From: Thauera aromatica K172
GTDB lineage: Bacteria > Pseudomonadota > Gammaproteobacteria > Burkholderiales > Rhodocyclaceae
Direction: 5' to 3'
Length of the DNA stretch: 64,000 nt
Assembly (NCBI RefSeq): GCF_003030465.1
Contig: NZ_CP028339.1
Span: 682,001 to 746,000 of the forward strand
Positions 1 to 64,000 of the stretch are shown here, piece by piece. Under the pieces are notes generated by a model. That model made no database searches. It was not told the DNA's origin and saw only the letters and a program-made list of their open reading frames with translations. The first letter of the stretch is position 1. Every line of letters starts with the position of its first letter. Made by a program: the position numbers and the translations under genes.

Positions 1-786
1 CAGATACCGTATCAGCGAGTTATGCGGTGACAGATCCAGTACGTAGTACTTCATGATCCAGGCAGGAATGATCAGGATCGGTTCGGGATGGACTTTCTCG
101 GTAGTGGGCGTGTACTGAATCAGTTCGATCAGTCGATTTCTCAGAACGACTTTTCCTTCCGTGACCGCTACGTCGCGCCCAACGACGAAGTTCTCCGTTC
201 CCGCGGGAGGCTGGCCGGATAGTTGCCGACGCAAGTCGTCGAGAAAGTTGGACGTCCCCCGCGCTAGATTGGCGCCTTGCTCTGCGATGGTTCTTTTCAG
301 GACAACGGGGTTGAAAACCGCAGCGTTGGCGGGCGAAAGCATTTCCAGCCACTGTTTGGCGCCAAACGCCAGCAGGCGTTGGTGTTTCGGATCCACTCCC
401 CACACCCCCTGCGTGGCCTGCTCCCACCATTTGGTCTGATTGACGAATGAACTGCGGAAAAGGTCGTAGGGCCATTGATCCCATGCAGGATCGTTGAAGC
501 GGCGGTCATTGACAGGTGACCGGTCAGGAGCGGTGGCTCCCCGGTCCGGGTTGGCCGGATTCTTCTTCAATACGGCCATCCATTGCTCGGACAGGGAGGC
601 TGCAAACGCCAAAAGCTCGGCTTGCTTGCCAGGACTGTTTGCTAAATGGCTCGCCCAGTCCACCCACGCGAGCAACGATGTCTCCGGCGAAATAGACGAC
701 CAAGCCTGTGCCCAAGCGACATGGGCATCCCCATCCAACTTCGGATTGATGGCTGAGTCGATATTGCCGTTCTTTTTATTCGTCAA
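1..786 (-). CDS. phaC: Class I PHA synthase PhaC, N-terminal part (cut by window edge)
   Basis: The frame stays open to base 1 and encodes 262 residues of an enzyme family usually near 570-600 aa, so the catalytic part lies outside. PhaC polymerises (R)-3-hydroxyacyl-CoA into PHA granules. The end of the visible part (ILIIPAWIMKYYVLDLSP) is the conserved entry into the alpha/beta hydrolase domain of class I synthases. The start is TTG at 784-786: an in-frame TAA lies at 793-795, only two codons upstream, and GAGGT sits 8 nt before the TTG, leaving no ATG alternative. It is the last visible gene of the PHA run, 143 bp after the gltS-like gene. The rare start and the gap may lower its expression relative to the genes before it. 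Confidence 0.9.
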   Translation of the reverse strand, partial: MTNKKNGNIDSAINPKLDGDAHVAWAQAWSSISPETSLLAWVDWASHLANSPGKQAELLAFAASLSEQWMAVLKKNPANPDRGATAPDRSPVNDRRFNDPAWDQWPYDLFRSSFVNQTKWWEQATQGVWGVDPKHQRLLAFGAKQWLEMLSPANAAVFNPVVLKRTIAEQGANLARGTSNFLDDLRRQLSGQPPAGTENFVVGRDVAVTEGKVVLRNRLIELIQYTPTTEKVHPEPILIIPAWIMKYYVLDLSPHNSLIRYL

Positions 787-929
787 AGCGTATTACCTCT
801 ATTTCTGCACAAGTAGAAAGAGCCCCTTGCTTGAAAACGGGAGTCGATTGCGATTTCCTGGGCGACGACGCCTCGCCAGCGCGTCAGCGATGTATCCATC
901 TGCCAGCTCGCTCCGCTGTTTCGCTTCGC

Positions 930-2135
930 CTAACCGGCCATCAGGCTGATTACCAGTGCGTTCGCAATATCGATGACGAACCCACATACCAAGGGCACCA
1001 CAATGAACGCCTCGCGTGCCGCACCATGCTCCCGAGTCACCGCCGTCATGTTGGCGATGGCAGTGGCGGTAGATCCCAGCGCAATACCGCCGAAACCCGC
1101 GCACACCACGGCGGCTTGGTAATCCTTGCCCATTGCCCGAAAAACAATCAGCAAAACGAATGCGATGACCAAGGCAATCTGCACCAGCATCGCCGCCGTG
1201 ATGAAGGCGAGCACGGGCTGCAGTTCCCAGAGCCTGAGTCCCATCAGCGCCATGGTCAGAAACAGGCCCAATGACATGTCGGAAACCAGGGCGATGCCTG
1301 GCTGCATGCTCGGCCAGTTCCATAAACGTCCGCGCCCACTTGGCCTCATCCAGTCGGCCGCCATGCGCAGGAGAATTCCGGCCAGCAGGCAGCCCACAAA
1401 GGCGGGCAGCGTGACGGCGGTACGCGCGACCAAGGCATTGATTCCGTATCCCAACATCAAGGCGAAGTTGAGCCAGAGCAATGCCAGCAGCAGGCCGTAG
1501 TAGTCCAGGCGGGCATGCTGCTCATCGCTGTGCAGTGTGCCAATTTCCAGGGCGCTGTCTCCGGAGGCTCGAAGCCGATGCCTGCGCATGAGCAGACTTG
1601 CGATCGGGCCACCGATGGTGCAGGCCGCGATCAGGCCGATCATATTCGCCGCCAACCCCAGTTCCTGCGCCTGTGCAATGCCGAGGGTTTCAACGAAGTA
1701 GTCGGACCAGGCCAAGGTGGTGCCCACGCCTCCGGTAAGGGAAATCGAACCCACCATCAGCCCGGCGCGCGGATCCAGCCCGAAGGCGCGGGCCGTCTCC
1801 ATCCCGGCCAGGTTCTGCAGCACCATGAACCCGATGGCCAGCCCCGACAGGATCAGCAAGGGCCGTCCACCATGGCGCAGTGTGCGGGCGTCGGTACTCA
1901 GGCCAATAGCGGCAAAGAAGTACAGCAGAAGCGCGTCGCGCGCTTCCAGATCGAAACTGACAACGATCCCCATCCCGTAGTACAGGAGGAAGACAACCAA
2001 GGCGCAGGCCAGGCCGCCCACCAGGGATTCCGGGATGCTGTATCGACGCAAGATGCCCGAACGCGCTACCAAGCCCTTGCCAACGAACAACAGCAGAATG
2101 GCGAGCGTGAATCCATGGAAGGCATCGATCTTCAT
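930..2135 (-). CDS. gltS: GltS-like sodium/glutamate symporter
   Basis: A 401-aa, strongly hydrophobic protein with about ten predicted membrane segments and the GltS repeat signatures, such as the GGVGTTLAWSDYF segment near residue 150 and IPESLVGGL near residue 32. Family members import glutamate with sodium. The ATG at 2133-2135 overlaps the TGA of the acetate kinase gene (ATGA), so translation is probably coupled; an upstream in-frame ATG at 2186 lies inside that gene and is rejected. Its presence in a PHA operon is unexpected; the substrate could be another carboxylate. Family assignment is firm, the substrate is inference. Confidence 0.85.
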   Translation of the reverse strand: MKIDAFHGFTLAILLLFVGKGLVARSGILRRYSIPESLVGGLACALVVFLLYYGMGIVVSFDLEARDALLLYFFAAIGLSTDARTLRHGGRPLLILSGLAIGFMVLQNLAGMETARAFGLDPRAGLMVGSISLTGGVGTTLAWSDYFVETLGIAQAQELGLAANMIGLIAACTIGGPIASLLMRRHRLRASGDSALEIGTLHSDEQHARLDYYGLLLALLWLNFALMLGYGINALVARTAVTLPAFVGCLLAGILLRMAADWMRPSGRGRLWNWPSMQPGIALVSDMSLGLFLTMALMGLRLWELQPVLAFITAAMLVQIALVIAFVLLIVFRAMGKDYQAAVVCAGFGGIALGSTATAIANMTAVTREHGAAREAFIVVPLVCGFVIDIANALVISLMAG

Positions 2136-3373
2136 CGCACCTTCTCCCTGTCCAGGCCGGACAGCGCATGGTTGGCGGCGATCCACTCTTCATTGGTGGG
2201 TTCGATCGCCACGAGGACCTGGCTGTGGTCGGTGGAAATCGTCGCTGCGTGGCTGGCGTTGGCGTCGGTATCCAGGGCAATGCCAAGAAAACCCAGTGCC
2301 GCACAGATGCGCTCGCGAATGAAGGCGTTGTGTTCACCGACACCCGCCGTGAACACCAGCATGTCCAGGCCGCCCAGAACAGCAATCAAGGCCCCGATCT
2401 CGCGCACGATGCGGCGCACGTAGAGGGCCAGCGCCAAGCGCGCTCGCTCACCCGTTTCGCCTGCATCGTTCTCGTGCCGGACAATGACGCGCGGCTCGGC
2501 CGAGATGCCCGAAACGCCGAGCAGACCGGACTCGTGATAGAGGACGCGCCCCACTTGCTCCAGTGAGAGCTTCTCGATTTCCATCAGGTAGAGCACCGCG
2601 CCCGGATCGAGCGCGCCGGTGCGGGTGCCCATCATCAGGCCGTCAAGCGCGGAGAAACCCATGGTGGTGGCCATGCTTTTGAGCCCTTGCATGGCGCACA
2701 GGCTGGCGCCGCTGCCCAGGTGGGCGACGACGGTGCGTCCCCGTGCAGCGTCGCCATGGCGCTCGGGCAAGGCCACCGCCATGTACTCATACGACAGGCC
2801 GTGAAACCCGTACCGGCGCAGACCGCGCTCCCATGCGGCATAGGGCAACGGCAGGATCTGCTCGACCTGGGGCAAAGTGTGGTGGAAGGCCGTGTCGAAG
2901 CAGGCCATCTGTGGCAGATCGGGCTGCTCCCGCAGCAGGATCTCCACGGCTTCGAGTGCGAATGGCTGGTGTAGCGGGGCCAGAGGAATGTAGCCCTTGA
3001 GGTCGGCCAGGACATTCTCGTCCACGCACACTGGCATGAAATATTTGCTGCCGCCGTGGACGATCCGATGGGCGACCGCACCGATCCGGCGACCGTCGAG
3101 CCGCTGACTGACACGATCACGGATGAGGCGCAGCGCGGCAGGATAGGGATGTGCCGTGTCCAGTTTGATCGGGAACGGCGCAACCCCGGTCTCTCCGAAA
3201 TCCGGATCGGCACCGCCGATCCCCTGCACCTTGCCATTCCACAATGCCTGGCGAGGCAGTGGCGTGGCCGAGGGATCGAACACCGCAAACTTGATGCTGG
3301 ATGAACCGCAGTTCAGTACAAGGATCAGTCCGTGCCCGGGGCGTCCGGAGCGGGCCGTGGTCGCATCCATCAT
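2132..3373 (-). CDS. ackA: Acetate kinase
   Basis: A 413-aa ASKHA-fold kinase interconverting acyl phosphate plus ADP with the carboxylate plus ATP. Hallmarks in order: the LNCGSSSIKFAVFD phosphate-binding loop near residue 20, HRIVHGG, FDTAFHHTLP, GTRTGALDPG and FTAGVGEH near the C-terminus. Length is normal for the family. The start at 3373 (first of two adjacent ATGs) follows AGAGGA by 6 nt. It pairs logically with the acyltransferase encoded at 4246-5667: acyl-CoA to acyl phosphate to acid plus ATP. The substrate may be acetate or a longer acid from PHA turnover, which the sequence alone does not decide. Confidence 0.93.
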   Translation of the reverse strand: MMDATTARSGRPGHGLILVLNCGSSSIKFAVFDPSATPLPRQALWNGKVQGIGGADPDFGETGVAPFPIKLDTAHPYPAALRLIRDRVSQRLDGRRIGAVAHRIVHGGSKYFMPVCVDENVLADLKGYIPLAPLHQPFALEAVEILLREQPDLPQMACFDTAFHHTLPQVEQILPLPYAAWERGLRRYGFHGLSYEYMAVALPERHGDAARGRTVVAHLGSGASLCAMQGLKSMATTMGFSALDGLMMGTRTGALDPGAVLYLMEIEKLSLEQVGRVLYHESGLLGVSGISAEPRVIVRHENDAGETGERARLALALYVRRIVREIGALIAVLGGLDMLVFTAGVGEHNAFIRERICAALGFLGIALDTDANASHAATISTDHSQVLVAIEPTNEEWIAANHALSGLDREKVR

Positions 3374-3449
3374 GTCGTCCTCTTTTTGCCCGGCCCCGGT
3401 GACGTCGCCACGGTGTGCGGGTATGCCTGCACTCTCATCGTCGTCAGAT

Positions 3450-4202
3450 TCAGCGTGCCGTGTAGCCGCCGTCCGCGATGAGCTGGGTGCCCGCAAAGAA
3501 GCTGCTTCCTTCCGATAGCAAAAACGCCACGGCATGGGCGATTTCGTCCGGGGTCCCCAGACGGCCGATCGGATGCAGGCCAACGGCCTCCTGAAGGGCC
3601 GATTCGTCCAGGAAATCCAAGATGGGCGTACGCACGTAACCGGGATGGATCGAGTTGATCCGGATTCCCTGGGACGCATAGGCCAGCGCTGCCGACCGGG
3701 TCAGCCCGGTCACAGCGTGCTTGGCTGCGACGTACGCGGGGTTCGCTGCATCGCCGACCACTCCCAGGATCGAAGAGACGTTGACGATGGCACCACCTCC
3801 TGAACGAAGGATCGCGGGAATCTGATGGCGCAGGCCATAGAACACGCCGTTCAGGTTGATATCGATTACCCGGCTCCAGGCGGCAGGGTCCAATTCCCCC
3901 ACTGGGCTCTGGTCGCCACTGATACCGGCGTTGTTGACCGCAAAATGAAGGCCGCCGAACGTATCGACTGCGCAGGCCACAGCAGCCTCAACGTCATCGA
4001 TGCGTGCCACGTCGGCCACATTGGCCACGGCTTGGCCGCCATCGGCGCTGATGAGCTTGGCGACGCGCTTCGCATTGTCGGCGCTGACATCCGAGACGAC
4101 GACACTCAAGCCGTTGCTCGCAAGAAGTCGCGCGATGGCCTCGCCAATGCCGGATCCTGCACCGGTGACCAGGGCTGCGCGGCCAGAAAATGAGTACTTC
4201 AT
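3450..4202 (-). CDS. SDR-family oxidoreductase
   Basis: A 250-aa classical short-chain dehydrogenase/reductase. The cofactor loop TGAGSGIG is at residues 13-20, NNAG near 90, the catalytic serine lies in VSSILG near 141, and YVAAK near 155 gives the Tyr and Lys. An acidic residue after the second beta strand (VVVSDVS) suggests NAD(H) preference. Context between the acyltransferase and the acetate kinase suggests a 3-hydroxyacid or 3-hydroxyacyl-CoA substrate, possibly 3-hydroxybutyrate, but this is inference. Gaps of 43 bp upstream and 76 bp downstream keep it within the same probable operon. Confidence 0.85.
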   Translation of the reverse strand: MKYSFSGRAALVTGAGSGIGEAIARLLASNGLSVVVSDVSADNAKRVAKLISADGGQAVANVADVARIDDVEAAVACAVDTFGGLHFAVNNAGISGDQSPVGELDPAAWSRVIDINLNGVFYGLRHQIPAILRSGGGAIVNVSSILGVVGDAANPAYVAAKHAVTGLTRSAALAYASQGIRINSIHPGYVRTPILDFLDESALQEAVGLHPIGRLGTPDEIAHAVAFLLSEGSSFFAGTQLIADGGYTAR

Positions 4203-4245
4203 GGTGTTTCCTCCAATAAGATGGATAAATGACTGATATGTCGAT

Positions 4246-5667
4246 TCACGGCGGTGACAGCCGATAGTGGTGGGCGAGCATCAGTGCAATCGCGCATGAG
4301 GCGATGCGCGTATCACGCGAGTCGGCACGGCTGGTCAGAATGACCGGCACCTTGGCTCCAAGGACGATCCCAGCGCTGGCTGCGCCGCCCAGGAAGATCA
4401 ACTGCTTGGCAAGCATGTTGCCGCTCTCCAGGTCAGGCACGACGAGGATGTCAGCCTGCCCGGCGACCTCGGAGACGATCCCCTTGGTGCGCGCAGCGGC
4501 GATGGAGATTGCGTTGTCGAAGGCCAACGGCCCGTCGAGCAAGCCGCCATTGATCTGGCCGCGATCGGCCATCTTGCACAGCGCCGCTGCGTCCAGCGTG
4601 GCCGTCATCGTCGGGCTGACCGTCTCGACTGCGGCCAAGATTGCGACCTTGGGTTCGCGCACGCCGATCACCTGCGCCAGCTCGATGGCGTTGCGGATGA
4701 TGTCTGCCTTCTGTTCCAGAGTCGGGGCGATATTGATCGCCGCATCGGTAACGATGAACGGGCGCGGATAGGCAGGTGTCTGCAACAGGAAGCAATGGCT
4801 GACCCGGCGCTTGGTGCGCAACCCCGCTGCTGCCGAAACCAGCGCGGACATCAGCTCGTCGGTGTGCAGGCTCCCTTTCATCAGGGCTTCGACTTCACCT
4901 GCGGCTGCCAAGGCGACAGCTTGCTGCGCAGCGGCGTGGCTGTGCGGGACGTCCACAATGGCGACGTCGGTCAGGTCCAACCCGGCCTCGGTGGCGACTG
5001 CTTCGAGCCGCACCCGTGGCCCGACCAGCACCGGCTCGATCAACCCCGCCTGGCGCGCTTCGAGCGCGGCGGACAGGCTGGGGGCATCGCACGGGTGGGC
5101 GACGGCCACCCGAATCGGTTGCAAGTGCGCGACATGCGCCAGCAGGTGCTGCAGGCCTGTGCGGCCCTGCGCATCCGGGTGTATTTCCGGCAACGCGGTG
5201 CGCGCTCGTTCCATGCGCTCAGTGGGCGCCACGACCTCTACCTGGCCTTGGAAAACCGCCACCCCCGTCTGGTTGGTGCAGGTGCAGGCCAGCGTGACAT
5301 GGTGGGTGGCCGTGTCCTTGCTGGTCACCTGCATCTGCACGGTCAGCCTGTCACCGGGCCGAACCGCTCCGAGGAAGCACAGACTCTGGCTGACATATTG
5401 GGTTCCAGGCCCCGGCAGCCGTGTTCCCAGCACAGCCGAGATCAGGACGTTTGCACAAATGGCCTCCGTGGTGTCCCGAGCGCTTGAGGACGCAGCAGGT
5501 TCCGGGTCCACATCGCCTGATTGCAGCGCGAACATGTGGATGTCTTGCGGCGAAAACGCGCGTTCGAGGCTGGCGCTGTCGCCGATGGCGATCTCGTCGA
5601 AGGTGCGGTTGCGCAGAACCTGCAATGCGTCGGCAGTGGCATCGACCGGTGTGGACGAGGTCGTCAT
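4246..5667 (-). CDS. MaoC-like / phosphate acyltransferase fusion
   Basis: A 473-aa protein with an N-terminal MaoC-type hot-dog domain (about residues 20-150) and a C-terminal phosphate acetyl/butyryltransferase domain (about 170-470). The second half should exchange CoA for phosphate on short acyl-CoAs, feeding the acetate kinase. In (R)-specific hydratases the active site is an Asp and a His five residues later. Here SGDVDPEP keeps the Asp (residue 52), but position 57 is Pro, so hydratase activity is doubtful. The ATG overlaps the TGA of the DUF3141 gene by 4 bp. Family members are usually annotated as bifunctional enoyl-CoA hydratase/phosphate acetyltransferase. Confidence 0.85.
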   Translation of the reverse strand: MTTSSTPVDATADALQVLRNRTFDEIAIGDSASLERAFSPQDIHMFALQSGDVDPEPAASSSARDTTEAICANVLISAVLGTRLPGPGTQYVSQSLCFLGAVRPGDRLTVQMQVTSKDTATHHVTLACTCTNQTGVAVFQGQVEVVAPTERMERARTALPEIHPDAQGRTGLQHLLAHVAHLQPIRVAVAHPCDAPSLSAALEARQAGLIEPVLVGPRVRLEAVATEAGLDLTDVAIVDVPHSHAAAQQAVALAAAGEVEALMKGSLHTDELMSALVSAAAGLRTKRRVSHCFLLQTPAYPRPFIVTDAAINIAPTLEQKADIIRNAIELAQVIGVREPKVAILAAVETVSPTMTATLDAAALCKMADRGQINGGLLDGPLAFDNAISIAAARTKGIVSEVAGQADILVVPDLESGNMLAKQLIFLGGAASAGIVLGAKVPVILTSRADSRDTRIASCAIALMLAHHYRLSPP

Positions 5668-8093
5668 TTGCCTTTCCCTCGCCGTGTTTGACTTGTCCGC
5701 AGCGCGACTGGCGTCTTGGACACAGTTTTCTTCTGAGGCGCCTTCGGCTTTGGCGAGGATGTTTGGGGTTTCGTGTCCATAACCGCAGCGGAAGTGTCAC
5801 CGGCAGAGCTTGGCATGGCGGGTGCCGAGTTCCCGTCCACGGCTGCAGCGGACGTTTCATTGGCGGGACTTGCCATCGCGAGCGCCGAAGCCGCCTGCGC
5901 CTCGCACGCCGCCCGCTTGAACAGGGTGGAAACCTGCTCCAGTCGGGTTTGCTCGTGTGCGGACAGCACATCACCGCTGCCAATCACCTGCACGATCATT
6001 CCCGCTACCTGTCGGATGTCCTCAGGCGCTATGCCGTTGAGCAATCCGGGGATGGCGGACACCATGGCGTCCTCATCGAGCCTCATGAGCAAAGCCTGCC
6101 GACGCACGAGGTGGCGGAAAGCCTGCATGTCGAAGTCATTTGTCAAATGAGGGCGCACCAGTTCCTCTGCGTGCCGAAAGTGCCGCCCGTCGGCCTCCCC
6201 ACGCGCCGCGAGCACGAAGAACAGCGCCCGTATGGCGGCTTCGGTTATCCCGCCGTTGTGAATATCCGCTTCGAGCCGTGTCAACTCTTGCGCCAGATAC
6301 TGGCGATGTTCGGGCGTCTCGCTAGGATGGGGTCGCGGCGGCGCATCGTCGTGCAGGCTCTGTCCTGTCATGGCCTGAACCAGCGGCAGGCTGTACAGCA
6401 TGTCAAAGGCCTGTGCGTAGATTTGGTCGCGGCAATCACGGAATTGATCCAGCATCTGTTCGACGGCGGTGGAAAACTCCGTCTGCAGTTGCAGGAAAGG
6501 ATTGGCCTCGGAGACGGTCTGGCGATGTTCGCGCACCTGTTGCGCCGCTTCTTGTACAGCGGCGGCCAGCGGGTGCCGATCGGACCACAATTCATAACCC
6601 ATGCGCAGTGGATGCAGCGGCTCCAGCCACTTCGCCCCCTGATCCGTGACCAGGGCTCGGACCCATGGCTGCACGAAGCTGCGGTAGCAGGCCAGGTTGA
6701 CCTCGGAGATCCGCGCAGCGGCGGCAAAACGGCGATCGCTCTCGGGATCGGGGCGAACGATCTCACGGATTTCATCGATGTTGCTGCGGCGAATCCGGGT
6801 CAGGTAGGCGTCACTGGCTGGTTCGCCTTCCTGGGCGTCGTCGTGATGCTCGTCGATCTGCATGTGGTGGATGCCGGCTGGCAGCACGTCGATGATGTCG
6901 ATGTTGGCTGCGAACTCCTGGTGCTCTTTGCGCCCGACGCTCCCGGAGACGAAGATGCCCAGATGCCCGATGCTGTCATGGGTGGCGTAGACGATGGTCT
7001 GGTCATGTCCCACCACATCCAGGTCGTTGCGGTACAGGTCGGTGATCCAGCCCAGGGCCTGGGGCGGTGGAGTGATGTTGTCCCCATAGGAGCAGAACAC
7101 CACGATCGGCGAGCGAATATTGCGCAGGTCAATGCGCACGCCATCGGACGTCACCAGTTGGGCCGTACTCAGCTTGTTGCCGATGAACAGGTTGTCGACG
7201 ATGTACTGCATCTCCACGTCGTTCAGGAAGACGTGGCCGCCCCAGTACTTCTCGAACTGCAGGTGGCGCGGGCCTTCCGTGTCGACCTTGGCGTACAGGT
7301 TGTACTGTTTGGTCCAAAGCGTATTGGCCGGGTCCAGGTTTTCGAAGTTCTGAACCAGCCAGGCACCATCGAACCGACCAGCTCCTAGATCGCTGGTCAA
7401 TGCCGTCAACCAGCTACCGCCGGTCAGGCCGCCCGCGTAGCGCATCGGCATGTCGCCCGCCCAGTACGACAGCGGCGCGCCGGCCACGATGATCGGCCCG
7501 AACAGTTCGGGCCAGACGGCGGCTGCCATCAGGATCTGCCAGCCTGCCTGGCAATTGCCGATGACTGCCGGCTTGCCGCGGCTGTCAGGGTGCAGCTCAC
7601 CGACCTTGCGCACGAAGGCTGCTTCGGCGCGCATGACGTCTTCGACGGTCTGGCCGGGAACGGGATCGGGCAGAAAGCCCACGAAGTAGCAAGGATGACC
7701 CGCCTTGAGGGCCGCGCCGACCTCGCTATCGGGTTTGAAGCCGCCAATGCCCGGGCCGTGGCCCGCGCGTGGATCGACCACCACAAACGGTCGCTTGCGC
7801 GAATCGCTCGGCGTGTCGGCTGGCGGCAGGATGCGTACGAGGCCATAGTTGACCGGCCGCGGAAGGTCCAGCCCGGACATGATGACCTCAGAGACGAAGT
7901 CGAGTACGTTCGGCGTCTGCTCCTCCAAATGCGCCTGGTACTGATTGCCGCGTTGACGGCGAACGTCGGCATACAGTATGGACCGCTGCCAGGCATCCAC
8001 TGCATACTCGGTTGCCATGGCCGATAGTCGCAACGGATCCCACAGCAGCTGTCCCCAATCGGCCGTCGGTGATGTCGTGGTGTCTCGGCTCAT
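5664..8093 (-). CDS. DUF3141 PHA synthase-like alpha/beta hydrolase
   Basis: An 809-aa protein of the DUF3141 family, distantly related to PHA synthases. The N-terminal half is the hydrolase: GNCQAG at 179-184 supplies a cysteine nucleophile in the place of the synthase lipase box, GDNITPP supplies a likely Asp, and GHLG a likely His. The C-terminal 400 residues are helical and end in an Ala/Ser/Lys-rich, positively charged tail. I chose ATG 8093 because GAGGGA is about 10 nt upstream; a GTG at 8105 would sit directly on that site. It may act on PHA or hydroxyacyl-CoA at granules. A function beyond the fold is inference. Confidence 0.82.
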   Translation of the reverse strand: MSRDTTTSPTADWGQLLWDPLRLSAMATEYAVDAWQRSILYADVRRQRGNQYQAHLEEQTPNVLDFVSEVIMSGLDLPRPVNYGLVRILPPADTPSDSRKRPFVVVDPRAGHGPGIGGFKPDSEVGAALKAGHPCYFVGFLPDPVPGQTVEDVMRAEAAFVRKVGELHPDSRGKPAVIGNCQAGWQILMAAAVWPELFGPIIVAGAPLSYWAGDMPMRYAGGLTGGSWLTALTSDLGAGRFDGAWLVQNFENLDPANTLWTKQYNLYAKVDTEGPRHLQFEKYWGGHVFLNDVEMQYIVDNLFIGNKLSTAQLVTSDGVRIDLRNIRSPIVVFCSYGDNITPPPQALGWITDLYRNDLDVVGHDQTIVYATHDSIGHLGIFVSGSVGRKEHQEFAANIDIIDVLPAGIHHMQIDEHHDDAQEGEPASDAYLTRIRRSNIDEIREIVRPDPESDRRFAAAARISEVNLACYRSFVQPWVRALVTDQGAKWLEPLHPLRMGYELWSDRHPLAAAVQEAAQQVREHRQTVSEANPFLQLQTEFSTAVEQMLDQFRDCRDQIYAQAFDMLYSLPLVQAMTGQSLHDDAPPRPHPSETPEHRQYLAQELTRLEADIHNGGITEAAIRALFFVLAARGEADGRHFRHAEELVRPHLTNDFDMQAFRHLVRRQALLMRLDEDAMVSAIPGLLNGIAPEDIRQVAGMIVQVIGSGDVLSAHEQTRLEQVSTLFKRAACEAQAASALAMASPANETSAAAVDGNSAPAMPSSAGDTSAAVMDTKPQTSSPKPKAPQKKTVSKTPVALRTSQTRRGKGK

Positions 8094-8178
8094 GGTGATG
8101 GGCACTCCCTCTATGTTGAAACTGAAAAATTGAATGGAAATGAGCCGCCGGCATATCGTCTTGGCGGCCCTTCCTCAG

Positions 8179-8925
8179 TCAGTACATGTGCTGGCCACCA
8201 TTGATCGACACGTTGCTGCCGGTCATGAATCCCGCAGACTCGCTGGCGATGAATGCCACCAGTGCGGCGACTTCCTCAGGCCGTCCCAGGCGGCCCACGG
8301 GAATTCCGGCCACCACTTGCTTGACCACGTCTTCGGCCATGCTCGTCACCATCTTCGTATCCAGATACCCCGGCGAGACGGTGTTGACCGTCACGCCCTT
8401 GCGCGCTACTTCCTGCGCGAGGGCTTTGGTGAAGCCATGCATACCGGCTTTTGCGGCGGAATAGTTGGTCTGGCCGAACTGCCCCTTCGAGCCGTTGATG
8501 GAGGAGATGTTGATGATCCTCCCCCAGCCGCGTTCGAGCATGCCGTCGATGAACGGTCGGGTGACGTTGAATACAGAATCGAGATTGACGCGCAGAACGG
8601 CATCCCAATCGGTGTAACTCAGCTTGCGGAACGTGGCATCACGCGTGATGCCGGCGTTGTTGACCAGAATGTCGATGTGGTGACCGTCTGCTTGGATGAG
8701 GCCGGCCAGTTCCTGGCAGGAGGCATGGTCAGCCACATTCGCGCCGTAGGCGATGAAGTTGTAACCTTCGCCCGCCTGGGCTTCCAGCCACGCCCCAATG
8801 CTGGCGTTGCCCGGCGAATGGACGATGAGCACGGTATGACCGGCGTGGTGCAAGGCCCGGGCGATGGCCTCGCCCAGGCCGCCGCTGCCTCCGGTAACCA
8901 GGGCAGTCCGTTGTTCAGCCAGCAT
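8179..8925 (-). CDS. phaB: Acetoacetyl-CoA reductase-like SDR (PhaB type)
   Basis: A 248-aa SDR closely resembling PhaB/FabG: TGGSGGLG at about residues 11-18, NNAG, NISSINGSKGQFGQTNYSAAK giving Ser, Tyr and Lys, and PGYLDTKMV. The INGSKGQFGQ stretch is characteristic of NADPH-dependent acetoacetyl-CoA reductases, which supply (R)-3-hydroxybutyryl-CoA for PHA synthesis. The start at 8925 lies 11 bp inside the phasin gene; a longer frame to 9021 has no family similarity. An 85-bp gap separates it from the DUF3141 gene downstream. Confidence 0.87.
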   Translation of the reverse strand: MLAEQRTALVTGGSGGLGEAIARALHHAGHTVLIVHSPGNASIGAWLEAQAGEGYNFIAYGANVADHASCQELAGLIQADGHHIDILVNNAGITRDATFRKLSYTDWDAVLRVNLDSVFNVTRPFIDGMLERGWGRIINISSINGSKGQFGQTNYSAAKAGMHGFTKALAQEVARKGVTVNTVSPGYLDTKMVTSMAEDVVKQVVAGIPVGRLGRPEEVAALVAFIASESAGFMTGSNVSINGGQHMY

Positions 8926-9376
8926 TGCGGCCACCCGTCTGGCTTGGTGCGTCCTTGTCCTGTGCCGAGGCCCACACAGCTCCCCACTGTTTGAAAATAT
9001 CCTGGAACGGCAGTACCGCATCGCCCTGGCCTACAGCCTGCGTGACCGATTTCTGCCAATCCTGAATGGCTTTTTGCAGGCCTTGGGTGAAAGTTGTCTG
9101 GTTCTTGATAGCGACCTGTGTCAGCGCCTGTGCGCCGCCCACGTGGTGCTGAAACTGACGCCAGAAGGCTTGTGCGGGCAGCGTTGCCAGCTCCTGCCAG
9201 TTCTTCGCCTTGAGCAGGCTTTCGATTTCGGCGCCGGACTCGGTAATGCCGTCTTTGCCCGCGCGGGTGGCGTTCTCCAGCCATTGCTGGCCGTTTTCCT
9301 GCATCAGGCGTTGGATGCGCAGCTGCAGTTCCAGGTTCGCCTTGAAGAGATTGAGAGGGATGGTTTCATTGCTCAT
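8915..9376 (-). CDS. phaP: Phasin-family protein
   Basis: A 153-aa mostly helical protein with the phasin pattern: an amphipathic N-terminus (NLFKANLELQLRIQRLM), repeated Gln/Ala/Trp-rich helices, and no signal peptide. Phasins coat PHA granules and limit their size. The start at 9376 follows AAGGAG by 7 nt, an excellent site that fits a protein needed in bulk. The 3' end overlaps the PhaB-like gene by 11 bp, and the upstream permease gene ends 49 bp away, so it probably shares a transcript with the exporter genes. Confidence 0.85.
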   Translation of the reverse strand: MSNETIPLNLFKANLELQLRIQRLMQENGQQWLENATRAGKDGITESGAEIESLLKAKNWQELATLPAQAFWRQFQHHVGGAQALTQVAIKNQTTFTQGLQKAIQDWQKSVTQAVGQGDAVLPFQDIFKQWGAVWASAQDKDAPSQTGGRNAG

Positions 9377-9425
9377 GGTCAAACTCCTTGCTTGGGTTGA
9401 AATGCCCACTCGGGCGGTAAAACGA

Positions 9426-10556
9426 TCAGGCCATCTGGCCGATGGTTTTGCGAAAGCGTGCTAACGACAGGAAAAACAGCACCGTTCCGATCAGGGCCAG
9501 CGCCAGGAAGGGCTGCCATACCGTCTCCAGGCCCGCGCCCCGGTAAAGGATGGCCTGACTCAGTTCCACGAAATGCGTGGTGGGCGCGATCAGCATGATG
9601 TTCTGCACGATCTCGGGCATGCTTTCGCGCGGCGTGGTGCCACCCGACAGCATCTGCAGCGGCATGATGGTAAGCATCATCAACATGCCGAACTGCGGCA
9701 TGTTGCGCGCCAGGGTGGCGATGAAGATGCCCATCGAGGTGGTGGCGAACAGACTGAGCGCCGCGCCGGCGAAGAACAGCGCAATGGAGCCCTCGATGGG
9801 CACGCCCAGGACGCCGCGCACCATGAGATTGAGCGACAGAAAGGAGGCGATCAGCACGACCAGGGCCATCGACCAGATCTTGGAAAGCATGATCTGCGCG
9901 GGCGTGACCGGCATCACCAGCAGGTGCTCGATGGTGCCGTGCTCGCGCTCCCGGATCAGCGCCGCGCCAGTCAGGATGATGGACAGCAGCGTGATGTGGT
10001 TGATGATCTGAACCACCGAGCCGAACCAGGCCTTGTCTAGCGATGGATTGAAACGCGCACGCAATGCGAGATCCACAGGCAGTGGCTCAGCCCCGCGATA
10101 GCGCTTGACGAACTCATTGACCTCGCCGATGGCGATCTGCTGAATGTAGCCGCTGCCCGTGAATGCCTGGCTCATGCGGGTAGCGTCAACGTTGAGCTGC
10201 AACGCAGGCGAGCGCCGGGCCAGCACGTCGCGCTGGAAGTTGGGCGGAATGACCAGGGCAAAGGTGTACTGCCCGGCATCCATGCCCGGATCCACCCTTC
10301 CATAGTCGATCATGGCCGGTGGCGTGAACTGCGGCGGGTAGAACGCCGAGGCAATCCGCTGGGAGAGCGCCGAATTGTCTTCGTCGACGATGGCGATGGG
10401 GGCGTTGTGCAGCGTCTCCGGCATGGACGTGGCCGAGGTGTAGACCGACGCGGTGAACACGTAGACGATGAGCGCGATCATCATCGGATCGCGCCACAGA
10501 CTCCACAGCTCCTTAACACCCAGGTCGTAGATATTGGCCAGGTTTCTTCTGCTCAT
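9426..10556 (-). CDS. ABC-2 type permease (YhhJ-like)
   Basis: A 376-aa inner-membrane permease: one N-terminal membrane helix, a large periplasmic loop (about residues 45-170), then five helices in the second half with an EHGTIEHLLVMPV segment typical of ABC-2 exporters. Length matches E. coli YhhJ (374 aa, from memory). It starts 1 bp after the stop of the ATPase/permease fusion and should form the export channel with that protein's own permease half. The substrate is unknown. Confidence 0.85.
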   Translation of the reverse strand: MSRRNLANIYDLGVKELWSLWRDPMMIALIVYVFTASVYTSATSMPETLHNAPIAIVDEDNSALSQRIASAFYPPQFTPPAMIDYGRVDPGMDAGQYTFALVIPPNFQRDVLARRSPALQLNVDATRMSQAFTGSGYIQQIAIGEVNEFVKRYRGAEPLPVDLALRARFNPSLDKAWFGSVVQIINHITLLSIILTGAALIREREHGTIEHLLVMPVTPAQIMLSKIWSMALVVLIASFLSLNLMVRGVLGVPIEGSIALFFAGAALSLFATTSMGIFIATLARNMPQFGMLMMLTIMPLQMLSGGTTPRESMPEIVQNIMLIAPTTHFVELSQAILYRGAGLETVWQPFLALALIGTVLFFLSLARFRKTIGQMA

Positions 10557-10557
10557 C

Positions 10558-13320
10558 TCAGCGCTCCTGCTTCTTGAGTAGCAAAACGGCTGCGCCGAGG
10601 ATGACCGGGACCGACAAAAGCATCGCCCACAGCGGCCCGGTCACGTCGGCCAGGCCAAGCGCTTTGCTGAAAACGCCACGGCTGATGGAGATCATGTGCG
10701 TGGCGGGGTAGATCTCGCCGATGAACTTGCTGGAGCCTTCGAGCGAGGACACCGGATCGATCAGGCCGGCGAACTGGGTGGCAGGAATGATGGTGCCGAT
10801 CATGGCGAAGAACATGGCGGCGATCTGGCTGCGCGTGACGGCCGAGGCCAGCAGCCCCATGCCTGTGGCGGCGAAGGAGAAGACCAGCGCGGCCAGCGAC
10901 AGGGTCAAGAAGCTGCCCGTGACCGGCACGCCAAAGAGGGTGACCGCGAGCAGACTCATCAGCAGGAAGTTCACCATGGCCAGGCCGACATAGGGCAGTT
11001 GTTTGCCAAGCAGGAACTCGGTGCGCGTCACCGGCGTCACGTACAGATTGGTGATCGACCCGGTTTCTTTCTCGCGCACCACCGCCAGCGCGGTCAGCAT
11101 GGCCGGCAGCATGAGCAGCAAGAGAGGTATCACCGCTGGCACCATGGCGGGCAGGCTCTTGACATCGGGGTTGTAGCGAAAGCGCGTCTCGACGCTCGCA
11201 TTGCCGGCTGCGCTGGCGCCGCTGCGCTCGCTGGCCTGTACCAGCAGCCAGTGCTGATGCATGCCCTGAACGTAGCCCTGGACGGTTTCCGCGCGCACCG
11301 GCATGGCGCCGTCGAGCCAGGCGCCGATCTGCACGTTCTGGCCCCGCAACACGTCGCGGCTGAAGCCAGGGGGGATTTCGATGGCCAGCGACAGTTCGCC
11401 GCTGCGCATACGCCGGTCGAGATCCTCGTAATCGACGATAGGCGGGTGCTCTGTGAAGTAGCGCGAGCCGGCCAGGTTCAGCGTGTAGCTTTGGCTGAGC
11501 GTGGTCTGGTCGCGATCGAGCACCGCATAGCTCAGGTCCTCGACGTCCATGGTGATGCCGAAGCCGATCACGAACATCAGCAGCAGCGAACCACCCAGCG
11601 CCAGGGTGGCGCGCACCGGGTCACGCCGCAGTTCCAGCGACTCGCGCCACAGGTAGCTGAACATGCGGCGTGGGCTGAAGCCTTCAGCGTTGTGCCCGAT
11701 GTGCTCAGTGTGTGTCGCTGGCGTCTGAATCGCCGTATTGGCGGCCTCGGTGGGGCCGGCGGGAGCGACCGTGCCGCCCTCCGCCTCGATGAGGTAGCCG
11801 ATGAAGGCCTCTTCGAGGGTTTTAGCGCCGCGCTTCTCGACCAGCTTGGCGGGCACGTCGCTGTCGAGCACCTTGCCCGCATGCATCATTGACATGCGGT
11901 CGCAGCGTTCGGCCTCGTTCATGAAGTGGGTGGAAATGAAGACCGTCACCCGGTCGCGACGTGACAGCTCGATGAGCAGCCGCCAGAATGCATCGCGCGC
12001 TACTGGATCGACCCCGGAGGTCGGCTCGTCCAGAATCAACAGTTCGGGCTTGTGCACCATGGCGACCGCCAACGACAGGCGCTGGCGTATGCCCAGAGGC
12101 AGGCTGGCCGGCAAGCTGTCGATGACTTCCACCAGGCCGAAGCGCTCCACCATCTCTTCGACGCGGCCCGGAATGTCCTTCGGGGGCACGCTGAACAGCT
12201 TGGCGTGCAACTCCAGGTTCTGGCGTACCGTGATTTCGCTGTAGAGCGAGAATGCCTGCGACATGTAGCCGACGCGGCGGCGGGTGTCCAAGTCATGCGG
12301 GTCCACCTCATGACCGAACAGCCAGGCTCGTCCCTCGCTCGCCGGCAGTAGCCCGGTGAGCATCTTCATCGTCGTAGACTTGCCGCAGCCGTTGGAGCCG
12401 AGGAAGCCGAAGATTTCACCGCGCCGGATGCGGAAGGAGACACTGTCGACGGCAACGAAGTCGCCAAAGCGCATGGTCAGCCCCTGGGCCTCGATGGCGA
12501 TATCGTCCGCGCCGCCATCCGGCAAGGGGGGAATGACTACCGCTTGGTGTCCGCGCTTTTTCTCTTCCGGCAGCAGGCGGATGAACGCCTCTTCCAGATT
12601 CGGGCTGCCTGTTCTTTCCAGCAACTCCTGCGGTGTGCCGGTGGCGAGGACCTTCCCGTCGTCGATGGCGGCCAGCCAATCGAAGCGCTGGGCCTCGTCC
12701 ATGTAGGCCGTGGCCACGATCACGCTCATGCCGGGGCGATCGGCGCGGATACGCTCGATCAGATCCCAGAACTGGGCACGCGCCAGCGGGTCCACGCCGG
12801 TCGTCGGTTCATCAAGGATCAGGAAATCCGGGTCGTGGATCAGCGCGCAGCACAGGCCGAGCTTTTGCTTCATGCCCCCGGAGAGCTTGCCTGCCGGGCG
12901 CGACAGGAATTTGAACAGGCCGGTGGCCTGGGTGAGCTCATCGATCCGCTGGCGGCGCTCTGCGGCGCCATGACCGAATAGGCGCGCGAAGAATTGCAGA
13001 TTCTCCTCGACCGAGAGCGTCGGATACAGGTTCTTGCCCAACCCCTGCGGCATGTAGGCGATGCGCGGGCACACCAGCTTGCGGTGGGCCTTGCTGGCCA
13101 TGTCGCCACCGAGCACCTCGACCGTGCCTTCCTGGATGATGCGCACACCGGCCAGCAACGAGAGCAGGCTGGACTTACCCACGCCGTCGGGGCCGATCAG
13201 ACCGACCATCCGTCCAGCGGGGATGTCCAGGTCAATGCCATCCAAGGCAATGACGTCGCGGTAGCGCAGTCTTACCTGGCGGACACTTGCAACGGTCGCG
13301 AGCTGCGCGCTGTGGCTCAT
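10558..13320 (-). CDS. RbbA-like ABC transporter: two ATPases fused to a permease
   Basis: A 920-aa fusion. ATPase 1 has GPDGVGKS (43-50), LSGGM (146-150) and LILDEP (167-172). ATPase 2 has GSNGCGKS (308-315) and a degenerate signature LPLGIRQRL before [12 protein letters not shown]. From about residue 540 an ABC-2 permease domain follows with a periplasmic loop and a [14 protein letters not shown] segment. The order and length match RbbA/YhiH of enterobacteria, which sits with YhiI and YhhJ just as this one sits with HlyD and permease genes. It probably powers an envelope exporter. The degenerate second signature suggests one catalytic and one weak ATP site. Confidence 0.87.
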
Positions 13321-13323
13321 ACC

Positions 13324-14403
13324 TTACTCCGGCACACGAACGGAGAGGTTCTGAGGCCACTCGGCCTTGGCGTCGAGCTTGACCCAGGCTACGCCGGGCA
13401 GACCGGTCTTGACCTGGTTCAGGTGCTCACGCAGCAGCTCCTGCGAGATCTGTGCGCGCACGCGAAACATCAGCTTTTGTCGCTCACTGGCGGTTTCCAC
13501 CGTCTTGGGGGTGAACTGCGCTGCGCTGGCGACGAAGGAAACGGTGGCTGGAATCACATACTCGGGCGCGGCATCCAGAATGATGCGAACCTCCGAACCC
13601 AGCGCAACGCGGCCGGCCACGGTTTCGGGCAGGAAGAAGGTGATGTACACGTCCGACAGATCAAGGAGGTTCAAGACACGTCCGCCCGCTCCAAGCACCT
13701 CGCCGGGTTGCGCGACACGCACCTGAACCCGTCCGTCGCGCGGAGACCGCAGTTCGCTGTCGCGGATGTCGGCTTCGATGCGGCTGATACTGGCCGTAGC
13801 GGCGGACACGCTGGACTGCGCGCCGACAAGCTGCGCCCTGGCGGCTTCGACCGCGGCGCGGGCAGCGGCGGCCTGTGCCTTGCTGGCCGCGAGGGTCGCC
13901 TGGGCGCCCCGTACGCGCGCCCGGTCATCGTCCAATTCTTGTATCGAGGCGGCGCCTTCTTGGGACAATGTCTGCGAACGTTTCAGCCGCCGTTGCGCGG
14001 CATCGAGCTCAGACTCGCGCTGACCAACGAGTGCCTGCGCCGCAACCACGTCGGCTTCACGCAGCGCCACCTGGGCCTGTGCTGCGGTCACCGAGTGCTC
14101 GGCCTGTTCACGCATGGCGAAGGCTTCGTCGCGCTGCGCCTCGAGCGTTTCCAGTTGCATCCTGGCCAGTGGCTGGCCCGCTGCGACGAAATCGCCTTCA
14201 CGGACCAGGATGTCTTCGATACGTCCAGGAAGCTTGGTGGCGATGTCGATCTCGGTGGCTTCGATGCGGCCATTGCCGTTGACGAATCCTTCGCCGGGGC
14301 CGCTGTCAGCAAGCCCCGTCCAGCCCCACCAGGCCAGGGCGACAACAACCGCTGCAGCGAAAGCGACCAGGAGTTTTTTCTTGAGAGAGGGGGAGACAGT
14401 CAT
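13324..14403 (-). CDS. HlyD-family membrane fusion protein
   Basis: A 359-aa periplasmic adaptor: an N-terminal membrane anchor ([20 protein letters not shown]), a lipoyl half-motif, a long alpha hairpin rich in Ala, Glu and Arg (about residues 90-215, coiled coil), the second lipoyl half ([19 protein letters not shown]) and a C-terminal barrel. It should bridge the inner-membrane ABC pair to the outer-membrane lipoprotein encoded just upstream. The stop is 3 bp before the ATPase start. It resembles YhiI in length and context. Confidence 0.87.
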
Positions 14404-14417
14404 GGGTTCGGCGTGCC

Positions 14418-15911
14418 TTAACGGGTTGATGGGGTGGAAGCGGGAGTCGAGGCCGCACCCTGTGCCTCGCCGGCTGCGGCGAGGGTGCCGCCGCCGAGCG
14501 CGGCATACAGCGCCACTTGGCTGGACAGCAGCGCGCGGCGCGCCTGTACCAGTTGTTGCTGGGCTCCCAGCAGATCGCGTTGGGCATCCAGCACTTCCAA
14601 GAAGGCGGCCGAGCCGTTGTCGTAGCGCAACTTGGCCAGGCGTGCGCGTTCGCTTTGCGCTTCCAGGTTGGCTCTCTGGATCGTCAACTGCTCAGCCAGC
14701 CAGTGCTTTGCGCTCAGCGCATCGGCCACCTCGCGGAAGGCCGATTGAATGGTTTTTTCGTATCCGGCGACGGCGATGTCGCGGCGCACTTCGCTCAGCT
14801 CCAGATTGGCGCGGCGGCGCCCGCCATCGAAGATGGGCAGCGACAGGGTGGGCATGAAGGTCCAGGCGCGACTGCCGGAATCGAACAAGCCATTCAAGTC
14901 GGAGCTGGCCGTGCCGAAGCTGCCGGTCAGCGCAATGCGCGGCAAGAACGCCGCGCGGGCCGCGCCGATGTGGGCATTGCTGGCACGCAATTGGTGTTCG
15001 GCGGAAATGATGTCCGGGCGACTGACCAGCAGCTCCGAAGGCAGACCGGCCCGCAGCTCAGCCAGAACCGTCGTTTCATCGAAGGGTGCCTTGGCGGGCA
15101 GCGGGCCGGGATCAGCGCCTACCAGCAGTGCCAGGGCGTGCAGTTGCGTGGTGCGAGCTTGCTCAAGCTGCGTCAGCAGCGCCTGAGCTTGGTTCAGCAG
15201 GGTCTGGACCTGTGTGAGATCCAGCTTCGAGGTCGAGCCGACTTCGACGCGGCGCCGGAAAATGCGATAGGACTCCTCGCGGGTGGTCACGGTTTGCCGT
15301 GCGATCGCCACGCGTTCGTCGATCTCGCGCAGGCCAAGATAGCCGTCTGCCACCTGGGCGATCAGCGCCAAATGGACGGCCTGGCGAGCCGCGTCGGAAG
15401 CCAGCCAAGTTTGCAGGGCGGCGTCTTCCAGGTTGCGGATCCGACCCCACAGATCCAGTTCCCAGGTGGTCAAACCCACCTCGGCCCGGTACTCGCCGCC
15501 CACCTGCGATCGGCCCGACATGTTCAGGTCGCCAGGGACGCGCGCGCGTCCACCTTGGGCGCCCACGCCCATGGCAGGAAAACGATCCGAGCGCTGAATG
15601 CGGAATGTGGCGCTGGCTTCCTCGACGCGCAGCGCGGCCACGCGCAGGTCGCGGTTGTTTTCCAGCGCGGTCTCGATGAGGCGTTGCAGCAAGGGGTCAG
15701 TGAAGTACCCCTGCCAGGCAAGCTCTCCCGCGTGGGCGCCGTCGGTGCCTGATCCAAGATGCGCGGGCCAGGCTTCGGGCACGGGCAATGGCGGGGTGTC
15801 TGGCGCCGGAGCGAGCGACATGCAGCCGGTCAAGACGACGGCGCTCAGGGCCAACGAGGCAGCGCGCAATCTGAACGCAGGAAACAACGGGGAAGTTGGG
15901 AGCATGGTCAC
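14418..15911 (-). CDS. NodT-family outer-membrane efflux lipoprotein
   Basis: A 497-aa TolC-type protein with a lipoprotein signal (VVLTGC near residues 25-30). The two repeated OEP halves are visible ([20 protein letters not shown] and [20 protein letters not shown]). It provides the outer-membrane channel of the tripartite exporter encoded with the next three genes. It is the first gene of the minus-strand run, and its 5' flank holds the palindromic operator described at 16168. Start 15911 is the first of two close ATGs (15911 and 15905). Confidence 0.88.
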
Positions 15912-16167
15912 GTTCCGTACAGGTATCGGGCTGAAGAGGGTCTGGTCGCAGAGGAGGGAATGGCTGCCACCCGCGCAATGCGGGGTTCGTGGCTGGTGTC
16001 CGCAGGCCCTACTTTCTTGCTTGCAAGTGCTGTCAAGCCCACTTCATCTCCTTGTTGATATGTGCATCCCCGTGTTCCCCGGCTGGTTGATAGGGCGCTC
16101 TTCCTGTGTCGTAACCCGATGTGCCAGGTTCACTCGCGCCCTGTGTTGATCTGCATTGTGAAATCTG

Positions 16168-16223
16168 AAAACAAACGACTGGACGGTTGTTTTCAATTAT
16201 ACGTTACAATCCAAGAACCGCAA
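16168..16223. promoter_or_regulatory. Divergent promoter with TetR-type palindromic operator
   Basis: A 26-bp palindrome at 16168-16193 has 7-bp perfect arms (AAAACAA and TTGTTTT) and 10 of 13 paired positions. On the minus strand a perfect TATAAT lies at 16197-16202 with TTGCGG at 16218-16223 (16-bp spacer), placing the palindrome over the expected start of the exporter/PHA transcript. On the plus strand TACAAT at 16205-16210 could serve the tetR gene. The 445-bp gap 15912-16356 holds no other supported gene. Binding by the neighbouring TetR protein is inference. Confidence 0.6.
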
Positions 16224-16356
16224 TCAGCGGGCTCGTCGGTCATTGACGCAGGTCAATTCGAGCTGCCGGCTTGGGTTCAAGGAAGGCCCTGATTCTTGGT
16301 AGAGCCGGTGACAGGCCCATGGGAACACCCCTCAGATCTTTGAACAGAGCCTTTGA

Positions 16357-16995
16357 ATGCCACCCAAGAAAGATGACGCGCCAGACAACAAGCGCCGCTA
16401 CCTGTCCTCTGCCGCCAGGAAAGAGGAAATACTCGACGCGGCCCTGGTCGAATTCGCGGATCGGACATACAACGCAGTGTCGATGGAGCGCCTGGCGGAA
16501 TGCGCGGGCTTGTCCAAGGCTGGCATCTATGCCCACTTCAAAAGCAAGGAAGAAATTTTTCACGCCTTGCTCGAACGTACGAGGAAGCAGATTTGTGATT
16601 TCCAGGGCTGGCTCCCGGATGAGGATCTGACGTTGCCAGAGCTGGTAGATGTCTACCTGGATCGCCTGTACGCGACCTTCAGCTCCCCTGCCACGATGTC
16701 GATCTACCGGCTGCTTCTGGCCGAAAGCGCCCGAACTCCAGAGCTGGTGCAGCGTTGGCACAACGAAGTTGCGCTCGGGCTGAAAGAGCGGGCGCAGACG
16801 ATCATCCACCGCAACATACGCCGAGGCGTCATTCGCCCAGGCGTCTTGACCGAACACTTCTTCCCGTTGGCGCTCGCGCCCGCAGTGCTGTGGCTGAGTT
16901 CCTCGATGCTGTCCAAGGGGAATCCTTCCATCTCGCTGGTGCAGTTACGGGATGCGCACCGGCAACTGTTGCTTGAGCTTTTGCAGCCTCAATGA
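16357..16995 (+). CDS. TetR-family transcriptional regulator
   Basis: A 212-aa regulator with the N-terminal helix-turn-helix at about residues 42-65 (SMERLAECAGLSKAGIYAHF) and a helical ligand domain. It is divergent from the exporter/PHA run, and its likely operator is at 16168-16193, so it probably represses both directions, as CecR does for an analogous ABC exporter in E. coli. The ligand is unknown. The stop overlaps the start of the next gene (ATGA at 16992-16995). Confidence 0.88.
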   Translation: MPPKKDDAPDNKRRYLSSAARKEEILDAALVEFADRTYNAVSMERLAECAGLSKAGIYAHFKSKEEIFHALLERTRKQICDFQGWLPDEDLTLPELVDVYLDRLYATFSSPATMSIYRLLLAESARTPELVQRWHNEVALGLKERAQTIIHRNIRRGVIRPGVLTEHFFPLALAPAVLWLSSSMLSKGNPSISLVQLRDAHRQLLLELLQPQ

Positions 16996-18038
16996 GCGGA
17001 GTGATGCACAGAGTCCTGCGCGCCCTTGCAGGCTTGGCGATCGGCTTTGTGGTACTGCTGCTGACTGTGTGGGGTGCGCTGGCTCTGTGGCATCAGATGC
17101 CGGGACCTTCGGTGGTGCGATGGTTCGTCATTGCCATGTGGTCCACATTGGGTGTGACCGTTGTCTTGTCGCGGGCGGGCTTGCTTGGGCGGCGCAATCG
17201 CAACATCGCCGGATTCGCATTTGTGATCGCAGCCGCCTCCCTGCTCATGTGGTGGGGGACGCTGCAGCCGTCACACCAGCGTGTATGGGCTGACGATGTC
17301 GCTCAGTTGCTGGAGGCCAGGATCGACGGCAACCATGTTCACCTGAATAATGTGCGCAACTTCCAGTGGCGCAGCGAAACCGACTACACCCCGCAGTGGG
17401 AGAGCCGCACATACGACCTGGATCGTCTGCGCAGCGCCGACTTGGTGCTTTCCTACTGGATGGGGCCGCACATCGCCCACACCCTGGTGTCGTTCGGCTT
17501 CGATGGCGGTGAACGCGTGGTGTTCTCGCTGGAAATTCGCAAGGAACGCCATGAGTCCTTCTCGGCGGTAGGAGGATTCTTCCGTCAGTTCGAGCAGATC
17601 CTGGTAGCCGCCGATGAGCGAGACATTGTGCGTACGCGCAGCAACGCGCGAGGCGAAGATGTTTATCTCTATCGCTTGCAGATGAATCAGGCGAGTGCCC
17701 GCGCGTTGTTTCTGGAGTATCTGAACGCGGCCAATGAACTGCGGCAGAAACCGCGCTTTTACAACACGTTAACCAGTAACTGCACGACCATCGTATTCGA
17801 GCTGGCCCGGGTCATTGCGCCCGCATTGCCAATGGACTATCGCCTGCTGCTGTCTGGATATTTTGCGCGGTACGTCTACGACCTGCATGGATTGACGCCT
17901 GGCTATCGTTACGATGAATTGCAGGCACTGGGGCATATCAACGAACGTGCCCTTGCTTCCGATGTGTCAGAGGATGACTTCTCGATGTCGATTCGACAAG
18001 GCGTGCCAGGCATCCCTGCCAACGAGGTGAATCCATGA
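16992..18038 (+). CDS. DUF4105 (Lnb N-terminal periplasmic domain) membrane protein
   Basis: A 348-aa protein with three hydrophobic segments in the first 90 residues, followed by a soluble domain containing WRSETDYTPQWESRTYDLDRL and the SNCTTIVFELAR motif typical of DUF4105. That motif carries a conserved Cys, and the domain resembles papain-like folds. Known members are envelope proteins of unclear function. It is coupled by 4-bp overlaps both to tetR upstream and to the lipoprotein gene downstream, so the three form one operon. Confidence 0.8.
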   Translation: MSGVMHRVLRALAGLAIGFVVLLLTVWGALALWHQMPGPSVVRWFVIAMWSTLGVTVVLSRAGLLGRRNRNIAGFAFVIAAASLLMWWGTLQPSHQRVWADDVAQLLEARIDGNHVHLNNVRNFQWRSETDYTPQWESRTYDLDRLRSADLVLSYWMGPHIAHTLVSFGFDGGERVVFSLEIRKERHESFSAVGGFFRQFEQILVAADERDIVRTRSNARGEDVYLYRLQMNQASARALFLEYLNAANELRQKPRFYNTLTSNCTTIVFELARVIAPALPMDYRLLLSGYFARYVYDLHGLTPGYRYDELQALGHINERALASDVSEDDFSMSIRQGVPGIPANEVNP

Positions 18039-19975
18039 GGTTCCCGCAGGCCTGCCTTCTCATTGCATGCGCCGCTCTTGCTCCGCTGCTGCTGGGGGGC
18101 TGCTCGATCCTGCGCGAGTTCGGCCCAGTGGTTGAAGTTCATACGCTACCTGCCAGGGAGGCCATCGAACTCAAGCGCGGCGACATCCTGACACGTGGCA
18201 AGCTCAGCGATGCGACTGTCCAGACCATCAGGGTGGCGGCATTGGATGAGCAGGCATGCGCAAAGCCGATCTCCTCGGAGTGCGCGGAGGCCTTGGCTAC
18301 CGTGACGGGGGTCGCCACGGATAGACGCCTGGCTGCACTGTCCGAACTATGGCTGGCGCAGGCTCAGGCCATGAAGCCCGGCTCAGCGCAGCAAGCCGCC
18401 TGGCTTGAGACGATTCGCTATGCCTATGCTTATCTGTTCCTTGGTGACCATACTCCGGGAGAGCGGGCCTTCGAGGATCGCCAGACCCAAGTGCGGGATT
18501 GGTATAACTATGCCGTCGAGCATGCGGCCACCGGCATGTTCGAAGTTCGGCAACAAATGCCGACGCAGTTGCCCGACCAGACCAGTTGGAACATTGCAGG
18601 CTGGGAACTGAAGCTGGATATGCGCGGCGCGCGCTTACCGGGCAGTACGGCGGTGCCAGCCGAACTCCTGCCAGCCTCGTCCCTGTCTTTCCGTGGATTG
18701 CGTAGCCTCTACCGGCGCGACGGCTTTGGCGCCGAGCTTGTGGCGGTCATTCCGGACGAGTCCCTGAGCGCCGCCCCAACTCGGGGTGGTCGCCCAGCGG
18801 CAAAACATGATCAGCAACCGCTGCCCTGGAGCGAGATGCCCGCGCCGTCCATGACGGTTCTGCTGCATCCCGACGGAGACAACTTGGACAGCGTGCTGCA
18901 TGCTCGTACAGCCCGTCTGACGGTGCATGACCCCTATGTGGAATCGGCCATTATGCTGCGCGGCCAACGTGTGCCGCTGGCGGCCAATTTCACGGCCGGC
19001 TATGGCGTATGGCTGGCCCGTGCCAATTTCAACCGCCAGTCGCTGCGCAGCCTGCTCGGGCGCGAGGGTGGCATCGACCGCCCGCACGTCTACTTGATGC
19101 AGCCCTACGATCCGAACAGGCGGATCATCGTCATGCTGCACGGACTGGCCAGCAGCCCTGAAGCCTGGGTGGAACTCGCCAACGAAATCCTGGGCGATGA
19201 GGCCCTGCGCCAGCATTACCAGATCTGGCAGGTCTACTACCCGACCAACATGCCAGTCGCGTTGAACCACGCCATGATTCGCAGGGCGCTCGGGGATACG
19301 CTGACGCATTTCGACCCATCCGGCCAAGCGCCGGCGTCGTCCGACCTCGTGCTGGTGGGGCATAGCATGGGCGGGGTCATCGCGCGGTTGATGGTGTCGT
19401 CAACCGATCAATCGCTGGTGCAATTGGCTGCGGATCACAGTCGGTTGACGCCGCAGCAGATCAGGCGCATTGATCCCATGTTGCGCTTCGAGCCCTTCCC
19501 GAATGTCAGCAGTGCCATCTTCATCGCGGCGCCTCATCGGGGCACATCGGTCGCGGGTGGACGCCTGGGGCGCTGGATGGCGGGATTTATCCGCTTTCCC
19601 ATTACGGTGCTCGAAGAACTCGCCCATACACTGGCACCCAATGCGGCCGCCAGCAGCCGTGAAAGCCTGGCAACCATTCCCAATAGCGTGAACAATCTCG
19701 ACGAAAACGATCCGTTCGTGCGTACGGCGGCGGGCTTTCCCATCTCATCCCAGGTGCGCTATCACTCGATCGTGGCCCAAGCCAATTCCGAAGTGGCCCT
19801 CGATGATTCCGATGACGGTCTTGTGCCTTATCGCAGCGCACATCTTCCCGGCGCACAGTCCGAGAAAGTCATTATTTCGGGGCACAGCGTGCAACAGAGC
19901 GCGGCCGCGATACTGGAGATCCAGCGTATTCTGAGAGAGGACATGGCTCTGCGGGAAGCGCATTTACAGCCATAG
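18035..19975 (+). CDS. Lipoprotein alpha/beta hydrolase (lipase-like)
   Basis: A 646-aa protein with a lipoprotein signal (LLLGGC near residue 23). An N-terminal unassigned region of about 350 residues precedes an alpha/beta hydrolase domain: RRIIVMLHGLASSPEAW provides the oxyanion region, GHSMG at residues 442-446 the nucleophilic serine, and a late GHSVQQS segment a candidate histidine. It should act at the outer membrane or periplasm on esters or lipids. ATG 18035 overlaps the preceding TGA. Whether it acts on PHA or its oligomers is an open and speculative idea from the neighbourhood. Confidence 0.82.
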   Translation: MRFPQACLLIACAALAPLLLGGCSILREFGPVVEVHTLPAREAIELKRGDILTRGKLSDATVQTIRVAALDEQACAKPISSECAEALATVTGVATDRRLAALSELWLAQAQAMKPGSAQQAAWLETIRYAYAYLFLGDHTPGERAFEDRQTQVRDWYNYAVEHAATGMFEVRQQMPTQLPDQTSWNIAGWELKLDMRGARLPGSTAVPAELLPASSLSFRGLRSLYRRDGFGAELVAVIPDESLSAAPTRGGRPAAKHDQQPLPWSEMPAPSMTVLLHPDGDNLDSVLHARTARLTVHDPYVESAIMLRGQRVPLAANFTAGYGVWLARANFNRQSLRSLLGREGGIDRPHVYLMQPYDPNRRIIVMLHGLASSPEAWVELANEILGDEALRQHYQIWQVYYPTNMPVALNHAMIRRALGDTLTHFDPSGQAPASSDLVLVGHSMGGVIARLMVSSTDQSLVQLAADHSRLTPQQIRRIDPMLRFEPFPNVSSAIFIAAPHRGTSVAGGRLGRWMAGFIRFPITVLEELAHTLAPNAAASSRESLATIPNSVNNLDENDPFVRTAAGFPISSQVRYHSIVAQANSEVALDDSDDGLVPYRSAHLPGAQSEKVIISGHSVQQSAAAILEIQRILREDMALREAHLQP

Positions 19976-20072
19976 ACAACTGCCATCTGCTGTGCGCGGC
20001 CGAGCTGATTTCGGATTTCGTATGGGCGTAATGCATTCATCTGAATGCGCAAAGAGCATCAGACTTACTGTT

Positions 20073-20236
20073 GCCCGCTCGACGCTGGCACAGTGGGTCG
20101 GTGCGTGCGGCGCGCAACTGCAGCCGATGGTAAAGGCGCTGGATGACGAACTGCGTCGCCACGTGGTGCTGCACGCCCACGAGACGCCGATGCTCAAGCC
20201 CAAGCATCTTGGCGACGGCAAGGCGTACCCAACGTG
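20073..20236 (+). pseudogene. IS66-family transposase fragment
   Basis: About 54 codons match the central IS66 TnpC region (ARSTLAQWVGACGAQLQPMV and VVLHAHETPML). In active enzymes the second motif reads LHADETP and contributes the first catalytic Asp; here it is His, and the rest of the gene is missing on both sides. It therefore looks like an inert scar of an old insertion between cargo and relaxase. No terminal inverted repeats or target duplication could be recognised. Confidence 0.75.
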
Positions 20237-20503
20237 ATCCGCCGTCTGGCGGCGACCCAGCCCATGCTCGACAAAATCGTCGGCCACCAACGCCACATCG
20301 CTCAGGCCTACGGCATATCGATGGAGCATGCGCGCTGGCTGTTGACCACCGTGGCGTTCCACTGCCTTGCCGTGGCCGACACGGTGTACTCGGTCGCCGA
20401 ACGGGAACCCGTCGTGGATGCAGACCGTGCGACGGAGGAAGCCGAGATGGAGGCCGAACTCAACAGGGCATGCACGCACTCATTGTTGGCATGCTGGCCT
20501 TGA
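20234..20503 (+). pseudogene. Unassigned protein fragment
   Basis: An open frame of about 90 codons (MIRRLAATQPMLDKIVGHQR onward) with acidic C-terminal codons (REPVVDADRATEEAEMEAEL). The codon use looks protein-like and it begins exactly where the IS66 fragment ends, but I recognise no family and see no good ribosome site. It is most likely a leftover of a gene truncated in the same rearrangement; a short real gene cannot be excluded. Confidence 0.35.
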
Positions 20504-20550
20504 TGGATGCTGATGGCCTTTCAGGAGATAGTTGATCGTCGTTCTCGTTT

Positions 20551-21033
20551 GTGGGGGTTGAATGGAAATCCAGGGATGCCGTAATTGAGGAGCCTGGACG
20601 GCGTATCGTTCAGGAACAAACACGCACGGGCGGCCAGGCCCTGCCGTGGCTCGACATGACGGCCTTCCTGCGCGGGGCCATCGACCTTGCGCTAGACAAC
20701 CATGCCAATGCGCCACGCAGCAATACGCAATGGGTGTTCTTCGACCGTGGCCTGATCGACGCGGCGGCAGCACCCCAGGCACTGGACGGCACTACTATTC
20801 TGGACACGATTGCCCAGTCGCATCGCTACCACTCGCGCATCTTTCTGGCCCCGCCGTGGCCTGAAATCTATGTGCAGGACGAAGAACGCCGTCACAGCAT
20901 GGATGAAGCGCGGGCTGAATTCGAGCGGCTTCAGCGCACCTATCCAGCGCTGGGCTATGCGGTATCGCGGTTGCCCAAGATCAGAGTGGCGCAACGCGCT
21001 GACTTTGTGCTGGACACCTTGGCTAGCCGCTAA
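20551..21033 (+). pseudogene. 5'-truncated AAA_28-type ATPase
   Basis: The frame encodes the C-terminal part of an AAA_28 predicted ATPase: EEPGRRIVQEQ, GQALPWLDMTAF, VFFDRGLIDAAAA (Walker B-like), and PPWPEIYVQDEERRHSMDEA. The N-terminal 25-30 residues with the P-loop are missing; the first family match begins within a few codons of the frame's start, next to the IS scar. The remaining protein should not bind ATP normally. This looks like a host or earlier-element gene broken by the insertion at 20.1 kb. Confidence 0.75.
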
Positions 21034-21083
21034 CCTACCAAGGCGAACTCTACCGTATCTCACCGCCACGTAGGACTCCATGC

Positions 21084-22946
21084 TCAAATCTCTTGCGTAA
21101 CTCTGAGATAAGGATTGTTGGGTGGTACTGCATCGAACAACCAATTCGCATCGATCAGCAAATACCCATGCAGCTTCCGGGACTTGCGCGGCCCGGTGAC
21201 TTCACAGATCCAGATGTTCAAGCCGCTGTCGTGCTTTCGATGCAACCCCAGTTTCTCAAAGCGCTTCTGCACCCACTGCCAATCCGGCATCTTGTCCTGC
21301 CGTGCCAGCGTGCCGACATGAGGGTGCTCCTGGACGTAGCGCTGGAACACACCTGGGCTGACCAAGTAGGCCGTGTCATTCACGGAATGCACGAGCGCTT
21401 TTGCGTCGTTGATGATGAGCCGGCGCGAAGCAATTCCCTGTTTCAGCCACATCATGAAATGTTCGCCTGACGGGGGCGCTGCTGTTAGGGGTGGTTTAGC
21501 AGTAGATGGTGGTGGCGAAGGAAGCACTGCGGCAGTCGCTGGCATAGGAGTGCTGGGGTCTGCGGGGTAGCTTCTCTGTGCGACCGGCTCCACATCCTGC
21601 TCGGCACCAGGCGAGCCGCTCGTGCTCACCATTGCCAGCATGTCCTCCATGACATCGGACACGGGCTGGGCCTTAGGCGGTGAGGCGGTGACGGTACTAC
21701 TGCCTTCCCAAGATGGAAGTTTCTGACCGTTCGGGGCTGCCTTCGCCATGGCCGCAGGCGGCATTTTCGGCGCCTCGGCGTCGTTTTCGGCGACTGCCGC
21801 GTCGATCGCTACCGTGCCTGCAAAAGGCGTCGGTCGCTCGCCAGATTCCCAGATCAGCGCAGGAGCGAGGCGCAACAGGGTGAACGAGTGGGACCAGCCG
21901 GTGGAACTGGTTATGGTCGCGCGCCAAATAGCCTTGCCGTCGGGCGCCGGCTGCAACATGCCGTGATCCTGGAGGACGTTGAACACCGCGGTGTTGTTCG
22001 CAGGGATGCCATCGACGCCTTGGGACAGCAGGTGCGCACGCAGTTTGTCCGAGACCGTTTTGCTCACCAGCCACAGGGCATCGTCGGTGAGCCAGCCATC
22101 GGAGGCTTCCGGCTGGTTCAGTTTCAACTGTTCCTTGAGCAGGTAGCGCAACCCGTCGAGCAGCTTGCGCTGCAGCGCGTGCTTGGGCGCAGCCATGGCG
22201 CGGGCCGGATCGCCGCCCAGCTCCTGGGCCACCGAGGCCCGGTCTGCCTGCACGACAAGTTCGCCCAGTACGCCGGCGTGCTCGTACTGCCCGGCCAGGA
22301 CGTAGAGCAGTGGTGCCCACAGGGACGGATAGCCGCTGAGCCAGTCCAGGGCCTCACGGTCGAGCAGTTGGTGGTAGAGCAAACCTGTCGCGGCGCTGTG
22401 CAGGCGGTACTCGCGATCGTCGCGGTAGCGGAATCGGTATGGCTGGCGCAGCGGGCCGTGCCACGGATGCCAAGTGCTGCCGTCGGCCAGCTCCACGTGC
22501 AGATCGACGGCGATCTTGCCGATGTCGTGCAGCAGTGCGGCGTAGGCGACGGCAGCAGTCCAGGCTTCGGCTTGCGCGGCCTGGTCCTCGGGGTTGGCGC
22601 CGATGGGCAGCAAATGGGACTGCCGCAGCTTGAGGCTGTAGGCGACGATTTCCAGCCCGTGGTCGAGCATGCCGCCTGGGTAAGCATGGTGATGCGCTTC
22701 GGAGGCGGGGAAAGCCTGGACCAGCTCGGCATAGCGTTCCAGCGGCGCGCGGTACAGCGCGGCGAACTGCCTGCGCGAGAGCGAGGTGCGCTGCCAGATG
22801 TGTTCCAGCAGCTTCTGTCGGCGCGGTGTCGCCAGCAGCGACGCGGCTGATTCCGGCCAGATCAGCCCTTTCGGGAGATCGGTGGTGGGTGCTGGCGATG
22901 GAGCGGCAGCGTCCAGGGGCCGTTTTCGCTGGAACAGAGAGAGCAT
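21084..22946 (-). CDS. traI: MOBH relaxase TraI
   Basis: A 620-aa relaxase of the TraI_2/MOBH family, which nicks oriT and pilots the strand during conjugation. The N-terminal domain has the HHH cluster (85-87, in EAHHHAYPGGML) and an HD pair at 140-141 (LLHDIGK) that bind metals. A Pro/Ala-rich linker (about 370-500) joins a C-terminal TraI_2 domain (HFMMWLKQGIASRRLIIND). Start 22946 is preferred over the upstream ATG at 23021 because an AGGA site precedes it and similarity begins there. It is separated from the main tra run by the TA pair, the usual layout for this ICE type. Confidence 0.92.
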   Translation of the reverse strand: MLSLFQRKRPLDAAAPSPAPTTDLPKGLIWPESAASLLATPRRQKLLEHIWQRTSLSRRQFAALYRAPLERYAELVQAFPASEAHHHAYPGGMLDHGLEIVAYSLKLRQSHLLPIGANPEDQAAQAEAWTAAVAYAALLHDIGKIAVDLHVELADGSTWHPWHGPLRQPYRFRYRDDREYRLHSAATGLLYHQLLDREALDWLSGYPSLWAPLLYVLAGQYEHAGVLGELVVQADRASVAQELGGDPARAMAAPKHALQRKLLDGLRYLLKEQLKLNQPEASDGWLTDDALWLVSKTVSDKLRAHLLSQGVDGIPANNTAVFNVLQDHGMLQPAPDGKAIWRATITSSTGWSHSFTLLRLAPALIWESGERPTPFAGTVAIDAAVAENDAEAPKMPPAAMAKAAPNGQKLPSWEGSSTVTASPPKAQPVSDVMEDMLAMVSTSGSPGAEQDVEPVAQRSYPADPSTPMPATAAVLPSPPPSTAKPPLTAAPPSGEHFMMWLKQGIASRRLIINDAKALVHSVNDTAYLVSPGVFQRYVQEHPHVGTLARQDKMPDWQWVQKRFEKLGLHRKHDSGLNIWICEVTGPRKSRKLHGYLLIDANWLFDAVPPNNPYLRVTQEI

Positions 22947-23198
22947 GTGGGTGTCCTGGTTGCGGGCCAAGCGGGAGGCCTTTTCGCCTTTTCGGGTAGG
23001 GCCTTTCCCCTTGCACCCCATTCCCTTGCCATTTCGGCCCTTTGGCCTTTAGAAGCCTTTGGATATAGAGTGGTGAGCATTGATCGTCCACCGTCAATGC
23101 GGGTGTGGCGGGGTCGGATTGATGCGGGAAGGCTGGCTGTTCCCACCCTACGATGAGGTTCATTGTTGGATGCTGGAGAACCCCGGTGAGACCTTTCA
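22947..23198. other. Intergenic region between traI and prlF; candidate oriT zone
   Basis: This non-coding stretch separates divergent genes. The part nearest traI (about 22970-23060) contains repeated CCTTT/GGCC units on the plus strand, with inverted arrangements such as GGCCCTTTGGCC. Origins of transfer are often beside the relaxase gene, so this is a place to look, but no recognised nic site was found. The traI promoter should also lie here on the minus strand; I see no convincing consensus. Confidence 0.3.
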
Positions 23199-23227
23199 TT
23201 GACGAGGTAAGGATATTTCCTTACAAT
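23199..23227 (+). promoter_or_regulatory. prlF-yhaV promoter with internal operator palindrome
   Basis: TTGACG at 23199-23204 and TACAAT at 23222-23227 are spaced by exactly 17 bp, close to a consensus sigma-70 promoter. Between and into them lies a palindrome at 23207-23224 with 7-bp perfect arms (GTAAGGA and TCCTTAC, 4-bp centre). A protein bound there would block RNA polymerase, which is the expected autoregulation by a PrlF-type antitoxin or its complex with toxin. Confidence 0.75.
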
Positions 23228-23254
23228 GTAGGCATTGCGATCAGGAGAGCCACC

Positions 23255-23572
23255 ATGCCTGCCATTCACGAAGTTGCCACGCTGACCTCCAAAGGCCAGA
23301 TCACGCTGCCCAAGTCCATCCGGCAGGCGCTGGGGGTGGATACGGGCGGCAAAGTTGCGTTCGACCTGCGCGGCGGCGAAGTCGTCGTCACCCGTGCTGA
23401 CGCCGAGCATGAAGACCCTGCCATTGCCGCGTTCCTGACCTTGCTGGCCCGCGATATTGAAGCGGGCCGGAATGTGCGTGGCCTGCCCGAGGATCTGGCT
23501 CGCACCATGCTGGAGCACGCTGGGCACAAGGTGGACCTGGGCGATGATTTCGATGAGGACGTGGAGATCTGA
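23255..23572 (+). CDS. prlF: PrlF/SohA-type antitoxin (AbrB fold)
   Basis: A 105-aa protein beginning with an AbrB swapped-hairpin domain (LTSKGQITLPKSIRQALGV), which binds DNA, and ending in an acidic tail (DDFDEDVEI) expected to neutralise the toxin. The start at 23255 has a purine-rich AGGAG site about 9 nt upstream. The TGA overlaps the toxin ATG by one base (TGATG). It probably binds the palindrome in its own promoter. Confidence 0.87.
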   Translation: MPAIHEVATLTSKGQITLPKSIRQALGVDTGGKVAFDLRGGEVVVTRADAEHEDPAIAAFLTLLARDIEAGRNVRGLPEDLARTMLEHAGHKVDLGDDFDEDVEI

Positions 23573-24030
23573 TGCAACAGCATGGCTGGTCACTGCTGTT
23601 CCACGACAACCTGATCGAGCAGATGATGAAGCTGCGCGCGGCCGTGCTGCGCGCCCAAGAGAACGACCCGGAAGGGTTCGGATCGAACGCCAACGTCAAG
23701 TTCTTCCGGGCCTTGGTCCAGTTGATGCAAGACGTGGTGCCGAGTGATCCGGCGCGCGACGAATACCGCCAGGGCAACACCATGGGATCGGCCTATCGCC
23801 ACTGGCGGCGGGCCAAGCTCGGAAGGCGATACCGACTGTTCTTCCGCTACGACTCGAAGGCCAAAGTCATCGTGTACGCCTGGGTCAACGATGAGCAGAC
23901 TCTGCGGTCTTCGGGAAGCAAATCAGACCCGTATGCCGTGTTCGAGAAGATGCTCGGGCGCGGGAACCCGCCGGACGAATGGAGCGCATTGGTACAGGCA
24001 AGCAAGCAGGATTGGAGCAAACTGGAGTAG
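23572..24030 (+). CDS. yhaV: YhaV-type ribonuclease toxin
   Basis: A 152-aa YhaV-family toxin, a RelE-superfamily endoribonuclease partnered with PrlF. The family core RRAKLGRRYRLFFRYDS and VIVYAWVNDEQTLRSSGSKSDPYAVF is intact, as are the basic residues expected for RNA cleavage. Together with the antitoxin it should act as an addiction module that stabilises the ICE after excision or transfer. It is followed after 27 bp by the DUF3742 gene on the same strand. Confidence 0.87.
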   Translation: MQQHGWSLLFHDNLIEQMMKLRAAVLRAQENDPEGFGSNANVKFFRALVQLMQDVVPSDPARDEYRQGNTMGSAYRHWRRAKLGRRYRLFFRYDSKAKVIVYAWVNDEQTLRSSGSKSDPYAVFEKMLGRGNPPDEWSALVQASKQDWSKLE

Positions 24031-24057
24031 CGATTTCACATGTAGCAGGTGACGACC

Positions 24058-24432
24058 ATGAGCACGACGACCCGCATCAGCACCGCAGAACGCCTCGGCC
24101 GCAGCTTTGGCCGTGGGTGGCGCGCCTATGCGCGTGGCGAACGGCGGGCGTCGAACTGGTTGGTATCCAAGGGTGTGCCGGTAGCTGGTGCCACCGTGCT
24201 GTTGTGGGTGGTCAAGCTGGCCGTGCTCGGTGTACTGCTCTATTCCGCGTTCTGGCTGGCACTGCTGTTGGTTTGTGTCGTGGCTGTGGGATGGGCAGCA
24301 AATCAGAGCCATTCAGACGAAGAGTTCCATTTGCAGTTTCCTACCACCTTGGAAGAACTTCGAGAGACACCGGGTTATGACCCGAATCTCTACAACGACA
24401 CATCTCATGAGATGTACAAGGATGATGACTGA
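24058..24432 (+). CDS. DUF3742 family ICE protein
   Basis: A 124-aa protein with a conserved basic N-terminus (STAERLGRSFGRGWRAYARG), one or two membrane helices (about residues 45-80) and an acidic end. DUF3742 genes are regular companions of this conjugation system, but their role is unknown. ATG 24058 has CAGGTGA 7 nt upstream; an in-frame GTG at 24049 is less well placed. It converges with traG, leaving only 19 bp between the two stops. Confidence 0.8.
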   Translation: MSTTTRISTAERLGRSFGRGWRAYARGERRASNWLVSKGVPVAGATVLLWVVKLAVLGVLLYSAFWLALLLVCVVAVGWAANQSHSDEEFHLQFPTTLEELRETPGYDPNLYNDTSHEMYKDDD

Positions 24433-24451
24433 CACTCGGCTTGAGCGTGCG

Positions 24452-25969
24452 TCACTTCAACTTCCTTGACATTGCGCCAGCTCCTTTTCCACCGGCAGCG
24501 CCTGCGTCCCTCGTACCTGCTGAGAAACTGTTTGCGATCGTTCCAGCGCGGATTCCGGCCCAGGTCAGCGCACCGATCCAAAAGGTGGGCAGCACGATGA
24601 ACATCGTCCCCATAACGAAGTTCAACAACAGGTCGCCAAAGGCGTTGTTCAGCCCCACCAGTGGATCGAAGTTGGCGTGTGGCCGGTTCCAGCCGAAGCC
24701 CCAGCCATAAAGCGCATCGAGGATGGTGCTGTCGATCCAGCGCGCGAGCTGGAACCAGAAATCGACGAAGAACAGCGCGAACTGCACGACGCTCACGGTA
24801 ACGACCGTCTTCAAGTCATAGGTGCCCACAACCAGCACCAGCGGGATGCAGATGACCAGCGCCATCTTGAGCAAGGCGAGCACCATAGGCAGCGCCTGGC
24901 GCACCACGTCCATGGCGGGAAATGCGGCAATCGCGCCGACGGCCATTCCGACGTCGCCCGTGGCCCGCGTTACGATGTTCGGCAGGGTCTTGTCGATCTG
25001 GCCACCGTAGTCGGTATAGACGCTGCCTTGGTTCAATTTCTGCTGCCGTGGCGAGGCGATGGTACGGATCACCGAGTCGTCCACCTCGGCCCGGCTCAGG
25101 AAACCGGCCCAGCCCGCCAGGCGATTCAGCAGGCTTGGGTCTACCTGCCCCAGCAGGCGTGCGCGCAGGCCGTTGCTGCCATCGGCCCACCACTGCCTGC
25201 AGGTCGGATAGCCGCCACCGCTGGCCACCTGCGCAAGCCCGGCGTCACGGGTGCTGTCGTAGGGCCAGTCATCGCGTGGTGTGCTGGAGCGGTAGCTGTC
25301 GTAGTAGCCGCCCGTGTCCGTGAAGAAGCGCGAGCCGATCCAAGTCACGTCGTGCATCTGCTGCTCATCAAGCTGAGGACGCTGCATGAACAATTTGGCG
25401 CGCGCCGGTCCGTAGCAGTCTCGCGAGAAATCCGCCACTTCCTGAGCCAATACCGGGTCGTCGATGCGCGTCGCATCGATCTCCATGCGCATCTGCCGCA
25501 AGTCGGTGCCGCAGGGAATCGCCGCCACCGAGGCACCGGTCACTGCTCGCGAGAGTGTGTGCATAAAGGCCCACCAGACGGGCACCTTCGCCGACTGGTT
25601 GTTGATGGTGCTGAAGGACTGCGACCAGCCGGTATCGGTGGGCTGCGGCACGCTGACCTGGCATTGGGCCGAGCGCGAGCTGTCGTAGCGGATGGTGTTG
25701 AGATCCACGTCGATGAATGGGATGCCGGCGAACATCACCACCACGATGGCGACGAAGACCCGGTTCTCGATGCGCGCAGCCGAGAGCACGCCCTTGTTGC
25801 CTTCGTCGGCGCCCTCCGCACGGGCCTTCAGCCATTCCTGCACGATGATGACAATCAAAGGCAGCGCGAAGACACCGCTCGCCACCAGCACCGCCCAGAT
25901 GCCGTTATGGACGATCCACGACACCAGCGTCAGGTAGTACTCCAAGTAGTCGGTGGTGAAAAGCGTCAT
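24452..25969 (-). CDS. traG: Conjugal transfer protein TraG (N-terminal-domain type)
   Basis: A 505-aa inner-membrane protein with two N-terminal membrane helices, a periplasmic region rich in Asp, Tyr and Cys, and four or more C-terminal helices. It matches the TraG_N family that stabilises mating pairs. It ends in a short Gly/Ala/Lys tail, so the long periplasmic C-terminal domain of F TraG is absent, which is normal for this ICE family. It is the last gene of the main tra run. Confidence 0.87.
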   Translation of the reverse strand: MTLFTTDYLEYYLTLVSWIVHNGIWAVLVASGVFALPLIVIIVQEWLKARAEGADEGNKGVLSAARIENRVFVAIVVVMFAGIPFIDVDLNTIRYDSSRSAQCQVSVPQPTDTGWSQSFSTINNQSAKVPVWWAFMHTLSRAVTGASVAAIPCGTDLRQMRMEIDATRIDDPVLAQEVADFSRDCYGPARAKLFMQRPQLDEQQMHDVTWIGSRFFTDTGGYYDSYRSSTPRDDWPYDSTRDAGLAQVASGGGYPTCRQWWADGSNGLRARLLGQVDPSLLNRLAGWAGFLSRAEVDDSVIRTIASPRQQKLNQGSVYTDYGGQIDKTLPNIVTRATGDVGMAVGAIAAFPAMDVVRQALPMVLALLKMALVICIPLVLVVGTYDLKTVVTVSVVQFALFFVDFWFQLARWIDSTILDALYGWGFGWNRPHANFDPLVGLNNAFGDLLLNFVMGTMFIVLPTFWIGALTWAGIRAGTIANSFSAGTRDAGAAGGKGAGAMSRKLK

Positions 25970-25984
25970 GACCCCGATCTCCCC

Positions 25985-26356
25985 TCAAGCGGCCTGCAGC
26001 AACAGGCTGGCTTCCAGCGCCACAATGGCGGCGACGCCAGCGATCTCGCTGCGCAGCAGTCGCCGCCGCGCCTGCCTATCCGCCCCGCGTTGGGCCTCAC
26101 GCGCCAGCAGCCGGCGACGCATCCAGACCCAGCCGTAGGCGGTTGCGCCATACAGGCACAGCCGCCACACCAGGAAGTAGCCCGCCGTGGCCGTCAGCCA
26201 GCGCTCCCAGTTGTCAATGCTGCCGACGAGAAAAATGCCGACGATGTTGGCGCCCACGGCAGCGGCGACGAGCACCACCGTCCACAGCAATGCCTTCGCC
26301 GCGCGCCGATTCAGCAGCCAGCGCGGGCGCAGCCAACTGGCGCGCGTCGGGTTCAT
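25985..26356 (-). CDS. Small ICE membrane protein, unknown function
   Basis: A 123-aa basic protein with membrane segments at about residues 20-45, 55-75 and 100-120 and an Arg-rich cytoplasmic stretch (WMRRRLLAREAQRGADRQAR). No named family is recognised. Its ATG overlaps the stop of the PFL_4711-type gene by 4 bp, and its stop lies 15 bp before traG, so it is translated as part of the transfer operon and is probably a structural or assembly component. Confidence 0.7.
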   Translation of the reverse strand: MNPTRASWLRPRWLLNRRAAKALLWTVVLVAAAVGANIVGIFLVGSIDNWERWLTATAGYFLVWRLCLYGATAYGWVWMRRRLLAREAQRGADRQARRRLLRSEIAGVAAIVALEASLLLQAA

Positions 26357-27759
26357 GGGTTGCCTCCCGGATTGCCCTTCTGGAGCCGGTCAAGGCGGTC
26401 GGGAATGGGATCGCCTTCGTAGATGCCACGCGAGCCAGCCGCGCGCGTGCCGTGGCGCTGGATGATGGCCATGGGGGAGTTGTTCGCCAGCTCGCGGCGC
26501 AGCTCCAGCTCGGTCTTGAGGTTGCGGATTTCCTGGTCGAGCGTGTCGCTCTCGTGGTTCACGGCCTCGACCGCCAACTGGTTCGCCGCGACGTTGGGCT
26601 CCTTCTTGCCGGTCAGCAGGGTGCGCTGGAGCAGCAATGCCTTCTCCAGCACCGACGCCAGCGCGACCTCCGAGGCCAGGCGCCGCGCCAGCAGGTCTTG
26701 ATCCGGCTCGTCGCGCAGCGCCTCGATGACGCCGCGTGTGATGGGCAGCGAGGTGCTGCCAGCCGCACGCAGGTTCTCGAAGGTGGTGTTGCGCGTTCCC
26801 GAGACCAGTTCCTGCAAGGCTTCCAGCTTTGCCTCGTACTCCTCCTGGATCAGCGGCGTCAGCCCGACGCCGGGCACCGTTTCGGTCTTGGTGCAGGCAT
26901 CGCAAGTGCGCTGCACCTGTTCGCCGAGAACCCGTGTGGCCCATTCGGTCGCCTGCTGTGGCGAGGTCCAGGTCTGGCAAGACAGACTCGCGCAACTGGC
27001 GGCAGCGATGGACGATGTGTCGGTCACGCTGCGGCCGTTGACCAGGTTGTAGCCTGCGCGGGTGACGTCGCCGACCACGCGGATGGCCGACTGGCCTGCG
27101 CCGCCCGCATTGCTACCACCCACCCAAGGCACGCCGTCGTTGCCGCGGCGCGTCTCCGCCTGTTCAATTGCCGACACGGCATCCGTGCTCGACACCGCAT
27201 CGCGCAGTGCCATGCCTTCGGCCATCTGGCTCCAGCCGAGTTGTCCGCCCGCCGTGTCGGCCATCTTCTCGGCCATGGCACGGCAGGTCAGCTTGGATCG
27301 GTCGAAATCCAGGCGCGCCTGCAGCACGCCGTTGGTCAGCAGGTTGTACAGGCCGGGATCGGCGCGCTGGATGATCAGCGCAGGCAGCGATGCCACCGCG
27401 CTGGTGGCGCTCTGGATCACGTTGCTCATGATCTGCTGAAAGCCGTTGGTGACGCCGTTGAGCTGGTTGCGCAGCGTGGTCTGGATGCTCATGTCGCCGC
27501 AGATCAGGTTGCTGTTCCAGCCCACGCCAACGCCGATCGAGCGCATGCCGGCCACGCGGCCCATGGACACCGCGCTGCCGCCGCCAATCGAATACATCAC
27601 TTCGTCGCCGATCACGGAGCCGCCGGTCTGAAATCCGGCCTGCGCCCACGCCAGGCCGCCGCCAAGAACGAGTGCGCCAGCCAGCAGCCCAGCCAATACC
27701 GTGGGACGCAGCAGGCGGCACGCCTTGGTGGAGAGGTTTGTCAGTTCAGGACGCTTCAT
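26353..27759 (-). CDS. ICE conjugation protein, TIGR03755/PFL_4711 family
   Basis: A 468-aa exported protein with a signal peptide (AGLLAGALVLGGGLAWAQA), glycine-rich N-terminus (GGSVIGDEVMYSIGGGSA), several cysteines (including CDACTK) and a helical C-terminal half (about 350-440). Its place directly before TraG parallels TraH in F-type systems; that equivalence is inference. Start 27759 has GAGGGT upstream and begins the signal peptide; the longer frame to 27825 does not. Confidence 0.85.
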   Translation of the reverse strand: MKRPELTNLSTKACRLLRPTVLAGLLAGALVLGGGLAWAQAGFQTGGSVIGDEVMYSIGGGSAVSMGRVAGMRSIGVGVGWNSNLICGDMSIQTTLRNQLNGVTNGFQQIMSNVIQSATSAVASLPALIIQRADPGLYNLLTNGVLQARLDFDRSKLTCRAMAEKMADTAGGQLGWSQMAEGMALRDAVSSTDAVSAIEQAETRRGNDGVPWVGGSNAGGAGQSAIRVVGDVTRAGYNLVNGRSVTDTSSIAAASCASLSCQTWTSPQQATEWATRVLGEQVQRTCDACTKTETVPGVGLTPLIQEEYEAKLEALQELVSGTRNTTFENLRAAGSTSLPITRGVIEALRDEPDQDLLARRLASEVALASVLEKALLLQRTLLTGKKEPNVAANQLAVEAVNHESDTLDQEIRNLKTELELRRELANNSPMAIIQRHGTRAAGSRGIYEGDPIPDRLDRLQKGNPGGNP

Positions 27760-27769
27760 CGCCGTACCC

Positions 27770-28717
27770 TCATTGGAAATCGACGCTGCCGAGGAATACC
27801 TGGCCGCGACGTTCGCAGCACGCATAGGGCCGCCACAGCGCCCAGGCGTAATCGCCCTGCTGCGCCTGGGTCAGGAAGCCGCTGCGCGGGAACACCGTGC
27901 AGGACGAGGACAGGACGGGCGTGAGTTCCTGCCACTTGCCCGTCGAGGCATCGCCTTCCATCAGCGCGCCGGCAGGCCAGTAACCGGGCCGCGAGTTGGC
28001 GAGCAGCGGCTGATAGACGTGAATCTGCCCACGGCGCGTGACGACATCGCCGGCGCGCTGGGCCACCACGGCGCCGGCCTTGTGGTCGTCGGCCTGGTGC
28101 AGGAAGCCGCCGCGCGGATAGACGTTGCCCCACAGGTTCATCGTGGTGCGCGCGCCGACCTCGCGCCTGCCCGGAATTAGTGCCTCCGGGTAGGCCATCT
28201 CCGGCACGTTGTAGCGCCAGGCCAGTGTGTCCAGGGTGCTGAGCAGATACGGCATGAACGCCGTGCCCGCGCCCTCGCAGAAGTAGCCCGACGATGAGAC
28301 GAACTGGTTGAACACCTCGACGCCGGGATGGCCGATGACGTCCGCGTTCTTGAACTTGGCGAGATTGTTTTCGTGGTCTTCGTTGGTGGTGCCGTCCCCG
28401 CCGGCCTGCGCGGATGGGTTGGGCGCGCTCATCGCCCGGACTTCGACCCAAGGGTTCTCGCCGGTGTTGCTGTAGCTGGAGACGACCGCATCGGGGATGT
28501 AGTGGCGGACCTTGATGGATGTGCGCACCGTGCAGCCCGTCCAGGTGCAGTAGAGCCAGTAGCAGATGCCGACGACGCGGTATTCGAGGCAGTCCGGCGA
28601 TGCCACTGAGCCAACGATGGTTGCGGTGTTGAGGGCGTAGCTGCCCGTGGCGCTGAGCAGCAGCACTGAGACCACGCCAGCACGCAGGCGGCGCATCCGC
28701 TCGAAGGGTCGGGTCAT
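27770..28717 (-). CDS. TraU-like ICE protein, TIGR03756/PFL_4710 family
   Basis: A 315-aa exported protein with an N-terminal signal, then a cysteine-rich domain typical of TraU: CLEYRVVGICYWLYCTWTGC early and CCERRGQVFLG near the end. TraU proteins act in pilus retraction and DNA transfer in the periplasm and rely on disulfides, which fits the DsbA-like gene in this cluster. Start 28717 overlaps the upstream TGA (ATGA). Confidence 0.88.
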   Translation of the reverse strand: MTRPFERMRRLRAGVVSVLLLSATGSYALNTATIVGSVASPDCLEYRVVGICYWLYCTWTGCTVRTSIKVRHYIPDAVVSSYSNTGENPWVEVRAMSAPNPSAQAGGDGTTNEDHENNLAKFKNADVIGHPGVEVFNQFVSSSGYFCEGAGTAFMPYLLSTLDTLAWRYNVPEMAYPEALIPGRREVGARTTMNLWGNVYPRGGFLHQADDHKAGAVVAQRAGDVVTRRGQIHVYQPLLANSRPGYWPAGALMEGDASTGKWQELTPVLSSSCTVFPRSGFLTQAQQGDYAWALWRPYACCERRGQVFLGSVDFQ

Positions 28718-29160
28718 GGCTGCGGCCTCCGGTGTTGCTCGATGCGCGCGACGGCACGGGCCACGTCCGGCTCGCCATAGACCACGTAACGCTGATCCAC
28801 CACGACCGCCGGGATGCTGGTGACGCCCAGGCTCCATGCGTCGGCGACGCCCTGGTATGCGGAAGCAATGCGGCGCTGGAGGTCGGCACCGCCGTTGTTC
28901 AGACGGCGCTTGACGATGGCCGTGGCCTGCTCAGGATCGGCGGGCAGCTGTGCGGAAAGCTCGGCTTCGATGCGCGGGCCTTCATCCAACTCGATCAACC
29001 GCTCGCCACCCATGGTCTTGACCGGGTGGCGGCTGTCGGTGACGACCACCACATCGGCGGCGAAGGTGGCTGGGCTGAAAACGGCCAAGGATGCCGGCAG
29101 TGCAACGGCCAGGCCAAGGGTTCGCCAGCCGGATGCGAAGCGGAATAAAGATGCTGGCAT
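28714..29160 (-). CDS. ICE conjugation protein, TIGR03757/PFL_4709 family
   Basis: A 148-aa exported protein: a signal peptide ending in TFAA, then a compact thioredoxin-like domain whose end (SLGVTSIPAVVVDQRYVVYG) includes the cis-Pro segment seen in TrbC-type pilin-assembly proteins. It likely works with the TraU-like protein, to which it is coupled by a 4-bp overlap. Its promoter should lie in 29161-29273, just after the radC terminator. Confidence 0.85.
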   Translation of the reverse strand: MPASLFRFASGWRTLGLAVALPASLAVFSPATFAADVVVVTDSRHPVKTMGGERLIELDEGPRIEAELSAQLPADPEQATAIVKRRLNNGGADLQRRIASAYQGVADAWSLGVTSIPAVVVDQRYVVYGEPDVARAVARIEQHRRPQP

Positions 29161-29273
29161 GTCGCGTGCCCTGGAAGTTGATCAGAGCCATAGTCGAACG
29201 CGAACCCGCTGCCGCCCCAACAAACAATGCGCATCGCGGGCACCCCGCATACCTGTTCGGTGCTGCCGCATGG

Positions 29274-29300
29274 AAAAAAGCGGAGGCCGAAGCCCCCGCT
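29274..29300 (-). terminator. Intrinsic terminator after radC
   Basis: Read on the minus strand, AGCGGGGGC and GCCTCCGCT form a 9-bp stem (one G-U pair) with a TTCG tetraloop, followed directly by six T (the T of the last pair plus five). It lies 24 bp after the radC stop and separates radC from the downstream transfer genes. Confidence 0.88.
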
Positions 29301-29324
29301 GTGATCAGTGAACCACGGGCCTTC

Positions 29325-29819
29325 CTACAAAAGACCAGACTCGGCGAACGAGTACGGTGTGCCCTGACCAATCACGAAATGGTCAAGTACCCGCACGTCG
29401 ATAAGCGCCAAGGCCGTCTTCAACTGCTCGGTCAGCAAGCGATCCGCATTGGATGGCTCGGTGGTGCCCGAGGGGTGCTGATGGGCGAAGATGACCGCAG
29501 CGGCGTTCAGTTGCAAAGCGCGTTGCAGCACGACACGCGGATAAACCGAGGTCGCATTGATCGTTCCATGGAACATCGGCTCCACGGCCAGCACGTCGTG
29601 CATGCTGTTCATGAACACGACGACGAATATCTCATTGGGCTCGGCGACCAGCTTCAAGCGAAGGTAGTCCCTGACCGCAGCGGGCCGTTCAAGACGTGGC
29701 CCTGCTTTGAAAACCCGTCGCTCCAGCAACACGATGGCTTGCTGGACGATCCAGTCCTCGTTCTGAACAGAAATATCGGAAAGCGACTCCAGGCAGGAGT
29801 CATTGATGACGACAGACAT
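29325..29819 (-). CDS. radC: RadC-like JAB/MPN domain protein
   Basis: A 164-aa protein of the RadC/JAB family with the metal motif in FAHQHPSGTTEPSNAD (His-x-His-Pro and Asp) and an upstream conserved Glu in VEPMF. The helix-hairpin-helix domain of chromosomal RadC is missing, as in most mobile-element versions. Biochemical role is unresolved; JAB domains can be metalloproteases, and the old DNA-repair label is doubtful. GGAGG precedes ATG 29819 by 7 nt. It has its own long structured leader (29859-30030) and terminator, so it is a self-contained unit inserted in the tra run. Confidence 0.88.
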   Translation of the reverse strand: MSVVINDSCLESLSDISVQNEDWIVQQAIVLLERRVFKAGPRLERPAAVRDYLRLKLVAEPNEIFVVVFMNSMHDVLAVEPMFHGTINATSVYPRVVLQRALQLNAAAVIFAHQHPSGTTEPSNADRLLTEQLKTALALIDVRVLDHFVIGQGTPYSFAESGLL

Positions 29820-29858
29820 GGCGAACCTCCAGGCAGGGAAATCGGAGGGCGCACATGC

Positions 29859-30030
29859 CCCTGGAGGGCAGGCCCTCCAGGGAATGGAACAAGGTGCATC
29901 CATCACCGCAGCAGCGGTGATCGTTCGCGGCCAGGATGCGGGGCGAACGGGTAGCGGTCAGCGCAGCGTGCTGCGCCGTAGCCTCAATGACCGCGGGCTA
30001 CCTGGGCATGTCGCCGACGACGTCGGCAGG
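29859..30030 (-). ncRNA. Pseudoknotted 5' leader RNA, copy 1 (radC-motif-like)
   Basis: Minus-strand order: P1 (30027-30022 with 30018-30013, GCCGAC/GTCGGC) followed by GACATG; P2 (30001-29996 with 29983-29978, GTAGCC/GGCTAC); a P2-loop strand GCGGTCA (29994-29988) pairing with TGACCGC (29960-29954); P3 between them (29976-29970 with 29967-29961); P4 (GCATCC 29939-29934 with GGATGC 29901-29896) enclosing an 8-bp hairpin; and a proximal perfect 11-bp hairpin (29882-29872 with 29869-29859) 40 nt before the radC start. Its upstream part overlaps the last codons of the DsbA-like gene. Confidence 0.8.
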
Positions 30031-30762
30031 CATTTCCGTAGTGGGTGAAACGACCGAATCCTCAGCTGCCAGCATGTCCATGGCCGACAGCAGTGCATCG
30101 CCTTCGATAGGCCCCTGCAGCAGGATCGCCTGGCTGGTCTGGCGATCGTGTAGTCGCAGGGATGGCGTCGCGGTCACGCCGCCCTTGGTGGCTTCCTCGG
30201 CCTGAGCGCGAATCAACGTTTCGGGCCGCTCGCTGGCCAAACACTGCTCGACGGCTGGGTTTAGGCCGGGATAGCGCAGGCCCTCGGGCAAGCCCAGGCC
30301 GTCACTGCGCGTGTGCGCATAGACCCATTCAATGGCCTGCCAAAAGGCCACATGCCCGCCACTTTCGGCGGCGCACTCGGCCAGGCGTGCCTCGGCAGAG
30401 GCGGCCGGTTCGTGCGCGGCCAGCGGCTGGTGCTGCCATTGCAGGGCTACGTCCGCGTTGGCGCCCACCCAGCGTTTGAGTTGCGGAAAGTACTCCCGGC
30501 AGAACGGACATTCGAGGTCGGCATAGAGCGTCAGCGTGAACCGGCCCTGCGCGTTGCCCATTTGCCAGGGCGGCCCGGCCACCTGCGCGGTACTGACCGG
30601 CGCGGGAGCCAACGACGCGGGTTCGCTGGGTGCGCGGGACACGAGCCAGATCAGCAGCAGCGCGATCAATCCAGCGGCCAAGAACCAGGGCCAGCGCTTG
30701 CGCGAGCGCCGATGGCGGAGCGCCTGGACTGGCATCGGAATGGAAGGATGTTTCGGTTTCAC
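29998..30762 (-). CDS. DsbA/thioredoxin-fold thiol oxidoreductase
   Basis: A 254-aa membrane-anchored protein: basic N-terminus, one helix (about residues 27-41), a Pro/Ala linker, then a thioredoxin fold with CPFC at 85-88 and a cis-Pro loop (VTATPSLRL) near 204. The CPFC site is typical of DsbA-type oxidases acting in the periplasm, probably on the Cys-rich TraU-like and other transfer proteins. The start is GTG at 30762 with GGAG 6 nt upstream. Its last codons also form part of the radC leader. Confidence 0.85.
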   Translation of the reverse strand: MKPKHPSIPMPVQALRHRRSRKRWPWFLAAGLIALLLIWLVSRAPSEPASLAPAPVSTAQVAGPPWQMGNAQGRFTLTLYADLECPFCREYFPQLKRWVGANADVALQWQHQPLAAHEPAASAEARLAECAAESGGHVAFWQAIEWVYAHTRSDGLGLPEGLRYPGLNPAVEQCLASERPETLIRAQAEEATKGGVTATPSLRLHDRQTSQAILLQGPIEGDALLSAMDMLAAEDSVVSPTTEMPADVVGDMPR

Positions 30763-30777
30763 GGCAGTCTCCGGCGG

Positions 30778-33687
30778 CTATTGCGGCAGGCCCAAGGCCG
30801 GCGACTCGATGCCGCGCGCCTGGTCGATCTTCTCGGCCACCTTGAAGGCCGCGTCGAGTTCACTGATGCCGTGCTGTTGCATGAGTTGGTAACGCTCGGC
30901 TTTCTCCTCGGGTTCGGTCTGCGCAAGCGCGAGATAGAGGCTCGGTGGCACGGCCCGAAACAGCACTTCCAGGCTCTTGGAGAGGATGACGCCCTCGGTG
31001 AACTTCCCGGCTTCCTTGCGCGCCGAAAGCATCAGCGCCTTCTGCGCAGGCGAGAGTTCGCGGAAGCGGGCGATCTTCTCCACCTCATCGGGTGGCATCG
31101 ACAGGCAGATCCACCACTCGATCATGTTGAGCATGGGCTCTGCGGCGCGCGGCAGATCGTCGATGTTTTGTGTGGCGAGCCAGAACCAGGCCCCCAGCTT
31201 GCGCCACATCTTGGTGATCTTCACCACGTAGGGGGCGAGCAGCGGGTTCTTGGTGATGATGTGCCCTTCGTCGGTGACGTTGATGATCGGGCGGCCCAGG
31301 TACTGATCGCGCTCGGCAATGTTGTTCACCGTGCTGATCAGGCTTATGTAGGCAATGGAGAGCTGCGCGTTGTAGCCCTCGCGGGCATAGGTCGCCAGAT
31401 CGACCAGGGTGATGTCGGCCTCGGGCCACGGCGAACCGTCGCGGTCGAACATTTCACCGTCCGTGCCTTGGCAGAACATGTCCATGGCGTCGGCCATCTC
31501 CAGCAGTCGCACACGCCGCATTTCCGGCAGCGTCGGGTCCTGGCTGCGCGTGCGCAGCGCATTGCGCACATCGCGCGTGAGCACGGTGCGCTTCTCGCCA
31601 TCCTTGCTGTGGCAGTGTTCTGCGGCATCGAGGATGCACTGACGGATCAGCGAGCGGTCGGCCCGCGTCATCCGGGCTTCTTCCTTGTCTTCGCCACCGG
31701 TGATCATCAGCCTCGCGGTGATCTCCAATTCGCCCAGTACGTCGCGCTGCTCATCTGCCTCCATGGCCACAGCATCGGGCGGCAGGTCTTCGTCCAGGGC
31801 ATCGGCGTCGAGCGTCTGCACGTCGCTGGGCGTCTCGATCAGCCGGCGCGCATCCGCGAACGGCGCCAGGGTAACGCCCGAGCCCGGCGCGAGCTTGACC
31901 CGGTTCACGGTCAGGCCCAGGCGCCGGGCAAAGTCGCTGAACAAGCCAAAGCTGTTGCCGGCCTCGACAATGAACAGGCGGGGTCGGTAGATCGCCGTGA
32001 CCTGATTCAAGAGGTTGTTGAGGGTCGCCGACTTGCCCGAACCCGTCGGGCCGAACAGGAACAGGTGGGCGTTCATCTGCCGGTCCAGGCGGTTGAGCGG
32101 GTCGAAGGTGATCGGCCCGCCGCCGCGGTTGAACATCGTGATGCCGGGGTGCCCCGTACCCTGGGCGCGGCCCCACACCGGCGAGAGGTTCGCCGCGTGC
32201 TGGGCGAACATCAGTTGGGTGTACCACTTGCGCCGATCCTGGCCGGGGTTGTAGCAGCACGGCAGCCAGCGCAGGTAGCTGTTGAGCGGTGCCACCTCGT
32301 CGTCCTCGCGCACCGGCTGCAGGCCAGCGTTGAGCATGACGTTCGCCAGATCCAGGCCGCGTCGGTCCAGTTCCGCCTCATCGCGCCCGCGCAGGTAGAA
32401 CGCCAGCGTGCCGCGATAGAGCTTGTGCGCGCTGCCGATCAGGGAACGGGCTTCATGCACGTCCTTGAGCGTCTGCTCCGACGCCAGGGTTTCGCCGACC
32501 GCTTTCTTGGCCAGGTGGTTCAAGTCCGCCTCAAGGACATCCTGCGGCGTGGCGACCATCGTCAGGCAAAGGGTGGTGTCCTCGGGCATCTGGTCGAACA
32601 GCGTGTTGATGGCATCGCCTTTGCGTGTCTCGCCGGTCAGGTGCCCTGTGCCCGGCGGCATGCGCAGGCGGTCGGTGATCAGCACGCGGTGCGGCAGGCC
32701 GTCGAAATGCCAGGTGCCCTGCGCCACGTCGGAGCGCGGCTGGCCGAAGAACAGCCGCTGGCTGAAATCCCGCCCGCTCGCCAATTCGATCTCGCCGTCT
32801 TCGCCGGCCTCCGTACTGTCGGGGTAGCGCGCCAGCGCATAGAAGCGCTCCCTGTCTTCGGCCCCAGGCCCAAGCAACGTGGGACGCGGGTTGAACCAGC
32901 GCAGCAGCCAGTCGTGAACATCCGCAGCCACCATGCGCCGGGCCTGAATGCCGGCGTTCGCCAGTCCGCCGCACAGGCGGTCGCAAACGATATTGAGCAT
33001 CTGCTCGGGCGTCTGCCCGCGGCGGCTGTTTTGCCCTTGGCCGGTCACGCGGCGATAGACCACCATGCGCACACGCCGGGTCTGGCCGCGCCAGCGCAGC
33101 CGTGTGACCACCGTGTCCTCGAACAGACCGCCCGGCTTGGCCACCGCGCGCAGGTGATGGCCGAAGAAGCGCAGGTAGAACTCGGTGAACGCCGTCTCAC
33201 GGGCGCGCGGCTGCACATAGTCGCGCAGGGTCTGCATGTACTGGTCGAAACTGGGCTCGTCCTGAGCGTAGAGCTGCAGCACCCAGGGGTTCTCATCCAG
33301 TTCATCGAAACTGTCCTGCAGCGCGTTTTCCAAGGCATCGCGGGCCTGCGCGAGCCAGCCAGGTTCCCGGCCTTCGGTGCCCAGCGGCACCAGCTCGTAG
33401 AACGCCGCCACCGATTGCCCGTCCTCCAGCAACATGGCTTTCGACTGCGCCAGGAACTCCACCCAGGGCAGCAGTTCCACGAACGACGGCGCGACCTCGT
33501 ACAGCGCCTGCTCGTCTGCCAGGGTCGCCGGCCTGCGGCCTTGCACCGCCGTGCCGGGTTCGGGGATGCCGGCCTGGCGCAGTGCCTCGACGTGGCGTTG
33601 CCAGCCGTCCGGCTGCTCGTCGTCGTCAGCATCGGATGCGGCCAGCTTCGGCGCGGTCGGCTTCGGTCTGGGGATTTTCCAGCGCAT
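30778..33687 (-). CDS. traC: Conjugative transfer ATPase TraC (TIGR03744/PFL_4706, VirB4 type)
   Basis: A 969-aa VirB4-class ATPase that energises pilus assembly. The N-terminal half is the TraC_F-like domain; Walker A GPTGSGKS is near residue 545, and a Walker B-type segment INVTDEGHIIT is near 805, followed by FWLATQNIDDLP as the sensor region. Length suits the family. ATG 33687 overlaps the TGA of the lipoprotein gene by one base-step (ATGA), indicating coupled synthesis with the core complex. Confidence 0.93.
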   Translation of the reverse strand: MRWKIPRPKPTAPKLAASDADDDEQPDGWQRHVEALRQAGIPEPGTAVQGRRPATLADEQALYEVAPSFVELLPWVEFLAQSKAMLLEDGQSVAAFYELVPLGTEGREPGWLAQARDALENALQDSFDELDENPWVLQLYAQDEPSFDQYMQTLRDYVQPRARETAFTEFYLRFFGHHLRAVAKPGGLFEDTVVTRLRWRGQTRRVRMVVYRRVTGQGQNSRRGQTPEQMLNIVCDRLCGGLANAGIQARRMVAADVHDWLLRWFNPRPTLLGPGAEDRERFYALARYPDSTEAGEDGEIELASGRDFSQRLFFGQPRSDVAQGTWHFDGLPHRVLITDRLRMPPGTGHLTGETRKGDAINTLFDQMPEDTTLCLTMVATPQDVLEADLNHLAKKAVGETLASEQTLKDVHEARSLIGSAHKLYRGTLAFYLRGRDEAELDRRGLDLANVMLNAGLQPVREDDEVAPLNSYLRWLPCCYNPGQDRRKWYTQLMFAQHAANLSPVWGRAQGTGHPGITMFNRGGGPITFDPLNRLDRQMNAHLFLFGPTGSGKSATLNNLLNQVTAIYRPRLFIVEAGNSFGLFSDFARRLGLTVNRVKLAPGSGVTLAPFADARRLIETPSDVQTLDADALDEDLPPDAVAMEADEQRDVLGELEITARLMITGGEDKEEARMTRADRSLIRQCILDAAEHCHSKDGEKRTVLTRDVRNALRTRSQDPTLPEMRRVRLLEMADAMDMFCQGTDGEMFDRDGSPWPEADITLVDLATYAREGYNAQLSIAYISLISTVNNIAERDQYLGRPIINVTDEGHIITKNPLLAPYVVKITKMWRKLGAWFWLATQNIDDLPRAAEPMLNMIEWWICLSMPPDEVEKIARFRELSPAQKALMLSARKEAGKFTEGVILSKSLEVLFRAVPPSLYLALAQTEPEEKAERYQLMQQHGISELDAAFKVAEKIDQARGIESPALGLPQ

Positions 33688-34136
33688 CAGTAATCCTCCA
33701 CGCGCTCGCCTGGCATGGCGTACTGCACGCGCTGGTACAGCGGGAACACGGTCGTATAGCCCGGAATCGGCACTGGGTCGGTGCCCGCCAAATGCGGATA
33801 CACGTACATCACGAGATCGGGGTTGGGCAGGCGCTGGAACTGGCGGTAGACCTCGTTGCGCGCCGTGCGCGTGTAGCGCATCTGCTCGGCAGGCGCGGCC
33901 TGCACGTCCATCTCGGTCAGCGGCCTGCGCAGGCTCTGGCGCGCATCGAGCAACTGCCTGCGCGCTACCTGGCCGGCACCACCGCCGCCGTCGCCGGCGT
34001 TCTGCTGCCAGATGTTCATCATCGTGCTGTCTCCGTGGGTCAGCAGCTTTTCCTTGCTGGTGGCGCAGCCACCGAGCAGCGCGACGGCCAAGGCCAGCGC
34101 CAGGCCCTGAGCCCAGCTATTCAAGTTCGAGGGCAT
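33687..34136 (-). CDS. Conjugation lipoprotein, TIGR03751 family (TraV/VirB7 position)
   Basis: A 149-aa lipoprotein with lipobox LLGGC near residue 24 (ALAVALLGGCATSKEK). By gene order it takes the place of TraV/VirB7, tethering the core complex in the outer membrane. Start 34136 lies 20 bp inside the coiled-coil gene upstream; a frame extending to 34388 lacks family similarity and would bury the signal. Confidence 0.86.
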   Translation of the reverse strand: MPSNLNSWAQGLALALAVALLGGCATSKEKLLTHGDSTMMNIWQQNAGDGGGGAGQVARRQLLDARQSLRRPLTEMDVQAAPAEQMRYTRTARNEVYRQFQRLPNPDLVMYVYPHLAGTDPVPIPGYTTVFPLYQRVQYAMPGERVEDY

Positions 34137-35526
34137 GGCTTTCTCCTGCGCGGTGATCGACCTTGCGGCCTTCGGGATCGAAGTCGATGGCGAGCGGCTT
34201 TTCGAGGTGGACGGCGACCTTGGCACCGGGCTGCACATAAACGGCAGCGAAGGCCTGGCCGTAGAGCTTGTTGACCCAGCTCGACATGTCCTGGACGCCG
34301 CTGGCGAGAATCCGGCCCACGGCTTCCTGGCCGCTGATGCCCACGCTGCCGATGGAGCCGTCGGCGCCGACATAGGACGCCCTGCCACTGTCGGATTCGA
34401 TCAGCGAGGCCACGCCAGCCCCAGCCGCCGTGATCAGCGCCTGGGTGCCGAGGTACTGCTGCGCATTGCTGCGCCGCTCGCCGCTGACACAGGGAATGCC
34501 GTGCGGGTCGCTGATCCAGCCCAGGCCGTCGCGTTGTTGGTTGTTCTGCTGGTTGCCCTCACGATCCTCGGGGATGGTGCGGATGGTCCCGTCATGGAAC
34601 ACGAAGGTGATGCTGCGCACCTGGCCGCGCACGCAGGAGAGCGTCCAGTCGCCCGATGCGGTGCCGGAGAACACGGCCCCGGCCACATCGGGAATGTCGA
34701 TGCCGTTCGCGGTCAAATTGTCAGGCCCGACCAAGACCTTGAAGGGGTATGGATCGTTCACCGTGCCGTCGATCGGCACGCGGCCAATCAGCGCCGTCAT
34801 CGCCACCGACCCCATCAGCGTCGAGTTGGTCGGCACGGTATAGACGGGCGTCGGGCTCTTGACGCCTGCCGCGCGTGCGCCCGCGTTCGCCACGGTTTGC
34901 GCTGTGGTTTCCAGCGTGCTCTGTGCGGAACCGAAGCTGGTGGGGAAGCTTATGCCGCCATTCGACCTGCCACGCCCGTCGCTTTGTTTCGCGTCATCCG
35001 GCTCCACCCAGCGCATACCGCCTTCCATGCCGGCCTCGTCGCCGTCACGCAGGCCCAGCCCCACCGGCAAATCGGCATGGCCGCCGCCACGCCCGCCGAT
35101 GCTGTCCAGGCGCTGCTGCAGGTCAGCGAGCAGCCCCTCGGTCTGCTGGCGCGCGCTGGCCGCCTGCTGTTGGTCGCGGCGCAGGTTGGAGCGCTCGGAT
35201 TCGAGGGCGGAACTGATGCGTTGGTCGATGGCGTTCTCGCGCTGGCGCAGTCGCTGGTTCTCCTCACGCTGCGACCTGTTGTCGGACAGCGCGGTCTGAA
35301 GCTCGGTGCGCAACTGCTTCACCTGGGCAACCAGCGTCGCCACGGTGTCGCGCGGGGTGTCACCCTCGATGCCCAGCGCCTTCATTTCTTCCGGCGTAAG
35401 CCTGCCGCCGCCATCCGCGACAGGCGGTGCCGACGCACCGCCACCGGAAAACAGCCGGATGGCGACAAACAGCACCAGCAGGGCCACGGGGATCAGCAGC
35501 CACTTCAGGAGTCCGTTACTGCGCAT
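34117..35526 (-). CDS. Core-complex protein TIGR03752/PFL_4705 (TraB/VirB10-like)
   Basis: A 469-aa inner-membrane protein: one N-terminal helix (LLKWLLIPVALLVLFVAIRLF), a long coiled coil (about residues 60-150, rich in Gln, Arg and Glu), then a beta-rich domain with TAQTVANAGARAAG and VHLEKPLAID near the end, as in TraB/VirB10 relatives. It should span from inner to outer membrane in the secretion channel. It overlaps the TraK-like gene by 11 bp and the lipoprotein gene by 20 bp. Confidence 0.88.
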   Translation of the reverse strand: MRSNGLLKWLLIPVALLVLFVAIRLFSGGGASAPPVADGGGRLTPEEMKALGIEGDTPRDTVATLVAQVKQLRTELQTALSDNRSQREENQRLRQRENAIDQRISSALESERSNLRRDQQQAASARQQTEGLLADLQQRLDSIGGRGGGHADLPVGLGLRDGDEAGMEGGMRWVEPDDAKQSDGRGRSNGGISFPTSFGSAQSTLETTAQTVANAGARAAGVKSPTPVYTVPTNSTLMGSVAMTALIGRVPIDGTVNDPYPFKVLVGPDNLTANGIDIPDVAGAVFSGTASGDWTLSCVRGQVRSITFVFHDGTIRTIPEDREGNQQNNQQRDGLGWISDPHGIPCVSGERRSNAQQYLGTQALITAAGAGVASLIESDSGRASYVGADGSIGSVGISGQEAVGRILASGVQDMSSWVNKLYGQAFAAVYVQPGAKVAVHLEKPLAIDFDPEGRKVDHRAGESHALELE

Positions 35527-36454
35527 GGCGGGCCTCCCTGTCGTCGCTGGCTGCTGCTTTGGGCTGCGGGAGATGCACAGCGGGGTCGAAGCGATGGATC
35601 GCCGGCAGCAGCGATTGCGCGAGGCCGTGCCCGCGCGTCACCAGGTACAGGACGGTGGTGTCCTCGGGGGTTCCGCGCGGGCCAAGCGCCTCGTGCTGGA
35701 AGGTGGCGGTGAGGAAATCCCCTTGCAGCACGCGCGGGTCGAGGCTGATCCAGTCGCTGCTACTGTTGGTCAGGCGCACGGCAGTGACCCACTGGTCTTC
35801 CAGGCGCCACGAGGCGAGCGCGACCGCGCGTGCCGGCAAGGTCGGCATCAGCGTGCCGAGGTCGAGGTCGCGGCGCAGGTTGACCCGCATGACGCCTGGC
35901 AAGGCTTCCACGGTGCGCAGCGGTGCGTAGAGGTTCTGCGCAGCAAAACGTGTCAGCACGACGGGGATTGGCGTTTCGCGCCGCGCCGTCCGGGTGCCCG
36001 CCTGCTCCTGAGCGCGTGCATGGGGCGCATCGGCACCGTCAGGCTGATCGCCATAGCGCGCTGTTGAGTTGTTGCCCTCGACGATTCGCACCGGTTCCAG
36101 CTCGGCTTCGCCGTCCTTGGGCGGCTCCGCCGCAATGTCGAGCAGGATCAGCGCGCCGGTGTCGGCGTCCTGCAATTGCAGCCGAGTGGGCTCGATCGGC
36201 TCGCTGGCGCGCAGGTACACCGCGCCGCCCGCGCTCTGCACGCGCAAGCGCTCACCGACGCCTGCGGGAACGCCCACGCGGACGTTTCGGTCGATGAACA
36301 CGATGCGCTCCTGGCCGACCTTCAACGGCACCGCCAGCGGCATGCGCTCCCAACGCAGGATCTCCACCGCCTGGACAGCGGGGGACACGACCACTGCGGC
36401 GGCCACGGCCAGCAGCCCCAGCAGCGCGAGTACAGGATGCTTCATGGGCTTCAT
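35516..36454 (-). CDS. Core-complex protein TIGR03749/PFL_4704 (TraK/VirB9-like)
   Basis: A 312-aa exported beta-rich protein with a signal peptide ending near AVQA and an RVGVPAGVGERLRVQSAGGAVYL segment typical of TraK-like secretins. It probably forms the outer ring of the channel with the TraB-like and lipoprotein products. The first ATG (36454) has GGAGG 9 nt upstream; a second ATG three codons later is possible. Confidence 0.86.
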   Translation of the reverse strand: MKPMKHPVLALLGLLAVAAAVVVSPAVQAVEILRWERMPLAVPLKVGQERIVFIDRNVRVGVPAGVGERLRVQSAGGAVYLRASEPIEPTRLQLQDADTGALILLDIAAEPPKDGEAELEPVRIVEGNNSTARYGDQPDGADAPHARAQEQAGTRTARRETPIPVVLTRFAAQNLYAPLRTVEALPGVMRVNLRRDLDLGTLMPTLPARAVALASWRLEDQWVTAVRLTNSSSDWISLDPRVLQGDFLTATFQHEALGPRGTPEDTTVLYLVTRGHGLAQSLLPAIHRFDPAVHLPQPKAAASDDREARHAQ

Positions 36455-37143
36455 GGGGAATTACCTCCTTGAGGCGCTTGCGGCGTCAGGCCACCAGGCA
36501 CCGGGCGCGTCGGCTCCGGTGCGCTGATGCGCTGGGGCGTGCCCTCGTAGCAGTCGATCACCAGGCCGAACGGGTTGCGTGCGGGATCGACGTCCACCCG
36601 CGCGACCTTTACGGGGTAGCGCACCAGGGCGCGTTTGACCTGCTCGGCGCCGTAGTACTCGTCGGCGCTGATGTCCAACGTCACCACCCAGTCGCGGTCG
36701 GAGATCACACGCACGCGCGCCGTGGGGTTGTCGCCATAGCTGCGACCGGGGATTTCGTAGATGCCGCGCACCCGCTGGCGCAGTTCGCCGGTGCTGCGGC
36801 GGTAGTCGTAGTCCGCCTTGAGGAATGCCTGGCAGGACGGGGTGAGGTACGGCGAGAGCGTATGGAGGTTGCGCGGGTAATCTTCTTCGCCATTCGTCGG
36901 CCAGCGGTTGAGGGTCTGGAACACGTAGAACGTGAACGCATAGACCGACTCGGGCGGCACTTCCCACCACTTGCGGGTACTGCCGGAGCGTAGGTCAGGC
37001 GGGACGTGGATGGTCAGATCGCGCGGTGCGCTCCACCAGCCGCCGCCCATGACCAGGGCGACGATGACCAGCGCACCCGCGCCGAGGCGCAGCGTCTTGA
37101 TGTGCGCCTGCAGGTGGGTGATCTCGTTCTTGAAACGGCTCAT
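36451..37143 (-). CDS. ICE membrane protein TIGR03746/PFL_4703 (TraE-like)
   Basis: A 230-aa protein with one N-terminal membrane helix (LGAGALVIVALVMGGGWW) and a periplasmic alpha/beta domain (ESVYAFTFYVFQTLNRWP, YLTPSCQAFLKADYDYR) like TraE/VirB8 scaffolding proteins. Start 37143 overlaps the TGA of the previous gene (ATGA), and its stop region overlaps the TraK-like start, so the three are tightly coupled. Confidence 0.87.
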   Translation of the reverse strand: MSRFKNEITHLQAHIKTLRLGAGALVIVALVMGGGWWSAPRDLTIHVPPDLRSGSTRKWWEVPPESVYAFTFYVFQTLNRWPTNGEEDYPRNLHTLSPYLTPSCQAFLKADYDYRRSTGELRQRVRGIYEIPGRSYGDNPTARVRVISDRDWVVTLDISADEYYGAEQVKRALVRYPVKVARVDVDPARNPFGLVIDCYEGTPQRISAPEPTRPVPGGLTPQAPQGGNSP

Positions 37144-37550
37144 CGCGCGCCCCCGTGCATGCCCCTGCGGATGGTCCAGAAGCCGGAGCGCGAGATCAGC
37201 ACATGGCCGCCCACCCAAGCGGCCATCAGCGGATGGCGCGTGGCAATGCGCCACTGCAACTGCCGGTACAGCCAGGTGTCGGGACGCCCACGCTTGAGAC
37301 GGCGCAGGATGCCGCCGCCGATGAAAACGCCCAGCGCCACGCCCAGGACAACGAAGGTCGGCGCGATGGCAATGGTGCGTAACACCCAGGACAGCGGCGC
37401 GCCAACCACCAGGCCGGCAGCGCCGGACAGGCCGCAGCAAATCCACAACTCATCGGCAGTGAGGCCGCGCACGACCACCGGGTGCCTGTTGAGCCGGTGT
37501 GGAAGGAACGTGACTGTCCCATCGGCACGGACATGCTGTTGCTCGGACAT
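37140..37550 (-). CDS. Conjugative transfer protein TIGR03750 (TraL/VirB3 position)
   Basis: A 136-aa protein with two membrane helices (about residues 37-55 and 62-82) and a basic C-terminus (RGRPDTWLYRQLQWRIATRH). Gene order (pilin, this gene, TraE-like, TraK-like, TraB-like, lipoprotein, TraC) mirrors F traA-L-E-K-B-V-C, placing it as the TraL/VirB3 equivalent. Confidence 0.86.
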   Translation of the reverse strand: MSEQQHVRADGTVTFLPHRLNRHPVVVRGLTADELWICCGLSGAAGLVVGAPLSWVLRTIAIAPTFVVLGVALGVFIGGGILRRLKRGRPDTWLYRQLQWRIATRHPLMAAWVGGHVLISRSGFWTIRRGMHGGAR

Positions 37551-37563
37551 AGCCCGTCCTCGC

Positions 37564-37923
37564 TTACAGGATGCCGGTGGCTTCGGTGAGCAGCCAGATG
37601 CCGATCACGAGCAGGACGGCGCCGATGGCGACCGTGAGACCGAACTGCCCCCAAGTCTTGCGACCGGTGTGGATTTCCGCGTAGGTGCCGTAGGCGTGGT
37701 AGCACACGCCAATGAACATCGACGCCACCACCAGGAGGGCCACGAGCATGATGATGTCGTAGCCGTAGTTCCTGATTGTTTCCATGATGCCGCTGCCGGC
37801 GCCGCGGGTCGGGTTTTCCAGCTGCGGCAGACCTTGCGCAAACGACAGCGCGGGCAGCGCGGCGGCACCCAGGGCGACGGCGGCGCGTTGGACAAAACGA
37901 GTAGTGAGGATGCGGTTTGGCAT
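37564..37923 (-). CDS. ICE membrane protein TIGR03745/PFL_4702, probable pilin subunit
   Basis: A 119-aa protein with a cleavable signal (ALPALSFAQG) and two hydrophobic helices (IIMLVALLVVASMFIGVC and LTVAIGAVLLVIGIWLL), the VirB2/TraA pilin layout. ATG 37923 has AAGGG 7 nt upstream; a TTG at 37929 is the alternative. Function as the major pilus subunit is inferred from topology and gene order. Confidence 0.82.
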   Translation of the reverse strand: MPNRILTTRFVQRAAVALGAAALPALSFAQGLPQLENPTRGAGSGIMETIRNYGYDIIMLVALLVVASMFIGVCYHAYGTYAEIHTGRKTWGQFGLTVAIGAVLLVIGIWLLTEATGIL

Positions 37924-37939
37924 GGTCAATCCCTTCAGG

Positions 37940-38173
37940 TCAGGAGAGGAGGAAGAACGTCATGACGAGGTACATCGCGACGAAGCGGATGCAGACGCCG
38001 AGGAACTGGCGTTGGTTGAGGCGGTTCTCGGCCCACCCCACGTAGGCCGTTCGGATGGCCCAGACGCCCCAGACGAGCAGAACCGCAAACACGATGCCGA
38101 CCAGAACGGTCGCCATCGCGGACGGCGCGATACCGCTGTTGGCTTGAAATGCCGAGACCTGGGCGCCGTTCAT
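37940..38173 (-). CDS. ICE membrane protein, TIGR03758 family
   Basis: A 77-aa protein with two membrane helices (MATVLVGIVFAVLLVWGVWA and a C-terminal FVAMYLVMTFFLL). It belongs to the small TIGR03758 family found only in these conjugation clusters; it may be a minor pilin-like or channel subunit. Start overlaps the RAQPRD gene stop by 4 bp. Confidence 0.83.
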   Translation of the reverse strand: MNGAQVSAFQANSGIAPSAMATVLVGIVFAVLLVWGVWAIRTAYVGWAENRLNQRQFLGVCIRFVAMYLVMTFFLLS

Positions 38174-38553
38174 GGTCTGCCCTGCGCAGTCGTCGGCAGC
38201 GATGGCGGGGCGGTCCGCTCGGTGCGGTACTCACCAGCCAGTTCGGAGAGGTCGCGTGGCTGGGCGCGCGACGGTGTGAGATGGGCCTGGATGCCGGCGC
38301 GCACACGCGCCAGATCAGCCAGCAGTCGTGGGTAATCGAAGTGGTAGCGCTCGCCCGGCTGGATGGGTGCGTGTGCAGCGCCATCCGCGATGGTGCGCTC
38401 CAGCGCGTCGAGCTGGCGTAGCGCGGCAACCAGCTCCTGGCGCTGTGCCGGGGATTCGGCCAAGGCAACCGGGAACTGACCCATCAGCAGGGCCGTCACG
38501 AGAAAAGTTGGCACGCCGCGATGCGCGGCGCGCAGCCAGATCGGAGCCAACAT
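38170..38553 (-). CDS. RAQPRD-family ICE protein (TIGR01690)
   Basis: A 127-aa exported protein carrying the name-giving RAQPRD motif intact near residue 99. A signal peptide (TFLVTALLMGQFPVALA) precedes a helical domain. The family is confined to ICE transfer regions and its role is unknown. AGGA precedes ATG 38551-38553. A 98-bp gap to the upstream gene is one of the few breaks in the run. Confidence 0.87.
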   Translation of the reverse strand: MLAPIWLRAAHRGVPTFLVTALLMGQFPVALAESPAQRQELVAALRQLDALERTIADGAAHAPIQPGERYHFDYPRLLADLARVRAGIQAHLTPSRAQPRDLSELAGEYRTERTAPPSLPTTAQGRP

Positions 38554-38651
38554 CGCGCCATTCCTGTGTGATAAGCAATGGCTTGATCGTGGCGATCAAA
38601 GGCGTATCAGGCCGCAAACAATAAGAACCTGCGGATGACCGGATTGATGGC

Positions 38652-39413
38652 CTAGAGGTACTTCTTGAAGCTCCCTGCAGTCAGGCTCACGGCCAGCCCC
38701 AGCAAGCCGGCGCTGGGCAGCAGGATCAGCAGCGGATGCACCGAGATCGGCAGCGCCAGGTACGTGACCCAGGGCAGCACGGCCAGCGGCATCAGGCTCG
38801 CTTTCGCTCGGTGATAGATAAAGCCGGATTCCCGGCCTGCGCCGAACCGGCGCACATCCCGCCGTACCAAACCGTCGATCAGGCCGACGAAAGCGGCCGT
38901 GAAGATCAGCGGCAGCGTGAGCGCCAGGACCAGCAGGCGCACGAGGAAAGTAAGCGTCGTGAAGGCTGCGGCGATCAGGTAGCTCTCCGTCCAGACATAG
39001 ACCTGGCTGATGAAGTAGCGGAAGTTGCGCCCTCCGTCCTGGTTTTTCCCCTGGCTGGGCGCGCGGGCGCGCTCGGCGGTCTGGCTCATGCGCTCCAGGA
39101 GCCCTGATCGCACGAACACCCATTCATAACCCGTGTCCACCAGCTCGTGCGCCGTTCGCCCCGGCTCCTGCACGACCACGCTGCGCGTGAAATGCTTGGA
39201 CAGGTGCCCCAGCTCGTACTGCAACATTTGCTGGGAGTGCTGCCAGCCCTGGTCTTTCCAGAACAGGTGCATGCCGATGCACTCCATCAGGATCGAGAAC
39301 AGCAGCGAGCCGACCAGCACCCCGAGCAGCCGGAGCGGCAAGGTGATGGTGCCGACGATCAAGCCCTGGCGGCGGTTCTGCTCGCGCTGCGCAGTCGAGG
39401 CGGCATCGCTCAT
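38652..39413 (-). CDS. ICE membrane protein TIGR03747/PFL_4697
   Basis: A 253-aa protein with about four membrane helices (residues near 20-45, 145-165, 165-185, 215-245) and a cytoplasmic or periplasmic domain between the first and second. Always encoded beside TraD in this family, so it is probably a coupling-protein partner. Start overlaps the traD stop by 4 bp. Confidence 0.86.
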   Translation of the reverse strand: MSDAASTAQREQNRRQGLIVGTITLPLRLLGVLVGSLLFSILMECIGMHLFWKDQGWQHSQQMLQYELGHLSKHFTRSVVVQEPGRTAHELVDTGYEWVFVRSGLLERMSQTAERARAPSQGKNQDGGRNFRYFISQVYVWTESYLIAAAFTTLTFLVRLLVLALTLPLIFTAAFVGLIDGLVRRDVRRFGAGRESGFIYHRAKASLMPLAVLPWVTYLALPISVHPLLILLPSAGLLGLAVSLTAGSFKKYL

Positions 39414-41593
39414 GGCGCGGCCTCTTCGCTGGCCGTGTCGCCCGTGCCGGTGGTGGGTGTGGCGATGGCCGTCTCATCGAGCAGATCGTCCGGCAAGGCC
39501 GCGTCCTGCAAGACCGGGGAGCTGGTGAACTCCCACCACTGCGTGGCCTCGCTGTAGCTCTGGCGCATGTGCCCGGCCAGTTGCTGCAAGTCCGCCGGCA
39601 TCACTTCATCCGGGTCTGGCGCCGGCAACGGCATACGCACCTTCCAAAGCTGACCGCCCTGCAGCAGCGCGAAGCACTGGCCTTTGGGCAGGCCGACGAT
39701 GTGCGATGGCTCGATCATCGGCACGCTGGACATGCTGATGCGGTCTTGGGTGTTTGACGTAAAGTCTGTCGCTCCACGAATATCGGAGCTGTCGGTCGCG
39801 CCGCTGACGATGGTGGTCGTATAGACCTCGACCTTCGGCAATTGCCGGGTCAGCAATTCAGCGGTAGCCGTCTCGCGCACGCGCAGCATGAACAGGTTGT
39901 TGAAGTTGCCGATCACCTGACCGGCCTTCGCGCGGTTGCCAATGCGTGCTTCGATGTCCGAGAGCGTCTGTGTGTACGCGGTGACTTGCAGGCCAGCGCC
40001 GCCGCCCTTGTTGATCAGCGGGATGAACTCGTCGCCCATCAACTCGTTGAACTCATCGGCATGGACGTTGATCGGCACGCGCGAGCCAGCCGATGCGCCC
40101 GGCAGGCCGTCGTCGATCCCGTGCTTGTAGATGTGGCCGGCGACCGAAACCAGGTCGGAGAACATGGAATTGCCGACTGCGGCGGCGACCTCGGCGTCGG
40201 ACAGCGCATCGAGGCCGACATAGACCACGGCGCGCTTTCGGATGACCTGCATCCAATCGAAGATCGGGCGTGGGTCGGCCAGGTCGGAGTAGTTCGGGGC
40301 CAGAAGCTGGGCGATCTTGCCGCTGGTGAGCTTCTCCAGCAGCGGCAGCAGCGATGCGACGATCTTGTCGAAGTAGGTCTTGTCGTAGCGCACTGCCGAG
40401 CGCAGGCCGTCGAGCACCGGGTCGTAGTTGCGCGCCTGCGAGAGGTACTGCTCCAGCGCCACCACGCGCTTTTCGCGCCCGATCATGTTGCGCGGGATGT
40501 TCTTCTCGTTGAGCTTGGCCTCGATCTGGACGATGACCTCCCAGGCCTTGGGCTCGGTCTTGGCGAAGTAGTGTTGGGCGTACTCGATGAACAGCGCGTC
40601 GATGTTGATCACATGGCGCTGGATCAGCATGTAGTCCGGGCGCTGCCCCAGTTCCACCAGGGCGCGGGCGATGATGTTGACGAAGCGCCACGCAAACTCG
40701 CGAAATGCCGCGCTGTTGCCTTCCCCGGAGAGCTGCCCTGCAACACGGGTGGCCACCTCGCTGATGCGCCCAAAGCGGCCCACAGCGTTGTAGCGCGCGG
40801 AAATGTCGGGCCAGCCCAAGTGGAAGACATAGAACTCGCCCTCGCGCCCCGCGCGCTTGGCCTCGACGTACACTCGCTTCAAAAGATCGGCGTCGCCCTT
40901 GGGGTCGATGACGATGACGACCTCGTGCTCGCCGTCGGCGTTCTTGCGCCGGATGTCCTGAGTCACGAACAACTCGGCCAACCGCGTCTTGCCCACGCGC
41001 GTGGTGCCCAGCACCAGCGAATGCCCGACGCGCTCACCCAGCGGTAGGCTGACGTCCACCTCATCGGGTTCGATGCCGTGCAGGCGCGGCAGGCCGCCCA
41101 CAGGCGGCAGCGGGCGCACCGGGTTGAAAGGCACATCCCAGCCCGTGAGCGCAGGTAGCCGGGACAGCGGGAATGGCGCGAACTCCAGCCGTTCCTCCAG
41201 CCTGCGCGCCAGCCGGTAGGCCGGCGTCAGCTCGACGTAGCGGCGAAATTCCGGTCTGTATGTCTGCATCAGCCGATGGGTATGTTTCTGCTCCCACAGA
41301 AATCCGCGTCCCACGAACAGACGCTGCTGGCTGACCGGCACGTCCTTGCTGGTCATCACATAGCGCGGCAAGCGGCGAATGTTGCGTCGGTAGCGCAGGA
41401 TGACGCGGGCATCGCGGTAGCGGATGGCACCGTAGATGCAGAACGCCAGCGCACTGCCGACGCCCATGGCGGGGCTCAGCGCGAGCGACCACGGGGCCAC
41501 CAGGGACAGAAACGCGGCGCCTGCACACGCCGCGACGGTATAGAACTCCACCGCTGGGCGCAGCAGAACCTCGACCGGCTGTTTCCCCGACAT
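39410..41593 (-). CDS. traD: Coupling protein TraD (SXT/TOL subfamily)
   Basis: A 727-aa VirD4-class ATPase that links the relaxosome to the secretion channel. Two N-terminal membrane helices (about 15-50), Walker A GTTRVGKT near 198-205, Walker B-type VIVIDPKGDADL near 229, and a late AYTQTLSDIEARIGN segment typical of the family. An acidic C-terminal tail would contact the relaxase. It overlaps the TIGR03747 gene by 4 bp. Confidence 0.93.
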   Translation of the reverse strand: MSGKQPVEVLLRPAVEFYTVAACAGAAFLSLVAPWSLALSPAMGVGSALAFCIYGAIRYRDARVILRYRRNIRRLPRYVMTSKDVPVSQQRLFVGRGFLWEQKHTHRLMQTYRPEFRRYVELTPAYRLARRLEERLEFAPFPLSRLPALTGWDVPFNPVRPLPPVGGLPRLHGIEPDEVDVSLPLGERVGHSLVLGTTRVGKTRLAELFVTQDIRRKNADGEHEVVIVIDPKGDADLLKRVYVEAKRAGREGEFYVFHLGWPDISARYNAVGRFGRISEVATRVAGQLSGEGNSAAFREFAWRFVNIIARALVELGQRPDYMLIQRHVINIDALFIEYAQHYFAKTEPKAWEVIVQIEAKLNEKNIPRNMIGREKRVVALEQYLSQARNYDPVLDGLRSAVRYDKTYFDKIVASLLPLLEKLTSGKIAQLLAPNYSDLADPRPIFDWMQVIRKRAVVYVGLDALSDAEVAAAVGNSMFSDLVSVAGHIYKHGIDDGLPGASAGSRVPINVHADEFNELMGDEFIPLINKGGGAGLQVTAYTQTLSDIEARIGNRAKAGQVIGNFNNLFMLRVRETATAELLTRQLPKVEVYTTTIVSGATDSSDIRGATDFTSNTQDRISMSSVPMIEPSHIVGLPKGQCFALLQGGQLWKVRMPLPAPDPDEVMPADLQQLAGHMRQSYSEATQWWEFTSSPVLQDAALPDDLLDETAIATPTTGTGDTASEEAAP

Positions 41594-41597
41594 GGCT

Positions 41598-42146
41598 TCA
41601 TTGCTCGATGCCGGTGGCTGTGATCAGCACCGGGTAATGCCGCAGACCCAGGCGCTCGGCCAGGTCGTCACCGGCCACAGGCGCAAGGGGCACGCCGGGC
41701 ACCAGGGCGCGCAGCCGTGCCAGGCCCTGCATGGTCTCGACGTTAACCACCAGGCCCACCGCGCCGCGCTCGCGCAGCGAGCCCGCCTGGCGAAGCAGCC
41801 AGGCGTGGGAAGCTTCGTCGTCGCCGACGACTACGAAAGGCCGCAGGCCCGGTGCCTCGATCACGCGCCGCGCGACGGTGCCAGGCGTGAGCTTGGCACT
41901 GCGCACCGGCAACATCGCGGCCTCATCCATGGGCGTGGCGGGCACCGGGAGCATCGGGATGGGCGGCCCGGCCGGAGCATTGGCGCGCGGCTGAAGGTTC
42001 AGAGCCTCGTAGTACGGCAGCGCCGACGTGCCGCCACGGTCTTCGACGACGATCAGGGGCTCTCCGGCGCGCGAGGCCAGTGGCAGAGCCGCCAGCAGCA
42101 CGAGCAGGCCCTTCAGTGTGAGATGGGTCAAATGGGATGTTTTCAT
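41598..42146 (-). CDS. ICE protein TIGR03765/PFL_4695
   Basis: A 182-aa exported protein (signal peptide ending SRAGE) with a compact alpha/beta domain (GLRPFVVVGDDEASHAWLL, GLVVNVETMQGLARLRALVP). Family known only from these transfer regions. Start overlaps the transglycosylase gene stop by 4 bp, and the stop lies 4 bp before the traD start. Confidence 0.85.
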   Translation of the reverse strand: MKTSHLTHLTLKGLLVLLAALPLASRAGEPLIVVEDRGGTSALPYYEALNLQPRANAPAGPPIPMLPVPATPMDEAAMLPVRSAKLTPGTVARRVIEAPGLRPFVVVGDDEASHAWLLRQAGSLRERGAVGLVVNVETMQGLARLRALVPGVPLAPVAGDDLAERLGLRHYPVLITATGIEQ

Positions 42147-42748
42147 GGGGTGCTCTCCTGGTGCACGGCGATGGCCGCGGCGGTTGGGTGTGTGCCCTGC
42201 ACACGGGCAAGGTGGCGCGACACGCTGCGCCGGTAACGAGCCGCAGGTTCTCCGCCCGCAGGACGGTGGTAGCGACCGATCGCCGGCAACCAGTCCTCGC
42301 CCGAGGTGTGCTGCTCTTTCAGGATTTCAGCGGCGATGGCGAGGTTGCTGTATGGGTCGAGCAGGTCGCACGGGCTGGCGTAGCGCTGCTGGTGGTAGCC
42401 GAGGTTGATCTGGCCCAGGCCCGCGTCGATGCGTGTGTGCGGCGTGGCGCGCATTGCCTGCTGCAAACCAGCGCAGGCGTCGGCACGGGTGGTGAAGCGG
42501 CGCGACTGACCGGCGACGTTGAGGGACCACGGCCACGGGACGATGCGCCCGTTGCGGCGGATGCCGCTTTCCTGCAAAGCCACGGCGTAGAGCACCGTCG
42601 AGGGGATGCCCGCGCGCTGTGCGGCAAGCTGGTAAGCCGGTGGCGGAAGCTCCTGGGCATGGGCGGCGCAGGCGCACAGGCCCGCCGCGATCACCAGTGC
42701 GCGCAAGCACTGCGAAACGGAGGTGGCCGCTATGGCTGGCGCTGCCAT
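42143..42748 (-). CDS. Lytic transglycosylase of the transfer region
   Basis: A 201-aa exported SLT-fold enzyme that opens peptidoglycan for the transfer machinery. Signal peptide (LVIAAGLCACAAHAQ), catalytic Glu in VALQESGI near residue 58, and downstream GLGQINLGYH and YSNLAIAAEIL segments typical of the family. Start 42748 overlaps the preceding gene by 19 bp; longer starts add no signal peptide logic. Confidence 0.87.
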   Translation of the reverse strand: MAAPAIAATSVSQCLRALVIAAGLCACAAHAQELPPPAYQLAAQRAGIPSTVLYAVALQESGIRRNGRIVPWPWSLNVAGQSRRFTTRADACAGLQQAMRATPHTRIDAGLGQINLGYHQQRYASPCDLLDPYSNLAIAAEILKEQHTSGEDWLPAIGRYHRPAGGEPAARYRRSVSRHLARVQGTHPTAAAIAVHQESTP

Positions 42749-43467
42749 TGACCGTTCACCTCGCGCACGACCGCAGGAAGGTCTCCGGGCAAGCTCAGCG
42801 ACAGCCACCGCCCGCCATCATGGTTGAGCGTGATGCCACCGCTGCGCACGCGCGCCGGATCGACGTTCGCACGCTTGGCCCAGTCGCGGATGCGCGTGTC
42901 GTCTTGGCGGCTGCCGACCATGTACAGGTCGAACTCGGTGCCGGAGGATTGCAGGCGCTGCACGAGTTGCCCGCAGGCCGCGCAGCCGTCCTTGACGAAC
43001 ACGGCCGTGCGGCCTGAACCGCGCAAGGGATTGGCGCTTGTGCCGGCGCCGGGTTTTTCGTCAGGCAGGTTCACCCGCTGCATGCCGGGACTCAGGCGCT
43101 GCCAGGCCTGGTCGTAGGCACGCTGGTAGGCGAGCAGCTTCTCGATACGGCGCGCCTCGACCTGCACCTGCAGCTCTGCGTAGCGGCGCCGTTCCTCGTC
43201 GGTGCGCGCCTCGATGCCCAGGGCGGACAGTGGGTCCAGGTTGGGCGAGTAGATGCCCAACGGCCCGTCCATCAGCTCGCGATAGCGAGCCCACTCCTGC
43301 GGTTGCAGGCCCCAGTCGCCTGCCACTCGGTCGTCCAGGGAGCGAGTAACCAGCGGGCGCTCCTGGCTGTGCGCACTGCCGGCGGGAGCCGTGGCCGGCT
43401 GCTGCGCCCAGGCGGGCAACTGGGCAGACGCGAGCAGGAGCGCGGAAAGGATGATCGACGGTTTCAT
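42730..43467 (-). CDS. ICE protein TIGR03759/PFL_4693 with CxxC motif
   Basis: A 245-aa exported protein: signal peptide, a helical middle (ELQVQVEARRIEKLLAYQ) and a C-terminal thioredoxin-like domain with CAAC (FVKDGCAACGQLV) near residue 171. It may be a periplasmic thiol protein serving transfer-protein folding, alongside the DsbA-like gene at 29998. Start 43467 begins the signal; a frame to 43560 has none. Confidence 0.86.
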   Translation of the reverse strand: MKPSIILSALLLASAQLPAWAQQPATAPAGSAHSQERPLVTRSLDDRVAGDWGLQPQEWARYRELMDGPLGIYSPNLDPLSALGIEARTDEERRRYAELQVQVEARRIEKLLAYQRAYDQAWQRLSPGMQRVNLPDEKPGAGTSANPLRGSGRTAVFVKDGCAACGQLVQRLQSSGTEFDLYMVGSRQDDTRIRDWAKRANVDPARVRSGGITLNHDGGRWLSLSLPGDLPAVVREVNGQWQRQP

Positions 43468-43481
43468 GTCGTGCGCTCCGC

Positions 43482-44123
43482 TCAAGGAATCGCCATGCGA
43501 CGGGTCTGGTCGCCGGCCTGGAACACCGCAGTGTTGCCCTCGACTGCCTGCAGGCGCCACGGGCCGACGGCATCGCCGGGAAGCAGCACTTGAAGCTGGT
43601 CGGGCGTGAAGTTCCCGTTATTCGGTGTGACGGACAGGCTGCGCTGGCCGGCGCGAAGTTCGGCGCCGACGATGCGGAACGGCAGTGGCGGCGGTTCTGG
43701 TTTGGCGGTGGGCCTGCTCGGTGAGCGCGGCTGGGCGGGCGCTGCGGCACGCAGGGCGCTTGGGCGTGCCTTGATCTGCTCGACTTCCGCACGAAGCGCC
43801 TGAAGGTCTTCGGCAGCGGCATAGCCGCTCAGCGTTGTCTCGACCTGGGCGGCGCGTGCTTCCAGGCGTTCGCGGGTATCTTTGAGGTCTGCCGCTGTTG
43901 CGACGACTGGACGCTGCTGGATGGCCTCAATGGTCTCGGCCAGGCCCACAGCCTGCGCTTCGAGACGTTGCAGGCGGGAATCAAGCAGCGTCTGGTCGGC
44001 CTGGTCGTTCATGGTCTGGTAGCTCAGGGCAGCGAAAACGCTGAGGCTGATCAGCCAGAGCCACATTAGGCTCTGCAACACCACGGCGGAGATCGGGCGC
44101 CGGGGAGCCTGCGCGGTATTCAT
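43482..44123 (-). CDS. ICE membrane protein with coiled coil, unknown function
   Basis: A 213-aa protein with one N-terminal membrane helix (VVLQSLMWLWLISLSVFAAL), a coiled coil over about residues 40-120, a Pro-rich linker and a small beta-rich C-terminal domain (LPFRIVGAELRAGQRSLSVT). The layout resembles PilP-like pilus-assembly proteins, which fits its place next to PilL, but similarity is only architectural. Confidence 0.72.
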   Translation of the reverse strand: MNTAQAPRRPISAVVLQSLMWLWLISLSVFAALSYQTMNDQADQTLLDSRLQRLEAQAVGLAETIEAIQQRPVVATAADLKDTRERLEARAAQVETTLSGYAAAEDLQALRAEVEQIKARPSALRAAAPAQPRSPSRPTAKPEPPPLPFRIVGAELRAGQRSLSVTPNNGNFTPDQLQVLLPGDAVGPWRLQAVEGNTAVFQAGDQTRRMAIP

Positions 44124-44698
44124 GGCTGGCCTCCCGAAACCGAAGGCATCAGCGGAAACGTCTGCACCGCCTCGGCAACAGGCGGCTCGTGTGCGTGCTC
44201 GGCGGTCGCACTGCCTCCAGGCTGCTCAAAGCAAATCTGCCGTGCCCGTTCATCCGCATGCAGTTCCCAGGCCGGGCCGGCCAGGGTGAGCAGCGCATCG
44301 CGCAAGGTCATGGGGCCAAGATGCCGGTGCGCCGCCGGCAGCGGCAGCGCATACAACTCGGTCACGGCGCTGGGCGTCTCGCAAAGCTGGTAGCCACTGC
44401 GTTTGAGCACATGCCGCAGCCCATCGCCCACCGTGGCGCGGGCATCCTCGGGCATGGACACGTCGATGGTCTGCAACAGCAAGTCACGCTGCGCCGCCGT
44501 GGGTGCCAGCTCGACCAGCGTGTAGCGGCCATAGCGCACGACGGGAATGAACTCGGGTGCCTCGGGTTCGGGAGCGGAGGAGACGCCTTCTATGGCGTCT
44601 GGCACCAGCGGCGCGGTGGTGGTCGCGCAGCCGCTGGCCAGCGCTGCGGCCAGGAGACCAGCGCCGACCAGACGCCGGGATACAGGGATTGCGGGCAT
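44120..44698 (-). CDS. pilL: Conjugative transfer protein PilL (TIGR03748)
   Basis: A 192-aa lipoprotein (lipobox LASGC near residue 24) with the PilL signature block FIPVVRYGRYTLVELAPT and a secretin-like alpha/beta domain (VGDGLRHVLKRSGYQLC). Type IVB thin-pilus component and first gene of the transfer run. The 142-bp gap upstream, ending at the helicase gene, is where the operon promoter should be; it can form a GCGGTC/GACCGC stem but shows no clear -35/-10 pair. Confidence 0.87.
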   Translation of the reverse strand: MPAIPVSRRLVGAGLLAAALASGCATTTAPLVPDAIEGVSSAPEPEAPEFIPVVRYGRYTLVELAPTAAQRDLLLQTIDVSMPEDARATVGDGLRHVLKRSGYQLCETPSAVTELYALPLPAAHRHLGPMTLRDALLTLAGPAWELHADERARQICFEQPGGSATAEHAHEPPVAEAVQTFPLMPSVSGGQP

Positions 44699-44840
44699 GG
44701 CATCGGCTCTTCTGTTGCGATGCCGATACCTTGGCGGAGCGCCGTTGAGCGGTCAGCTAGGAATGCGGACTGATGGACGACCGCTTTTTCAGAAACATGC
44801 GAAGACCGTGCTGATTTGGACAGTACTCGCTACCAGCTGA

Positions 44841-46562
44841 TTACAAAAAAATGCTGCGGTCTCCCGATGGCGTCAGGATTGTTGCTCTCTTCATAGCTCT
44901 TGTGACTGCGACCCGCAGTGCCAAAAGGGCTTGGCTTTGACGAGAAGTATCTGCATTCGCAGGCACAATTCGTCCAGCATATCGCCCTTCGTAAATCAGT
45001 ACCTCGTCAAACTCCTTACCCTTTGCTTTGTGAATGGTCATGAGATGAACTCCACGCCATTCCTTGGCGGCTGCTGTGAAATGCTCCTGCAGCAAAGCGC
45101 CCCGGACAGCTTCGATAGCGCCGACATACTGTCCTTGGGATCTCCAAAGCTCTGACAAAGACGCCCGCAGGTTTGAGCCCTTGTGAAGCAGGCGGAGATA
45201 CTTGGCATCAGCGGCAACGCGCGACAGTTGGCCAACGGCAGACGTCGCGAGAAGCCCCCGCGCAGTCAACCAGTCTTCTTCAGGATGGCCGGTGAATACG
45301 ACGTCCTGGCGAAGCGCTGCTAGGCGCGCGCACTCGCTGATCAACGCTTGGCGATTCTTGCCGCGGATCTTTCCGGAGACCAAGTATTGGTCGATGGCGT
45401 CGGCCATGTCGAGTTCCGCCTGCGCAGGGCGTTTGGTGCCACTGCGGCCCCGGATGTGGGTATGTAAGGCGGAGAGTAGCCGCGCAGCCAGAAGCTCCGA
45501 AGGGCCTCCTTCCATTAGCGTGGCGATGACGTTTGCCGCAAGCGCCGGGGATTCCGCGTCCATCGCCACCTCGTGGCGAAGGTTGGGCATGCCATCGGAC
45601 TCCGCGGAGAGGTAGTCGGACACTTGAAGCATGAAGGCCTTGGATGGGACGAGCACTGCGATGGACCAGGCCGGCTCCTTGCGAAGTCGCTTGATTGCCT
45701 GGATGAGCTGGGCCTTCGCATGGAAATGCGGACCCCTTCCGTAGTACACGCCGTACTCGACCACCGACACATTGGCATAGACGGCGCCCTTGTTTTTCCC
45801 GGTGAGCAAGTCTGAACCGTACGTTGCGATGTCGGTTCCGGCACTGCGATGATTCTCCCCTTCAAACTCGACTGGCAAGGGGTCGAACTGGTCCACGAAT
45901 TCCTTGAGCCGCTGAGGATCGGCGCCGCGGAATTCGTAAATACGCTGGTCGGGGTCGGCCAAGGCAATGATCCTGCAGCCGCGTCCAAGCTCGCGGACCA
46001 TCGCCCATTCGTCGGCGTTCGTGTCCTGGAACTCGTCCACGACGAGTATCGGGTAGGTCGCTGTGTAGATACCTGCCAGCCGCCGGCTGCGGCGCAGCAG
46101 TTCAGCCGTCAACTGGGCGAAGAGGTCGAAGTGGAGCAGCCCCTCTTCATGGAAAAGGCGCAACTTCTCCTGGTGATGCTGCTCCTTGGCAAAGTGAGCC
46201 AAGCGCGCGGAGCCCTCGGGAGGTGGTAGGAGCTGGAGCGGCTTTCCGTTGCTGAGCAGATAGCCATGACTTCGCAGAACGCTCCATGCGAAGCCGTGAT
46301 AGGTGTTGACATCTAGAAGTCTCAGATCATCCGCGGTGATGAGTTCCTTGGCTTTCTCAAGGACCCGTGCCACTGTGGGCCTCGCGAAGCTGAGAAACAG
46401 GATGCGCTGGCCTGATAGGAGCTTTGCTGATCGAATCTCGTCCCTGGCTTTGACCAGGGCGACATGCGTCTTTCCGGAGCCTGGACCACCCATGGCGAGC
46501 ACGTGCCCCGTGCTTTGCAGAAAGTCCCTCTTCTGCGGTGTCCAGTCTTGTTCGACCGTCAT
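44841..46562 (-). CDS. gajB: UvrD/Rep-like helicase, GajB-like (Gabija-type)
   Basis: A 573-aa superfamily 1 helicase: motif I GGPGSGKT (25-32), motif II DEFQDTN near 177, motif III DPDQRIYEFRGA, motif V MTIHKAKGKEFDEVLI near 515, and motif VI VAVTRA near the end. It is somewhat longer than the Bacillus GajB I remember (about 494 aa). Encoded directly after an OLD-family ATPase with a 4-bp overlap, the Gabija (class 2 OLD) arrangement that blocks phages. The pair separates pilL from the SNF2 gene and looks like inserted cargo. Confidence 0.8.
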   Translation of the reverse strand: MTVEQDWTPQKRDFLQSTGHVLAMGGPGSGKTHVALVKARDEIRSAKLLSGQRILFLSFARPTVARVLEKAKELITADDLRLLDVNTYHGFAWSVLRSHGYLLSNGKPLQLLPPPEGSARLAHFAKEQHHQEKLRLFHEEGLLHFDLFAQLTAELLRRSRRLAGIYTATYPILVVDEFQDTNADEWAMVRELGRGCRIIALADPDQRIYEFRGADPQRLKEFVDQFDPLPVEFEGENHRSAGTDIATYGSDLLTGKNKGAVYANVSVVEYGVYYGRGPHFHAKAQLIQAIKRLRKEPAWSIAVLVPSKAFMLQVSDYLSAESDGMPNLRHEVAMDAESPALAANVIATLMEGGPSELLAARLLSALHTHIRGRSGTKRPAQAELDMADAIDQYLVSGKIRGKNRQALISECARLAALRQDVVFTGHPEEDWLTARGLLATSAVGQLSRVAADAKYLRLLHKGSNLRASLSELWRSQGQYVGAIEAVRGALLQEHFTAAAKEWRGVHLMTIHKAKGKEFDEVLIYEGRYAGRIVPANADTSRQSQALLALRVAVTRAMKRATILTPSGDRSIFL

Positions 46563-48361
46563 AACTCTTCGTCATCGAACGGTGCTGCCGCCGCTGACGG
46601 CACGGGTGGCAGCGGCGGAGGTTCGACGGTGATGTGGATCACCCGCAGCGTGTCCCGGACATACTGCGGCATCTCCGCCTCGGTGCAGCACCCGAGCAAG
46701 TCGCCGGCATCGCCGCTTCCCTTGGCCCAGCCAAAGAATTGCCGCAATGCGTCGCGAATTTGCTCCACGGTCTGGGCGGCGTTAGGAGTTTTGGCGATCA
46801 GATGGTTCGGCCACGCGTTCTCCGCGACGAGGCTGAGCGCATATCGACGAAGGGCTGCCTCCGCGGTGTGGTGCAGCACTACGTTCTCGAAACCTTTCTC
46901 GGCAGATTCAAATGAGTGGTGCACGGCGGCCTTGATGGCAGCGGAAGCGGCTGGTTCCTGCTTGTCGAACACAGCAAAGACCGTCTTGCCCAAGTCTCTA
47001 AAGAACTTGCCGAGAGGCGCAACCTGCGCATCGGTTTGCGCATCGATGACGGCCACCCCCAGGGCCTCAAGCGTCTTGTATTCTGTGGGGTTCAAGTCGT
47101 TAAGCCGGCGCGCCGCTGCAGGTATCGCATCGAACTCCGTTCGACCTTCGACAACAAGTACATATCGGGCAAGCAGCGCTTCACAGAAGCGGGCCCTGAA
47201 CTCTGCCTTGTATGCCTTGGGCTTGACCGCTGGTGGGTATGTCGCCAGCATCGCAGAAAGCTTGCCCCCGTCACGCCGCAGCACATGCATCTCGGACGGC
47301 GCGAATTCTTCGAGCACATAGGGCGAGTGCGACGTGAAAAGCGCCTGTGCCGACGTCTCGCGCACGCTGTTAACGATGCGCTTCTGGGTATGTGGCGGAA
47401 GGGCGATCTCGGGCTCCTCCATCGCGAAGATGACGTTCTGCTTCAGGCCCGCGATGATGGATAGCAGCGCCAGCACCAGTGTATTGATCGTGCCGGTGCC
47501 CTGATGGTGATATGGCGCGCAATAGGTGCTGCCGTCCGGACGCTTCGCGCCGGTGCCCATGAAAACGGTCAAATCCTTGCGCAGGGCCTCTCTAGTGAGA
47601 TCCGACACGCGCATGTGAGGTTCCTCTGCCCAGTCAGAAGGAACGAATCGGCGAACAGCGTCCTGGACGTCCTTCAAGAGCGGGGCGATGCCGAGTTCCG
47701 GCTTATCGGCCACGGGGAGTTTGCGCAACTCGTTCAGCAGGTCTTCCCACATCGTCACGCGCTTGTCTTGAAGCCTGAGGATGACATCAAGCAACGACCC
47801 GCGCTCCAGGCTCAATGCCCGCGCCCCTGTCCTCAGCGTCCGGAGGTACAGGAAGCCGCACTTGCGCTTGTCGGTCGTTTTGAAAGTTGGGTGAGTACCT
47901 TCAGCTAGCACTGGGGTCGCGAAGAAAGTATTGCCCGTGAAGTCGTCTTCTTCCTTGTCGTAGCGACCCTCGAAAAACACCCGCAGCGCGGCCGACACGT
48001 CTGACGCATCCGTGCCTTCCGGGGGCGGGCCTACGAGTAGCGTCTTTTCCGTGGCGGACCACCACTCGATGTGGTCACGAAAGTGTCGCTGCTGCTCGGC
48101 GGACAGGTCACTGACGATAACTTCAATCCGAATGAGAACCGGATCTCCCTCTTCATCCAGGTAGCGCCCGGCGTGGAAGTCGTGCTCGTCGATGACGGGT
48201 CTTCGGGAGAGCCGTTCCGGGCCGAGGACGAGATCTATGGCCTCCAGCAGCGTTGACTTCCCGACGTTGTTGTCACCGAGAAATACGCTGTGGCCTGACA
48301 GCGTCACGATGCCGGATTCAATCCCACGAAACTTTTCGACCTTGACTTTTGCAATCTGCAT
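46559..48361 (-). CDS. gajA: OLD-family ATPase/TOPRIM nuclease, GajA-like (Gabija-type)
   Basis: A 600-aa protein: AAA/ABC-type N-terminal domain with Walker A GDNNVGKS (29-36), FAMEEPEIALPPHTQ as Walker B and SHSPYVLEEF, then a TOPRIM domain starting YVLVVEGRTEF near 404. GajA is a sequence-specific DNA nuclease held off by nucleotides until phage infection. The usual acidic DxD of TOPRIM appears as FDKQ near 465, so the second Asp may be elsewhere or lost. GGGGGAG precedes ATG 48361. Other OLD proteins are possible, but the helicase partner favours Gabija. Confidence 0.8.
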   Translation of the reverse strand: MQIAKVKVEKFRGIESGIVTLSGHSVFLGDNNVGKSTLLEAIDLVLGPERLSRRPVIDEHDFHAGRYLDEEGDPVLIRIEVIVSDLSAEQQRHFRDHIEWWSATEKTLLVGPPPEGTDASDVSAALRVFFEGRYDKEEDDFTGNTFFATPVLAEGTHPTFKTTDKRKCGFLYLRTLRTGARALSLERGSLLDVILRLQDKRVTMWEDLLNELRKLPVADKPELGIAPLLKDVQDAVRRFVPSDWAEEPHMRVSDLTREALRKDLTVFMGTGAKRPDGSTYCAPYHHQGTGTINTLVLALLSIIAGLKQNVIFAMEEPEIALPPHTQKRIVNSVRETSAQALFTSHSPYVLEEFAPSEMHVLRRDGGKLSAMLATYPPAVKPKAYKAEFRARFCEALLARYVLVVEGRTEFDAIPAAARRLNDLNPTEYKTLEALGVAVIDAQTDAQVAPLGKFFRDLGKTVFAVFDKQEPAASAAIKAAVHHSFESAEKGFENVVLHHTAEAALRRYALSLVAENAWPNHLIAKTPNAAQTVEQIRDALRQFFGWAKGSGDAGDLLGCCTEAEMPQYVRDTLRVIHITVEPPPLPPVPSAAAAPFDDEEL

Positions 48362-48444
48362 TGGCTCCCCCGATTCTGCTCATGTGAGTTTAGCCAGTAA
48401 CCAATCGTTTCTCCAAAGAGAGTCCACACTGAATCTGAAAGGAC

Positions 48445-48481
48445 GCAGCCACGTCCTGCGGAGACTGCGGGACGTGGCTGC
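48445..48481 (-). promoter_or_regulatory. Perfect 12-bp hairpin between SNF2 and Gabija-type genes
   Basis: GCAGCCACGTCC and GGACGTGGCTGC pair perfectly around a 13-nt loop (arms 48481-48470 and 48456-48445). No T-run follows, so it is not a clear terminator. It resembles the GC-rich leader hairpins ahead of other genes in this block and may be the leader of whatever gene stood here before the defence pair arrived. Confidence 0.5.
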
Positions 48482-48533
48482 AAGGTGGGAAGAACAGAAA
48501 GCCGGCGGCGCTAGGCCGGCGATGGCGTGGAAA

Positions 48534-50813
48534 TTAGGTAGCGACCAACTGCCGAGCCAGTGCGACCTCGACGGAATCACCGTCCTGGTTCAGAACATCC
48601 AGCCCCGATTCGGGCACATCGCCCGAGGTGGACTGCGAGACCATGATCTTCTTGGCCATCAGTTCCAGGCAGGTCATCTGCGAGGAACCGGCGTAGCCGA
48701 GGTAGATCACGCGCACGGGCTGTTTCTGCCCAATGCGCCAGGAGCGGCGTGCTGCCTGTTGGAGCGAGTACACGTTGTAGCCACTTTGCATGAACACAAT
48801 CGTCGGGAACTCCAGCAGGTCCAGCCCCGTCTTGACCAGCTCGGGATTGGTGACGAGCACGTCGATGCCCCGGTCCAGTTGCTCGGCGATCCAGTCCTCG
48901 CGGCGGCTGGCATCCACGCTTGCGCGCAGTACCGCCACCTTGAATCCTTCCTGCTCCAGCAGCCCCTTCAGGCGTGACGTGGTGTCGCGCGTTCCGGTAT
49001 AGACCGTGTAGGCCAGAACCTTGCGCCCCTGTTCCTTCTCCGCTTTGCAGATGTCGATCAGCTCGCGCTCCTTGGGGCTGATCTCGAACTCATTGAACTG
49101 AGCCGGGACAAACGCCAAGGTGTTGCGCGTGCGCGGATGCACCACGGTCTCCGACCGGAAGCAGCAATCCGGCCAGGCCAATAGCACGTTGAGCACCACC
49201 CCCAGCAAGGTCGTATCGCGTCGCGCCAGAGCCTGTTTCAGTTCTGCGGTCAGCCGACCCGCCAGATCGCGGTAGGCCGCAGCTTGCGCCACGTCCATCT
49301 GGACTTCACGAAACTCCTCGTCATACGGCGGCAGGACGTTGCCACCGATGTCCTTGAGCTTGAGGAAAATCGTAAACGGCAGGATGCAGCGCAAGACGCC
49401 TTTCGGGCCGAAGCCGGGAGCCTTGACCGTGCGCACCGATACCTTGGTGCCTTTGGCTGTCTTGTGCGCCGTGCCGGCGCTCTCGGAGTAGATGTCCTTG
49501 AGGACGCCGTGATCGCGCATGAATGCCATCGCAGCCGAGGTCATGCTGCCGCTCGTGGTCGGGCGGTAGCCGTCTTCGATCATCCGTCCGGGCAGTGCCC
49601 GGAACAGCAGGTAGAACAGATCATCGCCGTAGCCGCCCATCAGCGTGCCGGTCAGCAGCAAGGTCTTGCGAGCCTTCGCCGCCAGCACGCCCATGGCCTG
49701 GCCCTGGGCACTGCCACCGTTCTTGTACTCGTGCGCCTCGTCGGCGATGAGCAGGTCGAACGTGCCTTGCGGTAGGTAGCGTTTGATGAACTCGGACGGT
49801 TGGTAGCCGCCTTCGCCAAAGCCAAACTCCATGTTGGCCATCGCACGTTCCATGCGCGTGGCCTGACGGTCGGAAAACACCAGCTCGCCGTTGCCATCCA
49901 TGAGGTTGATGAACTCATGGATGTTGTCGCCCAGCATCGAGGCCAGGAAGCCGTCACCGAACTTCTGCATCAGCTTCTGTGCAGTGACTTCCCCGATGGT
50001 CGGGATGCGCTTCAAGGCTTTGAGGACGACCGAGGACTGGTCGCTGCCGGACAGGCTACGCGGGCGGATCAGCGTCCACAGGGGCGCGGCGCAGTGGCTG
50101 CACTTCCTGCGGGACTCCTCGGCTTCGAGCGCGACCGGGTTGACCGGCTCGCCGTCGAGGTCGGTGATGAGTGTGCCGCAGTCCGGGCAGGCTGCCACGT
50201 CGCCGTGGCGGGTGCGCCGCTGGGTGAAGACAGGTTTCCAGTGGAACCCCATCCGCATCCTGACGCGCCCCAGGATGAAAAACTCCTGGCCCGTGGGCTG
50301 CACACCCAACTGCTCGCGCAGCTTGATGAGCTTGACCAGCGTGTCCGGGCCATTGAGCACCCAGACCTTGGCGCCGGCCACCGTCTCCTGGATCTCACGC
50401 CGCCACTTGTAAACCAGGTGGGGAGGCGAAAGCACCAGGGTGCGGCGGTAGCCTTCGGCGTTGAGCACGGCGGCCGTGGCGATGCCGACGGTCGTCTTGC
50501 CGCAGCCCATTTCGCCATTGACGATCGCAGCGCGCTCGCCTTGATCGACCAGCAGCTCGGCGGCGGCATGGACAACTTCAGCCTGGGCCTGGAACAGCTT
50601 GCGCTTGAGGCTGGCAACGACGAGTTGCCGCTGCGCCTGTGCTTGACCGGCATAGACCGGCGGGTTGGCGCGGTTGAGAGAATCGAGCAGTTCGTCGCCG
50701 AACTCGCCGACGAAAACCTGAAGGCTCAGGGTCAGAGGGTTGGATTCCGCTTCGAGCAGTTCGCCCTGTACGGGCGCTGCATCGTTGGCGGTGGTGTTGA
50801 GATCAACGGACAT
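48534..50813 (-). CDS. SNF2-like DEAD/DEAH helicase with zinc ribbon
   Basis: A 759-aa superfamily 2 helicase/ATPase: Walker A GEMGCGKTT near residue 100, DEAH in IADEAHEYKNG near 356, a Cys-4 zinc ribbon between about 205 and 240 (ACPDCGTL and KCSHCAAP), and helicase motif VI QAARRSWRIGQKQPVRV near 690. The RIGQ motif is typical of SNF2 enzymes. These genes are regular in this ICE class, probably remodelling DNA during replication or establishment. The leader 50814-50880 holds a CGGGGC/GCCCCG hairpin ahead of a GGAG site. Confidence 0.87.
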   Translation of the reverse strand: MSVDLNTTANDAAPVQGELLEAESNPLTLSLQVFVGEFGDELLDSLNRANPPVYAGQAQAQRQLVVASLKRKLFQAQAEVVHAAAELLVDQGERAAIVNGEMGCGKTTVGIATAAVLNAEGYRRTLVLSPPHLVYKWRREIQETVAGAKVWVLNGPDTLVKLIKLREQLGVQPTGQEFFILGRVRMRMGFHWKPVFTQRRTRHGDVAACPDCGTLITDLDGEPVNPVALEAEESRRKCSHCAAPLWTLIRPRSLSGSDQSSVVLKALKRIPTIGEVTAQKLMQKFGDGFLASMLGDNIHEFINLMDGNGELVFSDRQATRMERAMANMEFGFGEGGYQPSEFIKRYLPQGTFDLLIADEAHEYKNGGSAQGQAMGVLAAKARKTLLLTGTLMGGYGDDLFYLLFRALPGRMIEDGYRPTTSGSMTSAAMAFMRDHGVLKDIYSESAGTAHKTAKGTKVSVRTVKAPGFGPKGVLRCILPFTIFLKLKDIGGNVLPPYDEEFREVQMDVAQAAAYRDLAGRLTAELKQALARRDTTLLGVVLNVLLAWPDCCFRSETVVHPRTRNTLAFVPAQFNEFEISPKERELIDICKAEKEQGRKVLAYTVYTGTRDTTSRLKGLLEQEGFKVAVLRASVDASRREDWIAEQLDRGIDVLVTNPELVKTGLDLLEFPTIVFMQSGYNVYSLQQAARRSWRIGQKQPVRVIYLGYAGSSQMTCLELMAKKIMVSQSTSGDVPESGLDVLNQDGDSVEVALARQLVAT

Positions 50814-50948
50814 GGTGATGCTCCAAAGAAAAATGGGACATGCACCACCCCAGCGGGGCGATGGCATGCCCCGTGGTGGGAAGAGAGACGGCGAACCGTC
50901 GGTGGTTGGACAGTGCAGGCGCTCGTGGCCTGCGGTGACAACTCGCGG

Positions 50949-51254
50949 TCAGTACTCGGACGGCAGCACGATGCGGGTCGCGCTGCGATCTGCTTCGGTG
51001 AAGATGCGGATGCTCAGGTCACGGGTGACGACGTAAAACGAATCGAGGCGTTCACCAGACTCCAACGCAGCGTTGTTCTGTTGCCATTGGTAGTCGGCGA
51101 CGTCGCCCCAGTCGCCACGCATGTGGCGTTCGAAAAACGGCATGGGATCGAGCCGGCCTTCGTTCATCAGGCGTTCGACGCCTTCGCTGAACTCCAGTGC
51201 ACCGATCTCGAACAGCCGTTTGCGGCGATGCTTGTCATGTTGGTTGGATGTCAT
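50949..51254 (-). CDS. Small ICE protein of unknown function (LPSEY paralog 1)
   Basis: A 101-aa charged protein without signal or membrane helix. It shares with the next gene the pattern (D/N)P(M/I)P(F/Y)xxRHxxGDWGD and the C-terminal LPSEY, so the two are diverged tandem copies. No known domain is recognised. The start at 51254 has AGAAGAAAG upstream, a weaker site than its neighbours. A GCAGGC/GCCTGC stem and a GACGG-TTCG-CCGTC hairpin follow its stop. Confidence 0.72.
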   Translation of the reverse strand: MTSNQHDKHRRKRLFEIGALEFSEGVERLMNEGRLDPMPFFERHMRGDWGDVADYQWQQNNAALESGERLDSFYVVTRDLSIRIFTEADRSATRIVLPSEY

Positions 51255-51323
51255 GTGGCTTTCTTCTGAGTAGAGGGGCTACAGCACCATTGAGGGGTGT
51301 CGGTGGCCCCGCGTTGGAGAAGA

Positions 51324-51635
51324 TCAGTACTCGCTGGGCAACAGCAGCGTGGTGACGCTGCGATCCCATTCGGTGATGATCCAGAGCTTCAGGCCGGGTG
51401 TGACCTGGTAGGAAGAGAACAGGCGATCCTCACCGGACTTCAGCGCGGCATCGTTCTGCCGCCTGTCGCTGTCGTCGAGGTCGCCCCAGTCGCCACCGAG
51501 GTGGCGGCGCAGATACGGAATCGGGTTGAATTGGCCCTGTTGGATCAGGTCATCGACGCCGCAGGTCATGACCACCTGGCCGGGCGAGAAGCGCAGGCTC
51601 GGGGTCTGGCTGATGGAAAGTGCTTGGGCTGCCAT
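51324..51635 (-). CDS. Small ICE protein of unknown function (LPSEY paralog 2)
   Basis: A 103-aa protein with the same GDWGD centre and LPSEY end as its neighbour 70 bp downstream, but a longer N-terminal part (SLRFSPGQVVMTCGVDDLIQ). The repeat suggests duplication inside the element. Function unknown; the Asp/Trp-rich core could be a protein-binding surface. AGGAG lies 7 nt before ATG 51635, and a GC-rich leader with repeated GGGG/CCCC blocks precedes it. Confidence 0.72.
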   Translation of the reverse strand: MAAQALSISQTPSLRFSPGQVVMTCGVDDLIQQGQFNPIPYLRRHLGGDWGDLDDSDRRQNDAALKSGEDRLFSSYQVTPGLKLWIITEWDRSVTTLLLPSEY

Positions 51636-51699
51636 GGAAGGCTCCTGGAGATGGAGGGGCCACGGCACCCCATCGGGGCGACTGGACCCCGGTGGGTGG

Positions 51700-51722
51700 A
51701 AAAAATCGACGGCGAACCGCCG
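51700..51722 (-). terminator. Intrinsic terminator after the DUF6094 gene
   Basis: On the minus strand CGGCGG-TTCG-CCGTCG (6-bp stem, one G-U) is followed by ATTTTTT. It begins 16 bp past the stop codon at 51738 and ahead of the leader of the next gene. Confidence 0.82.
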
Positions 51723-51737
51723 GCGGTGGAGAAACGA

Positions 51738-52859
51738 TCAGCGAATGGTCAACACCTCGCCCCGCGTGGCGGAGCCAGGCGTCATGTCCCATGCACGGAT
51801 GACAGGAACGAACTTGTCGGTGAGGATGCGGGTTTCGGCGATGGAGCCGTCGTCGCGTTCGGTGAATTCCCGCTGGAGCGTCTTGTCCTTGTGGGTGTCA
51901 CCTTTGACGACGAGCACGCGCCCCGCCTTGGATTGCACGACTCCCGAGATCGCGCCTGCGGCCAAAGCCAGGGCGAGATGCCAGTGGGACAAGGCCCGCG
52001 CCGGTGGACGCAGCGTCTGCTGCGCGGCCCCCAACTGCGTATCCCGCGACGGCCAGAGGCCTTGCAGCCTGCCAACCTCATCGGCGAACTGCTCCGGCTC
52101 CATCGTCACGCGGAAGAAATGCCCCGGCTCTGCCGGGCTGGTGGGGACGATGTACGGCAGGAACGGCCATTCGCTCGGCAGCTCCTCGGCTTCGACTTCG
52201 CCAAGCCCAACCTGCAGCAGCAGATTGCGCACGGCCTTGACGCCATCGGGCGTCTGCTCGCGCTGGCGCACCCGGCGACCGAAGATCACCACCTGCTTGA
52301 ACTGCGTTTCCACCGCTCGGTAGATCCGCAGATCGGTGTAGTGGCGTGTCAGCCAGCCGACCAGCTCGGCGTCGAGCACGTAGCCGGGAACGATGAAGAC
52401 CAGCACGCCGCCGTACTGCAACAGGGGCAGCGTGCGCTGGTAGAACAGTTTTTCGAGGCGGGCACGGCCCTGACCCTGATAGCCAATGTTGCCGTTGACG
52501 TCCTTGGACAGGTCGCCATACGGCGGATTGAGCCAGAGCAGCCCAAAGGACTGTTTGGAGATCATCGTGTCCATCAGGTCCGCGTGCAGGCAGTGATCGA
52601 CCAGGCCGCGGGCATGGCGCGCCCGCTCTGCGTCGAACTCGACGGCGAACGCCTTGGCATGCTCGCGCCCGAGGGCATGAGCCGCTTCGGCAATCGCCAC
52701 GCCTTCGCCGGCGCAGGGATCGAGGATGCACATCGGCCCATTGGATTCAGGCGCACTGGGCATCAGTGCATTGAGGGCTCTTTCGAGCGTTGGTTCGTCG
52801 GTCGGGAAGTACCCGTTCTTCACGAAATTGCGGGCGAGCCGCGGGAACATGAGCGCCAT
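51738..52859 (-). CDS. DUF6094-type N6-adenine methyltransferase-like protein
   Basis: A 373-aa Rossmann-fold methyltransferase. The SAM motif I ILDPCAGEGVAIAEAA is near residues 45-60, and motif IV LNPPYGD near 110, the NPPY form used on amino groups of adenine or cytosine. No target-recognition domain is evident and no restriction partner is adjacent. It could modify element DNA to evade host restriction. AGGAG precedes ATG 52859 by 6 nt. A palindromic AAGGCGCGCCTT lies in the short leader. Confidence 0.82.
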   Translation of the reverse strand: MALMFPRLARNFVKNGYFPTDEPTLERALNALMPSAPESNGPMCILDPCAGEGVAIAEAAHALGREHAKAFAVEFDAERARHARGLVDHCLHADLMDTMISKQSFGLLWLNPPYGDLSKDVNGNIGYQGQGRARLEKLFYQRTLPLLQYGGVLVFIVPGYVLDAELVGWLTRHYTDLRIYRAVETQFKQVVIFGRRVRQREQTPDGVKAVRNLLLQVGLGEVEAEELPSEWPFLPYIVPTSPAEPGHFFRVTMEPEQFADEVGRLQGLWPSRDTQLGAAQQTLRPPARALSHWHLALALAAGAISGVVQSKAGRVLVVKGDTHKDKTLQREFTERDDGSIAETRILTDKFVPVIRAWDMTPGSATRGEVLTIR

Positions 52860-52923
52860 GGAAGTCTCCTGGTTGGCGGGGATGATTGGCGAAGGCGCGC
52901 CTTGGCGTGCCTGCGCAGGTGGG

Positions 52924-53574
52924 TCAAGCCGCTACCGTTTCCGGCGTCCAAATCTTGGCCGGATAGGGATAGGCGGTGAGCACGTCACTGCGGATCAGCG
53001 AGCCGAGCGCCAGGGTCAGCGCCGGCACGTCGATGGCGAGCCGATGGCCCACCAAAGGCCCGAGGGCGAATGGCAGACGGGTCAGCATCTCGCGGCTTTG
53101 CAGCAGTTCCAGCACGGTTTCGCGCCAGTGGTCGAGCAACGGCAGTGGGCAGGTGTCCTGCACCAACGTCCACAGGCGGTCAAGCCGGTGGTCGCTATCG
53201 CGGGGCAGCAATGCCAGTGCGCTGGCGTTGGCCTTGTCGGGCTTGACGCAGCGCCGATCGAACAGCCACACGTTGGACAGCGAACCGAACAGCGTTCGCC
53301 GGTAGGCGCGGGTCATGCGCTTTTCCAGGCGATCGACGTTGCTGACGAACACCGGGACGCTGCTGCCCTGGTCGGTGATGAGGTGGAACTGCTCCAGGCC
53401 CTGCTCGTCGCGCCCGAGGGTCAGGCGAGCCAGGAACTGCTGGACGGCGGTGTCCCGTGCCCAGATCGACAGGAAGATCAGGTTGCCCTGGTCATCGCCG
53501 ACGCAAGCGTCGGCCATCACGTCCGGGCATTCGTCGATGCGGTACAGCGTGGTGGAAGAAGTGTTTGCGGGCAT
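52924..53574 (-). CDS. ICE protein of unknown function (216 aa)
   Basis: A 216-aa soluble protein, mixed alpha/beta, with no signal peptide. Recognisable pieces are YRIDECPDVMADACVGDDQG at the start and LFGSLSNVWLFDRRCV in the middle, but I know no named domain. It is preceded by a leader with a GGGGCA/TGCCCC hairpin and GAGGA before ATG 53574. It sits in a uniform row of such genes common to this ICE class. Confidence 0.7.
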   Translation of the reverse strand: MPANTSSTTLYRIDECPDVMADACVGDDQGNLIFLSIWARDTAVQQFLARLTLGRDEQGLEQFHLITDQGSSVPVFVSNVDRLEKRMTRAYRRTLFGSLSNVWLFDRRCVKPDKANASALALLPRDSDHRLDRLWTLVQDTCPLPLLDHWRETVLELLQSREMLTRLPFALGPLVGHRLAIDVPALTLALGSLIRSDVLTAYPYPAKIWTPETVAA

Positions 53575-53640
53575 GGTGGTGTCCTCGGATGAACGGGAAC
53601 AGCATCGCCCGCAGGGGGCAAGCACTGCCCCTTGGGGTGG

Positions 53641-53674
53641 AAAAAAGGCGTCCCTGACTCAGACCGTCAGCGCC
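53641..53674 (-). terminator. Intrinsic terminator overlapping the stop of the 53659 gene
   Basis: Minus strand: GGCG, CTGAC, a 7-nt loop, GTCAG, three bases, CGCC, then six T. The TGA stop codon (53659-53661) is inside the loop, so the stem includes the last codons. Confidence 0.8.
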
Positions 53675-54066
53675 GTAGCTGGAGCTGTGGCTTCCTTGGA
53701 TGTGCGCCGCCGCGCGTGGTAGGCGCGAACGCCTGCACGCCAGTCGGCGGATTGCTCCGGTGCGAGGTTCAGATAGGACAGCGGGCACGAGTAGTAGTAC
53801 GGGTGCATGGATTCGTCCAGTGGCTTATAGCCCCACTGGCCGCCGCTGCGTTCCAGCAGATCGCAGCGGATGGTGCACAGGGACTGGCCCGGTGCGAGAT
53901 CACGGTGTACGCCTTCGGCCTTGGCCGTCACTTGCACAACAGACCAGAGGACGTTGCCACGCAGCGCGTGGGCGATGACCTTCACGCTGGCGCGTTCGGT
54001 CTCTTGCGGTGCGATCAACTCCGCGATCAGTTCAGACCGCGATTGGGGTGAGAAATACCAGCCCAT
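53659..54066 (-). CDS. ICE protein of unknown function (135 aa)
   Basis: A 135-aa soluble protein starting MGWYFSPQSRSELIAELI, with VKVIAHALRGNVLWSVVQVT and CDLLERSGGQWGYKPLDES. I recognise it as a recurrent ICE/plasmid protein but cannot name a tested function. AGGAGG lies 7 nt before ATG 54066. Its leader carries a CACCGCA-TC-TGCGGTG stem (54129-54145 region) and GGGG/CCCC blocks. Confidence 0.72.
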   Translation of the reverse strand: MGWYFSPQSRSELIAELIAPQETERASVKVIAHALRGNVLWSVVQVTAKAEGVHRDLAPGQSLCTIRCDLLERSGGQWGYKPLDESMHPYYYSCPLSYLNLAPEQSADWRAGVRAYHARRRTSKEATAPATALTV

Positions 54067-54160
54067 GAGAGGCCTCCTGGAAAAATTGAGCCAGAAGCCT
54101 CCCCGGTGGGGAAGACCCCCGGCGGGTGGATGAAGCACACCGCAGATGCGGTGCCCAGTA

Positions 54161-54859
54161 CTACGCAGGTTGCAGTTCGGCCTGGCGGCTCCACTCCTGC
54201 GTCTTGAAGTCCAGCGCGTAGCCCAGTTCGCCCAGGCGGACGATCTGCGCGCGCAGGGTGCGGCGGTCGATGGTCGAATCCAGTTTCACGGACTCGCCCA
54301 GCGGCCAGAGCAAGCTGAACAGCGCGGCGTCGCCATCTTCGGTACTGCAGGGAGCAGTTGCCGCAGCGGGCGTCGGCGCATCCACGCCGAAGGGCGTGGT
54401 ATCGACCAGCGGGTCTGTGGATGCCTGTACGGGTGCGGGCTTGGCGGGCCTGGAGGTTTTGCTGGGCTTGGCCGGTGTTGCCGGTGTTGTTGCAGGCTGT
54501 GCGCCCAGCTCTTCATCAAGTGGATCGAGGTCCTGGGTGGCGAAGCTGCGTGCTTCGTCACGGCTCAGTTTGTCGATGTCGTAGAGCGTCATTCCGTCCA
54601 GGCTGGCGCGGATCTCGAAGCGCATGCCGCCACCGACCGGGTAGGACTTCGGGAAGATGTACCTGATGATGAACTCCCCGTCGTACTTGCCTTCGGGGTA
54701 TTGCTCCAGCTCCGGGTCCTTGACCTCGAACGTACCAAGGTGCGTGGCGAGGCGTCCGACCGTGAAGGGGCCGTTCTTGCCGCGGATGGTACGCAGCGTG
54801 AGCTGGCCGGGGACGATGATGGGCGAAACCGATTGCTCGGGTGCCGATTTGGCTGTCAT
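54161..54859 (-). CDS. DUF3275 family ICE protein
   Basis: A 232-aa protein. The N-terminal 110 residues are a DUF3275 domain (VPGQLTLRTIRGKNGPFTVG, FEVKDPELEQYPEGKYDGEF), beta-rich and possibly OB-like. A Pro/Ala/Thr-rich linker (about 125-175) leads to a short helical end. ICE copies are regular neighbours of DUF932 and DUF3577 genes; a role in DNA processing is suspected but untested. The leader contains a CGGCTG-CCAC-CAGCCG hairpin before a CAGGAG site. Confidence 0.85.
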   Translation of the reverse strand: MTAKSAPEQSVSPIIVPGQLTLRTIRGKNGPFTVGRLATHLGTFEVKDPELEQYPEGKYDGEFIIRYIFPKSYPVGGGMRFEIRASLDGMTLYDIDKLSRDEARSFATQDLDPLDEELGAQPATTPATPAKPSKTSRPAKPAPVQASTDPLVDTTPFGVDAPTPAAATAPCSTEDGDAALFSLLWPLGESVKLDSTIDRRTLRAQIVRLGELGYALDFKTQEWSRQAELQPA

Positions 54860-54954
54860 GGTGGTACTCCTGATGATGAATGACGGACGGCTGGTGGCAG
54901 CCGGTGGATGAGAGGAAATGAACCTCGCCCGAGGTGGGCAAGGTCCACTTGGCA

Positions 54955-55782
54955 TCACGCCTTGAGCTGGCGCATGCCTTCGGCCAGGAGCCACAACGCC
55001 CGGTTCAGGCGCAGGTTCTGGTCGATGCCTTGCACCGGGCGGGTGCGCTGATTGCGGCCATTGGCCGAGCGTCCATTCAGGCCCCCCTTGACGAGGTTCT
55101 CTTGGACACGGTTGAAGACGGCCCACAGGTCATCCCTGCGGTCGTCCCAGCGCCTGGGCGCGAGCAGTTGACGCTCCGTGACAGGCGTCGGCTTGGCAGG
55201 ATCGTCGTACTTGAGTGCCAGCGCTGAGTGCGCGAAGATTTCTGCTTCGCCCTCATCGAGGGTGATGGTGCGCATCGCATCGCGCGAGTCCTTCACGCGC
55301 TCGAAGCCTTCAAGGACTTCGTAGGCGCCTTCGATCACCTGGCTGGCCACATCCCCCTTGTGCGGGACACGGATGTCGGCGGTGGTATCGCCGCAGACCA
55401 GGCCGTTGTGGCAGACGAATCTGAACATGCCTGCCAGCATCTGGTAACTGCTCGTGCCGTCGTGGCTGTTGAGCAGGATGATCTCGTTCGCCTCGTCGCC
55501 GTTGATCTGGCTGGCATGGCGAAGTCGGATGAGATGCTTGGTGTGCTCGCGCCGATCCTCGTTGCGCACGCGCGTCTGGCACACCATGAAGGGCTCGAAA
55601 CCCTCCTGGCGCAGCTTGGCGAGCACGGTCGAGGTCGGTATGTAGGCATACCGCTCGGATCGGCTCCCATGCGGAGCGTCGGCGAAGATTGATGGAGCAA
55701 TGGCGCGAATGCGGTCGTCCGAGAGCGGGCGATCTGAGCGCAGGATCGGGGACTGCGGAGCAAAACGGGATGCCAGAGACAT
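54955..55782 (-). CDS. DUF932 domain protein
   Basis: A 275-aa DUF932 protein, a family widespread on plasmids, ICEs and phages, with typical blocks YAYIPTSTVLAKLRQEGFEP, LVCGDTTADIRVPHKG and RLNRALWLLAEGMRQLK. Function is unresolved; a role in DNA or RNA handling during establishment is often guessed. CAGGAG precedes ATG 55782. The 150-bp leader contains GGCCCC/GGGGCC and GCTGCA/TGCAGC hairpins (near 55900 and 55885). Confidence 0.88.
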   Translation of the reverse strand: MSLASRFAPQSPILRSDRPLSDDRIRAIAPSIFADAPHGSRSERYAYIPTSTVLAKLRQEGFEPFMVCQTRVRNEDRREHTKHLIRLRHASQINGDEANEIILLNSHDGTSSYQMLAGMFRFVCHNGLVCGDTTADIRVPHKGDVASQVIEGAYEVLEGFERVKDSRDAMRTITLDEGEAEIFAHSALALKYDDPAKPTPVTERQLLAPRRWDDRRDDLWAVFNRVQENLVKGGLNGRSANGRNQRTRPVQGIDQNLRLNRALWLLAEGMRQLKA

Positions 55783-55932
55783 GGCTGTTCTCCTGTGAAA
55801 AATGCGACAACCGCGCGGCCGTCTGACCACGCGGAACTCGGGGGAAGAAATGCGCGAGCGCGCTATGCGGATGGAGGACGCTGCAGATGCAGCAAGGAGA
55901 AGCGGCAAGGCCCCATGAGGGGCCATGCCGGA

Positions 55933-56847
55933 TCAGAACGAAGCAGCCAATGCCGGCTCCTGCTCCTCGACTTCACCTTCGGGCTCGCACTCGGCGGGCT
56001 CGGCAGGCTGATCTGCAGCGGGGGCGGCGTCCTCGGCTTCGGGCGCGGGAGCGTCCTGGGCCGGCGGCGAATCTGCTTGCGCGGGGCTCGTCGGATAGAC
56101 CTTGGTGCCGTCGATCTTGATCAGGCCGATGTGGATCAGTGTCGAATCCAGGCTTGCGGCCGGTTCCCCAGCGCGCTCACCCTTGGTGCGGATGTACGGA
56201 TCGATCTTCATGTCGTTGAGACGGAAAGCGATCAGCACCTTGCAGTCCCCTTCGATGGCCTGCACGCACCGGCGAACCAGATGCTCGGCTTCAGGGGTGG
56301 TGACGATGCTGTCGAAGTACCGATACTCCGGTTCATCGACAGGCCCGGCCAGAGCGGCGACGGTGCAAGAGAGGAACGGGTCGCCATCTTTGGGTGTGAC
56401 GTCCTTCGGACGGCTGAGGTAGCCGATGCCGCGGGTGACCAGCTCGTGCTGCCTGATCGAAGCCAGTTCGGCCCGGTCAAGCGGCTCGGCCTTGAGCAGT
56501 CGCGCCTTGAGGGACGCGGCGGCTTGGCCTTTCTGCTCACCCTTGTCGCGGATATACGCATCGCCCCACAGGTCGCCGAGGCGAAAGCGCACCAGTGGGC
56601 GCTGCTTGGGATCGTCAACGCCGATGTAGCGCTCGACCAGCTTCTTGGCCTCGGCACCCGAGACCTTGACGTCGAAATAGCGATAGCTGGGATCCTTTGC
56701 GGAACCGACCAGCGCGGCGATGGTGCATGCCAGGAAAGGCTGCGCACGGCGGCCGCCCCGAACAGGCACTTCACGGGCACGCTGGATGTAACCGATGCCC
56801 GAGGTGTGGAGGTCGAAATACGATTTCTCGTTGGACGTGGTGCTCAT
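55933..56847 (-). CDS. STY4534-family ICE replication protein (DUF3577)
   Basis: A 304-aa protein built of two clear repeats: residues about 15-115 (GIGYIQRAREVP ... PSYRYFDVKVSG ... VRFRLGDLWGDAYIRDKG) and 130-235 (GIGYLSRPKDVT ... PEYRYFDSIVTT ... IAFRLNDMKIDPYIRTKG). A Pro/Glu/Ala-rich acidic tail follows, like the tail of single-strand-binding proteins. Members are annotated as ICE replication proteins; the duplicated fold and tail suggest ssDNA or replisome binding, which is inference. The leader RNA at 56894-57073 precedes it. Confidence 0.85.
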   Translation of the reverse strand: MSTTSNEKSYFDLHTSGIGYIQRAREVPVRGGRRAQPFLACTIAALVGSAKDPSYRYFDVKVSGAEAKKLVERYIGVDDPKQRPLVRFRLGDLWGDAYIRDKGEQKGQAAASLKARLLKAEPLDRAELASIRQHELVTRGIGYLSRPKDVTPKDGDPFLSCTVAALAGPVDEPEYRYFDSIVTTPEAEHLVRRCVQAIEGDCKVLIAFRLNDMKIDPYIRTKGERAGEPAASLDSTLIHIGLIKIDGTKVYPTSPAQADSPPAQDAPAPEAEDAAPAADQPAEPAECEPEGEVEEQEPALAASF

Positions 56848-56893
56848 GGTGAATCTCCATAGGGATGAAGCGGAGACACACCGGCCCCACGCA

Positions 56894-57073
56894 GCGGGGA
56901 AAGGTGCGTAACCCCGCGATGGGTTGATAAGGCGAAAGCATCCACCACCAGAGACTGGTGGCCGCTCGCGGATGGATGCGGTGCGAGCTGGCTCGGTCAC
57001 GCAGTGGGAACTGCGCCGCAACCTCGAAGACCGATGGTTGCCTGGCATGTCGCTGACAACGTCAGCAGGCATG
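56894..57073 (-). ncRNA. Pseudoknotted 5' leader RNA, copy 2 (radC-motif-like)
   Basis: P1 GCTGAC-GTT-GTCAGC (57066-57061 with 57057-57052), flanked by CATG on both sides; P2 GCAACC/GGTTGC (57041-57036 with 57023-57018); loop strand CGGTC (57033-57029) pairs with GACCG (56998-56994); P3 CGCAGT/ACTGCG (57015-57010 with 57005-57000); P4 GCATCC/GGATGC (56979-56974 with 56943-56938) enclosing CCACCAG/CTGGTGG; proximal GCGGGG/CCCCGC (56917-56912 with 56899-56894). The DUF3577 start follows 47 nt later. With the terminator below this fills the 378-bp gap. Confidence 0.82.
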
Positions 57074-57157
57074 GGCTCAGCATGGCCAGGCCTCGCGCGC
57101 GAGGCAGCCATCAATCGGTATCCGATCGTTTCCCTTTGATGAAATCTCCCACGGCAG

Positions 57158-57191
57158 AAAAAAGGCCCTCCTTCCGAATGGAGGGAGAGCC
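57158..57191 (-). terminator. Intrinsic terminator after the 57226 gene
   Basis: Minus strand: CCCTCC and GGAGGG pair across an 8-nt loop inside a GGC/GCC outer pairing, followed by TTTTTT. It lies 35 bp past the stop codon and closes that transcript before the DUF3577 leader begins. Confidence 0.85.
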
Positions 57192-57225
57192 TGTGGGGGC
57201 ATGTCGCCTGGTACTTTTCGTGGTG

Positions 57226-58038
57226 TCACGCCGGTACAGCGCGGCGCCGTCGGGACGTCTCCGCGCCGATCACGCTCACGTCGATCAGGCGCCAGCGCCC
57301 GTCGTCTATGAGTCGCTCCAGCACTTCGCCGAGCATGTCGAAATACACCTCGTCGTGCCGATCGACCAACTCGCCGTCGCGGCGCAGCTCCACCGCATAG
57401 GTATCGCTGCCGGGCTGGTAGAGGATCGTCACCTGGCCGGCGAACTTCGCGGTCGAAACCGTGAAACTGATCGCCGGAGGCGTTTCGATGATCCTGGACG
57501 GCGTCGGATCGACCCAGGTGAAGTCGTGGGCGCCCGCATCGACCAGCATGTGGGTGATGCGCCGGAACCCGTCGGGCGCCGGCATTTCCTCCAACTGCTC
57601 GATGAGCTGACCCAGTTCCATGCACTGCGGCTCGGGAATGGGCAACTTGGCCGGCGCGGAGCCGAGGATGTGTGTCTTGACGGTGTAGGGCGTGCCGTCG
57701 GACATCATCTCGGTGCGCTCTTCAGGCGTGTCCGCACGCAGACCGTCGAAACGACGACGGGCATAGGGTTGGACATGCACCTTGGTGCCCTCGCTGGGAA
57801 CGGTGGTCACCAGGTTGGGATCGAGTACCGCGAACTCGCTGGGCTTGAGCTTGACGACGATGGCGTCTTCGCTGGCTGCGACCACCTTGCCGTCGAAGGG
57901 CTGGGGATCAATGACAAAGCCCAGTGTCGAGGACTGTGGCTGATCATCGAACACGCGGTACTTGAACGACCGCACGTTGCGGGGCACATGGCCTGCGACC
58001 AGCGAAGGCATCAGGGTCTTGATAAGAGAGCGATCCAT
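57226..58038 (-). CDS. ICE protein of unknown function (270 aa)
   Basis: A 270-aa soluble protein beginning MDRSLIKTLMPSLVAGHVPR. Beta-rich N-terminal half (RSFKYRVFDDQPQSSTLGFV) and a C-terminal half with FTVSTAKFAGQVTILYQPG. No signal, no membrane helix, no motif I can tie to a reaction. It ends in a basic stretch (SRRRRAVPA) that could bind nucleic acid. AAGGAG lies 7 nt before ATG 58038. Leader RNA copy 3 precedes it. Confidence 0.7.
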   Translation of the reverse strand: MDRSLIKTLMPSLVAGHVPRNVRSFKYRVFDDQPQSSTLGFVIDPQPFDGKVVAASEDAIVVKLKPSEFAVLDPNLVTTVPSEGTKVHVQPYARRRFDGLRADTPEERTEMMSDGTPYTVKTHILGSAPAKLPIPEPQCMELGQLIEQLEEMPAPDGFRRITHMLVDAGAHDFTWVDPTPSRIIETPPAISFTVSTAKFAGQVTILYQPGSDTYAVELRRDGELVDRHDEVYFDMLGEVLERLIDDGRWRLIDVSVIGAETSRRRRAVPA

Positions 58039-58077
58039 GTGAATCTCCTTGAGGAAGAACAAGGGATTCCCCGCCCG

Positions 58078-58209
58078 CAAGGGAGAGGTCCCTTGTGGGT
58101 GGATGGGCGCGATGCGTCCGTAGAAAGAAACAACCAGCACGGTTTCCCGCGCTTGCAGCCTTGAAGGTCTTGGCTGCCTGGGCATGTGTCGGCAACGCCG
58201 ACGAACATG
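58078..58209 (-). ncRNA. Pseudoknotted 5' leader RNA, copy 3 (radC-motif-like)
   Basis: P1 GTCGGC-GTT-GCCGAC (58202-58197 with 58193-58188) extended by CATGT/ACATG (58209-58205 with 58187-58183) with a TC bulge; P2 GCAGCC/GGCTGC (58177-58172 with 58160-58155); loop GACC (58169-58166) pairs with GGTT (58135-58132); P3 AGCGCGG/CCGTGCT with a GAAA loop (58153-58147 with 58142-58136). P4 is not evident. Proximal perfect hairpin CAAGGGA-CCTC-TCCCTTG (58095-58089 with 58084-58078), 39 nt before the start codon. Confidence 0.8.
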
Positions 58210-58318
58210 GGGTAAAGATGGCCCTTGAGTGAGCGGCCTGCGCTCAGGAAACCGCACCGCGCCGCACCCGCTTTCCTGCGCCGCGACAAGAAAAGGCCCC
58301 TCGAAAGCGGCTGGGTGG

Positions 58319-58597
58319 TCAGACTTGGTACACGAAGTAGTGTTCGCGCTGACGTGGAAAGAACACGTGCTTCCACGAGTCGCCGCCGGTATTGCCGCCG
58401 TCGAAGACGACCATTTCGTAGGCATCAATGTCGGTGTCTGCCAGATCGGCGCTGGCGATATGGCGCATGTGCAGCATGCCGCTCAAGCGCTCGAATACCA
58501 GGATCTGGCCGATGGCGTCGTCCTGGCCCATGGCGTTGACGCAGGCTCCAAGCTGATGCTCGAAGTCGCGTGCGGGCGAGATGAGGTCGGGGAACAT
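58319..58597 (-). CDS. Small ICE protein of unknown function (92 aa)
   Basis: A 92-aa acidic protein (DLADTDIDAYEMVVFDGGN near the middle; ends EHYFVYQV). No known domain. AGGAG precedes ATG 58597 by 7 nt. Its leader carries an 8-bp stem CCAGCCCG/CGGGCTGG enclosing a second CTCC/GGAG pairing, shortly before the ribosome site. A weak GCC/GGC stem with TTTTC follows its stop near 58290. Confidence 0.68.
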   Translation of the reverse strand: MFPDLISPARDFEHQLGACVNAMGQDDAIGQILVFERLSGMLHMRHIASADLADTDIDAYEMVVFDGGNTGGDSWKHVFFPRQREHYFVYQV

Positions 58598-58691
58598 AAA
58601 GTGCTCCTATGGAATTGGACCAGCCCGGCTCCCAGAAAGGAGACGGGCTGGCATGGAGGGCAAAGAGGAAGGTGGGCGCGTGGTGTGTTTG

Positions 58692-59429
58692 CTAGGGCTC
58701 GGCCAGCGGCAGGCCCAGCAACACGGGCGCGTCAGCGTCGAGGATGAGGATGCGCACATCGGCCTGGCCAGCCAGCTCCAGGATGTTCGCCAGGTCGGCG
58801 GGCATGCCCTTGCTGCGGTGCTCCTGCCGAAGCTGCTCGGCGGTGATGCCCTCGGCGTGCTCCAGGTTCTTGTCCGTCCAGGGCGTGGAGATCAGCTTGA
58901 CGCCGATCGCCGGGCTGTACGGAACCCGAAAGGCGATGAACAAAAAGGCCTCCGGCGTGGCAAGGTCCGCCAGGTTGGCGAGGTACTGGCCGGTTTCCTG
59001 GCTGATGTGCGCGCTGCTGATCTCCCAGCATCGGCTGTAGTAGCCGGTCTCGAAACTCAGGCGCTGCACAACTTCCCGCGCGGCTTCGACCGAATAGCTG
59101 TCACCGACGTGGATCAGGCGGCCGTCGAAGTCCTCGCCATGAATGGCATAGACCACGGCACCGATCACGCCTTCGCCGTTAACGCCTTCATCGGCATCGC
59201 ATTCGGCCAGTGCTTCGGCACTCACAGGTTCAGAGCCGTTCGTGACCACCGCAAAATCGCTGGTGACGATGCAGGACGATGAAATCAATTCCTCGTCGGA
59301 AAGATGTTGTTGGCTCGGGTGGATGTTTCGCCAGACATGCGGAATTCCGTCCTCGTAGCTGATGGACAGCGTGCGGACGATCTTCAGATTCCAGTAGCCG
59401 CGGAGAAAGGGATTGGGATTCTGGGACAT
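58692..59429 (-). CDS. DUF5983-like ICE protein
   Basis: A 245-aa soluble protein. Pieces such as LRGYWNLKIVRTLSISYEDG and DFAVVTNGSEPVSAEALAEC recall DUF5983-containing plasmid proteins; the assignment is from memory of the family and moderate. No catalytic motif is visible. Its start at 59429 is preceded by GGAG, which is caught in the three-way leader fold described at 59430-59490. Confidence 0.68.
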   Translation of the reverse strand: MSQNPNPFLRGYWNLKIVRTLSISYEDGIPHVWRNIHPSQQHLSDEELISSSCIVTSDFAVVTNGSEPVSAEALAECDADEGVNGEGVIGAVVYAIHGEDFDGRLIHVGDSYSVEAAREVVQRLSFETGYYSRCWEISSAHISQETGQYLANLADLATPEAFLFIAFRVPYSPAIGVKLISTPWTDKNLEHAEGITAEQLRQEHRSKGMPADLANILELAGQADVRILILDADAPVLLGLPLAEP

Positions 59430-59490
59430 GGGAACTCTCCAGATTTGAATAATGGAGCCAATTCCCGCCACCGGGAATTGGACCCGGTGG
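59430..59490 (-). promoter_or_regulatory. Three-way alternative leader fold masking a ribosome site
   Basis: Minus strand. Stem A: CCACCGGG/CCCGGTGG (59490-59483 with 59475-59468). Stem B: CCAATTCCCG/CGGGAATTGG (59481-59472 with 59467-59458), which cannot coexist with A. Stem C: GGGAA/TTCCC (59466-59462 with 59434-59430) plus CTCC/GGAG (59457-59454 with 59440-59437), which masks the Shine-Dalgarno and excludes B. A plus C would be off, B on. A ligand, protein or ribosome could choose; which one is unknown. Confidence 0.6.
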
Positions 59491-59509
59491 GTTGAAAGTG
59501 GAAAATGCG

Positions 59510-60196
59510 TCAGGCGGCGCTGATCGTCGGCGTCTGGGCCAGTCGTTCGGCGACGCGATGGCGCACACTCAGGCGGAAATGCTCGTCGTTGATGCCGGCG
59601 AGCAGGTTGGCGGCCTCCAACGCGATCAACGCCGAGGCCTCTTCGATGTCGGTGGCCACGATGGCCTTGCGCAGTTGGTCGCCGAGTTGGAGCGCCTGCG
59701 AGGACGTTCTGAAGACCTGTACCTCGCGGCTCAGGTAGCAGCCGTGGCCACCGAACTCGAACAGCCTTGGCTTGCTGCAATACCAGCAGCCCTCGAACTG
59801 GATGGCGGTCAGGTGATGGCCGTCATCGAAGCGGGAGGCGATCAGAAGCAAGGCTTCCAGGTCGGCGCTGTCCTCGAACTGGTGGTGCTCGATCAGGTTC
59901 TCCAGCTCCCCGTCCTGGTCAGCGCCGAAGTGCGCGGCCAGCCGTTCAAGCAGAGGCGGAATCGACAACTCTTCGTCGTCGGGCATGGGGATGCCGAGTT
60001 GTGCGGCCAGGTTTTCCAGACCGTCCAGCACATCTGTCCATCGCGGATTATTGGTCTCGGCGATCTGGGCGATGTAGGCCTGCCCATTGCTGGGATGGTG
60101 TTCGTCCAGCCTGAAGGCACCGAACAGTGCCTTGATGACGGGAGTAACGTGGTCGAGCACGAGAACGCCCGTGCCTTCGTAGTAGTTGTTTGCCAT
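59510..60196 (-). CDS. ICE protein of unknown function (228 aa)
   Basis: A 228-aa acidic, helical protein (MANNYYEGTGVLVLDHVTPV at the start; LYRSREV-like and CWYCSKPRLFEFGG segments in the middle with a CxxC). No family recognised. The CWYC pair might bind metal, but one pair is not enough to claim it. Its ribosome site lies within a perfect hairpin directly before ATG 60196, suggesting translational control. Confidence 0.68.
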   Translation of the reverse strand: MANNYYEGTGVLVLDHVTPVIKALFGAFRLDEHHPSNGQAYIAQIAETNNPRWTDVLDGLENLAAQLGIPMPDDEELSIPPLLERLAAHFGADQDGELENLIEHHQFEDSADLEALLLIASRFDDGHHLTAIQFEGCWYCSKPRLFEFGGHGCYLSREVQVFRTSSQALQLGDQLRKAIVATDIEEASALIALEAANLLAGINDEHFRLSVRHRVAERLAQTPTISAA

Positions 60197-60230
60197 GCTG
60201 GCTCCTTTCGGGGAAGTGAGCGGAGCCAGC
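60197..60230 (-). promoter_or_regulatory. Perfect hairpin sequestering the Shine-Dalgarno site
   Basis: GCTGGCTCC (60230-60222) pairs fully with GGAGCCAGC (60205-60197), ending immediately before ATG 60196. The AAGGAG ribosome site is in the 3' arm and stem base. Such a stem should keep translation low until melted by a protein, another RNA or a moving ribosome. Confidence 0.7.
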
Positions 60231-60298
60231 CCATGCGGACGACGGCATCCGCAGGGAATCGCCCAAGGCCGTTGGCGCCGGGCGATGGGGAAGAAATT

Positions 60299-60330
60299 GA
60301 GGGACATGGCCTTGTGGGCGCATGTCCCTC
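60299..60330 (-). terminator. 10-bp perfect hairpin after the 60372 gene
   Basis: GAGGGACATG and CATGTCCCTC pair around a 12-nt loop, followed on the minus strand by AATTTCTTCC. The T-run is weak, so it may be a terminator or a relic of a CATG-flanked leader hairpin. Confidence 0.5.
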
Positions 60331-60371
60331 ACGGGGGGGATCGAGAGGACGGTGGCGTGCCGGAGACCGGC

Positions 60372-60764
60372 TCACCAGCCGTTGTAGTTCACCAGCAGGT
60401 CGGCGATGACCTTGCGGCGCTCCAGATCGAGACCGTCGAAGTCCGACAGCCCGTGGAAGTGGCAGCGCTTGAGCATGGCACCGCCCTCGCGCGCGTTGTA
60501 GAAGCTGACCATGGCGGACAGGAACATGCGTTCGCCGCTGCTCAGGACGCCGAGGGCATCGTTGAGCCGCAGCATGTCGGGACGCAAATCCCACTTGGTG
60601 TTGGCCTGGTTCAGGCCTTCACGGGTGCCGTCGCCGAACCACTCGGGACCAGCAATCTCGACACCGCGCTTCCAGGCCTCGAAGAAGGCTTGGGGCGCGG
60701 CAGCGAAACGCTGATCTTCCCGCATGATCTGATCGACGACTTCCCGCGGCAATAGCTGGTTCAT
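60372..60764 (-). CDS. ICE protein of unknown function (130 aa)
   Basis: A 130-aa soluble helical protein (EVVDQIMREDQRFAAAPQAF; ALGVLSSGERMFLSAMVSFY). No known domain. GGAG lies about 10 nt before ATG 60764. Only 21 bp separate it from the gene at 60786-60998, so those two probably share a transcript governed by leader RNA copy 4. Confidence 0.7.
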   Translation of the reverse strand: MNQLLPREVVDQIMREDQRFAAAPQAFFEAWKRGVEIAGPEWFGDGTREGLNQANTKWDLRPDMLRLNDALGVLSSGERMFLSAMVSFYNAREGGAMLKRCHFHGLSDFDGLDLERRKVIADLLVNYNGW

Positions 60765-60785
60765 GACGTGATTTCTCCAGTTGGA

Positions 60786-60998
60786 TCAGGGAACGGCGAG
60801 CTGGGACCAGCCGCCTCTTTCGAGGGCGCGTTGAGCCGCGGCATAGCTGCGGAAGTACTCGCGGGATTCCCGCGAAACGGGACCTTCGGTATCGCGCGTG
60901 CCGATGTAGTGGCCGGCGGCGCTTTGCAGGACTTCGAGCGGCAGGAACTTGCCGCAGTAGGTCAGGGCCAACTGGCCGAAAGAGGCTTGCTGGGACAT
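60786..60998 (-). CDS. Small ICE protein of unknown function (70 aa)
   Basis: A 70-aa protein (MSQQASFGQLALTYCGKFLP; ESREYFRSYAAAQRALERGG). Too short for confident family assignment, yet the AAGGAG site before ATG 60998 and its leader RNA support a real gene. A longer frame to 61055 would run through the leader hairpin and is rejected. Confidence 0.65.
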   Translation of the reverse strand: MSQQASFGQLALTYCGKFLPLEVLQSAAGHYIGTRDTEGPVSRESREYFRSYAAAQRALERGGWSQLAVP

Positions 60999-61035
60999 GG
61001 ACGGGCTCCTTGGAAAAGCGGGGCCTCGTCCCTCA

Positions 61036-61197
61036 CGGGATGGCAGCTCCCGCACGCGGTTGGAAAAAAAGCATCGGCGTCACGGGGACGCGCGTCCGCG
61101 AGATTGATGCGATGCGGACTGGTGGGTGACGCGGGAGAGACCCGCGGCAGCCTGGAACCCTGGCTGCTGGCATGTGCTGACGAATCAGCGAACATGC
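61036..61197 (-). ncRNA. Pseudoknotted 5' leader RNA, copy 4 (radC-motif-like)
   Basis: P1 GCTGA-TTCG-TCAGC (61189-61185 with 61180-61176) extended by GCATGT/ACATGC (61197-61192 with 61175-61170); P2 GCAGCC/GGCTGC (61167-61162 with 61152-61147); loop GGGT (61160-61157) pairs with ACCC (61127-61124); P3 CGCGGG/CCCGCG (61146-61141 with 61135-61130); P4 GCATCG/CGATGC (61115-61110 with 61076-61071), changed in step relative to GCATCC/GGATGC of copies 1 and 2; proximal CGGGA/TCCCG (61052-61048 with 61040-61036). It fills most of the 332-bp gap. Confidence 0.82.
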
Positions 61198-61275
61198 GGG
61201 CAGCTTCGTGCGAGGGCCGCTCGGCGTCAGTGGGAAAACGGCATCCGGCCCAGCCCCGATTGATGGGCGCAGAGA

Positions 61276-61305
61276 AAAGAAAAGCCCCGCATCGAGTGCG
61301 GGGCT
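61276..61305 (-). terminator. Intrinsic terminator after the 61331 gene
   Basis: AGCCCCGCA and TGCGGGGCT pair perfectly (9 bp) around a 5-nt loop, followed on the minus strand by TTTCTTTTC. It lies 26 bp past the stop codon, separating that gene from leader copy 4. Confidence 0.9.
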
Positions 61306-61330
61306 GTCAGGAGGGTGCGGTGGCGCTGGG

Positions 61331-61888
61331 TCAGTCGGGCTTGTCGCCCAGGACATGCTGCTTCCACAAGTCGAATGCCTGCTCGGGCGGAAGCTCGGCG
61401 AGGATGACGATGGGCTGGGCCTGCCGGCTGCGCAGCTTTGCAAAGTACGCCGCGCGGTCGGCAATGGCCTTGAGCTTGATGCCCTTGATGAACAGCAGTT
61501 TGCCGTCCTTGATGAACAGCACCTTGTTGCCGATGTCGCGGTTGAACGCGGCTCGCACCTTGCGTTCCGCGTGCATGGCATCGGCCAGCTCATCGACCAG
61601 GAAGTCGAGCGTCATGTCGATGTAATGAGGATCTTCGCCCTCCTGGCCGAGATCGAGCGGCGTGGGCGGCAGGCCCTTGGCGAAGGCTTCGGCCTGAGCC
61701 AGCAGCGCCGCCTTGCCGTTGAGTGCGCGTAGGAACGTCGATCCGCCATGCCCGTCGTTGCGGGCCTCGGCGATGGGAGTGTCGTCGAACACGATGGTGG
61801 CGGTGAAGCACAGCGTTTCCTCGCTGGCGAAGTCGGCCACCTTGAGGTTCTTCAGCGTGATGCGGTTTTGCTTGGTGATGGTTTCCAT
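61331..61888 (-). CDS. ICE protein of unknown function (185 aa)
   Basis: A 185-aa soluble protein. Segments METITKQNRITLKNLKVADF, CFTATIVFDDTPIAEARNDG and KVLFIKDGKLLFIKGIKLKA are well formed, but I cannot name a domain. No signal or membrane helix. Encoded just after the cytosine methyltransferase gene, with its own leader RNA (copy 5) and a strong terminator, so it forms a separate transcript. Confidence 0.72.
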   Translation of the reverse strand: METITKQNRITLKNLKVADFASEETLCFTATIVFDDTPIAEARNDGHGGSTFLRALNGKAALLAQAEAFAKGLPPTPLDLGQEGEDPHYIDMTLDFLVDELADAMHAERKVRAAFNRDIGNKVLFIKDGKLLFIKGIKLKAIADRAAYFAKLRSRQAQPIVILAELPPEQAFDLWKQHVLGDKPD

Positions 61889-61927
61889 GGGAAGTCCTGA
61901 AATCGACCGGGCGGCGACATGCCCCTG

Positions 61928-62088
61928 ACGGGACGTGGCGACCATCCCGTGGGTTGGAGAAAGGAGGCATCGATGCCCCGGTGGGCAGCGTTCGCCGGTG
62001 AGATGCCGAAGCGAACTGGCGGGTGGCGTGGGCGGAACCCACGGCAGCCTGGACACCCTGGCTGCGGGCTGCTGCCGATACATCGGCA
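61928..62088 (-). ncRNA. Pseudoknotted 5' leader RNA, copy 5 (radC-motif-like)
   Basis: P1 TGCCGA/TCGGCA (62088-62083 with 62078-62073), here without a clean CATG extension; P2 GCAGCC/GGCTGC (62065-62060 with 62049-62044); loop GGGTG (62058-62054) pairs with CACCC (62025-62021); P3 CGTGGG/CCCACG (62043-62038 with 62032-62027); P4 GGCATC/GATGCC (62007-62002 with 61971-61966); proximal ACGGGA/TCCCGT (61950-61945 with 61933-61928). The start codon of the 61331-61888 gene follows about 40 nt later. Confidence 0.8.
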
Positions 62089-62131
62089 ATGCAGGAAGGA
62101 GAATGGCGCGGCCCGCAGGCTGCGTCGCCGA

Positions 62132-63739
62132 TCAAACCGAAGCGGTCGAGCCCGTCTTGTGCAGGCACTGCATCAGCCGGTGGCCCAGCCAAGCCATGCA
62201 CGGGACGGCCATGGAGTTGCCGATCGCCTTGTAGCGCGGAGCGTCCGCGGCAGGCTTGCCGCGGTATGGGATCAGCGTGTAGTCGTCGGGCATGCCCTGC
62301 AGCCGCTCGCACTCCATGGGCATCAGCCGCCGCACCCGCCAGTGCGACCAGTCGCCGGGGCCGGGGTCGTTCCAGTCGTAGCGGAAATGCGCCTCGAAGT
62401 CGGGGGCCAGCACATGGGGCTTGTCCGCGCCGCCGCCGCTGGTGCGCAGTGCGGCCGCTACGCTGCCGCCCAGCTCGGCGGCAAGACCCTGCGGCCGTCC
62501 CCGCAGGGCAACGCAGGCCACCATCGGCACCCCGTAGCCTGGCTTGCCGTTGGACAGGACGGTGCAAGCCACCTGTCCGTGGCCCGACTCGAAGCGCACT
62601 TCGCCGCGGTTATTCTGCGCGAACGCGATGGCAGGCACGACACCGGCGTTCGCATGGCTGTTGCGATGCCCGCCAGCGCGCAGCGTCGGCGTCAGGTCGA
62701 TCGTCGCATCCGCGCCGTTGCCCTGGGCGGTGAAGGCGATGATTGGCACGCCCTTGCCCGTGCCGTCCTCGCTGCTGCCCTTGCCGTTGTTGGCGGTATC
62801 GAGGGCATGGGCGATGCTGCCGGCGACCGACTGCACCATGAACGTCTCGGTGCGGATGTCGTGCTTGGGGCCAGCGGCCATCAGGCATGCCGCCACATCG
62901 ACGGGGCCGGTGCCGCCGCTGAATCCGAACGTCGTCGTGACCTGACCGTAGGGCTGCTTCAGTCCTGCGTATCCCGAGTACTCGCCTGCTGCCGCAGCAC
63001 CCGGTCCAGCAGCGCGGGCAGCTTCTTGCCACGGCGCGCGGCCCGCAGAAGAATCCCCGCGCAGGCCTGGGCGCTCAAAAAGTACTTCGGCGGGATCGAG
63101 GTCATCACCACCACATGCCACAAGAAACACGCGCTTGCGGCGTTGGGCGACACCGAAATATTGAGCGTCGAGCACGCGCCAGGCGATGCGGCGGCGGGGT
63201 CCAGACACACAACCAGCGTGCGCCCATTTTTCCCCTGGCGGCTGGAGCGCACGGCCTTCTCCGGCCAGTGCGCCCAGGAAATGCCCGAAGGCATTGCTGC
63301 GGTCGTTGAGGACGCCGGGGACGTTTTCCCAGACGAGCGTTGCCGGCGAGCGGCGGTTTTGGTGGCGGGTTTGGTCGATGGCATTTGCAAGCTCCACATA
63401 GGCAAGGGTCAAGGCTCCACGCGGGTCGTTCAGCCCCTGGCGCGCGCCGGCAACGCTGAACGACTGGCACGGCGTGCCGCCGACCAGGATGTCGGGCGCT
63501 GGCACGATGCCGGAGCGCACCTGGCGGGCGATCGCGGTCATGTCGCCGAGGTTGGGCACGTGGGGGTAGCGGTGGGCGAGCACGGCGCTCGGGAAGGCGT
63601 CGATCTCGGCGAACCACGCGGCTTGCAGGCCGAGAGGTTGCCAGGCGAGGCTCACGGCCTCGATGCCGCTGCACACGCTGCCGTACAGCAGTGGCGCGGC
63701 CTGGGGCGCACCGCGAAGGGTGCGAGGTTGCGGGTTCAT
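62132..63739 (-). CDS. C5-cytosine DNA methyltransferase
   Basis: A 535-aa DNA (cytosine-5)-methyltransferase. Motif I YGSVCSGIEAVSLAW near residue 20, motif IV GGTPCQSFSVAGARQG with the catalytic Cys near 84, motif VI ENVPG, motif VIII GVAQRRKRVFLVA, and motif X KAIGNSMAVP near the end. A long region between VIII and IX (about 230-440) would hold the target-recognition part. No restriction endonuclease is adjacent, so an orphan, self-protecting role is likely. CAGGAG precedes ATG 63739. Confidence 0.92.
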   Translation of the reverse strand: MNPQPRTLRGAPQAAPLLYGSVCSGIEAVSLAWQPLGLQAAWFAEIDAFPSAVLAHRYPHVPNLGDMTAIARQVRSGIVPAPDILVGGTPCQSFSVAGARQGLNDPRGALTLAYVELANAIDQTRHQNRRSPATLVWENVPGVLNDRSNAFGHFLGALAGEGRALQPPGEKWAHAGCVSGPRRRIAWRVLDAQYFGVAQRRKRVFLVACGGDDLDPAEVLFERPGLRGDSSAGRAPWQEAARAAGPGAAAAGEYSGYAGLKQPYGQVTTTFGFSGGTGPVDVAACLMAAGPKHDIRTETFMVQSVAGSIAHALDTANNGKGSSEDGTGKGVPIIAFTAQGNGADATIDLTPTLRAGGHRNSHANAGVVPAIAFAQNNRGEVRFESGHGQVACTVLSNGKPGYGVPMVACVALRGRPQGLAAELGGSVAAALRTSGGGADKPHVLAPDFEAHFRYDWNDPGPGDWSHWRVRRLMPMECERLQGMPDDYTLIPYRGKPAADAPRYKAIGNSMAVPCMAWLGHRLMQCLHKTGSTASV

Positions 63740-64000
63740 GTCGGGTCTCCTGTTCGTGTGGCCCTGGGCGGGCCGGGACGTTGATCGGCAGGAGAAAGAC
63801 GCCGAAGGCCCTGCGGCCTTCGGCTCGGGAGGACAGAACCACCCGTGGGCTGTTGCAGGCCCGGTCGTCGCTAGAACCGTCTGCTCATCAGCAATCACAC
63901 CCGGCCCATGTCGTGGCTGGGGCCGGCATCGTCTGGCGTGTATCCACACACAAACGGAGCCCAGTGTTTCGCCGGCGGGCACCGGCACCGAATACCGCTG
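63740..64000 (-). other. Non-coding stretch upstream of the methyltransferase gene
   Basis: No gene is supported here. On the minus strand it holds two perfect hairpins: CCGGCCC/GGGCCGG (63926-63920 with 63907-63901) and CCGAAGGCC-GCAG-GGCCTTCGG (63823-63815 with 63810-63802). The second lies about 60 nt before the start codon, where other genes of the block carry their proximal leader hairpin. P2, P3 and the pseudoknot of the leader family were not found. Confidence 0.5.

Follow-up and report, generated by a model that had tools for sequence, protein, structure and literature searches.

The 61-nt leader of a gene coding for a DUF5983 protein in a conjugative element of Thauera aromatica K172 (59490 to 59430 of the window, i.e., of the whole 64,000-nt stretch of DNA that was analysed; minus strand, between two minus-strand genes) can on balance be seen as probably being a two-state strand-exchange switch of translation, acting as RNA on the sense strand and common to genes of the element. 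Four segments would make up this device: the 5' arm and loop of a stem A (segment 1), the 3' arm of A (segment 2), a strand complementary to the Shine-Dalgarno sequence (anti-SD; segment 3) and the stretch from the Shine-Dalgarno sequence (SD) to the start codon (segment 4). With 1:2 and 3:4 paired (state A+C), the SD would be hidden and the gene shut; with segment 1 and a part of segment 2 paired to segment 3 (state B), the gene would be open, since the 1:3 pairing would free the SD from its strong partner, with weaker SD pairings still possible. Segment 1 is thus a mimic of segment 4, as both are complementary to segment 3. In the order of transcription, A would form first, B would displace it once segment 3 emerges, and A+C would prevail once segment 4 is complete; hence, newly made mRNA is predicted to pass through an interval with a more open SD. 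What appear to be related leaders precede several further genes in this conjugative element, and often follow a radC RNA immediately. The pairings, their coevolution, their recurrence before different genes and their adjacency to radC RNAs were all established by computation.

The gene downstream of the leader (58692..59429, minus strand) codes for a 245-aa protein with a C-terminal DUF5983 domain (PF19419, E 4.2e-22), and the gene upstream (59510..60196, minus strand) has no Pfam family. The original prediction, of a perfectly complementary 8-bp stem A, a likewise perfect 10-bp stem B using the 3' arm of A and a stem C over the GGAG ribosome site, is borne out by the minus-strand sequence, with both B and C being longer than claimed. 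Stem A joins CCACCGGG (59490-59483, the core of segment 1) to CCCGGTGG (59475-59468, segment 2) in 8 perfect pairs, and stem B joins CCAATTCCCG (59481-59472) to CGGGAATTGG (59467-59458) in 10 perfect pairs around a 4-nt loop. The 5' arm of B is made up of a part of the A loop and a part of the A 3' arm, and its 3' arm largely coincides with the 5' side of lower stem C. Across one mismatch, B is extended by the GGG of the A 5' arm (59485-59483) with TCC (59456-59454), one of these pairs being G-U. The latter three bases belong to the anti-SD, CTCCA (59457-59453, the core of segment 3), which in A+C forms the upper part of stem C with TGGAG (59441-59437; segment 4), i.e., the UGGAG ribosome binding site within which the GGAG lies. 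The lower part of C adds 7 pairs, one of them G-U, between GGGAATT (59466-59460) and AGTTCCC (59436-59430), by virtue of which the hairpin closes directly against the ATG (59429-59427). The comparison of free energies proposed along with the original prediction gives -16.2 kcal/mol for A, -21.4 for extended B and -29.9 for A+C. The leader folds better than its dinucleotide shuffles (z -3.92, none of 200 equally good; with flanks, z -2.99, 2 of 200 as good), and the opposite strand likewise has a stable fold (z -3.33), as near-palindromes must give. No Rfam family matched the DUF5983 leader (59200-60400, up to E 5), and hence it is not a match to the radC RNA (RF01754).

A scan of GTDB genomes returned 117 loci, the best 80 of which have proteins of 84-100% identity and 36 distinct leaders among them; in these, the leader is kept almost letter by letter while the preceding sequence drifts, and in one homolog (L020) it is kept after unrelated upstream sequence. 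More distant homologs came from overlapping groups of genomes: 20 of 200 relatives had one, as did 2 of 369 genomes of the class, 10 of 300 of the order and 6 of 25 from a Pseudomonas genus group, and, with another homolog as the query, 54 of 398 in the family of that genome. Further ones came from 9 plasmid records. The annotated neighbours include an STY4534 family ICE replication protein and, in one record, also DUF3275 and DUF932 genes, which we take to mark the homolog loci as conjugative elements of the pKLC102/ICEclc kind. Clustering at 88% identity gave 43 homolog leader clusters, from which 24 divergent leaders were retained, the other 19 being without the architecture or too divergent to align; the leader is absent in some divergent homologs (e.g., L133-L135, L165 and L167-L176). 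As a separate observation, five of the latter (L167, L168 and L171-L173) carry a different leader with a GGCG-rich, small-loop hairpin well 5' of the SD.

The 24 leaders were each cut into the A hairpin, the anti-SD strand and the SD segment, and the duplex energies of the native combinations were compared with those of swapped ones. In permutations that keep composition, though not the full phylogeny, the native value was reached 2 times for A, never for B and 5 times for C (7 in a repeat run) out of 20,000, as against 2,130 times for a control pairing of the A hairpin with the SD segment and 2,907 and 16,933 times for reversed controls. With one hand-chosen leader per clade (n=15), the corresponding counts were 37, 0 and 26, and 6,142 for the control. 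Thus, rather than only one of the stems being kept among homologs, which would have spoken against the predicted switch, all three pairings beat their swapped controls. Stem B repeatedly extends to the anti-SD, e.g., GGGGCCAAUUCCCG with CGGGAAUUGGCUCC in L149 (14 unbroken pairs, one of them G-U), GGAGCUUG with CAGGCUCC in L087 and GGGGCUCA with UGAGCCCU in L166. In fixed alignment columns, 87.5% of the cells of A+C are paired, which none of 500 shuffles reach, with few double changes; for B in 17 divergent leaders the value is 87.3%, reached by 7 of 500 shuffles, with one pair changed on both sides, no more than in shuffles. Both percentages drop when the register is slid. Fixed-column covariation for the stems is thus weak, and such counts are less telling here because the helices shift register between lineages. 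Across 24 close homologs, 98.4% of the cells of B are paired, and G-U cells (43) outnumber unpaired ones (5); six of the 13 pairs of B vary, each on one side only and by G-U, and the stems of this set hold no double changes. Such G-U-heavy variation suits an RNA of the sense strand. In 23 of the 24 divergent leaders, B is also stronger on the sense than on the antisense strand, much of this gap being composition, as swapped pairs show it too. RNAalifold gave A and a short helix near the SD for the divergent set and A+C for the close set, and returned B for neither. Taken together, the comparison with swapped leaders suggests that both the B and the A+C pairings are under selection.

A covariance model was built from 17 DUF5983 leaders, with A+C as its only structure. 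At E<0.05, it picks out nine sites in the window, each of them on the minus strand. One, at 59427, is the DUF5983 leader itself; of the remaining eight, one each stands before radC, a helicase-like gene and a DUF3577 gene, and five stand before genes that have no Pfam family. These related leaders lie at 54064..54134 (before the gene at 54066; 34.6 bits), 58036..58107 (before the gene at 58038 and overlapping the 3' end of a radC RNA; 31.5 bits), 51633..51704 (before the gene at 51635; 28.4 bits) and 50811..50885 (before the helicase-like gene at 50813; 22.3 bits), and, with a radC RNA immediately 5', at 60996..61068 (before a small ORF at 60998; 21.3 bits), 61886..61962 (before the gene at 61888; 19.3 bits), 56845..56931 (before the DUF3577 gene at 56847; 17.2 bits) and 29817..29892 (before the radC gene at 29819; 17.2 bits). 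In the whole 3.7-Mb genome, the four matches at E<0.01 all fall within the window, a fifth having an E of 5.2 (150 of 2,130 candidates scored); eight 20-kb host stretches (160 kb) gave nothing below E 0.27. The gene immediately upstream of the DUF5983 leader (59510..60196) has its own SD hairpin adjoining its ATG; this window copy is not among the listed model matches, and leaders at the matching position in other loci (e.g., L049:3170) do match the model. Across 32 related loci, there are 122 matches at E<=1, including at least three weak antisense ones (L085:1382, L015:5309 and L098:2236; E 0.26-0.70). In a search of 121 genomes with stricter filters, at which weak matches are lost, 25 had a match at E<=0.1, and 11 of these were without a DUF5983 match in the earlier search of relatives. 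Of 17 such leaders inspected by eye, seven precede proteins that start much like the DUF932 protein of the window, and three of the 17 open only 25-32 codons, which may not be genes.

From these matches, 78 were picked by hand, excluding near-duplicates and weak ones: all nine of the window and 69 of the 122 from the loci. All 78 end in an ATG, which the model itself contains. Clustering at 78% identity left 41, of which one (L189:13765) was dropped. In the resulting 40 diverse leaders, segments 1 to 4 were separated automatically, and a few that are still mis-segmented (e.g., L087:2200 and L160:2995) were retained. When native pairings were compared with swapped ones, none of 20,000 permutations reached the native value for 1:2 (z -12.8), 3:4 (z -7.6) or 1:3, i.e., B (z -10.0). 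As composition also differs between leaders, the reversed-strand control was subtracted, and the three remained at z -9.7, -5.5 and -6.6, respectively, again with none of 20,000. The value for B depends on the segmentation: a looser rule, which sometimes took B for A, gave z -5.6 with a reversed control at 18 of 20,000, and the tightened rule gave the -10.0. Leaving out the ten DUF5983 leaders (n=30), B still has z -8.7 (corrected -6.0). Pairings 1:4 and 2:3 gave no signal in the 40 leaders, and 2:4 lay above chance (z -3.2, corrected -2.2; 31 of 20,000), a weaker signal that is expected if segment 1 resembles segment 4. As the homolog pairings beat swaps and the architecture turns up again ahead of further genes in the element, the suggestion that antiterminator/anti-sequestor-type logic is here applied to translation finds support as an evolved design. 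The accompanying description as riboswitch-like holds for the logic of the expression platform alone, because a conserved ligand-binding core was not found in the 40 leaders, the loop of A being short and variable across them. Among open-licence PMC papers, no description of this leader was found, and the leaders apparently form a family of translation switches undescribed so far.

The temporal side of the proposed switch can be followed in predicted folds of growing transcripts. In the window leader, examined at every third length, A is the best fold at nt 45 and B the best at nt 60-75; the succession is not clean thereafter, since A together with upper C leads at nt 78 and B returns at nt 81, now with an upstream partner for the SD, before A+C takes over from nt 84 onward. 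When the fold is taken up to just before the SD, B is dominant in 27 of the 40 native leaders, as opposed to 12.7% of 472 chimeras, with 6.6 and 1.1 expected 1:3 pairs, respectively. Once the leader is full-length, C outweighs B in 32 of 40, and nascent B and full-length C hold jointly in 19 of 40; full-length chimeras favour C over B more often (94%) than do native leaders (80%). A+C is the lower-energy state in 32 of the 40, with the gap lying within 5 kcal/mol in 19. With state B modelled by barring 1:2 and 3:4, the median cost of opening the SD is 2.6 kcal/mol in B as against 7.1 in A+C, and 36 of the 40 leaders have the lower cost in B; for the window leader, the two costs are 2.6 and 6.4 kcal/mol, respectively. 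A drop is to be expected, since 3:4 is barred in the model of B, and it is its size that is informative. The SD in state B is loosened, not simply free: its median unpaired fraction is 0.30 in B against 0.25 in A+C and exceeds 0.5 in only 5 of the 40, because it finds weaker partners, e.g., the pyrimidine-rich lead-in. The models thus yield two mutually exclusive pairings predicted to differ in SD access, and B would be the ON state in cells. The direct-path barrier from B to A+C in the window leader, at 14.3 kcal/mol, implies that B could persist long enough for a ribosome to bind. The barrier from A to B prior to synthesis of the SD, at about 19 kcal/mol on the direct path, implies that A might itself persist, with B being skipped unless a loop contact opens a path. 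The A loop can pair with the anti-SD strand while A is still closed, and we therefore propose that a pseudoknot contact of this kind could start the exchange. An RNA thermometer was rejected for the window leader, its predicted unpaired SD fraction being 0.016 at 15 C and 0.039 at 48 C.

The dominance of B in these nascent folds would also suit transcription attenuation, in which B would be an intrinsic terminator or pause hairpin, the C loop its U-tract and A the antiterminator. Across the 40 leaders, bases -30 to -15 are indeed rich in U, with 34% T as compared with 17% for 80 host genes, a feature of the C loop that suits ribosome binding as well as attenuation; a 15-pair terminator with a T tail is scored for the leader at 54064; and the region 50000-64000 holds 22 terminator-like sites against 8.8 expected from shuffles, a few of them in leaders. 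A run of at least four T within 9 nt after B is present in 9 of the 40 leaders; however, the remaining 31, including all 10 DUF5983 leaders, have no run of four T after B, and the tail that follows B in the window leader itself (ATTATTCAA) has no T run. Attenuation would moreover leave the match of segment 3 to the SD segment (3:4) unexplained, and we regard it as unlikely in general, though it may apply to some copies.

Rather less credit still can be given to the view that there is just a plain SD-hiding hairpin with an upstream stabilising hairpin, B being a by-product of the similarity of GC-rich tandem hairpins. A and C are each well supported, and similar tandem hairpins would yield 1:3 along with 2:4 complementarity, the latter of which is above chance as noted. 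Yet, the signal of 1:3 is far stronger than that of 2:4, both as such and after correction; it extends to the A loop, on which A itself places no constraint (e.g., the 14 pairs of L149); and B is favoured about five times as often in native nascent folds as in chimeras. A decidedly improbable third reading is that ribosomes terminating at 59510-59512 would disrupt A and thereby shift the leader to B: the upstream stop codon ends 10 nt 5' of the modelled leader, and two further leaders of the window have a stop 26 and 33 nt 5' of them, respectively, but the five radC-adjoining leaders of the window have their nearest long upstream frame ending 105-211 nt before them, L020 keeps the leader despite unrelated preceding sequence, and the interval from the upstream stop to A holds no ATG, GTG or TTG. 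Hardly any weight falls on a DNA-level element, i.e., single-stranded DNA hairpins or protein-binding palindromes in transfer instead of RNA, which would fit genes that are part of a conjugative element, an opposite strand that folds about equally, a hairpin A equally stable on both strands and a C that is stronger as sense in only a part of the leaders (mean gap -1.5 kcal/mol), but is opposed by hairpins that end at the SD and the ATG, by variable B pairs that go to G-U on the sense strand and by the above-noted, partly compositional, sense bias of B.

The strand-exchange switch that we favour has parallels in known systems. In the ermC-type translational attenuator, tandem segments around the SD undergo alternative pairing by 2:3. 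There is thus a likeness in the use of alternative pairing of tandem segments around the SD, and a difference in that this pairing is here mainly 1:3. An erm-type attenuator with a leader peptide was rejected for the window leader, as inspection by eye shows none of the codons ATG, GTG or TTG in the stretch from that gene's upstream neighbour's stop to stem A (segment 1). The translational strand-exchange riboswitch platform (PMC10907184) likewise has a strand with two alternative partners, one within an upstream helix and one further downstream, and the resulting exclusive states differ in access to the ribosome site. In contrast to such riboswitches, there is no conserved aptamer between the halves of A in the 40 leaders, and one platform design stands before several unrelated genes of one mobile element. 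For the aapA3 toxin mRNA of H. pylori (PMC6733600), it is similarly proposed that transient co-transcriptional folds decide SD access; however, its transient hairpins hide the SD, whereas the transient fold predicted for the window leader loosens it.

The other recurrent partner of these leaders is the radC RNA (RF01754), of which the window has five, all on the minus strand (29896..30044, 56938..57083, 58073..58219, 61071..61206 and 61967..62104). Every one of them adjoins or overlaps a leader: four end 3-7 nt before it, and one overlaps it. Of the 48 radC RNAs in 15 other loci, 41 have a model match after them, starting -35 to 27 nt from the radC RNA end, and several of the seven without a match are followed by similar sequence as judged by eye. 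Conversely, when DUF5983 leaders are set aside, 19 of the 60 leader matches listed for those loci lack a preceding radC RNA. The radC RNA thus resembles the leader in standing before genes of the same element, adjoining or overlapping the platform, and is distinct from it in that the DUF5983 leader has no Rfam match and some copies of the platform are without a radC RNA. In Weinberg et al. 2010 (PMC2864571), the radC RNA is marked 'Y' as an RNA, 'y' as cis-regulatory and '?' as a switch, and the CaCoFold paper places radC among the families whose Rfam and ZWD alignments differ. The balance between the two states of the leader might be set by timing or by some factor, be it the time since synthesis, a protein, the radC RNA or another. 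A bolder, tentative proposal would be that elements of the ICEclc/pKLC102/SPI-7 kind carry an RNA regulon of their own, in which an interchangeable SD-mimic switch before many genes of the DNA-processing module answers a common signal, with the radC RNA as a sensor domain on the platform. For ICEHin1056, a DNA-processing module was shown to matter for transfer, which fell upon disruption of five of six genes (PMC3739013).

A test for hidden SDs in the whole module gave a positive outcome: with module limits set after looking and one methyltransferase value entered by hand, the median unpaired fraction of the SD is 0.16 in the whole module against 0.43 in 80 host genes (p 0.0004; p 0.003 without the two prompting genes), and it is below 0.02 in 4 of 11 module genes against 6 of 80 host genes (p 0.017). 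However, the energy of local hairpins did not differ between module and host genes (p 0.16), and neither did the rest of the window (p 0.27). The element might hold its transfer genes quiet by means of the switch. The leader family suggests that a widespread class of conjugative elements controls transfer genes at translation by a common RNA device; if so, this would constitute a new regulatory layer for horizontal gene transfer, and the orphan radC RNA would gain a downstream partner and a testable role. Being small, present in many sequence versions and without a built-in aptamer, the device also offers a natural set for the tuning of co-transcriptional strand exchange.

Several further observations concern neighbouring genes and homologs. 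The cytosine methyltransferase gene of the window (62132-63739) has an SD hairpin that closes near its ATG (predicted unpaired SD fraction 0.0002), with no match to the covariance model. An ORF of 177 nt in a pKLC102-like module (L108:1811-1987), presumably far too short for the expected length of an OXA beta-lactamase gene, is labelled as such a gene by PLSDB. An IncF plasmid of Enterobacter ludwigii (L189; NZ_CP116348.1) bears the same ICE module with nine model matches (E<=1), all ending at annotated starts, and the annotation given there to the DUF5983 gene is that of an ABC transporter substrate-binding protein. Finally, a perfect inverted repeat around GGGACATG...CATGTCCC is present at 60298-60331 of the window, and a similar hairpin occurs in the leaders of some divergent DUF5983 homologs (L133-L135 and L165), as if leader hairpins had been exchanged between genes.
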